Origin: Ianthella basta
Lineage: Eukaryota > Porifera > Demospongiae > Verongiida > Ianthellidae
Length of the DNA: 64,000 nucleotides
NCBI GenBank assembly: GCA_964019415.1
Contig: OZ025879.1
Span: 6,237,368 to 6,301,367, forward strand
Reading direction: 5' to 3'
A program made the position numbers and the translations under genes. Shown piece after piece: positions 1-64,000 of the stretch (position 1 is the first letter of the stretch; the number at the start of each line of letters is the position of its first letter). The notes below the pieces were generated by a model that worked only from the letters and a program-made list of their open reading frames with translations, had not been told where the DNA came from and did no database searches.

Positions 1-1700
1 CTACAGTATAACAGTTCTGCTTGATCAATGGGCTATATATGCATGGGCACTTAATTGGCAGCCTGTTCTATAGCACATTGTTGACCAAACTTTAATGTGG
101 ATTGGTCCTTGTCCAGGATTATGATGCAGTTAATCCCTCCACCAACCCATGTGGTAGCTCACCTATTGGCATAGTGCACATGCCTGAAACAGGATGCATA
201 ATGTCTTCTCTTCCTCGTTTAATGCTGAAGCAACACTAGCTATATATAGCTACCATAACATGAACACATGTCAAGTGCAACGCCACCAACTACAGCTGAT
301 GACATCACAGTATACTAGCTAACTGATCAAGGTATTCATAGTCAAACATGGATTATAAAGAATAATTATTATACAATGAGTCATGTACATTAATATAAAT
401 AATTGTATATAATGTATGTAACATAATCTCTTTCCTGCATAAGGAGCTGGCAAATTGACCATTTGCTAAATTATAATTTGCTGCAAGTGGAGTTAAGTTG
501 CTTACTACATGTGTACTGTGTTTACTACCATGCAGGGGTCTATGATACTGGTGTGTATGTAACCAGCCCACACAGGGCATGCCACACACCAAGTGGTGAG
601 GTTCCATCCATTTAGCCACTAATTGATTATTATGCATACTGACACCAGTGTTGTGTATACAACAGAATGATTGAGTCTACCTAATGAATGTCATTGAATG
701 AATGTACTTCACAGTCCATAATTACTGTATATATAGTGACGCAGATAATGAATGAGTCATTATTGATGAATTACATATAACACACTATCAGAAGGCATTA
801 CTGTTAAATTTTGAAAGTAACGCTTAACTCCACCCACTGACTGAGGTATCTAGTACATAACTGTCCATTTAATGGGTTTCCCATTTGTGCAGCTGCAGTT
901 TCATCACCAAAAATGAAGGGGTGCATTCAGTACAGCTTGGCACACCAAGGCATCTTCACTGATACAAGAATTGGTTTAACATAGTAGCTAGGTATCAAGT
1001 GTTACTGCAAGTCAGAATCATATTGATCTGCTGCTCTAACTCATGACCAATGAAGGTGCTCCTTATGCATGGTTGCTGCAATCATACACCAGGAACAAAC
1101 ATATAGACATAATTATACATATTCATGTGAACTCACACGTACACACATGCACGCACACACACTCACAAACATGTGCACAGGGTAGCATTAACGTTCTTCA
1201 GTTGTTAATTATAAATTCAAATACATAACACACCAAAATGCAACCCATGCATGGCTGCACAGTCCATGCATGCATAATATGTAATTACATGGCCAGCTGC
1301 AGCTGCTAGTAAAGCATGTGTATAATGCCAGTGTATGTCACACAGCTTGGCTGCATGTGGCAGGTAGCTGGGGATTGAGCTGACTCGTCAAATCTAATCT
1401 GGTAGGTCCATTGAATGAATCTCATGCATTCCACGTAGGCTATATCTATTGCTATAGAATATATGCACTCACTAGATTAAATTGCATGCAGTTACATGTA
1501 CAATGCAATGCAACATTTTGCATTTGGATAAGAATATAATGCATAGCACCTCCTGCTTTGTTCAATGACCTTGTGAAAGCAACAAAATCAATGCAGTATC
1601 AGATATCTATTAATTATGGCATATAATAATAGTAATCTGTAATGGAGGTACACACAATGGATCACAGTAGAATGTACAACTGAATACTATATGGAGGCAG
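1..1700. other. Intergenic flank made of duplicated-block sequence, no gene seen
   Basis: No convincing coding exon is visible. Roughly 240-420 resembles 27780-27930, the right-hand end of the block that carries pseudogene E. Roughly 1020-1700 resembles 53280-54115 and 63440-64000, which are the 3' flanks of family-1 units. The stretch therefore looks like the junction between a block-E-type unit lying to the left of the window and the family-1 copy A. Short CA-rich tracts occur near 1135-1175. Confidence 0.6.
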
Positions 1701-1748
1701 AGTTGTATAACAATGTTCAACTACAGTAAATACATGAATGTGACACAC

Positions 1749-4700
1749 TTAACAGTTTCCATTGGTGGATGCAGCCGCAGCACACGGGTCAGGCATTTCC
1801 AGTCCACATTTTATCAAGGCCTCCTGCAAATTTCGAGCAACAGCGTGGTTTCCACTGTCATCATGACTGCAAAGAGCTTCAATGAGTCGGCGTACATTGT
1901 CCTCAAAGACTTCATAGGGCCATCCAATCAAAACTGTATTGACAAAATATGCTCCTGCAGCTGAATGATTGTGCCCCAGAAGGCATGCGTTAATTTCACT
2001 AGTTTCCTCTCGCGTCAGCAATTGTTGCTCACGTACTTGCGCTAACAAAGTCTCGTCAAGACTCAATCCAGTTTTCAATTTGCTCTGAATCTTCTGCACT
2101 TGTTCAGACAATGCTATATGCAGAAATGGGTATAATTTGCATTAAGAATTATCTGAATTGATTTGTTATGCAAGAATTGCGTATTTATAAGGATGGAAGT
2201 ACACAAAGCTATATGTATATACACACATAGCATGCATGCACATAAGTAGCTACAACCTAATCACTAAAGTCTCACAGCTACACAGACACTAATGCATGTA
2301 TTCATGCACGTGTACACACACATACTAATGTACACACATCCCTATGTGCACCTTTTCCACACTTTCCACTGTTCGTCAGACTATTAACAATAGTATTGCT
2401 ATCCATTCCTGTGAGCAAAAAAGACATAATAATACAATATACAATGTCATGTGGTCATGTATTATTTATACACATTATGCATGCATGTTTGCATATAATA
2501 TGAAAGATTCTTGTGAGCACTTACTTGAATATCTAGCAACTGAAAAAGAGACATTAACAGACGTATTGCCATAATTCACCACAAGCTGGTACTCATTCCC
2601 TGCCTCCAACCTAATCTCTTCCGGAATGACACAGCCAAAAGTTTTGGGAACAGTGGATTGAGGAGTAAGTGGCAAGTGATATTTGCCAGGCCCAGCCCGG
2701 ACTGTGAGTGATGGCATATCTGCAGTGTTACCAGGATTGGGGTGATAAGGGGGCAGTGGATGTTCACTTTCTGAATAGGCACTGTGCAGCTTTCCTGCAA
2801 TCTTTTGGTTTCCACGGTCTTCATGGCTCTCAAGAGCTTTAGTCAGTTGCCCCACATTGCTCTCAAACACTTCTGGTGGCCATTGAAACAGAACGGAATT
2901 GACAAAATGTCTTCCTGCAGAAGGGCTGTTGCGTGCCTGAATGATTGCATTAATGTCATCGAATTCATTTCTTGTCACCAGTTTACGTTGATACAACTGT
3001 GCCAGCAAATCTCCATCAAGGTGCAATCCTCGCTCCAATACATCATGCATCTCTCGTACCTGGCTGCACAAATCTGTATAGGACAAGTGCATGGTGACCA
3101 TAATGGATATTCTAAGGCAACGCATGAACTTGCACATGCATGGCAGATATACACACATATACACAGGGTGAATATAAATTATTATTCAGCAGACTGAACC
3201 TTAATTGCCTATATACATAATTATTTAATATTATATGTGCATGTCACAGCTAACTTTGTGCATGCATGTGTGCTCACTTACATGAACACTTGGCAGCTGT
3301 AAAGGAGACATTTACAGATTGATTGTCACAGTTAACTACAACTGTATAATCAGTCTTTGCCTGAATAATCCCATTTGGAATGGTGCACTCGAAGGTATCA
3401 GGAGTAGTATGATTGACAGTGGATTGAGAACAAACTTTATGCTGTCCAGAATAGATGGTGATTGATGGCATATCTGCAGTTGATAGAAGGATGTGGATGT
3501 CTGCAGTTGGCAATTGGCACTACATACAGGTAAACTGCATACACTGCAACTCAGTGTTTACCATTCTGTCCAACATTAACTTCTAAGCATTGAGATGCTG
3601 CAAAGTAGAGCAAGTATATGCTTTGCAGGTGCACCATAATCATGCAAGTGACATGTAAGTGCTTGACATGCATGGCAGATGTATTTTAAACTACAGTATC
3701 ATACTTTCAAGATATCCAGATACTCCAACATTTGAAATAGCCTGGCCTGTTACATCTGCATCTGAGGTAGATGAAGGTGTTTTCAATGTAAAGATGAAAA
3801 TCAGAATGTTTTCAAATTAATCGTAGCTAAAACAAAAACTAATGACATGGGACAAATTACAACAGCAGTGCTATTTTACTTCCGTGAGCCCCGGGCCCTA
3901 CATATCCATATTCTGCATTCTAAATTAAGAATTGGACCATCCCTATAATTATCACGTGTCCAGATGCAGAAGAAGCACACATGCAGGTTGAGAGTATACT
4001 CAATGTGTACAATGACCATCCATGAGGAACCAATACATAACTATATATCAATCCCCAATAATTATAGGTGATAACCTGTGGACATGTTTTGTTTGCCCTT
4101 TCTTCTCTTGCGGTGTATACAGCCAACCCCAGTTGCAATAAAGAGCAGAATGGCCAACGCCAACACAATTGCAACACCTATCAAAGGTCCAACAATGCTG
4201 CCATTCACTGTCACTTCTGCAACTGAACCATCAGATGGCAATGGCTTCACATCAGTGAACCCAATCAGCTGGTAGACCATCAACAAACTGCCATCCTGCC
4301 GACGCCTCGCAAAGAATAGTAAGCGCTGCTCCTTGGAAGTTGTAAAATTACATCCATCTGTGCTCAGTCCAAGCCCTTCATTGTCTGTGACTGTAGCTTC
4401 ATTCATTCTTAGATCCAAGCCTGGGTGACAAGGTGCACGTGATGCAGTACAGGGGCAACATTTACCATCATTGTTGTACAAGTCAAAAGTGCAGGCTGGG
4501 TTGTCTGCAGGAGTAACTTTAGCTGCCATGTTTGCACAAATATAGTACTCAATGCCATACTCTGATGCAGCAACCACACCAGTTGCTTGTCTGTTAGTAA
4601 GATACACTGTTTGGCCACTTTGAGCAGAATGGGGATGGAGTTGCCATTGTTCTGTGAAATTAACGGAGTAGCATTATTGCTATAAGTGTATGTATTGTGA

Positions 4701-5134
4701 TGGAAGGTTCATGTTCATATGACTCACTAGTGTCAATACGTTGCACTCCAGTGATGGTACTGTCTTGAAGTCCATTCTGTACTGTACATGAGAATACCAG
4801 CTTTTTCCTTGTATTCCACGGAGTAGGAATGAAATTCAATTTCTGCAAGTGTGAAGGCTGCCCACAATGAACATAGTGAGATACACAATGCAATTATACC
4901 ACAATACAACACGTCTGGTGGACGCATGATTACACGTATGCACAAAATTTGTGTTTCCACAGTGAGAATGTACCTACACTAAAGCAATGCAACATGTTAA
5001 GAGTTTTTTCTTATATACAAAGCCACACTTTGTGCCATGCAATTTCTGTCAGATTATAGTTAAACATAAAATAATAATATTAAAGAAATTCCACACCTTA
5101 CCACCATCAGTTTGCACAGTGAAGCTTGGCTTAG
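1749..5134 (-). pseudogene. Copy A: 5'-truncated Ig/CARD receptor (family 1)
   Basis: Exons by alignment to genes B and C: truncated Ig2 first half about 5104-5134, Ig2 second half 4728-4842, cysteine-rich domain plus TM 4076-4651, linker about 3705-3785, beta module 1 3282-3473, CARD1 plus beta module 2 2525-3073, CARD2 1749-2113 with the stop codon. The TM exon keeps the YYICANM and CHPGLDLRM motifs, a hydrophobic helix and a basic CIHRKRRKGK stop-transfer. Lesions are clear. There is no signal-peptide or Ig1 exon (homology ends near 5395). Ig2 has lost 180 bp, including its first cysteine. The linker acceptor AG is destroyed at 3786. All downstream exons are open with good phase-1 splice sites, so decay may be recent, or the 3' part could be used from another start. 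Calling it a remnant is an inference from missing 5' exons. Confidence 0.75.
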
Positions 5135-5769
5135 CTGCAAGAGAGGGATTGTAGAGATTCTGACACATTGCTACGTACATGAGATACTGAAGGCGCAATT
5201 AACTACAATGTTGGATTTGGCTTGGAATGTAAAGCATAATGGCAATTAGTATGTCATTTGTGAGCAACAATAGTTACATTCTACTGATAATTACATTGTT
5301 TATTAGATTAGCCACAAGACACAGTCCCACACTGAGGGTGAAGTCCCACTCAACCACAAGGTTGAATATTCAATATGTATATGGAACTAACCCATGGGAC
5401 CACTGAGATCAGAGTACCCCCCCCCCTCCTCAGCTCATGTCATGACAGTGCGCATGACCCCCAGCCCCCCCCCCCCACCCGTCCCCGTGCATCTTGGCAT
5501 GTCCACACGATGGATCATGCCGCGTGTACATTGAGATGGGAGCGCTGTAAGCAGGTGTTGGGGAAAATGCCATTAAAAAAAGTAAAGTCCGGACCACCTC
5601 TCTCTCTCTCATCATGCATGGACGAATGCATAGATGACATTGAGATGGGAACTTTTCCATGCAAACACCGCGCCATCCATCCATGTACATAGTAATAATT
5701 ATTATATGCAATAAAATCATATCATATGAAAATAATATGAAATCATAAAATGATATACGCACATATTCC

Positions 5770-5773
<4 letters not shown>
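5135..5773. other. Degenerate intron-like remnant, poly-C tracts
   Basis: Up to about 5395 the sequence is alignable with the introns of genes B (51170-51270) and C (59730-59800), then homology stops. Poly-C runs follow near 5407-5416 and 5463-5476. No coding exon is supported. Confidence 0.5.
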
Positions 5774-5823
<50 letters not shown>

Positions 5824-5863
5824 GTGCGCGCACGCACACGCACACACACACACACACACACAA
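5774..5863. repeat. (CA)n microsatellite
   Basis: About 90 bp of almost pure CA dinucleotide with a short CG-rich interruption. Long reading frames on both strands here are translations of the repeat only. Confidence 0.95.
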
Positions 5864-6287
5864 CCACACAAATGCATCAGACAAGCACAAGCACAATCGT
5901 CATGCACAAATATGGCATCAATTGCAGGGAACTGCAGACTGTGGCACGAGTATGCCATAGTTTCGACCTTCTTTGGTCTCATCAGTGCAGCGTACCCTGA
6001 AATCCTACACACACAATCACACACACGCGCGCGCGCGGGCACACACTTGATTCACTGTTTATGGTCAAGTACATTTAAAAGGGCATGAGGGTAAGAGGTC
6101 ATGTGTCTGGCAGGTGAGGTTAGCTAGCAAAATGGTGTTAGTTTGGACCTCTTGTGGATAGGCAGACTTAACCTGTAGCTGGTGATCTAAAGGCGAATAA
6201 TCAAAGTTGGAGAGGTTGGGTATAAATGCATGCGGGCAGGGACAATAAACCGGGAATCGAATTTGTCTGGCCTAACTTAGGGTTAAA

Positions 6288-6330
6288 CAACAACGCCATC
6301 AAACTAGCGGCTAGTTTGATGGCGTTGTTG
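6288..6330. repeat. Perfect 20-bp inverted repeat with 3-nt loop
   Basis: The arms 6288-6307 and 6311-6330 are exact reverse complements (CAACAACGCCATC... and its complement) around a CGG loop. It lies between the (CA)n tract and the LINE fragment, in sequence that is otherwise unassigned. It could be the tip of a fold-back element or a terminator-like hairpin. Confidence 0.8.
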
Positions 6331-6534
6331 CTTTGTTGAAAACGTCGGGGCCGAAAAGTATCATTGACCAGTGAAAAAAAAGGTAACTCAACTTATCTTA
6401 ACAAGGGATCCCTTTTCAGTGCGTCCAGGTTGCCACCGTCGACGCCATTCCCCGGCAGGCCTCCAATTCTTCTGTCTAATCATAATCATAATTCACTGAG
6501 CCATACATACATACGCATACGCATAATATATATA

Positions 6535-6954
6535 CTAGTCAGTGTTCGCTAATGTACTACAGATCAGTCTCCAGTCTTCTCTACTCTGGGCCCACATGAA
6601 CGCCTCCTCCGCAGATGGTTTAGGGAATCCCAACTCTTCAATGTCCTTAGGGATGACATCTCTCCACCACCTCATGTGTGGTCTACCACGGGGTCTTTTG
6701 GCGCCTTCTGGTATGTAGATCATTGCACTGTGTGCAATACCATCATGGCGGGCAAAGTGGCCAAACGCCCACAACCTTAGCTGGCGAAGCTGTGCCGATG
6801 GAGGGCACAAAAACTGATCCAGCATGGTCGTGGCACGATGCCGGACCTCCTGATTGGTGATTTTCTCTTCCCACCTGATGCCTAAAATCCATCTTACTCT
6901 GGTATGGAACCAAGAGTCTAGCCGACGTTGGTCTGACTTACGCAGGGGCACCAT
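6535..6954 (-). mobile_element. LINE (non-LTR) reverse transcriptase C-terminal fragment
   Basis: The 139-codon open segment contains the pattern typical of the region after the non-LTR RT catalytic domain: FHTRVRWILGIRW, TNQEV, an RLWAFGH block and a GRPHMRWWRD block. The catalytic RT core and endonuclease are absent, so this is a 5'-truncated dead copy, which is the usual fate of LINE insertions. ATG/CAT-rich simple sequence at about 6480-6530 follows its 3' end on the minus strand. The element family is not resolved. Confidence 0.75.
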
Positions 6955-8138
6955 GGTAATGCCTGTTCTCCTTTATTGTATGCACCTGGTGCCCCTGCGT
7001 AATTCTTCTGTCTACGCCGCCATATTTCCAGACACGTGCACACGTATGAATCACATGACAATTATCGAACGTACTGCCTATAATTATAGCCCCTCTGCTA
7101 GGGACACATTGAGGCCTGCAGCAGACGCTGTGCACGCACTGAACAGCTGCAATCTTGTATGTACAATCCATGACATGCATGCACAGCAGAGATGTCAAAA
7201 TGGAATGCATTTACCCACTTTTTCTGGAGTCATTTTATGCGATTTTGCAAGGGCCCTATTAACCTGCATGTGGGATGTGCACCTCCCCGAATGGAGCATG
7301 CTGCAGTCCCAACTCTCAAATGCAGCATGGTACCACTACATTGTGCGCTAGTGCATGCATGCTGCAGTGAATGGTCTGCAAACCTGCAGTTGAAGCTTGT
7401 GGGCGGAGTCCTCTTAAGTACAGCAGCATAGCAGTTTGGCTGAGGAGTGCCGCATGATACTGGTTTTGTATGCCTGCCTTGAGCATGCAATTTCAAGTGT
7501 ACCATGCAATTTTGGCCTATTCAGATCCCATTTTGCTCTGTCACTTTTGAAGGCCCAAAGGTGCACCTTATGTATACAAGGATAGGGGCTGCTGTAAGCA
7601 GAACCTGGCATGTATAGGCATTTATATTATTCCTCCGACAGGCAAAATCACGTGACCATTACGTAATATTTGGCTGACCATGGATAATATATACATAGGG
7701 GGAGGGTATGAATACATTATCCATGGTCAGACAGCCATACCAACTATATTGCGCAAGTCAGTGGTATGGCAGGTCGTGTGCCTTAAAACCCCACCACCCC
7801 CTCACTCCTCATGCATCCATCATGCCCGGATGGATCCATCTGCGCGTGACGGGTACATGAGGAGTGAGGGGGCACTGATTTGGCAGGGCCGCTGAGATGG
7901 GTCCCGAAAGGAATCACCTTAATCCTCGCCAAGGGAGTGAAAAGATAATGCTTGGACCCGTTCTCCAATGATGGCACTCTTCATCTTGCGTGGTGAACGC
8001 ACACCCGCCACCTTATCACTCCTTTGGAGAGGGTTAAGGTGATTCTCTTCAGGGCCCATCTTGGTGTAATTGTATACGTACACATGGGGACAATCTCCTT
8101 AAAAATGCGCCACCCCCCTTACTCCTCATGCGGCCATC
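6955..8138. other. No gene; several short inverted repeats
   Basis: No supported coding exon. Visible structure: an inverted repeat of ACGCAGGGGCACC at about 6939 and its complement near 6990; arms around TGACCATGGATAAT at about 7676 and 7718; and CCCCCTCACTCCTCATG near 7799 with its complement near 7857. The last motif recurs in part at 8115, so this looks like degraded fold-back or MITE material. Confidence 0.45.
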
Positions 8139-8690
8139 ATGCCCAGAGGAATCCCTCTGGGCATGATGAGTTATGGCTGCCCTGCCACCTATGTTGGTCA
8201 GACCGGCAGACGCCTTGACCAACGGCTGAGTGAACACAGGCAGGCAGTGGAGTCAGGGCAAGCAGCCACCTCTGCACTGGCAGAGCATGCCTGGGGAGCC
8301 CACCACCCAGTAGATTGGGACAACGTCAAGGTGCTAGAACACCAGCCACACTTGCAACAGAGACTAATCTTAGAATCCGTGCACATTAGATCACAGGCCA
8401 GACCGTTAAATAGGGACAAAGGCTCTATGCCCCAGCTATACAATTCTTTGTTTTCTAATTAGATCACTAACTATGTCCCCCCTTAATTTCAACTGTTAAT
8501 TTATTCATATATGTCATTAGCTGTCACTCCTGTTTTGATTTCATACCTTTTCCCGCCTTTTTAGTGTACTTAAAGCGAGCTTATCCTTTGTTTTGTATTC
8601 GCCACTGACGATGACAACTGTATAGTTGTCGAAACTTTTGGTTTTTATTCAAAGTTTTGGCTAGTGAAGTTCGGTGATAGATACGTATGT
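8139..8690 (+). mobile_element. Penelope-like element 3' end with GIY-YIG endonuclease
   Basis: The open segment 8139-8462 encodes a GIY-YIG-type nuclease end: ATYVGQTGRRLDQRLSEH, then ALAEHAW, a VDWDNVKVLE block and an LESVHIR block containing the metal-binding glutamate. This order is characteristic of the C-terminal endonuclease of Penelope-like retroelements. The reverse transcriptase upstream is missing, so the copy is 5' truncated. The non-coding tail to about 8690 carries a CTGACGA-stem-GAAAC motif expected at Penelope ends. The first residues before ATYVG are out-of-family sequence, so the true left border lies near 8170. Confidence 0.75.
8598..8663 (+). ncRNA. Candidate hammerhead-ribozyme-like motif in Penelope tail
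   Basis: CTGACGA (8605-8611) matches the hammerhead CUGANGA box. It is followed by a self-complementary stem (GACAAC...GTTGTC) and then GAAA at 8631-8634. ACTTT and AAAGT could form stem III, and GCCA with TGGC could form stem I with one unpaired T. Hammerheads in Penelope elements are known. The fit here is good in the core and imperfect at the cleavage site. Confidence 0.4.
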
Positions 8691-8758
8691 CAGTACCTAG
8701 CTACACAGGATTTTTCGCATGAGTTATGGGTATAATAACAAGAAAATTAATATAAAAT

Positions 8759-8786
8759 AATTCAATTCAATTCAATTCAATTCAAT
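8759..8786. repeat. (TTCAA)n short tandem repeat
   Basis: Five or more copies of a TTCAA pentamer. Confidence 0.85.
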
Positions 8787-9101
8787 AACCAAAATGGATA
8801 CATCTCCAATACTGGAGGCCATCCCTATACTTATACACTGATATGTTAGCATGGCAAGTAGTTAGTAATACGATATAGAAGCTATTTAAAATTATCTGTC
8901 CATCTTGAGCGTGGTCTTCCTCTTGGTCTCTTCCCCTCCATCTCTCCAACATAATTCAATATACTGTAAATAATATTCAATACACTGTAAATTACTGCAT
9001 AATTATAGGAAAAAGCAGCTTAAGGTTACTGTCTTTGGTGAACATCTTGCATCCTGCATGAGGAGAACGGAGACTGCTGAGACATGCACACACTCACATG
9101 T

Positions 9102-9102
9102 G

Positions 9103-9131
<29 letters not shown>
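9102..9131. repeat. (CA)n microsatellite
   Basis: About 30 bp of CA repeats followed directly by two CCCTAA units; too short to be a telomeric tract. Confidence 0.9.
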
Positions 9132-9134
<3 letters not shown>

Positions 9135-10573
9135 AACCCTAGCTACCACATCTACACACAACACCCTAATAGTTACCTCAGATCTAATCTGTGTATTCCT
9201 TGCAATCAGGGCTCTGAAAAGTTCCACTAGTAACCTTGGTGTATTCTACATTAGAAGAGAGACAACACACATTGCTAACTAAGGCAGCATCACACATTGA
9301 TGTATCACATATTAACTATCAGTCACTTGAAACAGATGAAGAGCATTTCTGCAATATCTCAATGGTGCCATGAAGTTCATGTGCTTCGGGTGACCTGGTG
9401 GAATGGCTACATTGTTATCAAACATGATCTTCTATAACATCATTTTTATAGATTAGCTGTCCAGAGTTGGAGTCATTGCACCTATATCTAGCACAAACGT
9501 ACACAGTGTGTAAACCAGTGAAAACTTGCACAAGTATGGAAGCTACGGCTACAAAATGACCCCAATGCTTGCACAGCTCTTACACTAGATATTTACTGTT
9601 CATAGTGGGTCGTGTGCTCATCACTTCTGCAGTGAACCATGCAACACATTGGCTTGCGCATGCTCACTGACCAGTGTGTAAGAAAGCTCTAATCTCTGTA
9701 GCTGTTGCCGTTAGTTTCATCTCATCTAGAACACGCAACAAGTCCTTCCATTTAGGCCCTCTGTCATCCCAGGTCTCAAAGACCCTGGTCATCTTGCTTG
9801 CCCTATCTCCTTGCTCACCCACCAACTGCTTCACAGTGTTGACGGACAAGCTATGACCAATGTGATCCCAGCAATGTGCCAGCGGTTGCACAAATTTAAC
9901 TAAGTGTCTAATATCGACTGGAACCACATCATCAATGCTATCTGGTAGCGGCTCAGTCCACTTCTCTGCAATAAAGATGAATATAGGGTTATTCAGCATT
10001 CTGTGTATACTCATTACTACTATGTGTAAAGGCACAGTACATATACTCTGGGTCATACTGTATGATCCAAGTTATGGTATTCTGTAAGTGACAAGACTGT
10101 ATTATGCATACATCTTTAGCATGGAGCACGTACTCTGTCCAAATGTCTTAAACTTTACTGTCACTGTCTCTGTGTGAGGAGGTACAACCAATCTGTAGCT
10201 AGTCCCGGGCTTCACTGGAAGTGAACGGCCATTCTTCTTTGTAAGCTCCACAGACAATGGTTCTCCAGCAGCTTGGCCCCGCCCTTCATAGAGGTACACC
10301 TTTGGATTGGCTGCAGGAGAGGGTGACACTGAGGAGATAGGAGTGCTGGATTGACCACTGTCCTCAGCTGGTGCAGCATGAGGTGGAGTAGAGGTATTCT
10401 TATGTGGAGAGGGATGTCCCGAGGAGGAAGAAAAAGGGAGTTTGCGCACATGATTGGGCTTGGATGCAGAGGAGCCACCAGTCTGCACTGAAGGAAGACC
10501 TGAGTCTGGTTCTCCTAAAGGAATTTCAGCTTGGGCTGACCCCGGGCCTGTACAGCATGTGCGTGTGTATGTG

Positions 10574-10576
<3 letters not shown>

Positions 10577-10626
<50 letters not shown>
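10577..10626. repeat. (TG)n microsatellite in a receptor intron
   Basis: TG repeat just upstream of the acceptor of the proline-rich exon of copy E. The same tract occurs at 34478-34532 in E', so it predates the block duplication. Confidence 0.95.
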
Positions 10627-10630
<4 letters not shown>

Positions 10631-12669
10631 AGCGCAAACAAAATGTCAGCATACAGTGTTACCTTATAGGAGCAGACTTTGAATGCTTCACAGTTAACAA
10701 CACACCACAGCATTACAGGATGCACATCCATACAGCCATTTACTAACTCTGCTCAAGCTGTGATAGCACTGCTGGTAGGGGTTGCACCACATCTGGAGCA
10801 GAAGCAGTTACTCCAACAGGCATCCTCACTCTGTTCCCATCAGAGGAGCAATCTCCACAAAGTAGGTGGCCCCAGGAATAGGTTTAGGCAGCTCCAATAC
10901 CATGTCGTGTCTTAACTTCCACTTGGAGACAATTACCTCTGCCCTTCCTTCACAGCAGGCAATAGCAGTCATTAATTGGGAGTGAGTGTCAATGGAGTCG
11001 TAAGTCATCATCGGCTAGCTAGCATTAATGGTTGCTGCCAGAAGAGGCCTTCTCTCAGCTACACAAGGACAAGGACATCAGAGAGGTTGTTAATGAGTCA
11101 CATTAGCTCATAATATGACAGCACATCAGAGCATTAACTGGAGCTGACTTGGCATAGGATCACTTTACTGACTAATGTTAGACATTCAGATGTTTTGACA
11201 TTATCCAGGGATGGCACATACATGAAACTACTCAGAAGTGCTGTGTTTTTACATCACCTTGCTGTACATTCTCCTCATTAATCAGTTGCACTGGCTTCCT
11301 TCCTTCCATAGCACCCCGCTTGGCTCTTCTACGGCATCCAAAGATTACAGCACAGCAACAACTATTCCTACAGCTACACCGATGAACACCGGCACAGCCC
11401 AGTATTCCCAAGGTTCGGGTGATGAAAAATGAATCACTGACGGTACAAAGGAGAAATTGCCGATAAACTGTTTAGCTGAGGCAAGGCCATTGTCAGATAC
11501 GTACTTGTCTACGACACGCACAAAATTGCCTTCCACACTGGAATCCACTCTGCACCCGTCAGAGGGTATACCCAGAGAGTCGTAAAATACGTCAGTGGTG
11601 ACATTGATGCCAAGCTTAAGGTGACAGGAGTCATTGTGGCAACTGCAGCAATTGAGGCTGTCAAAGAGACAGGCTGACTCGTCAGCCTCCGCAAGTTTTG
11701 GCACTGCACAGACGTAGTACTCCAATTGCACATACAGGTCAATCTGCGGGTAGGCCGCACAGGTTGCAGTGGCACTGCCATCATTTAGATGGACTTCCCC
11801 TCCGCTCTGCGATTCATGGGGTCTCACAAACCACTCGGACATTTCTGCTGAACCTGCACACAAACAAGGTAAAAGGGAATTCCCACTTACTTATAGGAAA
11901 CACTATACACAGCTTGCTTTACAAAAAGACACCAAACAGTTTCAATGTCAACAATGCTATAACCACTGACCTGGATAAGTAAAATATTGTTGTACTGTCA
12001 CGGTTTGCACAATGTTGGACACCTGACAATAGTAGGTTCGCTGCTGCTCAACATTACGAACAGTGGGTGTGAAGCACAGTATCTGTAGGTGTAGGGAGGG
12101 ACAGGATACAAGGGCACTTTGGGCTCTGCTGAATACATATGTCACCTGTAGCATGTACCACACGTCAGTGCTACACATAATAGGATACAGTGTACATGCA
12201 ACAACTTGATCAAAACAACAGTTACAGTGGTTTTAAAGTCTTTAGTCCCGATTGACTTTGTTCCATGATGTAAATAAAGTACATATTGGAAGGTATATTG
12301 CAAGTGCTTCAAGTGTAGGTCAAAGAATGTGCAAATCTACCTTTTCAATACATTATTTACACAATTGGTGAAAGCAAAAAAGTCAATTCGGACAGGAAAC
12401 CCTAAAACTACTGTATGAGTGTCAGAATGTCATGCCCAGCTGCACCCCATGATTTGCTGAGGTTGATAAACAGTCACCTAATCTGCCACTGAGGTTGATA
12501 AACAACTTATCGCTGTGTGTGCAAATCTAGCAACTTGCAGTATAATCTTCGGGGGCCAAGGTACATATATATGTATCGTCGCATCATGGGTCTGCTAATT
12601 CAGGCCATATACATTACTACCTCGTCCAGTGAACCATACCACACACTGCCTACACTCCAGGCCTCCATG

Positions 12670-12761
12670 TAGTCTGACGTAGCCCAGACCCACTTCCAGC
12701 CATTTTATATTGTGCAAAGGGCAGGAAGTGGCTGGAAGTGGGTCTGGGCTATGTCAGACTA
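12670..12761. mobile_element. 92-bp palindromic MITE with 10-bp TSD (copy in E)
   Basis: Terminal inverted repeats of about 33 bp begin TAGTCTGACGTAGCCC. A direct repeat GGCCTCCATG flanks both sides (12660-12669 and 12762-12771). It lies in the intron inside Ig2. The same insertion is present in E' at 36607-36698, so it is older than the block duplication. Confidence 0.85.
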
Positions 12762-14187
12762 GGCCTCCATGAGTAAAGACTGATATAGGCCAAAATGCTA
12801 CCTCGCCCCAAGAACTATACATACCCAATGATTAGGGTACATAATTATGCAAGACGTATACACACTTACAATGAAAGTACCCAGTAAAAGAAACCTGTAC
12901 AGTACACACCAGTAACATCACATTACTGGTCAGCAGTTGCTGTACTCTTCCTTACCTCGGGTTGGTCCTCATAAAACGAGAGGCAGGGGTCACTGGATGC
13001 ATTATAGGAATCCCCACTGCTGTCATCATAGTACCACCAGTAGTGAGGATCAGGGTAGCCTATAGCAGAGCAGTTGATGCAGACCACGCCAGCACTGGTC
13101 TCTCCCAGTGGAACATTGAGTATCGGAGGGAAGAGATCAAATGGGTGGGACCGCCATCTTCTTCTGTCCATACCAGGAAGGTGGGAGGCACTGGGGTTGA
13201 CAAAACATTGAGAGAGGATCACAACATCAGTCAGCAGGTGATTGTCCTACATTTACCTTATCATACACACCTGTCCAAAAGAGTATATAGCAACTAACTT
13301 ACCAACTACGTACATGGAGACCTACAGCACTTTTATTCCTATGTTTGGTTGTAATGTGAACCACTGGTACAACACATTAGTAACACCGTTGCCTATGTGA
13401 CATCATAAGTAGCTAGATAATGGTCAAACGATTCGCCTAATAGCGGGTGAACCGTGAGGTCATACCAAAGTGTTTACTTAGCCACTTCTAAGAATTACCA
13501 CAATGGGCCATTACCTGCTATTTTGGGAAAGTCACCACAATATATGGGCATGTATGTTAGAACCGCTACTACCTTCCATATAATTACAGGCTTCCATTGA
13601 ATATAATGTACTACTCACCTGGGAGTTCAACTTGAACGGTGAAGTACATGCTCTTGTCTTCCCCGCCACATTGGCACATGTAGCAACCTGAGGTTTTCTT
13701 ATTTGTGACATTCACAGCAGCAAGCATTAGCGTCTTTGTCTGCTGGGAAAGCACAGTGAATACCGTCCTAGCCGAGTGGCTGAAGGACCATTGCACTGTG
13801 TCCTGGTCATCACACAGAGAGCATGTCAGGGCTAGAGCATAGTTCTCCACTGCTTGACACAAGTTTGCATTAGGTCTTGGGCAATGGCCTTGGCCTATAA
13901 CACAAGAAGAGGGAAGAGAGTCATTTCACAACAGATGCAAGACACTGAAGGGACTCCTTGGTCACAATGGAAGAGGCCATGTATAATTTTCGGACCAGAT
14001 AGGACGACCGAACCGGACCAATACATTAAATAGGGGCCTGTGCGGTCCATCAAAAAGCTGCCACTCACACTTTTGCCCTTTGTATTGACTTGTCCTGCTC
14101 TCCATTGGTTTTCTTTGCGCTTGGTAAGACTGTCCAGTAAATTAGAGCGCTGCTTGGCTTGCGACAGGATGTTTATACATAAAATAG

Positions 14188-14422
14188 TGTGACGATTTAA
14201 AGAGACTCTGTGTCTGCACTAGCTGTCTCATCTAGGCCCTGACATGACTTGATTTTGTTGACTCCTGCATGTTCCCTCACACCTGATCCTTTGTAAATCC
14301 ATCACAACAAGTAATCCCATGTGTATATAAGGAGCTCATTTCATTGTGTAACCAGTCCCCTTGTGTTGGTTAATCCCTATTCAATTGAATTGGTACGTGT
14401 GCGAAAGCTGCTGTTCGTAACA
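14188..14422 (+). repeat. Gypsy-1 5' LTR
   Basis: 235 bp, TG...CA ends, near-identical to 19397-19631. It contains a TATATAAGG box at about 14324-14332. Confidence 0.95.
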
Positions 14423-14457
14423 CTGGTGTCAGAAGTGGGATCACTTCCGAGCTTGCC

Positions 14458-15520
14458 ATGGCTACAGGAACACGTAGTTCCAGTCGAGTGGAGGAGCAAA
14501 TGGCTGCATTGATCCAAAGAATGGATGAGCAGAATCAACAGCTGAAGAGCCTGACGGAGCACCTGTCCTCTCGTGTAGATGGTGCTGAGAAAGGCCAGCA
14601 GCAGATGATGTCAGCACTGAGAGAAGTGGAAGCTTCCTTGTTGGAAAAGCAGGAGCAGCTACGCGAGAGCATTCTTCAGGAAGTGGCAACTGGAGACAGA
14701 ATGTGGGAGGGGGGCTCACAAGTGGACCAACAGCAGCCACAAGGAGCCAGCAGCTGCCCAACCGTTGTACACAAGCCTGTTCCATTTGATGGGAAAGTGT
14801 CTTGGGATTCTTACAAGACACAGTTCGAGATGCTTGCCAAGATGAATCACTGGAAAGAGCCAGAGAAGGCTGCCCACCTGGCGATCAGCCTTAGGGGACC
14901 AGCAATGGGGGTTTTGCACAACTTGCCCTCAGAAGAACGCCACAACTACAATGCTCTATCGACGGCATTGGATATACGGTTTGGAACAGCTCATCAGGTG
15001 GAGCTGAGTCGCATGCATCTGAAGAACAGAACACGACGTCGTGATGAGAGTTTGCCTGAGTTAGCTGAAGACGTGGAAAGCTGCTGACATGATTGAGGTC
15101 TTGGCAAAAGACCAGTTCATTGATGCCCTGCAAGACGAAGAAATGAGGCTGCGAGTGCGCCAGAGTCGCCCATCTACCCTGCGGCAAGCCTTGGAAACAT
15201 CGCTGGAACTAGAGTCTTTTGAGTTAGCCAGCAGACACAGACCAAGGATGGCAAGAGAGGCTGTTCTGGGGGATAGTGAATTGGAGGAGAATCACTTGGA
15301 ACAGAAGGCAATGGACCAGTTGGTGGAGTTGGTGAGACGAGCCATGAGAGACCCACAGCAGGAACAGAAGGCTGAGGAACGTGTCAGACAGCGCCGCCAG
15401 AGGACTGTTTGGTGTTGGAGATGTGGCAAGAAGGGCCACATGCAACGGGACTGCCGTCAGCAGCCCCAAGCAGGCCAGGCTGTTCCTCCAGGTGGATCCC
15501 AGTTGGGAAACGAGCAGTAG
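14458..15520 (+). pseudogene. Gypsy-1 gag, frameshifted
   Basis: Two overlapping-frame segments make the gag region: 14458-15087 (coiled-coil-like N-terminus, then the retrotransposon gag capsid block with VSWDSYKTQFEML) and 15089-15520 (capsid end and one CCHC zinc knuckle, CWRCGKKGHMQRDC). A frame change at about 15085 separates them. The first frame closes at a stop in what should be the continuing capsid helix region. A TAG at 15518-15520 ends the knuckle frame and the protease follows in the same frame. Confidence 0.85.
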
Positions 15521-15526
15521 TCAAGC

Positions 15527-15955
15527 TTGCGGGGCAGAGCTTGGCTGGGTCTGACACAGCCCCAAAAGTTGTTTTTAAAACTGTGTTCAATTTACAATGC
15601 TTGTGATAGTCTCATTGTTGCAGGTTCCATCAATGGCCAAGTTTGTGACATCACCGTTGACACGGGGAGCAATATTTCTATTTTGAGGCCAGATATTTTG
15701 GTGGACAGAGAAGATTTCAACATCCAACCAGTGCATAGCAGTCTGCAGACAGTTACTGGGGAGAAGGCACCCATCCATGGCAAAGGAGAGCTGGAGCTCA
15801 GGATTGGGGACTTGACCGTCCTCCATCCCATGTGGATAGCAGATATCAAAGATGAATGCATCTTGGGCTTGGATTTCCTTCAGCGTCACCACTGCTTAGT
15901 GAACTTGAAGGAGAGTTCTTTGCGCGTGGGAGCCCAGGAGTTTCCACTAAGCTAG
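15527..15955 (+). pseudogene. Gypsy-1 aspartic protease
   Basis: The retropepsin active-site motif VDTGSNIS is visible, followed by the flap region and the ILGLDFL motif (equivalent to the conserved ILG strand). It is in the same frame as the gag zinc knuckle, separated by a single TAG. That could be a programmed readthrough or a mutation. The frame closes at 15955, before the reverse transcriptase. Confidence 0.8.
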
Positions 15956-16001
15956 CCTGAAGTCAGAGCGCACTTGTTGCCGAGCCGTTTTAACTGACAG
16001 A

Positions 16002-18159
16002 GTGTCCATTCCCCCCTTTTCCGAGGCAATTATCCCTGTGAGGATTGACCTAGCCCAGGGCAGCATGGAGTGGGGATTGTTGGAGACATCAGATGAAGCT
16101 GATCACCAAGTAGATGGTGTGTTGGTTGGAAGAACATTGGTAGATGTGCACAAGGAGGCTATCCACCTAAGAGTAGTAAACCTGTCCCACGAGCCAAAGA
16201 CAATTCGCCGGGGCACTACTGTGGCCAAGTGCAAACCAATCAACTGTGTATCCATTCCTGAAGCAGCTCCATCATCAACAGATGAGGCACCAGGCACTGT
16301 GCGGAGAGCCTCATTCCATGAGATCCCACATCACTTGGAGCCATTGCTGCTCCAAAGCACAGAGGGTCTATCTGTGGAAAAGAAGGAAACAGTCTGCCAA
16401 CTCCTGTGTGAATTTTCTAATCTGTTTTCTACAGGTCCTAGGGATCTCGGGTGTACCGGCCTTGCCAAGCATCAGATCCAAACAGGAGATGCCAAGCCAA
16501 TTCGCCAGCCTCCCCCGACGACTGCCACTATCCAGGAGGGAAGAAGCTGAAGAGGCTGTGGTAGAGATGGAACAGCAAGGAGTGATTGAGCGATCGACTA
16601 GCGCCTGGTCCTCACCTGTTGTCCTTGTTACCAAAAAGGATGGTACTACATGGTTTTGTGTGGACTATCGAAAGCTAAATGATGTCACCCAGAAGGACTC
16701 ATATCCCTTGCCTCGCATTGATGACACAATCGATGCCCTGTCTGGGGCACAGTGGTTCTCCACACTAGATCTGAAGAGTGGCTACTGGCAGGTCCCACTG
16801 GAGGAAGATGCCAAGAAGAAAACAGCTTTCTCAACAGGTACAGGTTTGTGGCAGTTCACTGTAATGCCGTTTGGTCTATGTAATGCCCCTGCAACTTTTG
16901 AACGTTTAATGGAGCAAGTGTTGTCCGGCCTCCCAACCAGCATAGCCCTTCTTTATCTAGATGACATCCTGGTCCCTGGAAGAACTTTCAACCAGCAAAT
17001 TGAAAACTTGCGGACAATGTTTCAGAGGTTGAAATCCGCAAGACTGAAGTTGAACCCAAAGAAATGCATTCTGTTCCGAAAGGAGGTAAAGTACCTAGGT
17101 CATGTTGTGAGTGCCCATGGAGTTGTACCTGATCCAGGAAAGATTGAAGCTATTGTAACGTGGCCCAGACCTGCTTGTGTTAGAGATGTCAGGAGCTTCT
17201 TGGGCTTAGCATCTTATTATCGACGTTTTATAGCAGGGTACTCTGAGGTGGCAGCTCCCCTTCACTTGTACACCCAGAAGGGTGTCCCTTTTGTTTGGTC
17301 CGAAGCAGCCGAAGCAGCATTCACCAGACTAAAAGAAATTCTCAGCAATGCACCTGTCCTGGCCTACCTAGATTCGGCTGCCACCTTCATCCTTGACACA
17401 GATGCCAGCAATGAGGGGATTGGTGCTGTGCTGTCACAGGGGATTGATGGAGAAGAAAGGCCAGTAGCTTTCTTCAGCCGAACGCTTACTCGGTCACAGC
17501 GGAACTACTGTGTAACGCGCAGAGAATTGCTGGCAGTAGTAAAGTCTATCAAACAGTTCCACACTTATCTGTATGGACAGCAATTTGTTGTACGCACGGA
17601 TCACTCGGCACTGCAATGGCTCCTCAATTTCAGACACCCTGAGGGCCAAGTGGCAAAGTGGCTGGAAGTCCTGCAGAGTTACAGCTTTACTATCCAACAT
17701 CGGCCTGGTCCGAAGCACAGCAATGCAGATGCTCTATCCCGGCGGCCATGTCTCACCACTGACTGCAAGTACTGCAGTCAATTGGAACTGAAGGACACAC
17801 AGGGAGCTGAGCCCTCATCACAACCTACAGTACAAGCAGTTAACTTGAGTGCCGGCATTATTGCAGATATGGGTATTGCAACATCACCAGAAGCACTGCG
17901 ACAAGCCCAGTTAGCTGACGAAAACCTAAAACCTGTACTGGAATGGTTGGAACTGGACACCACCAGGCCACCATGGGAAGTGGTTGTCCCCTTTAGTGGG
18001 CATACTAAGGCCTACTGGGCTCAATGGGACAGCCTGAAGCTGGAAAATGGAGTGCTGTACCGCAAATGGGAAACTACAGCTGGGGACACCACTCTTTTGC
18101 AGCTTGTCATCCCCAAGGAACTTCAAGAGCATGTTCTCAAACAGTTACATGGCACCTGA
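16002..18159 (+). pseudogene. Gypsy-1 reverse transcriptase and RNase H
   Basis: The RT N-terminal part is open in one frame from 16002 and moves to the next frame near 16510. From there it is continuous to 18156. Visible motifs: the FCVDYRKLN finger block, LDLKSGYWQ, FGLCNAPATFERLM and the catalytic YLDDILV. RNase H follows with LDTDASNEGIGAVLSQ, RRELLAVVKSIKQFH and VRTDHSAL, the order usual for Ty3/gypsy pol. A TGA at 18157-18159 ends it where the integrase should continue; the preceding and following codons suggest a CGA-to-TGA transition at a CpG. Confidence 0.9.
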
Positions 18160-19401
18160 ACGGCCGGGCACTTTGGGGTTTCCAAAACCGTTGGTCGTGT
18201 GCGAGAATGCTTCTACTGGGTTGACTGCCGACGAGATGTCCAGGACTGGTGTCGCAACTGCGATTTATGTGCAGAAAGAAGGGGCCCCCCAAAGAAACCA
18301 AGGGCATCTTTGCAGCAGTATGTGGTAGGCTCACCCATGGAGCGCATTGCCCTTGATGTCCTGGGACCACTAACTCTCACTGAGCAAGGGAACAAGTACA
18401 TCCTTGTCGTAGCAGATTATTTCTCCAAGTGGACTGAGGCATTTCCCATGCCAGATCAAGAGTCCAGCACTGTGGCAGACTTTCTGGTTAAAGAAGTCAT
18501 CTCTCCATTTGGTGTGCCTCTCCTCATTCATTCCGACCAAGGAAGGAATTTTGAGTCGGCCTTGTTTTCTGAAATTTGTCACATGCTGGGAATGAAGAAG
18601 ACCAGAACAACGCCGTACCACCCTCAGTCTGATGGTATGGTCGAAAGGTTTAACAGGACCCTTCCGGATCAGCTGGCCAAATTTGCTGACTACCACCAGA
18701 CAGACTGGGATCAGCACATTCCTTTCCTCATGATGGCATACCGGTCAGCAGTTCATGAAGCGACTAATTGTTCCCCAGCTAAAGTCCTTTTTGGAAGAGA
18801 TCTGCGATTGCCAATTGACTTGCTGCTGGGACGTCCTGAAGAAGAATGCCCAGAATCAGTAAGGCAATACACTAGAGACTTATGTCAGAGGCTGGAGAGA
18901 ATTCACTGTTTCACCCGTGAACATCTCAAGCTGTCATCTGATAGGATGAAACAGCGATACGATTTGTTGCAGGAGGGACAACCCCTGGGAGTTGGTGATG
19001 CAGTGTGGCTGCATGATCCCCAGCGAAGGAAAGGGTTGAGTCCCAAGCTACAAAGACCCTGGAAGGGCCCATATCTTGTCATTAAAAAGATCAATGACTT
19101 GATCTACAGGATACGCCTGGGGCCCCGAATCAAGCCAAAGGTTGTGCATCGGAACCGACTGTGGAAGTACACTGGATCCAATCCCCCCACGTGGCAGAAC
19201 ATCAATGGGGATTCGGAAATGGCACAGTCTGCAGAACCATCGAGGTCTGTGAGCAAAGAAACACTGCCCAGTGCAAGGGAACAGGACCTGGAAGATACTG
19301 CTAATCAGCAGCAGTCAAAGAGGAGAAGAACGTCTAAGAAGGCCACCTACCCGCTATGTGGCTTGAAGGGGGATGCTGTGTCTCGGGAGGGGAGAGTGTG
19401 A
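18160..19401 (+). pseudogene. Gypsy-1 integrase
   Basis: Same frame as RNase H after the TGA. The zinc-binding end (CRNCDLC) precedes the DDE core: D in ALDVLGPL, D in IHSDQGRNF, E in SDGMVERFN. A GPY/F-type module (KGPYLVIKK) follows, then a basic C-terminus. The frame closes at 19399-19401, just inside the 3' LTR. Confidence 0.9.
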
Positions 19402-19631
19402 CGATTTAAAGAGACTCTGTGTCTGCACTAGCTGTCTCATCTAGGCCCTGTCATGGCTTGATTTTGTTGACTCCTGCATGTTCCCTCACACCTGATCCTT
19501 TGTAAATCCATCACAACAAGTAATCCCATATGTATATAAGGAGCTCATTTCATTGTGTAACCAGTCCCCCTGTGTTGGTTAATCCCTATTCAATTGAATT
19601 GGTACGTGTGCGAAAGCTGCTGTTCGTAACA
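19397..19631 (+). repeat. Gypsy-1 3' LTR
   Basis: 235 bp, differing from the 5' LTR at about four positions. Confidence 0.95.
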
Positions 19632-21179
19632 ATAGTAATTGTCAGTTAGCCGAATGGTGCTCTACTTACTGGTCCCATCTGGAGAGTCGTACCAAGCACA
19701 GAGAAAGCCAACCTAGTGCAGACAAGTCGATACAAAGGGCGAAAGTGCGAGTAGCAGCTTTCTGATGGACCGCAGAGGCCCCTATCTAATGTATTGGTCC
19801 GGTCCAGTCGGTCCGTTTTGGTCCGAAAATTATACCCGACCAAGGAAGATACACTATATGTTTTCAACAAAGCAGTGTGACCTCTCAGTCCAGGGGATGG
19901 GGGGGACAAATTCCTCAGGTAAGGAGGGAAAATTAGGGTAATGCCCTTGTGGAAACAACAGTTGGTGCCTAAATTCCCCCTTCATGAATATCTACAGGTG
20001 ACACATGATTGAGGGTGGAGACATGCTTTAGAGCACGTGTACCCTGTGCACCATATTATTCTAACACAGCACATACACCTACTGGTACATTAAAGTACAG
20101 TCGTGATCAGTTGGCACTTTAGCTGGTCGTGGGGGCAAGGATGCTTTCTGGTGAACAGTTGGTAGTCAGATAGGAAACGGCTTGGAGGCCTTTATCATCG
20201 CACTGAAACTGAATACGCCATGAGGAGCCAACATAATGAATTGTTTAAATATGCTCCTAAACATTTAACTGTTTATAATATCCTCTATACATGTAAAGTG
20301 TAGACGTTAACAACTACCAGGAGTTATCAGAAGCGGCTACTTATTACAGACGGTCCTTATTACATAGACACGCAAACAGACATATGTAAGTAGTACCAAT
20401 CTCTCGGCGAAACCACTATTGTCTTACCTTTTACTTCCGTCTCCGCGCACTGAACGATCGGATCTTCACTTTCTAAGCCTGACCCCTCAGCAAGTAGTAC
20501 AGCTGCGACACCACAGAGAAAGATAAGAAATAGGTGGCTCATCCTGCGCCTCCGACATGCATATGACATCTTTGGCGCCAATGGGGCGTTCGGGAATTTT
20601 CAGTTTGTGGCCCACAGCCTCGCAGCCGACTAGCCTCGCGTAGCCAGTCCCTATTTCATAGGGCCTGGTAACGTGCCGTATAAAATGCTGTTGCAAGTGG
20701 AATGTGTGGCATGCACTCTTGTTATGAATAACAGTTAATATTGTTATGAATAACAGTCAGGAACTGGTACACGCGAAGCTACCCCGCTTCGATCGTCGAG
20801 ACGGCACTGTACGGCGCGCCTACAGTACAATGTTCATTTGTTCCCTGTGCCAGACGTGAAGAAGATGTCAGTAAGCGTGTGCAGCTTTTGGGTAGCGCCG
20901 AGTATGGGTATTTAACAATTCTGGGTGAATTTGGAGGCGCAGAATTTCCTGGAGTAGAGTTGCGAGCGTTGATCTCAGCCAAAGCGTTGCTGTGCTACGA
21001 TTGTCAGTGCGCCTTGAAGATTTTCCAGACCGTGTGCAGAATTGGGAGTATAGAGCTTATGCAGTGGGCGGAGTCGAGACGCCCATCCGCCATATTGGAG
21101 GACAACCGCGTGGAACGGTATACATCGAAGGTCTTTTGTTCTAGGTTTTGTCGCTGTCTGGATAACGTTTTCGCCCACA

Positions 21180-22622
21180 ATGGTTAACTTCTGTGCTGTT
21201 TTTGGCTGCTCCAATCGTTCTAGCAGAGAAAGATCGAAGAGCTTTTACCGCCTGCCCTCAATTGTGGAACATCAAGGCCCCGAAACCCACATGCTCAGCG
21301 AGAAACGCCGAACACTGTGGCTGTCGCGTCTTCGTCGGGCTGATCTGAAGGAGAGCCAGTATTCAAATGTTCGTATATGCTCGGACCACTTCGTGAAAGG
21401 CAAGCCATCTTCCTTGTATGAGCAGGATGATCCAGATTGGGCTCCCTCTCTCAGATTAGGCCATTCAAGTGTAAAGGATGGTACTTCTGCAGAGGATAGG
21501 CATTCACGATCGCTAGAGAGAAACCGGAAGAAGAAAGTCCTTGAGAAGCAAGAGGCAGAGTGCATGAAGTGGAAAGAAGGTGAGCAACCAGGCATTGCTT
21601 CACAGTCTGCTGCTCTTACTGCTGTGGAAACATGTGTTCAAACGGATTTGAATGCCAGTGACATTGAGCGCTTATGTCATCAAGGACAGGACATGCAGAG
21701 TATAAGGGAAAGGTTGCAATACCTTGTATTTGACATGGACTCTGCAGTTTCAGATGAATCCAGGCTGTCATTTTACACTGGATTGCCAGGCACAGTATTA
21801 GATGCACTTGCTCAGCTTGTGTGTCCTCATCTGATGCAGAAGAGTACCCTGGTTCCATTTCAGCAACTGATTCTGACCCTCATGAAGCTCAGGCTGGGAC
21901 TATCACAGGCTGACCTGGGATACAGGTTTCAGATAAGCCAGTCTACGGTCTCCCGCATATTTTGTCACTGTGTTAATGTCATGTATGTAAGGTTGAGATT
22001 TCTTATCAAATGGCCAGAAAGGAGTGCTATTCGAAAAACAATGCCCATGGCATTTCGAAAGCATTGTCCAAAGTGCACAGTCATCATTGACTGCTTTGAA
22101 GTGTTTATTGAGCGACCATCGAATTTGTTGGCAAGGGCTCAGACCTACTCATCCTATAAGCATCACAATACGGCAAAATATCTGATTGGTGTTACACCAC
22201 AGGGTACTGTGTGTTTCATTTCAAGTGGATGGGGTGGCAGAGCAAGTGACAAACATGTAACCGAGAGTAGTAGACTTCTGTCATTTCTATTACCAGGCGA
22301 CACAATTCTGGCTGACAGAGGGTTTGACATTGCTGATTCTGTTGGATTGTGCATGGCTACCATCAAAATGCCTGCATTCACAAAAGGAAAGGCCCAACTC
22401 CGTGGGATTGAGGTGGAACAGACCAGACGGATTGCAAATGTGAGGATCCATGTGGAACGAGTTATCGGCAATCTCCGCCAGAAGTACTCGTTGCTCCAAG
22501 AAACCCAACCTATTCACTTCCTCATTGCTCCCACAGATGGTGAACCGCCACTACTGGACAAAATCACGACAGTGTGTTGTGCATTAGTGAACATGTCTAA
22601 TTCAGTTGTTCCCTTTGATTAA
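21180..22622 (+). CDS. THAP-domain DDE_Tnp_4 transposase
   Basis: 480 residues in one uninterrupted frame from an ATG at 21180. Residues 1-90 form a THAP zinc finger (C2[10 protein letters not shown], then W in RTLWLSR, then CSDHF). A helix-turn-helix region (about 215-265) has the STVSRIF motif, as in HTH_Tnp_4. The DDE_Tnp_4 catalytic core follows: first D in VIIDCFEVF, second D in [10 protein letters not shown] in [11 protein letters not shown]. This is the domain order of the transposase of ISL2EU-type elements. It would bind the terminal repeats through the THAP finger and cut and rejoin DNA in the nucleus. It converges with the YqaJ gene, with only about 110 bp between the stops. No lesion is visible, so it may be active. 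Confidence 0.92.
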
Positions 22623-22732
22623 CATTTTTGTGACTTCCTTGCACGCAACATGACACACATACTCATGTCATTATTCTTTATGTTTACAGCTGCGTAAGTT
22701 TACAGCAGTCAATTAATGTTTCTGGCTAGTTA

Positions 22733-24896
22733 CTACACTTTTCTTTTCTTTTTTGGTACATGCCTCCTACAGTCAGGGCAGTACCATGTGCGAGAGCGGG
22801 GTGGTGCCTTGATTTGTAGACATTCCAGGTGGAACCACTTGCCATGTGGACAATTCGCATTATCGCAAGCGACCATGATGCCATATTCAGGTCCATTACA
22901 GTAGCAAAAGCTGTCACTGTCCTCTGTGATGAACTGTGTTCCCTCCATTGATGGCATAGGCTCTGCAGAAGTAGTGCTAGCATCTAAAGTAGGCTGCTGT
23001 TCACTACTGTGTGATTTCTGCTGTGGAGGGCGAGAATAGAATTTCCCGAATAGTTCAGGAAGGATGGCAAGGGTAAAGAACGATTGACATTTCTCAAAAC
23101 ATTCAGTCTGGAACTCTTCTGATGGCCATATGCGTTCCACATGCAGATCTTCATTCGTCCACAATACAAAATCACAGAAATCCTTGTCAGTACACAGCAG
23201 CTGCCATTGGACCTACAGGAGGGGTTACGGATTGAATACGCAATGGCTGTAAATACTGAATAGACATGCATGCATGCAGTGCACCACAGCTGTATCATTA
23301 CCACCCAAAAATGATTTAGATTTACCTGGTAATAGTACTGATGTGTCCTCTTTAGTTGGTACCCACTTGCAGCTGTCACCTCAAGGCAGAATTTCTTATC
23401 TGCTGTAGAGTCTTCCAACAAGTCATCCTTATGACAATATGGGCACTGTAGAATGATACATTGTTGTGTATAAGTTAATTTATACCTGCATAAACCCTAA
23501 GCACAACCGATAAATTTAAGCTTAAACCTGAGTGCATACTTACCTTTACTTCCAAGACACCTTCTCCACAACAGGTGCAGTTGGTGACTCCATCAGGAGA
23601 TGCCCCACAGAATGGATGCTCAGTGAGCAAGAAAAGGCCACATTCAGTTACGAAAAAGTCATCGTGGCTTTTCTGCTGCCTTTCACAGTATGCAGTGCGT
23701 GCTCTGGCTTCATGCTTACATCCCCAGGTGGTGGCAGCACTCTTGAATCTTGACAACTCAGGATAACAAATGGAGGTTATCAAACTGATTGACGGGGAAG
23801 ACGGATCAGTGTGGCAAACAGCTCGAACCTTTGAGGCTGTGATGCGTCCACTGCGTAATTGAAACCAGAGTTTTGATTGTGCCTGTCCACGTGTCTTTTC
23901 TTCCACTGCAGTCACCTGAGACAAGGTGAGATTCTCCAGCTTGTACGTTGAGGCAACTTGTAAAAGTGTGGAGTAGGATTCGATCAAGAGGTCTGGGTTA
24001 TACAGGTTAGCCAAAGGTGCTGGTAAATTTTCCTTCATGCTCACCGGTATGAACATCTCTGCAAATGGCTCCACTAATGAACATATAGCAGGCTTTGTTT
24101 TGCAGGTGCCCAAGGTTGAAATAAACCTACTCTGCTCATCTTCAGATGGAGGTGGTACAGATTGGCTACTCACAGCATCACATTCAGATCTTCTGTGTTG
24201 CTTACTGAACTTGATTTCAGAAATGCGAGCAGGGTGTGCCTTTTTCACCTCAGGTGGCATTACCCAGTAGGCCTTCTTATCGGTCACACTTAATGATTCT
24301 CTTGTGCGAACACCTGCCTCAATTGCCCACAGTAATGATGCTACATGGGAGCAAGTTTCACCCAAGCCAGCCATGCAGTTGCAGTGTGCTGTAATTATTT
24401 TACCTCCAGCTTCTGCAAGTACCCATGGGATAAGGGGCTTCTCATTCAGGCGCTGTGAATGGTTCACCTACGTATGTGCAATGTAGACAGCAATGTAGAC
24501 AGTGTCTGGATCAAAATTCTGCACATATCTTCACAACTGAGCTGGTGTATAGCTCACCTTTGCCACCATTAACACAATGTCTCCAGAGCATCTTCTCACG
24601 AGCACTTCTCTAACCCAGCCAGCGAGGAATCTCTCATAACTGTCCATACTCTTGTAGTTTTCAAGATCTTCTTTCGTGTACGGACTCGGAGTGAACAAAA
24701 GATACAATCCTACATGAATGTAGGTAATGGCTGGCCAGCTGTCCACATCGTCCTGCCACTCTTCCGTGGGAATTGAGTACGGATCGTCGCCGCCGATGAA
24801 CGCCAATTTTTCCAAGTACCTCTTCTTGTCTTCGACACTTTTTATTGACTCTTGATAACTTGGAAGAAGACCACTCGCAGCCATTGTCTTAGGCAT
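22733..24896 (-). CDS. SWIM zinc finger - YqaJ exonuclease - PHD finger protein
   Basis: Four exons with consensus splice sites, all phase 0: 24558-24896, 23544-24467, 23326-23445, 22733-23212 (620 codons plus stop). The start is an ATG at 24896, with a second ATG at 24884. The SWIM finger is CNCMAGLGETCSH at the start of exon 2. The YqaJ-type PD-(D/E)XK nuclease follows with GASPDG and LEVK metal-binding residues, and the helix YYYQVQWQL spans the exon 3/4 junction. A CPYC pair opens exon 3. The C-terminus is a PHD finger (FCYCNGPEYG...CDNANC...FHLEC...WYCPDC) and a basic tail PKKKRKV that resembles a nuclear localisation signal. It is the usual second protein of ISL2EU-type elements. PHD could direct it to modified histone H3, which is an inference. 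Confidence 0.88.
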
Positions 24897-25404
24897 ACAG
24901 TTCCCACTACCTGTGACGCCAACTAGCTCTAAGTTTACGGTCAAAACATACGCAAGTGCATACTGCTGTTGCGCGATTGTCCTCCAAGATGGCCGACCCT
25001 AAAATTCGATTGCGCAACTGCATAAGCTCTATTGCGGGAATCTATCAAGGCGAAGATCAGTAAATTGACGCATGATGATCAAGGACTTCACATTGCTATC
25101 AGCTCAATTATCGTACGTAGACGCTGTGCTTCAGCACTCCCTGGAACCGTTCCAGGCGCGAAACGGCGACTTCTGGAACTCCCCAGCATGAGTACAGGTA
25201 GCGCCTCACCTTCTGCTTTCGGCCATTTTACTGCGTGTTTACACAACATAACGAACCTGTCACCTCAAATTTGCACAAATTCTCACCTTTCGCCGTCTCA
25301 GGAATGTTGGGATTCTGCAGCGGAAGTTGTGGGGCATGTTACCAGGCCCTATTTTCCGCGGGGGCGATGAAATAGGGACTGGCTACGCGAGGCTAGCAGC
25401 CGAC

Positions 25405-28400
25405 AGCCTCCCCTCCATTTTAATATGCTGACGTCATCGGCGTGCACCATACGGTACACGTCACGCGCTCATACGCTAGGTAGATGAACATTATAGGTCA
25501 CAACAACCTCCAGTATGCATATGTAATAGCTATAGCTAGGAAGCTATCCGTTTCCAGCCCATGGATAGTGATATACATAGCTAGTTGTCCACATCTGGTA
25601 CGTAGCTATATAGCTAGCCAATCCCGACAACCTATCCTCCACCAATAGATATACCACTAATATCTATAGCTAGCTACATATGCCATGTAATTTGAATATC
25701 ATGCACCTTAACTCAAAAAATAACATGCTATATACAATGCACCATGTATGTTCATTGGTAGTCCTATGGATACCAGTCAAAGATCTCAAACTGTTTCGTG
25801 CATGATTGAATGCCAGATAGCTAGTATATAGTTTATAAAGCCCTGCAATGATGATCAGTTTATGATCATGATCACTGAATAGCTTAGCTTAACTGAATAG
25901 CTCAACTATAGCTTAGCATTCAGAGACACATGTACATTCATCACAAATTATCTACCAATGCCATGGTAACCACCTTACTGGTCAGGGGTATCTTAAATAA
26001 TTTGTTTGCATGCCTTTACAACCACTTCTCCAATTGTGGGCAATCCCAACATTGACCAAGCAAACCCATATAAAATAGGCAGAGTTAATTGTGGTCAGTT
26101 GGGATTCTCACTAGTACTCCCACCATGCAATTACAACAAGGAGGTGAAATTTGTGAATCTGCATGGCAACTCATCCCTGTGCTCAAGGGCAAACTCAAAG
26201 TGCATGCATGCCAAAGCTGTACATGAAGTATGAATGGCTATTATAGATTCCCCTAATGATGCCATTGCTAATCACAAGTGGATCATCTCTGAATTACACA
26301 TGTACACAACCTAATCTGTCAAACTACCCTTGAAGACTTCTGAGTGGCTATAGGCATCTTAGAATTTCAGGTAACAACTCCAGCTAATCATAGGGGGGGG
26401 GGGGGCTGGAGTCTGAGTCAAAATCAATTGCAATGGCTTGACCTGAACATCAGTCCTCTCCTTATGATTGCAACTGGCTTTCCTGAAATCAAACTCTATA
26501 CACACTTCTTTACCTTAATGCACTACTGGAAGATACCACTCCCATGCAGCCTGTAATGTATAGCAGACGAACCACTTGGCCAAGCTGTTCAATGAAATTT
26601 TGTTGACAATAGGTGAGTTGGCCAAGGAATATGAAACAGCAACAGTCCCCTCCCCCTTGCCAGTGTAATATTATACTAATCTTTGCATCAGCTATAAAAC
26701 ACAGGTGTGCATATACGAATTACTACACATGCTCATGGTAAAAGCAAATTGCATACAGTCAATATTGAAATACAAACATATATAATAAAATTATTGTTAC
26801 ACATTTATAGCCATCATAACATATGTAATGTGTAGATAGTCAATCATCAAGAATATTGATTGCAGCACATGTTTGAAGCAATTCTCTTCGATCCTTCCAT
26901 TATTACCAACTCTGCTACAAGGATTATTAATGATGGCCTTTCCAAGTCCTGATGTATAGTCTGGGTACATAGCTGTATGGTACAATTATGTAGCCTACAC
27001 ACTGTCAGGAAGCTGACAATTACTAGCTACAGCTACGTACGTACACCATGGACTATAAGGTATACTTTCAGAGCTAGTTACATAATATTATGTAGCTAAT
27101 GGTCCAAGAGAACTTACAATGCATGTCATGTTTCTGTACACATGCACGGCAACTCTTTCCTGATGAGTTCACATGCAGTGATCTTTGCCTATAAAAATTG
27201 CTGCAAAATTAAATGGAGTGAAGTTGGCAGAAAGCAGGGTAATCATGGCTTCCCTTGTGTACCTGTCCACACAATTAAGACAGGCCACACGCCAAGAGGG
27301 CCAGAGAAGTCCCATTCACGCATACAACCCCAATTGCAAGACTGCAGATTATATATCATGCATACTGAAACTACGCACGCGTGCATGGAATGTATAACAG
27401 CAGAGTTTAGTCTACCCCATAATATCACTACAGTGCTTGCATCGCAGTATTGCATTCAAGTATTTTTGCAGAAACAGAGTGTCTCATCATGTGCATGTAC
27501 TAGCAGTGGTCTGTCTGAACAGCATAATGTCATGCGTGCACGTGCATGTACTGGTGTATAGTACAGTCACGAATCAGAGCATACATTATGATCCACAAAT
27601 CAAGCAATCATGCATCTAACACAAGACAAGCTTCATTCTCCTTTTGTGGATAATATTTAAAAGCTACCTGTAAATGGAGTGACATGCACTCACTCTAATA
27701 AGATCCAAGTCCTCCACCAATGATAATGAATGAGCCATCGTTGAATAATATAATTATCATTTTACTGCAGAACCAACACTAGCTAGCTACCAAAAATTGG
27801 ACATAGTATGTCAAGCACGACACCACCAACTGCAGCTGACGACATCACACTATACTAGCTAACTGCTCGAAGCATTCATAGTCAGACATGTAAAATAATG
27901 AATAGGTATTATACAATCAGTCACGTATATTAAGTACATTGTGTATTACATAATCTATCCTGATAAGCCGGCAAATTGACCATTTGCTAATAAATTTGCT
28001 GCAAGTGGAGTGAAATTACCTACTATAGCTATAGCTATGTGTGCTGTGTATGTATACTACTAGTATACATATGTACTACTAGTATACATATGTATTCTTT
28101 ATAACCCTACTGTATAGATATGCAAGTAACATCTTGTTGTTAACCTGAATGCACTACATACATGCAAGATGAATACAACAAAAAATGACAATCTGTCTAA
28201 GCAAGACATTTACACCTACCTAAATAACACAAAACAGAATTATTACACTATTACAGGTAAATTAGCACAAGCTACTATAATACTGTACTGAGAAAGCATG
28301 CAACAGATTGTCTTAGTCTTTGCATTCTTCACAATCACGCCTTGGGAAAGCCCCACTGGTAATCTTGGAGAACTATATACAAGAAGAGAAATGACACAGC

Positions 28401-28487
28401 TTGCTAAGTATTTAGCACTAGTATCACATATCACATATGGTACGTACATGAAACATTATCTACGTAAACCATAGCGAGTGTGCCGTT
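25405..28487. other. Non-coding end of duplicated block E; putative ancestral upstream region
   Basis: No exon is supported. About 25410-27600 is alignable with 44530-46240 downstream of the MULE in block E', with many small indels. Before the transposon insertions this was the region immediately upstream of the family-2 signal-peptide exon. It includes a G12 run (26393-26404). From about 27700 to 28100 it resembles positions 200-640 of the window. Tandem palindromic ACTAGTATACATATGT units lie at 28055-28092. Confidence 0.6.
25429..25436. promoter_or_regulatory. CRE-like palindrome TGACGTCA (block E)
   Basis: A perfect CRE octamer embedded in a GCTGACGTCATCG context conserved in block E' (44539-44546). 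In the transposon-free arrangement it lies within about 100 bp upstream of the start codon of the family-2 receptor. Regulatory use is an inference. Confidence 0.4.
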
Positions 28488-28554
28488 AGTCTTGTGTAGC
28501 CCAGACCACCACTCAATAGTGGCAACGAAGGAAGGGTTGGGCAATGCAAGACTA
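28488..28554. mobile_element. 67-bp MITE-like inverted repeat
   Basis: Ends TAGTCTTGTGTAGCCCAG and, on the other strand, TAGTCTTGCATTGCCCA, similar to the 92-bp MITE termini. It is absent at the matching place in block E (near 9137). No clear target duplication was found. Confidence 0.45.
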
Positions 28555-28619
28555 GCTACAACATCTACACACAACACACTAATTATGACAGCTCTAGCAA
28601 TAGTTACCTCAGATCTAAT

Positions 28620-28878
28620 TGTAATAACTTGGGTTCCAGTCGAGACGTCGAAACAACTTTCCCACACTCAAACTCTAATCAATGAAACAGCGGTACAACA
28701 GTACACAAGCACTCTAGATTCTAGACTATCGAAAGTTACGGAAACATGCCAGCTAGTACACAACTGAGCAATTACAGATTTGCACCAAAAACGTTTTACA
28801 GGCAAGCACACAGGATAAATCAATTACAAGCCAAGCATCTACAAATACAACAAGCACATGCAAATCAAGTACACCACA
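28620..28878 (-). repeat. Gypsy-2 3' LTR
   Basis: 259 bp with TG...CA ends, paired with 32827-33085. Confidence 0.95.
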
Positions 28879-28889
28879 CTCCTCCCCCA

Positions 28890-30254
28890 TTAAGAAGAAG
28901 GTTCGTAGTGTGCTGGCGGACGTCTGTGCCGTGATGGATACCTGAGCGGCTCTGGGTCGCAGGCAACAGGTGAATCAGTACGAGGAATTGGAGGATTGTC
29001 CACATTGGCTGGCATGTGTTCATTCTCGGAATTGGACAATGTTGAAGGCAACTCTGCAAACACTTCAGAGTCATGCTCCGAACTCTCTGGAAGATCTTCT
29101 GTGGCTAGTCTATGGCGAAGATGGTCAATGTGACGATTCCAACAAACACCGGACGACAATCTGACGGTGTAGGACAGAGGACCATTTCGCTTCACTACTA
29201 CTCCAGGACTCCACTTCGGACCAGATCTGAAATTCTTAGCCCAGACATCTTGGTTAACCGAGAACTCTCGAGTTCTGGCATGAGAATCATGATAGCGAGA
29301 CTGCTGAGCTTGCTGCTGGGTCACGTGATCAGCACATGAAGGTCGTAACAGATCAAGCCTGGTGCGTAGTTCTCGCTGTAGGAAAAGGGAGCTAGGAGTA
29401 CGGTTGGTAGTGGCGTGAGGCGTGGAACAATAACTCAGGAGAAAGTTGGGTAACCGTAACTCTCGAGGAGTGCCTTGACGTTCTGCTAACATTGCTGTTT
29501 TAAAGGTCTTAACAAAGCGTTCGGCTAAACCATTTGAAGCCGGATGGTAGGGAGCACAGCGGATGTGTTTGACTCCGTTGGCTTCAAGGTACTGCTTGAA
29601 ATCGTCTGAGACAAATTGAGGCCCATTGTCGGTTACCAATTGTAATGGTAGGCCATGCGACGCAAAGATCTGTCGCAAAACAGCAATAGTACTCTTGGCA
29701 GTGGTAGATCCCATCTCAATCACTTCTGGCCATTTAGAATGAGCATCTACCATGATGAGATACATCCTTCCTTGGAAAGGTCCGGCGAAGTCAACATGGA
29801 CCCGCTGCCATGCCTTCGTGGGCCAAATCCACGGGTGCAACGGGGCTACTGCAGGCAAGTCTTTCACGCCTTGGCAGGAAGTGCACCCCTTGGCAATCTC
29901 CTCAATTTCCCGATCCAAACCAGGCCACCAAACGTAGCTTCGGGCCAAACTCTTCATTCGGGACATGCCAAGGTGGTTGCAGTGCAATTCGTCCAACACT
30001 CTACCTTGCAACTTCTTTGGAACAATAACACGTGTTCCCCACAGTACACACACCCCTTCCACAGTCAGCTCACTTCTCCTGTTTGAGAAAGGCTTGGTGT
30101 GTTCAGGAACAATGGAGGGCCAGCCGTGGTGAGTGTACGGCAAGATCTTACTCAGGCAGGGGTCTGTACGAGTAGCTTGTTGAATCTGAGCTACTGTAAC
30201 TGGCAAACACTCCATTCTTGACACAAAGTAGGTGGTAGACTCAGTGGACTCTCC
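28890..30254 (-). pseudogene. Gypsy-2 integrase
   Basis: In the same frame as RNase H, after a TAA at 30255-30257. The HHCC zinc-binding module is complete (ELHCNHLGMSR, then CTSCQ). The catalytic core shows D in VDFAGPF, D in VTDNGPQF and E in SNGLAERFVK. A chromodomain is not seen. The C-terminus is proline/serine-rich and ends just before the LTR. Confidence 0.88.
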
Positions 30255-31610
30255 TTACCTTGTGTCAAAAGGAAGAGGAAGTCTGGACAGACCATCAGCA
30301 TTACCATGAGCAACTGTAGATTTAAACTGTATGTCATATGTGTATGCTGATAGAAGGACAGCCCAACGCTGTAGACGGGCAGCAGCCAAGGGTGGAATTC
30401 CCTGTTTTGGGCCAAGAATTGCCAGGAGTGGCTTGTGGTCCGTGACCAACGTAAACTTTCTCCCATACAAGTACTGGTGGAAACGTTTAATGCCAAAAAC
30501 CAAGGACAGTGCCTCTTTCTCCAACTGAGCATAGTTACGTTCGCTTGGGGACAGGGTACGAGAAGCAAATGCAATCGGGCGTTCAGTGCCATCAGGCATG
30601 GTGTGTGAGATAACTGCGCCAATTCCATAGGCAGACGCATCTCCCGCAAGAGTGATAGGCAAGGACGGGTCATAGTGCACTAACACTTTGGAGGAGGTAA
30701 GAACCTGTTTAGCTTCTGCAAAGGCTTGTGCACACTCAGAATCCCACTTCCACCTTACATCTTTGCACAACAGTCGGTTTAGTGGGTAGATCAAAGTGGC
30801 TAGATTGGGTATAAACTTTCCATAATAGTTCAGCAAGCCTAAAAATGACCTGAGTTGTGTCACATTCTGGGGTTCTGGTGCATGTGTGATTGCATCCAAC
30901 TTGGAAGGCATGGTATGCAGACCCTGTGCATCAACATGATAGCCTAGGTAATCAACAGATGACTGCATGAACTCACATTTTGCTTTCTTCAAATGCAAAC
31001 CGTGGTGCTCCAATCTCCGGTAAACTTCTTCAAGATTTCGCAAGTGCTCTGCGTCATCCTCACCGGTGATGAGAATGTCGTCCAGATAACAAACAACGTG
31101 CGGAATGCCTTGGAGGATTGTGTCAATTCTCCTCTGGAACAAGGCAGGTGCTGAGGCAATGCCATACGGACGGTGGTTGTATTGATAGAGACCCTGGTGG
31201 GTGTTGATGGTAGTGTATTTCTTTGCCTCGTTGTCAAGCAACAACTGTTGGTATGCTTGGAAAAGATCGAGCTTGGAAAATTTCTTTCCCTTGGCCAGCG
31301 TGGCGAACAGCTCGTCTGGTTTTGGCAGGGGATAGCTATCAACATCCAAATCAGCATTGATGGTAACCTTATAGTCACCGCAAATCCGAAAGGTACCATC
31401 TTTCTTGGGAACAGCAACTATAGGTGCAGCCCATTCACTGTAAGCCACCTTCTCTACTATTCCTTCTGCTTCCAGCTGGTCCAATGCTCTACCAATGGCA
31501 TCTTTTGTAGCGAACGGCACTGGGCGTGGCTTGAAAAATTTGGGCTTTGCTTCTGGGCGGACATATAACTTGGCCTTGTGAACACTGGCAGTTCCCAATT
31601 CATCTTGAAC
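30255..31610 (-). pseudogene. Gypsy-2 reverse transcriptase and RNase H
   Basis: One open frame to 30258. RT blocks: FRICGDYKVTIN, KLDLFQAYQQL, YGIASAPALFQR and the catalytic CYLDDILITG. RNase H: AGDASAYGIGAVISH, EKEALSLVFGIKRFH and VTDHKPL. The join to the protease frame near 31610 is a one-base shift, and TAA at 30255-30257 separates it from the integrase. Confidence 0.9.
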
Positions 31611-31999
31611 AATCCCTGGTATCGCTCAAGCAGGGGCTCGAGTCTTTCAGTGTCCTTCCCGACAACGTGATAAATCCGGTGCCAGTCAAGCTTGAGGAAC
31701 TTGAGCCAGTCTCGCCCAAGTAACGCTGGACCACTCCCCGCAACAACTACCAAGCGCAAATGGTAGGATTGAGTGCCGTACTGGACAAGCACCTCCAGCT
31801 CTCCAAGGGTTGGCAGAGTTTCCTGGGTGTAGGTCTTCAAAACAACATTGGTTTTGTTGAGTTTAGCATTGGGAAAGTGCTGCTTCCGCATGTCATCAGA
31901 AATGAGAGACACCTCAGCCCCAGTGTCAACTTCCATTGTGATGGGCTGCTTTTCAATTAGCACCTCACATCTGATGGGAGTGGCCTTAGTGGAAGTCAT
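31600..31999 (-). pseudogene. Gypsy-2 aspartic protease
   Basis: The retropepsin motif VDTGAEVSLI and the ALLGRDWL strand are present. The frame equals that of gag, after a TAA at 32021-32023. It runs out of frame at the RT boundary. Confidence 0.85.
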
Positions 32000-32020
32000 G
32001 CCAATGGTGAAGAGATGCAG

Positions 32021-32806
32021 TTATTCAGAAGACAAGGTGTCTTCCTTGTCGATGTAGTGAGTTGTCTTGGTTTCTGCTGCTGCTTGCTTACGTGGGGGCA
32101 GGCCACGTTTCTTCGATCGACACACCGCTGCAATGTGACCCTTCTTCTGGCAATGATGGCAAGTTGCATCAATGAAGCGGCAGTTCGATGAGGTATGGTT
32201 CGTCTTACCACACCTATAGCATGATGCAGCTGCAGAGTGCTTCTGCTCTGATGAGTGCCTTTTGCCAGGGAAACTTCGTGGATGACTCTTCGTGGACTGA
32301 TGCACTGAGACAGTCTCGGGGCCTTGCAGAGCCTTAGTACCCTTATCTGCAGATTCCATGGCTTGTGCAGTGTCCAGGGCGTCTTGGAATGTCAGGTCCT
32401 TCACTGACAACAGCCTCTTCTGCATGGCCTCGCTGCGCAGACCACATACCAAGCGGTCGCGGAGAGCGTCATCAAGGTGAGCTCCGAACTCGCAGTTGAC
32501 GGACAACCGGCGGAGTTGGGCGAAGTGGAAGCGTTCGGCCGTGATCAGCGGCTTCGGCTCGAAGTGCTTCTTGAGTGCTTCAATGACGTCGTTCAGAGAC
32601 TTGTCTTGGGGCTTCGCGGGAGCGAGGAGGTCACATAGCAGCGCGAAGTTCTCCTTCCCGATAACTGTGAGAAAGACGGACAGCTGCTTATCTTCGGCCA
32701 CGTCGTTAGCAGCGAAGAAAATCTTTGCCCGCTCCACGTACGTTGAGAACGACTCTGTCTCTGGCTGGAACTCGGATAGGGTGCCCAACATAGGTCTTAC
32801 CGCCAT
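32021..32806 (-). pseudogene. Gypsy-2 gag with two zinc knuckles
   Basis: 261 codons from an ATG at 32806, placed just after the primer-binding site. The capsid region contains FAQLRRLSVNCEFG, DRLVCGLRSEAMQKRLL and FQDALDTAQ. Two CCHC knuckles follow (CYRCGKTNHTSSNC and CHHCQKKGHIAAVC). Compared with related gag proteins, about 20 residues before the RRL block seem missing, probably an in-frame deletion. Confidence 0.82.
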
Positions 32807-32826
32807 GATCCCACCTTCGTCGCCAG

Positions 32827-33085
32827 TGTAATAACTTGGGTTCCAGTCGAGACGTCGAAACAACTTTCCCGCACTCAAACTCTAATCAATGAAACAGCGG
32901 TACAACAGTACACAAGCACTCTAGACTCTAGACTATTGAAAGTTACGGAAACATGCCAGCTAGTACACAACTGAGCAATTACAGATTCGCACCAAAAACG
33001 TTTTACAGGCAAGCACACAGGATAAATCAATTACAAGCCAAGCATCTACAAATACAACAAGCACATGCAAATCAAGTACACCACA
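32827..33085 (-). repeat. Gypsy-2 5' LTR
   Basis: 259 bp; the promoter end of the element on the minus strand. Confidence 0.95.
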
Positions 33086-34475
33086 CTAATCTGTGTATTC
33101 CTCGCAATCAGGGCTCTGAAAAGCTCCACTAAGCACCTTGGTGTATTCTACATTAGAAAAGAGACAACACACATTGCTAACTAAGGGAGTATCACACATT
33201 GATGTATCACATAGTAACTATAAGTCACTTGAAACTGATATAGAGCATTTCTGCAATATCTCAATGGTGCCATGAAGTTCATGTGCTTTGGGTGATCTGG
33301 TGGAATGGCTACATTGTTATCAAACATGATCTTCTATAACATCATTTTTATAGATCAGCTGTCCAGAGTTGGAGTCATTGCACCTATATCTAGCACAAAC
33401 ATACACAGTGTATAAACCAGTGAAAACTTGCACAAGTATGGAAGATATGGCTACAAAATGACCCCAATGCTTGCACAGCTCTTACACTAGATATTTACTG
33501 TTCATAGTGGGTCGTGTGCTTATCACTTCTGCAGTGAACCATGCAACACGTTGGCTTGCGCATGCTCACTGACCAGTGTGTAAGAAAGCTCTAATCTCTA
33601 TAGCTGTTGCCGTTAGTTCCATCTCATCAAGAACACGCAACAAGTCCCTCCATTTAGGCCTTCTGTCAACCCAGGTCTCAAAGACCCTGGTCATCTTGCT
33701 TGCCCCATCTCCTTGCTCACCCACCAACTGCTTCACAGTGTTGACAGACAAGCTATGACCAATGCGATCCCAGCAATGTGCCAATGGTTGCACAAATTTA
33801 ACTAAGTGTCTAATATCGACTGGAACCACATCATCAATGCTATCTGGTAGGGGCTCAGTCCACTTCTCTGCAATAAAGATGAATATAGGGTTATTCAGCA
33901 TTCTGTGTATACTCATTACTACTATGTGTAAAGGCACAGTACATATACTCTGGGTCATACTGTATGATCCAAGTTATGGTATTCTGTAAGTGACAAGACT
34001 GTATTATGCATACATCTTTAGCATGGAGCACGTACTCTGTCCAAATGTCTTAAACTTTACTATCACTGTCTCTGTGTGAGGAGGTACAACCAATCTGTAG
34101 CTAGTCCCGGGATTCACTGGAAGTGAACGGCCATTCTTCTTTGTAAGCTCCACAGACAATGGTTCTCCAGCAGCTTGGCCCCACCCTTCATAGAGGTACA
34201 CCTTTGGATTGGGTGTAGGAGGGGGTGACACTGAGGAGATAGGAGTGCTGGACTGACCACTGTCCTCAGCTGGTGCAGCATGAGGTGGAGTAGAGGTATT
34301 CTTATGTGGAGAAGGATGTCCCGAGGGGGGAGAAAAAGGGAGTTTGCGCACATGATTGGGTTTGGATGCAGAGGAGCCACCAGTCTGCACTGAAGGAAGA
34401 CTTGAGTCTGGTTCTCCTAAAGGAAATTCAGCTTGGGCTGACCCCGGGCCTGTACAGCATGTGCGTGTGTATGTG

Positions 34476-34477
<2 letters not shown>

Positions 34478-34532
<55 letters not shown>
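34478..34532. repeat. (TG)n microsatellite in E' intron
   Basis: Slightly longer than the orthologous tract at 10577-10626. Confidence 0.95.
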
Positions 34533-34536
<4 letters not shown>

Positions 34537-36606
34537 AGCACACACAAAATGTCAGCATACAGTGTTACCTTATAGGAGCAGACTTTGAATGCTTCACAGT
34601 TAACAACACACCACAGCATTACAGGATGCACATCCATACAGCCATTTACTAACTTTGCTCAAGCTGTGATAGCACTGCTGGTAGGGGTTGCACCACATCT
34701 GGAGCAGAAGCAGTTACTCCTACAGGCATCCTCACTCTGTTCCCATCAGAGGAGCACATCTCCACAAAGTAGGTGGCCCCAGGCATAGGTGTAGGCAGCT
34801 CCAATACCATGTCTTGTCTTAACTTCCACTTGGAGACAATTACCTCTGCCCTTCCTCCACAGCAGGCAATGGCAGTCATTAATTGGGAGTGAGTGTCAAT
34901 GGAGTCATAAGTCATCATCGGCTGGCTAGCATTAATGCTTGCTGCAAGAAGAGGCCTTCTCTCAGCTACACAAGGACAAGGACATCAGAGAGGTTGTTAA
35001 TGAGTCACATTAACTCATAATATGACAGCAAATCAGAGCATTAACTGGAGCTGACTTGGCATAGGATCACTTTACTGACTAATGTTAGACATTCAGATGT
35101 TTTGACATTATCCAGGGAGGGCACATACATGAAACTACTCAGAAGTGCTGTGTTTTTACATCACCTTGCTGTACATTCTCCTCATTAATCAGTTGTACTG
35201 GCCTCCCCGCTTCCATAGCACGCCTCTTGGCTCTTCTACGGCATCCAAAGATTACAGCACAGCAAAAAGCACAGAGAACAACAACAACTATTCCTACAGC
35301 TACACCGATGAACACCGGCACAGCCCAGTACTCCCAAGGTTTGGGGGATGAAAAATGAATCACTGACGGTACAAAGGAGAAATTGCCGATAAACTGTTTA
35401 GCTGAGGCAAGGCCATTGTCAGATACGTACTTGTCTACGACACACACAAAATTGCCTTCCACACTGGAATCCACTCTGCACCCGTCAGAGGGTATACCCA
35501 GAGAGTCTTAAAATACGTCAGTGGTGACATTGATGCCAAGCTTAAGGTGACAGGAGTCATTGCGGCAACTGCAGCAATTGAGGCTGTCAAAGAGACAGGC
35601 TGACTCGTCAGCCTCCACAAGTTTTGGCACTGCACAGACGTAGTACTCCAATTGCACATACAGGTCAATCTGTGGGTAGGCCGCACAGATTGCAGTGGCA
35701 CTGCCATTATTTAGATGGACTTCCCCTCGGCTCTGCGATTCATGGGGTCTCACAAACCACTCGGACATTTCTGCTGAACCTGCACACAAACAAGGTAAAA
35801 GGGAATTCCCACTTACTTATAGGAAACACTATACTTGGTTGCTTTACAAAAAGACACCAAACAGTTTCAATGTCAACAATGTTATAACCACTGACCTGGA
35901 TATGTAATGTATTGTTGAGCTGTCACGGTTTGCACAATGTTGGACACCTGACAATAGTAGGTTCGCTGTTGCTCAACATTACGAACAGTGGGTGTGAAGC
36001 ACAGTATCTGTGTGGGTAGAGTGGGGACAGGATACAAAAGCACTTTGGGCTCTGCTGAATACATATGTCACCTGTAGCATGTACCACACGTCAGTGCTAC
36101 ACATAATAGGATACAGTGTGCATGAAACAACTTGATCAAAACAACAGCTACAGTGGTTTTAAGGTCTTTAGTCCTGATTGACTTTGTTCCATGATGAGAA
36201 TAAAGTACATATTGGAAGGTATATTGCAAGTGCTTCAAGCGTAGGTCAAATAATGTGCAAATCTACCTTTTCAATACATTATGTACACAATTGGCGAAAG
36301 CAAAAAAGTCAATTCGGACAAGAAACCCTAAAACTACTGTATGAGTGTCAGAATATCATGCCCAGCTGCACCCCATGATTTGCTGAGGTTGATAAACAGT
36401 CACCTAATCTGCCACTGAGGTTGATAACAACTTATCACTGTGTGTGCAAAATCTAGCAACTCGCAGTATAATCTTCAGGGGCCAAGGTACATATGTAACA
36501 GCGCCTCTTGGATTGTTGCATCTTGGGTCTGCTAATTCAGGCCATATACATCACTACCTCATCCAGTGAACCATACCACACACTGCCTACACTCCAGGCC
36601 TCCATG

Positions 36607-36698
36607 TAGTCTGACGTAGCCCAGACCCACTTCCAGCCATTTTATATTGTGCAAAGGGTAGGAAGTGGCTGGAAGTGGGTCTGGGCTACGTCAGACTA
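36607..36698. mobile_element. 92-bp palindromic MITE with 10-bp TSD (copy in E')
   Basis: Same insertion as 12670-12761, with GGCCTCCATG on both sides and nearly perfect arms. Confidence 0.85.
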
Positions 36699-37918
36699 GG
36701 CCTCCATGAGGAAAGACTGATATAGGCCAAAATGCTACCTCACTCCAAGAACTATACATACCCAATCATTAGGGTACATATGCAAGACGTATACACACTT
36801 ACAATGAAAGTACCCAGTAAAAGAAACCTGTACAGTACACACCAGTAACGTCACATTACTGATCAGCCGTTGCTGTACTGTACCCTACATACCTCAGGTT
36901 GGTCCTTATAAAACGAGAGGCAGGGGTCACTGGATGCATTATAGAAATCTCCACTACTGTCATCATAGTACCACCAGTAGTGAGGATCAGGGTATCCTAT
37001 AGCAGAGCAGTTGATGCAGACCACTCCAGCACTGGTCTCCCCCAGTGGAACATTGAGTGTCAGAGGGAAGAGATCAAAATTGGTGGGACCACCATCTTCT
37101 TCTGTCCTTACCAGGAAGGTGGGAGGCACTGGGGTTGACAAAACATTGAGAGAGGGTCACAACATCAGCCAGCAGGCGATTGTCCTACATTTACCTTATC
37201 ATACACACCTGTCCAAAAGAGTGTATAGCAACTAGCTTACCAACTACGTACATGGAGACCTACAGTACTTTCATTCCTATGTTTGGTTGTAATGTGAACC
37301 ACTGGTACAACACATTAGTAACACCGTTGCCTAAGTGACATCATAAGTAGGTAATGGACAAACGATTCGCCTAATAGCGGGTGAACCTTGAGGTCATGAA
37401 TAAGTTATAGCAAAGTGTTTACATAGCCACTTCTAAGAATTACCACAATGGGCCATTACCTGCTATTTTGGGAAGTCACCACAATATATGGGCATGTATG
37501 TTAGAACCACTGCTGCCTTCCATATAATTACAGGCTTCCATTGAATATAATGTACTACTCACCTGGGAGTTCAACTTGAACGGCGAAGTACATGCTCTTG
37601 TCTTCCCCGCCACATAGGCACATGTAGCAACCTGAGGTTTTCTTATTTGTGACATTCACAGCAGCAAGCATTAGCGTCTTTGTCTGCTGGGAAAGCACAG
37701 TGAATACCGCCTCAGCCGAGTGGCTGAAGGACCATTGCACTTTGTCCTGGTCATCACACAGAGAGCATGTCAGAGCTAAAGAATAGTTCTCCACTGCTTG
37801 ACACAAGTTTGCATTAGGTCTTGGGCAATGGCCTTGGCCTATAACACAAGAAGAGGGAAGAGAGTCATTTCACAACAGATGCAAGACACTGAAGGGACTC
37901 CTTGGTCACAAAGGAAGA

Positions 37919-38323
37919 GGCCGTGTATAATTTTCGGACCAGAACGGACGACCGAACCGGACCAATACATTAGATAGGGACCTGTGCGGCGATCAAAAAG
38001 CTGCTACTCACACTTTTGCCCTTTGTATTGACTTGCCTTGCTTTCCATTGGTTTTCTGTGCGCTTGGTAAGACTCTCCAGTAAATTAGAGTGCTGTTCGG
38101 CTTGCGACAGGATGTTTATACATAAAATAGTAATTGTCAGTTAGCCGAATGGTGCTCTATCTGGAGAGTCGTACCAAGCACAGAGAAAGCCAACCTAGTG
38201 CAGACAAGTCAATACAAAGGACGAAAGTGTGAGTAGCAGCTTTCTGATGGACCGCAGAGGCCCCTATCTAATGTATTGGTCCGGTCCGGTCGGTCCGTTA
38301 TGGTCCGAAAATTATACCCGACC
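37919..38323. mobile_element. 405-bp MULE-type palindromic MITE
   Basis: The termini are GGCCGTGTATAATTTTCGGACC-like, and 8-bp AAGGAAGA duplications flank it (37911-37918, 38324-38331). The arms form an imperfect inverted repeat along most of the length. It is intron 1 material shared with copy E, where gypsy-1 interrupts it. Confidence 0.82.
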
Positions 38324-38770
38324 AAGGAAGATACACTATATGTTTTCAACAAAGCAGTGTGACCTCTCAGTCCAGGGGATGGGGGGGGGGCAAATTCCTC
38401 AGGTAAGGAGGGAATATTAGGGTAATGCCCTTGTGGAAACAACAGTTGGTGCCTAAATTCCCCCTTCATGAATATCTACAGGTGACACATGATTGAGGGT
38501 GGAGACATGCTTTAGAGCACGTGTACGCTGTGCACCATATTCTAACACAGCACATACACCTACTGGTACATTAAAGTACAGTCGTGATCAGTTGGCACTT
38601 TAGCTGGTCGTGGGGGCAAGGATGCTTTCTGGTGAACAGTTGGTAGTCAGATAGGAAACGGCTTGGAGGCCTCTATCATCGCACTGAAACTGAATAGGCC
38701 ATGAGGAGCCAACATACTGAATGGTTTAAATATGCTCCTAAACATCTAACTGTTGATAATATCCTCTATA

Positions 38771-39316
38771 AGGTTAAACGGGGCAACTTGGAACAAAATT
38801 TACTTTTCTGTGTCTCGTAACCAGACAAATTAAGCTGGATCGCCGAAAACGTGTTAACACACGAGGTTATCCCTCCCCAGTCACAGGACAGTAAACAGAC
38901 TTGGATTTCGCTCGTTCTTCTAGGCATACAGGCAATGAAATTGCAGCCGTGTAGAGAAATGGCGGATGGGATAACTTGGAACAGTTGCGGTTAGGACAAG
39001 CTACGATGCCGCGATGTTGAATAAGGAGCGATCATCGGCCACCACGTGAAGAGGTTCACTACCAGAGTCGGAGCTTTCAGTAGCTTGGTGGCTTTGAAGA
39101 ATCTGATTACGATATTATATTTCATGTTTGTCGCATTTAAAGATGAGAGTATATAGAGGACTCCGCGCTGACGCCAGACGTCCGGGCAGCACAGGTCAGG
39201 AAGGGCACCAGGTTGCCTTCAGAAACGACCAAACTAAGTGTTTCTAGAAGTGCCCGTTCCGCTGTTACAAGGTTCGTTCCAAGTTACCCTGCGTTCCAAG
39301 TTACCCCGCCTTACCT
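38771..39316. mobile_element. 546-bp MITE with TA duplication
   Basis: Inverted ends AGGTTAAACGGGGCAACTTG and the complement of GTTCCAAGTTACCCCGCC, with TA on both sides (38769-38770, 39317-39318). Copy E shows the empty site CTCTATACATG near 20283. TA targets suggest a Tc1/mariner-type mobiliser. It has no coding capacity. Confidence 0.8.
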
Positions 39317-40330
39317 TACATGTAAAGTGTAGACGTTAACAACTACCAGGAGTTATCAGAAGCGGCTACTTATTACAGACGGTCCTTATTACATAGACAC
39401 GCGAACAGACATATGTAAGTAGTACCAATCTCTCGGCGAAACCACTACTGTCTTACCTTTTACTTCCGTCTCCGCGCACTGAACGATCGGATCTCCACTT
39501 TCTAAGCCTGACCCCTCAGCAAGTAGTACAGCTGCGACACCACAGAGAAAGATACGAAATAGGTGGCTCATCCTCCGCCTCTGACATGCATATGCCATCT
39601 TTGGCGCCAATTCTGGTTGGGACCCAATTTGCCTATTCTCGCAGCCGATGGCTACCTCCCCTCCAATTTATAGGTCGGGTATAAGTTACGGACCGTGACG
39701 GACCGGACCGTGACGGACCGGACCGGACCGTCCGGTCCGATAGTTCAGCGGTATAATTTACGGACCACACGCGAATGGGTGTCTGCAGCTGGTGATGGCG
39801 GGAGGCAGGAGAAGCAATCCCCATTCCCTTTCAAGTACAAGCGAGCATGCGCAAGTTTCAGCTTTCCCTGGACAAAATCAAGATAAGTGCTGTGCATGTA
39901 GCTACTTCGCGTGCACTATTAGTCACTATTTCTTCAATAGCTATTGGTATATCGGGTACGAACGAAATGACTAGGTTACTCAACTGGAGGAATCTGGAGC
40001 TCAGAGTTGAAGGCCAACCTTTGAGCAATTAATCTATAATACTATGTATACTTCTTTTATTGATACTATCTGTCACCAGACACGACGTCAATATGGTGTC
40101 GACCTAGGTGTAATGCTAAATTGTGCAGGAAAGTGTATCCTGTGATTCGCATGAACAGAGTATCCTATAACTATAAGGTATTCACTCGAACACTACTACC
40201 ACATGCAATGTACATCACCTAGGCTGTGCCGAAGTAAATGGAAATAAAGTTGCAGCAGGTTTAAATTGTTAAGAATAAAAGTATGTAATAGTATAATAAA
40301 GAATGTTTAATAACAGCACAATAAAAGAAA

Positions 40331-43300
40331 TTAAGCATGTTTACATAGGCCACAGTACCATGTATAGTCACGGTCACTCCATGCAGTTGAGGGGATGACT
40401 TCGCAATCATTATGAAACCATCCGTTGCAGCCATCACACATCTCCATGTTCTCCGACTTTTTTTCTGCTAGTCTGCAGTGGCAGTATACTTCAACTGTTT
40501 GAACTTTCTTCGTCTTGTTCTGGCACCTTCTTCTTTTACTAGGAAATGGTTGGAGTTTTTCTTTCTCAATACAGGCATGTAGATGTTGCCTCATTTGCGT
40601 AACATCAAATAACTGGTCTTCAGGATTTTGCCCTTTGCAAAGCGCTGTAGCAAAAGCTATGGCAAAAATACCACAGTCGTTACCGTTTGGCTGCCTTTGA
40701 ACATTGGCCCACTCGAGTGTGTGGTACTGGTTGGCTGTCATCTTCCGTTGGTTGGCTGCTGTGCACTTTGGCATCAGGTGCGGGTTCTATTTCATCCTCT
40801 TCTAGAGGGCCTTTTCGCCCCTTTCATTTGCTCGATTTTGGCCTAACGTTTCTTCTCAGCTGCGTCATTGTGATTCTTTTTGTTTTGTTTCTCACATCCA
40901 TGCCCATATACAGCTTTGCTGCTAAGATGTGATAGCATTCTGTGTTCGCAGGACAAGTGCAAGATGCCTCAGGAAATAGCTTGACTGCATGTGGACCAGA
41001 TGTGCCTTGCACCACAAATGTCTTCTGGTCAGCCTGGTATGAGCAGTTCTTGTTCCGCAAAACTAATTGAGCTCTACCCATCTGACTTGGTACTGGTTTA
41101 TTTGCTTCGGCTGTAGCTGGTGAAACCTTTTCAGGCTAAGTCCCTTTGTCATCGCCAGTTTCATCTTCTCCACCAGTGGTGTTTAATTCATTGGTGTCTT
41201 CATCATTCGTTTCACATTTGAGAGCAGTCTCGTTTAGGCCTCCATGATTCCTCTGCTCCATCATTTTTGCTGCAATTTCTTCAGGTGCATAGCAGTGCTG
41301 TAGATCCATCTCATGTACTGGTGTTCTCATTGATTTGAATGTGTCATGTAGACTGTACTGCCCTAGTCCAGCTAGACCTCGCTGTATTTCATTACTGAAA
41401 TAGCACTGTACAAAGTACAGTGCAAGCATCAGTGAGTCAATGGTACTTTCTTTTCTCTGAGTGAGGCTTTTCAGCAGTGTGTTGAAGCCTTCACTCTGAT
41501 TTGTGGTTACACCACTGTAGCGATTGTAGACTCCCAGTGGCTCAAGAATCCAACGGCCGGCAGCATCTGTCACCTCAGGGCCAATGTGGTGGTTGTAGTA
41601 TTCTACAAATGCTTGGCTCCATTTCTGACTGAGCACACCATACAATTGTCTGTAGTCCTTTTTGTTGATCTTGCACGTAAACACTACACTCGCTGGCAGA
41701 TGCATCATGCTTTCTCAACCAGAACCTGACCCCAGGCTGCAGGTGATTCCAGCAACAAAGATGCCTTACTTGAGGCAGTCGTTTTGCTATTGCTGTGATG
41801 ATGTTTTCCTCACCATCTGTTACTAAGGGTGCTTCAGCGATTTCTGGAACTTCTTTGGCAATGAAGTCCATGAAAATCTCATGAGCGAATAGAGTCCTCT
41901 TCTCGTGAATGAGGAAAGCTGCAGGCATGACTGGTGCACCCTTGAACAAAGTGTGCCTAAATAGAAGTGGTGACACAAAAAAATCGCCCAGATTGTATGT
42001 TGTATCATATGACACTAGCTGTGGCTGCTCTCCTTTTGTGCTCAGTACTGCCCGAAATTCTTGAAGCATTGCCCTGTGGGCTAATACAACACCTAGCTCT
42101 GGAATTAAAAACATCCTGTGGGTGAAGTCTTGAATGTCGAGTGTTAGCTCCACCATGTTGAACAGATCATCCTGTGTGTACCTTCTCTCCTTTCGTACCT
42201 GCACCTGTGCATTTTTGACCTGCCGGGGATTCCTAGGTTTCAGTGTTGCCTCATGTGTAGAAGGTACGCTAGAGCCTGCAACCGTCTCCTTATAGTGGGC
42301 AGAAGGATCTTTGTATGTCTCTCCTGCCTCTTTTAGCACACTTGGTGCTGTTCTGATATATGGATTGCTCTTTGCATTTCCATGTGGATAGAGAATACCC
42401 TTCTCTGGTACAGTGCCTGCATGTGAATACAGTAGTAAGAGAGTGTACACTCCATACACACTCCCACTACACAGGACACTCCATACACACTCCCACTACA
42501 CTGGACACTCCATACACACTCCCACTACACAGGACACTCCATACACACTCCCACTACACAGGACACTCCATACACACTCCCACTACACAGGACATTCCAT
42601 ACACACTCCCACTACACAGGACATTCCATACACACTCCCACTACACAGGACACTCCATACACACTCCCACTACACAGGACACTCCATACACACTCCCACT
42701 ACACAGGACATTCCATACACACTCCCACTACACTGGACATTCCATACACACTCCCACTACACAGGACACTCCATACACACTCCCACTACACAGGACATTC
42801 CATACACACTCCCACTACACAGCACATTCCATACACACTCCCACTACACTGGACACTGTATACACACTCCCACTACACTGGACACTTCGTAACACACTCC
42901 CACTACACAGGACACTGTATACACACTCTCACCGCACAGGATACTCCATACACACTCCCACTACACTGGACACTATATACACACTCCCACTACACTGGAC
43001 ACTTCGTAACACACTCCCACTACACAGAACACTGTATACACACTCTCACTGCACAGGATACTCCATACACACTCCCACTACACTGGACACTGTATACACA
43101 CTCCCACTACACAGGACACTCCATACACACTCCCACTACACAGGACACTCCATACACACTCTCACTGCACAGGATACTCCATACACACTCCCACTACACA
43201 GGACACTCCATACACACTCCCACTACACAGGACACTGTATGCACACTCCCACTGCACAGGATACTCCAAACACACTCCCACTACACAGGACATTCCATAC

Positions 43301-44158
43301 ACACTCCCACTACACAGGACACTCCCACTACACAGGACACTCCATACACACTCTCACTGCACAGGACACTCCATACACACTCCCACTACACAGGACACTT
43401 CATACACACTCCCACTACACATGACACTCCCTACACACTTCCACTACACACACTATGCAGGGCAGTCCTCACTTATGACTACGTTATTGTACATTAGAAT
43501 TATGTCTTATCTTTTCTTTTCCCCAGGTACATATTTCACTAGAACTCACCCAAGTACTGAATGAGGGTCCCTTGTTTCCCTTTTGGGTCATCAGCCAGGT
43601 GGTATACGACCTTCTTGAACTCCTTATTCTTGGCTGGACCCGCATCTCCATCAACAAGCAGTACGTAATAAGTCTTCTCCACCACTGGATTAGAAGTTGG
43701 TAGACATTTGCGCCCGTTTTGGAACCAACGGTAACCATCAGCTTTCCAGTCACCTGTAAAGTCCACATGACATTGTTATTTAGCTAATTCATGCTATTAG
43801 TACTTGATGTAATTTGATTATTTGTATTTATGTTTTATTACAACTTTTGTGTCTGTAGCTATCCTATTGGCTTGTTGTATCATGCATATCATTTCTTAGT
43901 GATGAAAACTGTATTATATTCCATACAGGAGATTGCTTAATCACATGCGTGCGCGATATTCTTGCACTACGACCGCAGCTCTGGATGCTCACCTTCTTTC
44001 CCTGGATTGTAGTACAGGAAGACAGTTCCTCCTAGGGGGCTGATGGGCGGTAAGGCTGCTGCGTTCTCTGTATCTTGCAGAAGATCATGCGCTCTTGATG
44101 CAGAAAGTTCTTGATTCGTTCTTTCTAACACGGGTATCTCCTCACTTTCAGGTTCCAT
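40331..44158 (-). pseudogene. MULE transposase: CG-1/WRKY-like domain, DDE, SWIM, partial Ulp1, PHD
   Basis: Exon 1 is 43993-44158 (ATG at 44158), exon 2 43550-43753, exon 3 from 42416 downward. Exons 1-2 encode a DNA-binding-like segment with DGYRWFQNGRK and LIQYLG, resembling CG-1 or WRKY/GCM folds. The MULE catalytic core follows: D in SYDTTYNLG, D in VTDGEENI, CCWNH, then E in TNQSEGFN. The SWIM finger is CTCPANTECYH. A Ulp1-like segment keeps the cysteine motif QPNGNDCGIFAIA, but the part that should carry the catalytic His and Asp was not found. A PHD finger (YCHCR...CDGC...FHNDC...WYCGLC) closes the protein. Breaks: a frameshift near 41660, an in-frame TAG at 41136-41138 and another frame change between SWIM and Ulp1 near 40800. 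Confidence 0.8.
42446..43451. repeat. 29-bp minisatellite, about 34 copies
   Basis: Unit of the type ACACTCCATACACACTCCCA plus CTACACAGG, repeated head to tail over about 1 kb with T/C and CA/TG variants. It lies in the intron between the second and third transposase exons of the MULE. The long plus-strand reading frame across it is only the repeat, which stays open in all phases because it lacks stops. Confidence 0.95.
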
Positions 44159-44527
44159 ATCACTCAGGGTTATCACCTAGATCGCACCTTCTTGCTTTAT
44201 ATATACCGTCGTCTATCGCCTTACAGTTTAACACCAGTCACTAGCACTATGCAAAATCTTGTTCGCACTTAGCTAGCTGTTTACAAGAAAGACGGCGAAG
44301 TGCGGCTCTAGCTATTCTTCGCGGAAGCGCTGCACCGGCGGTAACACATCAGACTTCCAGCAGCCTTTTTGTTCAAATGGTCAAATGTATGTTCAGGATC
44401 GACTGAACTTGGTCCGAATTTTATACCGGCGGTCCGACATTTATACCGATTCAGCCATTTTTCGGACCGTCCTATTTAATGTATGGTCCGGTCCGGTCCG
44501 TTACGGTCCGTAAATTATACCGAACCC

Positions 44528-46240
44528 ATTTTATATGCTGACGTCATCGAAGTGGCCTAACAAGGTTAGGTACGCGGCGCGCGTCGAGTGCGGTCGAGCC
44601 ACGCATACGGTAGGTAACAATTGCAAACCTCCAGTATGCAATGGCTAGATAGCTATCCGTTCCTAGCCAATGGACAGTTATATACCTAGCTAGTTGTCCT
44701 CATCTGATAGCTATATAAGCTAGCTAGCTAATCCCGACAGCCTCTTCTCAACCAATAGATACCAATAATATCTATACATAGTTACGTACGCCATGTAATT
44801 TGAATAGCATGTAACTTGACTCATAAAATCAACATGCTGCAATGCACCATGTATGTTCACTGGTAGTCCTATGTGGTTAGCGGTCAAAGATCTCAAAACT
44901 GTTTCATGACCGAATGCTGGTTAGCTAGTATGTAGATTAACTATAAAGTCCTGCAATCAGTTCGTGATCATGATCAGTGAATCATTAGCTTAGTATTCAG
45001 AAACACATTCATCACAAGCTGTCTACCAATGCCACGATAGCAACCTTATTGGTCAAATGCCTAGGGGTTCTTTAATTGGTTTTGCAGGCATTTGCAACCA
45101 TGTCTCTAATTGTGGGTAATCCCAAACAAACAAACCCATATAAAGTTCATTATGGTCAGTTGGGATTCTCACTAGTAGCTACTCCCACCATGCAATTATG
45201 ACAAAGAGGTGAAATTTGTGAATCTGCATGGATGTTAGCCACACTAGGCAAATTCCCAACATCTCATCCCTGCATGTACCGAAGGGCAACTCAAAGTGCA
45301 TGCCAAAAGGTGTATGTGAAATACGAATAGCTGTTAGATTCCCCTAACGATGCCACTGCTAGTTACAAGTGAATCATCTTTGAATTACACATGCACACAA
45401 CCTAATCTATCAAACTACAATTGAAGACTAACTGAGTGGCTATAGGCATCTCATATGTCAGTGATTTCAGGTAACCACTCTAGGAAGGGGCTGGTGTCAA
45501 ACTACAATTACCTTGATGAATTATTGGAAGATACTGTTACAGACTACTTTCAGCCTATAATGTAGCTGATGATCATGAACCACTTGGCCAAGCTGTTCAA
45601 TGGCATTTTGTTGAGTGCAGGTGAATTGGCTCGGGAACATGAAACAGCGGCAGTCCCCTCCCCCTACTCCAGTGTTACATTATACTAATTTTTGTCAGAT
45701 ATAAAACAAAGGTGTGCATATATTACTACACATGTTCATGGTAAAAATAAATTGCACACAACATTAAATAACAAACTTGTTACATCTTTATAATTATAGT
45801 CAGCATAATTATGTAATGTGCATATAGATAGTCAAAGGTCAAGAATTGATTGCATGTTCCGAACGTTATGTTTCAATTAATAGCTAGCTATGTACACCAT
45901 GGACTAAGGTATATTTTCAGAGCTATAGCTACATAACATTATGTAGATAAGGGTCCAAGAGAGCTTACAATGTTATGTAAATGTACATTACTTCCTTAAT
46001 TCCTGCGGCACATGCAAAATGCACAAAAAACATGCAGTGAACATCGCCTTGCTGCAAATGGAGTGAAGTTGCAGTAAGCGGGTAATCATGGCTTCCTTTG
46101 TGTACCTGTCCTCACAAGACAGACCATGCACACACCAAGAGGCTGGTGAAGTCCCAATCAACCCCAACTGCAAGACTGCAGATTATTATGCATAGTGAAA
46201 CCACACAAGGAATGTACAACAACAGACTTTAGTCTACCTG
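44528..46240. other. Non-coding end of duplicated block E'
   Basis: Alignable with 25405-27500. No exon supported. The first 20 bases contain the CRE-like octamer. Confidence 0.6.
44539..44546. promoter_or_regulatory. CRE-like palindrome TGACGTCA (block E')
   Basis: Counterpart of 25429-25436. Here the MULE has been inserted between it and the first exon of copy E'. Confidence 0.4.
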
Positions 46241-46248
46241 AATAATTA

Positions 46249-47063
<815 letters not shown>

Positions 47064-47419
47064 ATTTGGCCATTTTTAACCTTGCAACCAACCTGATATA
47101 TGGTATTAGTCCCACACAAAATAGTGTGTAAGATGGTAGATGCACTGACAATTGCAGTCGCAATGCAGCGAATTGCCTTATTGCAGTCCAGTAACGTTAT
47201 AACAATACTATTAACTGTATGAAAGCATCAAATCAATGCAATATCAGGAAATACACTTGCAATCTGCTTACAAAGAGCATACAGTTCAAGAGCAATGGTT
47301 ACATAACTGAACACTATAAGGAGTTAATTGGAGTTGCATCCTATAGTAATGCTATTAAAGCAACTCACACAAAAGTAACAGATACATACGGTCTTGTGAC
47401 ATATGGGGGGCATGTATAA

Positions 47420-50400
47420 CTACTTTACATTCTGAACGGCCGAACAAAGTTTTCTTGCAGCATTTTGGTTTCCATTATCATCATGACTCTCAAGAGCATC
47501 AATGAGTCGGTGCACATTACCCTCAAATACATGAATAGACCATCTATTCAGAACTGAAAGGACAAAATACCTTCCTGCGGCTGGTTGGTTGTGCCCCAGA
47601 ATGTGTGAGTTAATGTCACCCATTTCCTGTTCTGTCAGCAATTGGCGCTGATGTAATTGAGCTAACAATGTGCTATCAAGATTCAATTCCGTTGCCAACT
47701 CACACTGAATCTTCTGCACTTGCTCAAACAAAGCTATATACAGAGGAAGGGCAGAAATCACATTAACTTTGAATAGGCCTGAACGGCTAGGGAGCTCACA
47801 CATGCTTGGATGGATTTGCACTGGCCAGGGTTCTCAGCAATATTTAGACATTCTGGCAGCTGAGGCTAGCTGAAAACTGCTAAAATATCTAAACTTTGTA
47901 GAGAACCCTGGCCAGTAGAAATCACATTATGTTTATGTGCAGGAAGGCTGAAAGCTAATCAAAGCTATGCACTATACTGTGTATGCATGCACACATGCAC
48001 ATATATCTGTGCACACACATAATTATGTTCAACACACATTGGTACAGAATCACAATACATACACTTATGTGTATGCACATACGTACACACAAATGTACAC
48101 ACATCCTTATAGATATACACCTTTTCCTTGCATTCCACTGATTGTCAAACAACTACCACTTGTACTACTTTCCACACCTATGGGCAAAAGGAGATTATAC
48201 TATGTCATGTGATCATTTACCAATAATGCGCATTGTGCACATGATGCATGCTTGTGCACAAATACAATTAAATTTATGAGAGATGCGCATATTCTTGTGT
48301 GCACTTACTTGAGCATCTAGCAACTGAAAACATGATGATAACGGACTTATTCCCATAGTACACCACAAAGCGGTACTGATTCCCGGCCTCCAACCCAATC
48401 TTATCCGGAATGACACACTCAAAGGTATCAGACACAGTGGAATGAGGAGTAAGTTGTAAGTGATACTTGTCAGGCCCAGCATGGACTGTGAGTGATGGCA
48501 TGTCTGCAGTGATGCCAGGGTTGGGGTGATAGGGCTCTAACTCCAGTGGCTGTTCATTTTTTGAAAAGGCATTGCGCAGTTTTCTTGCAATATTCTGATT
48601 TCCACCGTCTTCATGGCTCTCAAGAGCTACAGTCAGTTGGCTCACATTTCTCTCAAACTTTTCTGGTGGCCACTGAAACAAAACAGAATTGACAAAATGT
48701 GTTCCTGCAGCTGAGCTGTTATGTGCCTGAAGGAATGCATTAATGGCATTGAATTCTTTTTTTGTCACCAGTTTACGTTGATTCAACTGTGCCAACAATT
48801 TCCCATCAAGATGCAATCCTTGCTTCAATGTACCATGCATCTTTTGTACACGGTTGTACAAAGCTGTATAAAGCAAGTGGTGACCATAATTGATATTCCG
48901 AGGCAATCCATGTGCGTGCACATGGCAAATGTACACACATACGCACACAGGATTCAGCAGATTAAACCTTGCCCATGTACATGACTGTTCAACATATGAT
49001 TAGTGCTTGTCACAGCTAGCTTTGTGCATGCATGTGTGCTCACTTACATGAACACTTGGCAGCTGTAAAGGAGACATTTACAGATTCATTGTCACAGTTA
49101 ACTACAACTGTATAATCTTTCTTTGCCCGAATGATCTCATCTGGAATAGTGTACTCAAAGGTATCAGGAGTAGTACATGAATGGACAGTGGGCTGAGAAT
49201 GAACTTCATGCTGTCCAGCATAGACTGTGATTGATGGCATATCTGCAGTCAATAGATAGAAGGGTGTGCACATTTGCAGTAGGCAATTGGCACTACAGAC
49301 AAACTACATACCATTCTGTCTAACTGCAAATTATGAGCATTGCAGTCAAAGCAAAGTAGAGCATGTATGCAGGTACACCATATATAACCATGCAAGTATA
49401 ACACGTAACTGCTTGACATGCATGTACAGTGATGTATTTTAAACAATCATACTTTCAAGAGATTCAGATACTCCTTTGATTGAAATAGTCTGGCCTGTTA
49501 CATCTGCATTTGAAGCAGATGAATGTGCTAGTGTTGCATTCACTGTAAAGATGAAAATAAGTACAGTGAATGTGTGCTCAAATTCATCACAGATAAGACA
49601 AAACTACTGACATGGGACAAATTATAACAGTAATGCTATTTTACTTCCATAAGCTCCATCTATATTCCACATTCTAAGAATTGGACCATCCCTGATACCA
49701 CCTGTACAGATGCAGACCTATACTCAATGGTGTACATTGTCTATTCATGATTTATACTATATGTATAGTAATCCCAAAAGGTGAGTACCTGTGAATATGT
49801 CTTGTTTGTCCTTTCTCCTCTTGCAATATTTACAGCCAACCCCAGTTGCAGTACTAAGCAGAATGGCCAATGCCAACACAATTACAACACCCGCAGCTGC
49901 AGTCTCGGGTCTAGCAATACTGCCATTCACTGTTACTTCTGTATCAGAGCCAGCTGATGGTGATGGCTTCACGTCAGTTAACCCAATCAGCTGGTAGACA
50001 GGTAGTGAATTGTCATTCTGCTGACGCCTCGCGAAGAACAGTAAACGCTGCTCCTTGGAAGTTGTAAAATTACATCCATCTGTGCTCAGTCCAAGCCCAT
50101 GATTGCTTGCGATTGTAGCTTCACTCATTCTTAGATCCAAGCCCGGGTGACAAGGTGCTGCAGTACAGGGGCAGCATTTACCTTCATTGTAGAACAAGTC
50201 AAAACTGCAGGCCGGGTTGTCTGTAGGAGAAACTTTAGCTGTCATGTTTGCACAGATATAGTACTTAATGCCAAAGTCAGATGCAGCAACCACACCAGTT
50301 GCTTGTCCTTTAGTAAGATGTATTGTTGTGCCACTTTGAGCAGAATGGGGATGGAGTAGCCATTGTCCTGTGAAATTAATGGAGTCACATTATTACTAAG

Positions 50401-52588
50401 TGAAATGTAAATGTGGACATTCATGATCACACATATAACTTACTAGTGTCAATATTAACATGTTGCACTCCGGTGATGGTACCATTGTGAAGTCCATTCT
50501 GTACTGTACATGAGAATACCAGATTTTTCTTTGTATTCCATGGGGTGGGAATGAAGTTCAATTTCTGCAAGTGTGAAGGCTACCCACAATGAACATAGTA
50601 AGATACACAATACAATTATAACACTATACACATGTCTGGTGGACCCATGATAATACACATGATATCTATATTTTCATACAATAAAGCATGTAAATGTTTT
50701 TTCTTATATACAAGGCCACACTTCGCCACTTCTGTCAGATTACTATGAAACATAAAATAACAATATTACAGGACTTCTATACCTTGCCACCATCTTTGAC
50801 TCTGTTACAAGAATCACCAATGTCTGTGCCATTGACTATGACTTGCCAGGTGTAGGTGGGGTCTGGGTAGCCAGTAGCACTGCAATCAACAACTACTATC
50901 CCACTGACTGAGGCATTCAATATCACAGAACGATTATAAGGTTGGAGCTGGTACACATCTTTATGTCCACCATCAGTTTGCACAGTGAAGCTTGGCTTAG
51001 CTGTAAGAGAAAGATTGGAGTGATTCTGACACATTGCTACATGACATACTGAAGGTGCAAATATAATACTATGCATTGAGAATTTGGCTTGGAATGTGAA
51101 GTACAAAGGCAATGGCCAGTAATATGCAACAGTTTACATACGTGCATATGTACTACTGATAATATTCTTTAAAGATTAGCCACACTTAAGACACAGGCCC
51201 CACATAGAGGGTGAAGTCCCACTCAACCACAGGGTGTTTTACCTATTCTGTATAGATAGGGAACAAACCCATCACCCCCCCCCCCACACACACACACAGA
51301 CCTAAGTACATACACAAGTATGGGATGCGGAACTATGAGTGCAGCAGGGTGTTTATAGCAAGTGTCACAAACACCTGCCCAGACGATTATATCATGCAGT
51401 AATGCAATAGATGTACACAGCATATATACTCAGTGGAATCTGTCTATCAAGACGGTCACTATGTTAGGCAGCGAACTCTCTGAAACATGCAGCCAGCCTC
51501 CCTGGCCACAAATAACACTAAAGAATTGTAATCTAGCTCTGTAGAGCAGCCATCTCTCTATAATGGTCATGCAGTTAGAACTGGCCCTCAGGTGGTTGTC
51601 TTCGACGGGTTTCCTCTGCTGTTATGCAAGCACCATGCAATCAGGTGTAATTTTACTGCCAGCATACACACCTCCTGCAGCCACTGTGACTGAAAATTTC
51701 ACTCCGAATACCAATCCAGCTACTTCACACTGGCATTGGTAACAGCCTGCAGCTTCTGTGGTAACATTCCTTGCAGAAACATGGAGGGTTTGACTAGTTG
51801 TCTTCAAATCCACCTCCTGACCTGAGGTGTATGTCACAGTCCAGCTAACATCTATCCCATTTGGACAAGCCCAGCACTCCACATCAAGGGAGGCATCCAA
51901 TACAGCTTGGCAGAGGTAAGCATCCTCACTGCCACAATGAGTAGAGCCTGGTGAGTAAAACAATTAAATTTAATGGAAATACGTACAACAGACCTACCAT
52001 ATACTCGGACAGCCTTTCCTACCATGCAGCCATATAGCTAGCAGTGTGCACGTTGAAGCAGCTAGCATATATTTATAGTCCCCGGAATTTCAAAGAATAG
52101 CTTATAATAATTCTTTCACTGCTTCAGTTGAGGGAAACTGATAACCTTTCAGTTGTGCGGTCAGCCGAGGAAGTTGGTCCCCAACGACCGAGCCAAAACG
52201 GCTACTTGACCACGGACTATGTAAGTGAGCATCTTCTAGTTGATTCCATGGAGTTAGCTAGGGAATGTATCGCCCTTTCATCGCTGCACGGGCCTTGCTT
52301 ACAGCTCACTTTACCTAGATCTGTCATGGCCCGCTACATGGTATATATATTCCGTGCGCCACACGTACACACGCACACTCTAGCGTGCGAGAGTTCATAT
52401 AGAGATCAATGCTCCCCAACGGACATAGAACCCAGTTAGCTAGCCATGGCCATAATACTTATACTTCCACTCTTACCTGTTGGCCTGGTATGATTCTGGT
52501 CGCACAAGAAGTGTATACCTCTCACCACTGTCGCTAGGAAGCCCAATACTACCAGTTCTGTCAGCGCTATGGAGCAGTTTCTCCACAT
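47420..52588 (-). CDS. Gene B: Ig-domain transmembrane receptor with two CARD-like domains
   Basis: Nine exons: signal peptide 52477-52588, Ig1 51672-51947, Ig2a 50783-51000, Ig2b 50444-50564, Cys-rich plus TM 49789-50367, linker 49453-49542, beta module 1 49048-49242, CARD1 plus beta module 2 48309-48863, CARD2 47420-47733. They join to 819 codons plus stop with no break. Residues 1-25 are a signal peptide; Ig1 (about 38-129) has CW..C and GCYQCQC; Ig2 (130-242) has VVDCSATGYP and VFSCTV. The membrane-proximal domain has YYICANM and CHPGLDLRM. A helix (VVIVLALAILLSTATG) precedes basic CKRRKDKQ. The CARD-like bundles share the RKLVTKKEF / RQLLTEQEM helix 2-3 signature. Likely role: surface recognition coupled to a death-fold cascade. 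The linker donor (GTATGA at 49452) is the least certain splice. Death-fold subtype is by pattern only. Confidence 0.85.
52350..52434 (-). promoter_or_regulatory. Conserved block at start of intron 1 (gene B)
   Basis: Contains CGCACACTCTAGCGTGCGAG and CTCCCCAACGGAC. It recurs in gene C (60728-60815) and in copy D (63082-63174) better than the surrounding intron. It is a candidate intronic enhancer or a structured splice element. Confidence 0.35.
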
Positions 52589-53130
52589 CTTGTACCGTCT
52601 TAACTTTAGTCACTACAGATTAGAACTAGATCCCTGACTGAGCGGGCCTTGGTTATATGGACTTGGTACTACAGTACTGATGTCCACCACGTACGTACTA
52701 TATGTTCCCAAGTAGCAGTATATAAATTATATAACAAACGAGGTTTGAGCAGAAGTCGGTTTCTCGAGACTAGACAGTTGCGAAGCGCGACTAAATACAA
52801 TTTTAACTGCAGATTGACGAGGGTATTCCCCTTCAACATTTACTAGACTACTAAAAATAGCATCACTTCAGTCCTGTACAGGCTGCAAACAAGGCAAAAA
52901 TCGATCAAAAACTTATATATTGTGTGCCCATGCACACAGTGTGGGTCTATGTACATTTTATATAGCACTTATATACCTTTCCACAGCTGCTGCCCTGCAC
53001 AGTTGCATTATTTCCGATCCCATGCACTTGAGAGCCATGAAGATGGTGGAAATCAAAAGATTGTAGGAAAGCTATGCAATGCCTATTCAGAAAGTTAATA
53101 GCTACAACTTGTGCGCACACAACACGCGTA

Positions 53131-53174
53131 CACACCCACACACACATACACACATGCACAACCACACACACACA

Positions 53175-53219
<45 letters not shown>

Positions 53220-53221
53220 AC
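53131..53221. repeat. (CA)n microsatellite between genes B and C
   Basis: About 90 bp of CA with ACAC(C)C interruptions. It is equivalent in position to the tract at 63592-63656. Confidence 0.92.
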
Positions 53222-53279
53222 ATGTGCATACATGTGCTCACCCACACACCCACACACGCATGAACATGTGCACAGCGTA

Positions 53280-54155
53280 GCATTAACGTTCTTCAGTTGT
53301 TAAATTCACACCAAAATGCAACCCCTACATGGATGCACAGTCCATGCATGCATAATATAAATCATATGGCAAGCTGCAAATGGGTCCAAAGGCATTGTAC
53401 ATACAACTGTACACTATTAGGAGTTGGAGCTGCATTACAAACCACACTATAATATTATAACTACACAAATGAAAGTGACACAGTTAACTGTTGACAGTGG
53501 TGGATGCAGCTTCAAGACTTTGATCATGTACCCAGTCTACCTTCTAAAATGGCCCTATTAATTTTAGTTTTCTTGCAGCACTTTGGTTTCCATTGTCATC
53601 ATGACTCGGAAGTTCTTCAGTTGTTAAATTCAAATACATAACACACCAAAAGTCATGCATGCATAATATGTAATTATATGGCCAGCTGCAGCTGCTAGTA
53701 AAGCATGTGTATAATGCCAGTGTATGTCACACAGCTTGGCTGCATGTGGCAGGTAGCTGGGGATTGAGCTGACTCCTCAAATCTAATCTGGTAGGTCCAT
53801 TGAATGAATCTCATGCATTCCACGTAGGCTATATCTATTGCTACAGATATATGCACTCACTAGATTAAATCGCATGCAGTCATGATCACGTGTACAATGC
53901 AATGCAACATTTTGCATTTGGATAAGAATATAATGCATAGCACCTTCTGCTTTGTTCAATGACCTTGTGAAAGCAACAAAATCAATGCAGTATCAGATAT
54001 CTATTAATTATAGCATAATAATAATATTAATCTGTAATGGAGGTACACACAATGGATCACAGTAGAATGTATAACTCTATACTATACGGAGGCAGATCGA
54101 GTTGTATAGACAACAATGTTCAACTACGTACAGTACATACATGAATGTGACACAC
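53280..54155. other. 3' flank of gene C, shared with copy A and right edge
   Basis: No exon. It matches about 1190-1748 and 63680-64000, marking one tandem unit boundary. A short degenerate CARD2 fragment may lie at 53575-53610 (CACTTTGGTTTCCATTGTCA). Confidence 0.6.
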
Positions 54156-57100
54156 TTAACTGTTTCCATTGGTGAATGCAGCTGCAGGACAGGGGTCATG
54201 CATTTCCAGTCCACATTCTACCAAGGCCCTCTGCAGTTTTCCAGCGACAGCTTGGTTTCCACTGTCATCGTGACTCTGAAGAGCTTCAATGAGTTGGCGT
54301 ACATTGCTCTCAAACACTTCAAAGGACCATCCAAACAGAACTAAATTGACAAAATGCCTTCCTGCTGCTGATTGGTTGTGCCCCAGAATGTGTGCGTTAA
54401 TTGCATCGACTTCCTCTCGTGTCAGCAATCGGTGCTCACGTAGTTGCGCTAACAAGGTCTCATCAAGACTCAATCCAATTGCCAGCTTACTCTGAATCTT
54501 CTGCACTTGCTCAAACATGGCTAAATGCGAAGATAGGGCATATAAATTGTATTAAGTGTGCTTGCAAGAATAAGTAAATGGCTGAAAGCTACACAAGGCT
54601 ATGCACTCCTGCGTACATGTATATGCACACATTAAATGCACACACATTCATACAACCCACTCATATACAGCTATATACACAGAGTGACACAGATGAATGC
54701 ATGCACGTGTACACATAAATACTAATGTACAGATCCCTATGTGCACCTTTTCCACGCTTTCCACTGTTTGTCAGACTATTAACACTAGTACTACTATCCA
54801 TTCCTATGAGCAGAAAAGAGATAATATACAATGTCATGTGGTCGTGTACTCATTTATACGCTTCATGCATGCGTACATGCTTGCATTGAATATATGAAAA
54901 ATATTTGTGGACACTTACTTGAATACCTAGCAACTGAAAAAGAGACAATAACAGACTTATTGCCATAGTTCACCACAAAGCGGTACTCTTTCCCTGCCTC
55001 CAACCTAATTTGTTCTGGAATGACACACCCAAAAGTATTGGGAGCAGTGGAATGAGGAGTAAGTTGTAAAGGATATTCATCAGGCCCAGCACGGACTGTG
55101 AGTGATGGCATGTCTGCAGTGTTATCAGGATTGGGGTGATCAGATGGCAGCGGCTGTTCACTTTCAGAATATGCATTACGCAGCCTTCCTGCAATCTTTT
55201 GGTTTCCACCGTCTTCATGGCTCTCAAGAGCTTCAGTCAGTCGGCTCACATTGCTCTCAAACACTTCTGGTGGCCATTGAAACAATACAGAATTGACAAA
55301 ATGTCTTCCTGCAGAAGGGCTGTTGTGTGCCTGAAGGATTGCATTAATGTCACTGAATTCCTCCGTTGTCAACAGATTGCGCTGATTCAACTGTGCCAAC
55401 AAATCCCAATCAAGATGCAATCCTCGCTCCAATACATCATGTATCTTTCGTACCTGATTGCACAGAGCTGTATAGGACAAGTGCATGGTGACCATATTTG
55501 AAATCACAGAAGTAGCCCATGTACTTGCCCCAAAAAATAGTACGAGTGTACACATATACACACACACATGATACACACTAAATACAATTCACGAACAGCA
55601 TATTGAACTCTGGCTGTATGATACATTATATGTGTGATTCGTACATGTCACATGTAGCTCTGTGTGCACAGACACTTACACGAACACTTAACAGCTGTAA
55701 AGGAGACATCTACAGACTGATTATTACAGTTGACCACAACTCTGCAATCTTTCTTTGCCTGAATAATCCCGTCTGGAATGGTGTACTCAAAGGTATTGGG
55801 AGAAGTACAATGGGCAGTTGGATGCAAATGATGTTCATCCTGACCAGCGTGGACTATGACTGATGGCACATCTGCAGCTGTTATATAGAAGAATGCACAT
55901 GCCTAGAGTTGGCACTGTATGAAAACTGCATGTATATATCACACTATTGCTTATACCATTGTCTGCAAGGTCCAAGACTGGAGTCATTGCAATGCAGAAA
56001 GGTATACAATAGCACTATATTCATATAAACAATAAGTAACTGCATGCTTGCATTATGCATATAGTGGATGTACCTGAGTATGCAGCTATCATACTTTCAT
56101 GATACTCAGACACTCCATCATCAGGAATAAGTATTGGCTGTTCTGTTGCATCAGTATCTTCGCCAGGTTCAGCTAAAAGCGATTCATGCAAGCTTGGATT
56201 CCCGTGCACTATTAAGATGGAATTGAGAACAGTGCATGTGCTCATCACAGATAGATGACAAAACTGTTACTATTATAACTAAGCTATCTTAATGAAAGAC
56301 AACGTTCGGAACTACACATGGTAAGGAAAGAGGGGGGAAGGGGAAAATGGCAGTGAACTGGACCAGCACCGGCAACCTCCAGATCTTTAGCCGACCCTTT
56401 AGCAGCCGGGTCACTGGTCACCGCCAACAGCCATTGATCCATTCCCTCCATATATACCAATGTGGGCGGGCTCTATCCAGAGCCTCCTTTGAAACTCCCA
56501 CACTGGGCACTGACTAATCAGTGACTTATCGGAAATGTTGATTAAGATGGTCTATGTACCATGGTGACGCTAATGAAAGACAACGTTCAGAACTATACAT
56601 GGTAAGGAAAGAGGGGGGAAGGGGAAAATGGCAGTGAACCGGACCAGCACCAGCAACCTCCAGATCTTTAGCCGACCCTTTAGCAGCCGGGTCACTGGTC
56701 ACCGCCAACAGCCATTGATCCATTCCCTCCTTATATACCAATGTGGGCGGGCTCTATCCAGAGCCTCCTTTGAAACTCCCACACCGGGCACTGACAGTGG
56801 ATCAATGGCTGTTGGCGGTGACCAGTGACCCGGCTGCTAAAGGGTCGGCTAAAGATCTGGAGGTTGCTGGTGCTGGTCCGGTTCACTGCCATTTTTACCT
56901 TCCCCCCTCTTTCCTTACCGTGTGTAGTTCCGAACGTTGTCTTTCATTAGCGTCACCATGGTACATAGACCATCTTAAGTTATCTTACCTTCCCCAAGAT
57001 CTCCCTCTATAAACAGATGCAGAAATAGGTAACAGGTAGAGAAGAAAACAGAAAGTGTAAAGCGTCCATGCATGGTGTTATGATAACTATATCAATCCAA

Positions 57101-60100
57101 AAATACTAACCTGCAATTTGCTTGTTTTGTCTTCTCTTGACATATGTTATACAGCCAATTACTACAGCTGCTATAATACAGATTGCCAAAGCAATCACGA
57201 CACCCAGTGTGAAACCTACAATTTCTCCTGCTCCTAAGCTGGGACTAGCTATAACAGTTGGTGATGACTTCACTTCAGTAAACCCAATCAGCTGGTAGAC
57301 CTTTGAAAAACTGTTATCCTGAAACTTCCTTGCAAAGAACAGTAAATGCTGCTCCGTGGAAGTTGTAAAATTACATCCATCAGTACTCACTCCAAGCTCT
57401 TCACTGACTGTGACTCTAGTTTCACTCATTCTTAGATCCAAGCCCGGGTGACAAGGTGATGCAGTACAGGGGCAGCATTTGCCTTCATTCATGTACGAAT
57501 CAAAACTGCAGGCCGGGTTGTCTGTAGGAGTAACTGCTGTCATGTTTGCGCAGATATAGTACTCAACGCCATACCTTGATACGGCAACCACACCAGTAGC
57601 AATCCCGTTAATAAGATGCATCACACTGCCACTCTGAGTATGAACTGGATGCAGCTGCCATTCTTCTGTAAATTAATGGATGCATATTAAAATGTATTGA
57701 CGTTAGCGTTCATGTATCACAGAACTCACCAGCGTCAATATCAATTTGTTGCACTCCAGTGATGGTACCATCTTGAAGGTCATTCTGTACTGTACATGTG
57801 AATAACATCTGTTCTTTTGTATTCCATGGTGTGGGGATGAAATTCAATTTCTGCAAGTGTGAAGGTAGCACCCACAATGAACACGGTGGGGTACACTACA
57901 TTTCATACTATATGGTATGGTATAGACAGCCTGCTATCTGCAGCATGAACGAGAGAAGAGGCGCAATTTGCAAGTATGAAGAACGGATATGTGAAGTGGA
58001 GCATGCCTCCTTTGTACCCCTAGTGCTGTCCTGCACCGGTGGAGCAGGTCCCTGTGCGATCAACTTTTTCCAAAGGCTGGCAGCCCTGCAAGCTGAGAAA
58101 CACCACTCCACCTACAGCATGGTGATGGAAGTGCTTCGATGTCACTTCAGCTCAGCTATCACATGTCTCAGGAGTGCAAGGTCATCCTTTCACCACCCAG
58201 GCCACATTGACATGAGCACCGTGTACCTTGCAATGTCCAAGGGTAGGGTGGAGTGTGATTAACTAATGACTTCCTGACTATACATCATCTCATTATTTGC
58301 TGTTTTTGTCAACTTCATTGCTATCTACTCTGTTTTAATCATGTTGCATCACAATCTCTTGTTTTGTGCTTGATTTATTATCTGTACCTACCCATCTGTA
58401 TTAGTATTGTGTGTATGTATGTATTATAGACCCATGATTAGCTATATTATATTTACATGGTGCGAGCACACAATAGCACAATTAATGCAATACGTATACA
58501 GTTTTTCTTAATATAAAACAATATTTATTTATTACCGTATATCGCAAAATTTTCGCTACCTATAATTTCGCGAATTGCTGCCAAAACGGGTGTCAGAAAT
58601 GTTCGCGAATAAAAATTTTGCGAAGGAGACTCTACAAGGTGGACATTAAATCCTTTTTAGCGTAAATAGCAGGAATAATGGCTTCTGAAATCCAGCAAAC
58701 GGAAGAGCTACACGCTGTTCGTTGATCCGCCATTTTATGGTGACATCACGCGCATACACAAGTTATTATTATACCATAGGTATTATATGCATATAAAATT
58801 CGCGACAGAAATGTTCGCGGATTTGCTTCATTCGCGAAATTCGCGAAAATTATTGGTCGCGAACATTTTGCGATATACGGTATATATATAGTGCAAGTAC
58901 ATAGCTATGAACATATATTGCCACTTTATCGCCACATATTGCAACTTTCTGTCCAATTAAACAAGTAATATCAAGAGTAGATTAGAGATGTATTCATAAT
59001 AATTGCCGAGCCGAAAGGCGAGGCAAGTAATCGTGATGCGTTGTCGTCCCCCGTTTGTATGTATGTATGTATATATGTATATTCGTCCCAGTCAACCTGA
59101 GACACCTAGATTGCGCAATAGCCCGGTGTTCTCCGCAGGCGCTCATGACAATAAAACGCTCTACTTGGCCACCATCGGCTACGAAACTGCTCAACACTTC
59201 ACATCATTGCTGCACGCAGCGTTCAGATTGTTGGTAACGTCGCCCATTGCTTCAGCGAGGGCTACACGCCTGTTTGGCATACAAGAATCACCGATTGCTG
59301 TCAGATTATAGTTAAACATAAAATAATAATATTAAAGGAATTCCATACCTTGCCACCATCTTTGACTCTGATGCAAGAATCACCAATGTTTGTGCCATTG
59401 ACTGTGACTTGCCAGGTGTAGGTGGGGTCTGGGTAGCCAGTAGCACTGCAATCAACAACTACTATCCCACTGACTGAGTCATTCAATATTACCGAACGAT
59501 TATAAGGTTGGAGCTGGTACACATCTTTATGTCCACCATCAGTTTGCACAGTGAAGCTTGGCTTAGCTGCAAGAGAAAGATTGGATTGATGCTGACACAT
59601 TGCTACACATGGTGCAAAATATAACAGTATAGAGAATCCTTTGGCTTGGAATGTAAAGCCCATTGGACATGAAATTGAACTGTTGTTGCATGTGAGCAGC
59701 AGCAGCTTACTACAGGAAGAATATTGTTTAAAGATTAGTCACAAGACACAGGCCCCACATGGAGGGTGAAGTCCCACTCAACCACAAGGTCCATTATTCA
59801 TTGTGTAGAACAAAACCCCCTAACACAACACAACTACTTATATACACAAGAACCGGATGCAGAGAATACCTGTACTGCATGGTCAGCAAGTGTAACAAAC
59901 ACCAGCTGAAGCATGTCAAGAGCAATGCAATAGATGTACAATTACACACTACACACTGTTATATGAAAGCACCATGCAATCAGCTGTGCTAATTTAAACT
60001 TCTTGCACTGGCAGCATACCTCCTGCAGCCACTGTGACTGAAAATTTCAATCCAAATAGCTCTCCTGCTACTGCACATTGGCATTGGTAACAGCCTGCCA

Positions 60101-60972
60101 CTTTTGTCGTGACATTACTTGCAGAAATGTGGAGGATTTGACTGGTTGTCTCCAGCTCCACCTCCTGACCTGAGGTGTCTGTCATAGTCCAGCTAACGTC
60201 TATCCCTTTGGGGCATTTCCAGCACTGAACATCGAGGGAGGCATCCAATACAGCTTGGCACAGGTAAGCATCATCATTGCCGCAAAGAGTAGAGCCTAGT
60301 GAAAGACGCATCATTCAATGAAATGTCCTGTCATACTCGGACAGCCTTTTTCTACCAGCCATATAACAATGTGCACAGCGAAGTAACTAACATTGACCCG
60401 GAAAGTAGAATAGAAAAGCTAAAAATTCTTCGCTGATAACAGTAACTTGAAGCACTGAAATAAACTGACATATTTTAAGCTGAACTATGTGCAAGAAGGA
60501 AGTCGCTCCCCAACGACCGTGCTACGCAATTCTATATAATTGGGGTAGCTACGAGACCACTATTGGACAACGTAAAAATGACCACCCTCTTGTTGATTAG
60601 CTGCTTGGGGTTAGCTTGGGAATGCATCGGCCATACATTGCTACTTAGGGCTACTTACTGGCCAACTCGCTCGCTCGCTTTACCCCATGCAGCTATACCT
60701 CACATCTCTATATAGCTTGTAGCGGTATCCCGTGCGCCAGACGTCCGCACGCACACTCTTAGCGTGCGAGAGTTCAGCTAGTGAATAATGCTCCCCAACG
60801 AACGAAACTAGAAGCCATGCATGCAGCTATCAAACTAGCCATAGCCATATCCATTCTTACTTGTCTTCCTGGTATGCGCCTGGTCGCACAAGAAGTGTCT
60901 CCCTGCCACCACTGCCACTAGGAAGCTCAAGTGCACTAGGATCGTCAGCGATTTGGAGCCGTTGCTCCACAT
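54156..60972 (-). CDS. Gene C: Ig-domain transmembrane receptor with two CARD-like domains
   Basis: Nine exons: signal peptide 60861-60972, Ig1 60020-60295, Ig2a 59349-59566, Ig2b 57730-57850, Cys-rich plus TM 57111-57665, linker 56074-56208, beta module 1 55680-55871, CARD1 plus beta module 2 54919-55467, CARD2 54156-54520. They join to 840 codons plus stop, all boundaries phase 1 except the phase-0 intron in Ig2. ATG at 60972 leads to LVHLSFLVAVVAG, a good signal peptide. Approximate residues: Ig1 38-129, Ig2 130-242, Cys-rich 243-390, TM 392-415 (followed by YVKRRQNK), beta 473-536, CARD1 537-625, beta 650-719, CARD2 720-820. The linker is acidic (LAEPGEDTD) and longer than in B. Large introns hold MITEs and a LINE fragment but no exon is hit. 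Function by analogy: surface receptor recruiting CARD partners. Confidence 0.87.
56292..56974. mobile_element. Composite palindromic MITE with TTAA flanks in gene C intron
   Basis: Three copies of a module of about 200 bp (TGAAAGACAACGTTC...): 56292-56510 and 56571-56790 head to tail, and 56800-56950 inverted. The complete element is 56546-56974, with inverted ends GATGGTCTATGTACCATGG and TTAA on both sides (56542-56545, 56975-56978). That target is typical of piggyBac- or Kolobok-type elements. It lies between the TM and linker exons. Confidence 0.75.
57925..58263 (+). mobile_element. LINE reverse transcriptase C-terminal fragment
   Basis: The open stretch encodes EVEHASFVPLVLSCTGG, then LAALQAEKH, a LRCHFSSAITCLRSAR block and a stop. 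This resembles the segment after the RT domain of non-LTR retrotransposons. The rest is missing. It is antisense to gene C and lies in the intron within Ig2. Confidence 0.6.
58535..58880. mobile_element. 346-bp MITE with TCGCGAA-rich ends and TA duplication
   Basis: Inverted ends CCGTATATCGCAAAATTTTC / complement of GAACATTTTGCGATATACGG, with TA on each side. No coding capacity. Located in the same gene C intron as the LINE fragment. Confidence 0.8.
58990..59285. other. Unassigned insertion between MITE and Ig2a exon
   Basis: Sequence from CCGAGCCGAAAGGCGAGG to about 59285 is absent from copies A and B at the matching intron. Short (TATG)n at 59057-59085. Probably a repeat fragment; no family is recognised. 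Confidence 0.4.
60728..60820 (-). promoter_or_regulatory. Conserved block at start of intron 1 (gene C)
   Basis: Counterpart of 52350-52434, with CGTGCGCCAGACG, CGCACACTCTTAGCGTGCGA and CTCCCCAACGAACG. Confidence 0.35.
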
Positions 60973-61089
60973 CTTGTACGGTTTAAACTTTAGTACAGAT
61001 TTGAACAGTCCGTTTCTCGAGCACAGGAAAAAGCGCATATACACACGGCTGCTTCTAGGCGGCAACTTAGTTTTCCGAAATGGGAAATT

Positions 61090-61113
61090 GGGAATGGGAA
61101 TGGGAATGGGAAT
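61090..61113. repeat. (GGGAAT)4 hexamer repeat
   Basis: Four perfect copies about 120 bp upstream of the gene C start codon. Confidence 0.9.
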
Positions 61114-62090
61114 ACGTGTACAACGACTGTCGTCGATGTCGGCCAGTTACTGCCATTCCCCCGGGCCATCTCCGTTGCCAAGGAGGCCGGAACTCTGCAT
61201 CTGGATAGATCTGACCCAGTAAAGGTGAGCTTCCCCGCGAAGGTTTAAATGGCTCGTAGCGTAGTTCTGCGGGTTTTCCCGCCAGTGAGCTATGTCTTGT
61301 GTGATAGCCAAGGGAGTGTAAAACTAGGCGATACAGAGCCTGTTCTGCTGCGCGCTAAACGTTTGGCGAAATACGCGTTTGCATGCAATCTACCATGTTC
61401 TCCCATTTGCATTTGCCTTGCGCAATTATCATATAAGCTATGCACACTTTCTCACATTTCCACAGTCAACCTCATGAAATTTACATTAATCTGTACATGT
61501 GCAGATCGCAGTTTGCTCTTCATGTATATGTAGCCAAATGTTTAGCTGTGCAGCAGCCGGTACAGCAGTTAGCTATGTGTGTAGCTGCCGTTGCTTCTTG
61601 AAATCAAAGATGACATAGCTAAGCAACTGAGCTAGCTAATTTTTGTCTGTAAACGCTGACAGCATGACATATGTAAATGACACAATGAGGCAATCAGCAT
61701 ATAACTGTGGAAAATACAGATGTTCAAAATACATGAGTATCAATGAATGCAGCTATGTTTCATAGTAGGGTAGTCAGTTCTAGAATACATAAGTTGCTAA
61801 TTCTGTTTGAAGTTTTAATTGTAGTTACCAGTCTCTCTTTTGTTCCCTCCCTCCATCTATGTGTATGGTGCACTCATGTCCTCTCATACCCCTCTCAGAC
61901 TGGAGGAGCCACCATATGTTGTCACAATTAAGTTCATGATCTAATGGCTGATCTTCTCGCCGATGTCTGCATGGTCAGCAAGTGTAACAAACACCAGCTG
62001 AAGCATGTCAAGAGCAATGCGATAGATGTACACTTACACAGCACACACTGTTATATGAAAGCACCATGCAATCAGCTGTGCTAATTTAAA
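61114..62090. other. Intergenic, no gene seen
   Basis: Upstream region of gene C. From about 61968 it becomes homologous to the intron downstream of Ig1 in gene C (59878 onward), marking the left edge of partial copy D. Confidence 0.6.
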
Positions 62091-62722
62091 CTTCTTGCAC
62101 TGGCAGCATACCTCCTGCAGCCACTGTGACTGAAAATTTCAATCCAGATAGCTCTCCTGCTACTGCACATTGGATTGGTAACACCCTACCACTTTTGTCG
62201 TGACATTACTTGCAGAAATGTGGAGGATTTGACTGGTTGTCTCCAGCTCCACCTCCTGACCTGAGGTGTCTGTCATAGTCCAGCTAACGTCTATTCCTTT
62301 TGGGCACTTCCAGCACTGAACATCGAGGGAGGCATCCAATACAGCTTGGCAGAGGTAAACACCTTCACTGCCACAATGAGTAGGGCCTAGTGAGAAAACG
62401 TATCAATGACAACATGACAGACCTGCCATACTAAGGCAGCATTTTCCTACCAGATATATAACAATGCGCACATTGAAGCAGCTAGCATATTGTCCCCGGA
62501 AAGTGGAATGGAATAGATTGAAATTCTTTCACTGCTTCAGTTGAGGTATACGGAAAGAAACTGAAACCCTGTAGTTGTACGTACGTGCAGGCGAGGAAGT
62601 CGCTCTACAACGACCGTGCCAAAACGGCTACTTGACCACGAACTATGTAAGTGAGCATCTTATATATAGATTATTTAGAGTTAGCTAGGGAATGTATCGC
62701 CCTTTCATCACTGTGCAGGATT

Positions 62723-63007
62723 CAGTGGCGTATCTATAATTTTGAGTAACCCGGGCACCTGGCGCGGGCTCTCTGGGCTTACCACCTCAATCCTAGGCCG
62801 CCATACCACCTTAGGGGGTCTGGGGGCATGCCCCCAATGAAATATTGAGGATTTTAGGTGTTCTGAGGTGCGTTCTGAGGCTAAATCCACTGCTGACTAC
62901 TTCATCTCAATTAACTACTAAGCTACTAGTTAGGCTAGTTTACCAGGGCACAAGTGAAGTTGATCAGGGCATAGGCCCTGGTAGGCCCTGGTGTAGATAC
63001 GCCACTG
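62723..63007. mobile_element. 285-bp hAT-type MITE
   Basis: Ends CAGTGGCGTATCTA and its near-complement (GTAGATACGCCACTG), with a perfect 8-bp duplication GCAGGATT (62715-62722, 63008-63015). It contains the GGGGGCATGCCCCC palindrome common in such elements. Inserted in intron 1 of copy D. Confidence 0.88.
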
Positions 63008-63081
63008 GCAGGATTGCTTACAGCTTGATCACTTTGCCTGCCTATGCCATGGTCACACACCTATAGTAGTGGCCGTTGGTA

Positions 63082-63174
63082 TTCCGTGCACCATGCAGAC
63101 GTTAAAACGCACACTTTGGCGTGCGGGAGTTCGTAGCGATCATGCAATTCTCCAAACGGACGAAACTAGAACCC
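63082..63174 (-). promoter_or_regulatory. Conserved block at start of intron 1 (copy D)
   Basis: Counterpart of 52350-52434 and 60728-60820, more diverged (CGCACACTTTGGCGTGCGGG). Confidence 0.3.
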
Positions 63175-63439
63175 AGATATAGCCATAGCCATATACTTCC
63201 ACTCTTACTTGTTAGCCTGGTGTGATTCTGGTCGCACAAGAAGTGTGTACCTCCCACCACTGTCGCTAGGAAGCTCATGATCAAGACTGCCAGTTTCGTT
63301 AGCGATATGAAGCCGTTGCTCCACATCTTGTACGGTCTTTAGCTAACTTTAGTATATTGCCGCAGATTGGAACTATCACTGACTGAGCCTGTACACCTTG
63401 ATTATATAGACTTGGTATTACTGACTCCCACCTCAGAAT

Positions 63440-63586
63440 CACATTGATCTGCTGCTCTAACTCATGACCAATGAAGGTGCTCCTTATGCATGGTTTCTAC
63501 AATCATATATACACCAGGAACAAACACGTGCGCACACATGCATGTATTTATACACATTCATATGCACACATATGTACACACATGCA

Positions 63587-63641
<55 letters not shown>

Positions 63642-64000
63642 CACACACACACACACGAACATGTGCACAGGGCAGCATTACCATTCTTCTGTTGTTAAAT
63701 TCAAAAAACATTATACCAAAAGGCAACCCAGGCATGGATGCACAGTCCATGCATGCATAATATATAACGATATGGCAGGCTGCAACTGATATATTTGAAA
63801 TATATTTGAAGCATAATTATGTATAATAACACCAGCCTGGCTATAATATGGCAGGTACCTTGGGATCAAGCTGACTCCTCAATTTCTGGTATGTTGGTCG
63901 AATTAAATCTCACACATTCCACACAGGCTATAGCTATTGCTATAGATATGATATGCATTCACCAGATTAAATTGCATGCAGTCATGATCAATCGCGCATG
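63440..64000. other. 3' flank of a further family-1 unit
   Basis: Matches 1015-1640 and 53280-53900, including the ACTCATGACCAATGAAGG start and the ATGCATGCATAATAT segment. This implies that another CARD-type receptor gene begins to the right, outside the window. Confidence 0.6.
63592..63656. repeat. (CA)n microsatellite
   Basis: About 65 bp of CA repeats in the unit flank. Confidence 0.95.

Follow-up and report, generated by a model that had tools for sequence, protein, structure and literature searches.

UNC5 netrin receptors are built as Ig-TM-ZU5-UPA-Death chains and also carry TSP1 repeats. The sponge IgTIR proteins and the IL-1R family join an Ig ectodomain to a TIR domain in one chain. 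Since these receptors already link Ig domains to Death or TIR, the general kind of receptor considered here is known. CARD signalling is known chiefly from cytosolic sensors and adaptors, and RIG-I carries two CARDs in one chain that can nucleate a CARD assembly. Clustered Ig-type transmembrane receptors occur in an early animal as the Hydractinia Alr complex, whose tails are, as far as we know, neither CARD nor Death.

The locus studied here belongs to the sponge Ianthella basta. The window, the whole 64,000-nucleotide stretch analysed, is C12:6237368-6301367 of a genome of 209 Mb in 96 contigs. Like UNC5, its predicted receptors are single-pass, with two Ig domains outside and beta modules followed by a death fold inside, but they have a Cys-rich domain, small unnamed beta domains and CARDs where UNC5 has TSP1, ZU5, UPA and a terminal Death domain. 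They share with IgTIR and IL-1R an Ig ectodomain and an innate-immune assembly domain in one chain, this domain being TIR there and CARD or Death here. RIG-I and MDA5 are cytosolic helicases with adjacent CARDs, whereas the CARDs here are membrane-tethered with a beta domain between them. In being a cluster of Ig-type transmembrane receptors in an early animal, the locus recalls Hydractinia Alr. To our knowledge, it is new that such tails carry CARDs, that they follow a beta-CARD-beta-CARD order and that CARD and Death appear to be exchanged within one cluster. We consider it fairly probable that the locus holds a tandem family of single-pass receptors (two Ig domains, Cys-rich domain, TM helix, beta and death-fold tails) that exchange modules and signal by clustering. 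The gene structure, the death folds, the common ectodomain family and the tail exchange are supported by sequence comparison and a predicted model; expression, a ligand, clustering, partners, a signalling output and a role in immunity or allorecognition are inferred.

Exon maps of the two predicted CARD receptor genes

A sequence-only reading had proposed two adjacent minus-strand genes. Minus-strand reading and GT-AG splicing bore out their positions; the ends (47420 and 60972) were exact, as were the last exons, 47420-47733 and 54156-54520. Each predicted chain would start with a signal peptide and two Ig domains, followed by a Cys-rich domain next to the membrane, a single TM helix and a cytoplasmic tail. 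The exons in window positions were as follows.

52477..52588, minus, gene A exon 1, signal peptide
51672..51947, minus, gene A exon 2, Ig1 (Pfam ig 18.6 bits, cut-off 21.8)
50783..51000, minus, gene A exon 3, first half of Ig2 (Pfam Ig_3 19.2 bits, cut-off 30)
50444..50564, minus, gene A exon 4, second half of Ig2
49789..50367, minus, gene A exon 5, Cys-rich domain and TM helix
49453..49542, minus, gene A exon 6, juxtamembrane linker
49048..49242, minus, gene A exon 7, beta1 domain
48309..48863, minus, gene A exon 8, CARD1 and beta2
48121..48177, minus, gene A linker exon, 57 nt, phase-neutral, absent from the sequence-only reading
47420..47733, minus, gene A last exon, CARD2 and stop
60861..60972, minus, gene B exon 1, signal peptide
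60020..60295, minus, gene B exon 2, Ig1 (Pfam ig 16.9 bits, cut-off 21.8)
59349..59566, minus, gene B exon 3, first half of Ig2
57730..57850, minus, gene B exon 4, second half of Ig2
57111..57665, minus, gene B exon 5, Cys-rich domain and TM helix
56095..56208, minus, gene B exon 6, juxtamembrane linker
55680..55871, minus, gene B exon 7, beta1 domain
54919..55467, minus, gene B exon 8, CARD1 and beta2, the piece used for structure prediction
54747..54803, minus, gene B linker exon, 57 nt
54156..54520, minus, gene B last exon, CARD2 and stop

For gene A, the nine exons first proposed (52588 to 47420, GT-AG introns) reproduced the expected 819 aa. Gene B (60972 to 54156) also kept its nine exons, but splicing gave 833 aa and not 840 codons; we guess that an extra micro-exon near 57002 may have been counted in. 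The intron phases of gene A are 1,1,0,1,1,1,1,1, and gene B has the identical nine exons and phases. A tenth exon of 48-57 nt between CARD1-beta2 and CARD2 had been overlooked. By a pattern filter, this linker exon was present in six of the seven copies and was not found in copy E. When it is included, the predicted proteins have 838 aa (A) and 852 aa (B). Both chains end after CARD2. The tail does contain tandem CARDs, but the TM helix does not lead directly into them, the actual order being TM-linker-beta1-CARD1-beta2-CARD2. The proposed single TM pass fits gene B, where the 12 most hydrophobic 19-residue windows all fall at residues 389-418.

All six CARD copies (A, B, C, E, F and C32) keep both splice sites, acceptor and donor, of the beta1 exon and of the CARD1-beta2 exon, and they also keep the acceptor of the Cys-TM exon and that of the CARD2 exon. 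The mean pairwise dN/dS was 0.52 for Ig1 (6 pairs), 0.43 for Ig2a (10 pairs) and 0.57 for Ig2b (15 pairs), and 0.74, 0.60, 0.51 and 0.56 for Cys-TM, beta1, CARD1-beta2 and CARD2, respectively (15 pairs each). Single pairs reached 1.0-1.24 (Ig2b, Cys-TM). No stop was present in any exon compared. Means below 1 in every exon indicate a modest coding constraint on ectodomain and cytoplasmic exons alike; together with the splice sites kept in 6/6 copies and the lack of stops, these values (0.43-0.74) place the exon pattern above chance.

The intron after the TM exon of gene B (window 56284-56943) contains, by eye, a short repeat in inverted and direct copies, which probably represents a small mobile element. 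A long CA-type microsatellite directly 3' of gene A and a minisatellite of about 1 kb (window 46199-47131 and 42357-43497) are both open in several frames through repetition.

Fold of the tail domains and the Death-tailed sisters

In the predicted tail plan, small beta domains would alternate with death folds, which are CARD-CARD in A and B and Death in sister copies. The CARD assignment, first made by pattern, was strengthened by structure prediction and fold comparison: the predicted model of CARD1 of gene B is a six-helix antiparallel bundle with CARD topology. Pfam did not carry it, as the CARDs scored 13.6 and 19.4 bits against the PF00619 cut-off of 23.9. CARD2 is tied to the CARD fold only through its 52-58% identity to CARD1, and beta2 gave only weak matches in fold comparison. 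The Ig exons show the expected Cys-Trp-YxC pattern, but their Pfam matches (18.6, 16.9 and 19.2 bits) were all under the cut-offs. TIR had no match among the exons scanned, and the tail exons were CARD or Death. The DExD helicase that follows tandem CARDs in a RIG-I-like plan is not found, the chain stopping after CARD2.

The two-gene picture was incomplete, having overlooked the beta domains, the tandem family, the tail exchange and the Death-tailed sisters, two of which lie within the window.

33566..37869, minus, sister D2 (6272584): Ig1, Ig2, Cys-TM, two beta-like stretches and a Death-domain tail at 33566-33973
9664..13925, minus, sister D1 (6248712): Death-domain tail at 9664-10071

D1 and D2 are 95% identical over 4642 bp (window 9600-14188 and 33502-38131). 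Their Cys-TM lesions differ: the exon of D2 has one in-frame stop near 35508, and that of D1 has a frame broken near 11345. A further Death exon, at 6198078, has one stop. The Cys-TM and Death exons of the copy at C12:6226224 showed no stop. Apparent retrotransposon and transposon frames lie between D1 and D2. By eye, two groups of long gag-pol-like retroelement frames on opposite strands (window 14389-19401 and 28890-32881) are reverse transcriptase- and integrase-like, and a 522-aa open frame at 21054-22622 resembles a THAP-type DNA transposase.

The Death-domain identity of the sister tails was reached through relatives and profiles, and the two window Death exons had no Pfam match on their own. 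One of them has relatives in the same genome at 29-39% identity (E 4e-7 to 2e-4). Five relatives were scanned; L056 (30.6 bits) and L059 (28.7 bits) exceeded the Pfam Death cut-off of 22.6, and L053, L055 and L057 were under it. A nine-sequence Death profile searched against PDB returned 13 rows, with THOC1, RIPK1, PIDD, Fas and CRADD; a single row reached E 6e-4, and the rest lay at 0.014-0.91. The tails of two L046 copies matched the Death profile at 95% probability (E 3.7e-8); phmmer of one L046 tail against PDB found nothing. The CARD and Death profiles did not match each other. Death folds are supported for both tail types, by profiles for Death and by the predicted model for CARD.

The family across the genome and the apparent exchange of modules

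The CARD2 exon of gene B matches 20 places in the genome, and 13 of these fall within 6.206-6.370 Mb of C12; the Cys-TM exon has 16 matches. These 16 were sorted by tail, judged from the matching exons that come next downstream on the strand concerned. Six (A, B, C, E, F and C32) are followed by tandem CARDs like those of A and B, another six (6318663, 6312917, 6272584, 6248712, 6226224 and 6199865) by Death exons and three (6326708, 6347528 and 6594064) by divergent CARD-like exons; at 6212970, a beta1-like exon alone precedes the next gene. A more distant Cys-TM subfamily gave 10 matches, located on C12 (6.366-6.405 Mb and 6.594 Mb) and on C89; among them, 6594055 is shared with the list of 16, and another match is a short fragment containing two stops. 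Two further features lie in the window.

1749..4842, minus, copy C: Ig2b, Cys-TM, beta1, CARD1-beta2, linker and CARD2; Ig1 and Ig2a not found upstream
62113..63326, minus, extra orphan exons (signal peptide and Ig1) lying upstream of gene B, with a broken frame in Ig1

The ectodomain and tail modules appear to have been re-paired between neighbouring copies. The neighbours g1 and g2 of L070 share 87.8% DNA identity over 1672 bp including the Cys-TM exon, and this identity stops just beyond that exon. The g1 tail is a CARD exon (L016) 56% identical to CARD1 of gene B, the only CARD exon found in this copy. The g2 tail scored 15.6 bits with Pfam Death, under the cut-off, but matched the Death profile at 92.6% (E 4.5e-7) and is 40% identical to an L046 tail. 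The g2 copy may not be intact at the splice donor of its TM exon. An open frame downstream of the g2 Death tail (L070 6302-6694, minus) is CARD_2-like (21.1 bits, cut-off 28.2) and is possibly a second tail domain of g2. The L046 pair shares 96.3% identity over 2682 bp, which drops to 74.7% in the Death tails.

The trees of the Cys-TM and CARD exons (A, B, C, E, F, C32) also conflict. In the Cys-TM tree, copy C groups with F (73% bootstrap), close to A; in the CARD tree, it groups with B (92% bootstrap). In this small set of six sequences, each data set rejects the tree of the other (AU p 8e-6 and 1.7e-14). Gene conversion and recombination would leave the same picture in these trees. Either could be the route of exchange, probably within the mostly phase-1 introns.

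Proposed signalling and competing explanations

We propose that a surface or microbial ligand would bind and cluster the ectodomains, so that the tandem CARDs meet and nucleate a CARD assembly, which would recruit CARD-bearing partners. The Death-tailed sisters, with similar ectodomains, would engage Death-domain partners. Candidate CARD partners exist: two places on C38 and one on C5 have CARD-scoring exons immediately 5' of same-strand caspase exons. The CARD repertoire of the genome is very large by exon-level count, with at least 110 PF00619 matches over the cut-off genome-wide (150 of 367 candidates scored). The adaptor-free signalling and the immune or allorecognition role suggested by the sequence-only reading may hold for these Ig-CARD receptors.

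The genes might instead encode adhesion or guidance receptors of the UNC5 type, with tails serving as dependence-receptor or cytoskeletal modules and not in immunity. This is unlikely, as ZU5, UPA and TSP1 had no Pfam match among the exons scanned, and a tandem, recombining and partly decaying cluster is more typical of recognition families. Somewhat less likely still are inhibitory or decoy receptors, whose CARDs would cap signalling like CARD-only proteins. The CARDs of the receptors are divergent from the other CARDs in the genome, and the one-CARD copy L070 g1 would also suit a decoy; the counterargument is wholly indirect, namely that the tandem CARDs of RIG-I and MDA5 are nucleators. Finally, the Ig-TM genes and cytosolic CARD genes could be separate adjoining transcription units that give no joint protein, as the poorly conserved juxtamembrane linker exon (A vs B) and a Met codon opening beta1, a possible start, in four of six copies (A, C, F and C32) would allow, but we regard this as very improbable because that Met is Val in B and E, the order Cys-TM, beta1, CARD1-beta2, CARD2 recurs in 6/6 CARD copies, the acceptor before beta1 is conserved with matching phase 1, and TM exons of this kind also precede the Death tails.

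Under the clustering receptor family that we favour, tandem CARDs in a membrane receptor's own tail would be a direct route from the surface to death-fold signalling. More tentatively, the cluster could be a mix-and-match system for pathogen sensing or allorecognition on the cell surface in an early animal, in which diversifying Ig and Cys-rich ectodomains are joined to a few death-fold outputs. If this is true, the outputs would be CARD-CARD, single CARD and Death, and one specificity could be rewired to another death-fold pathway. Near-identical ectodomains with CARD or Death tails would be a natural experiment on the evolution of receptor-effector pairing, and the cluster would be a candidate complex of self/non-self recognition genes in an animal.
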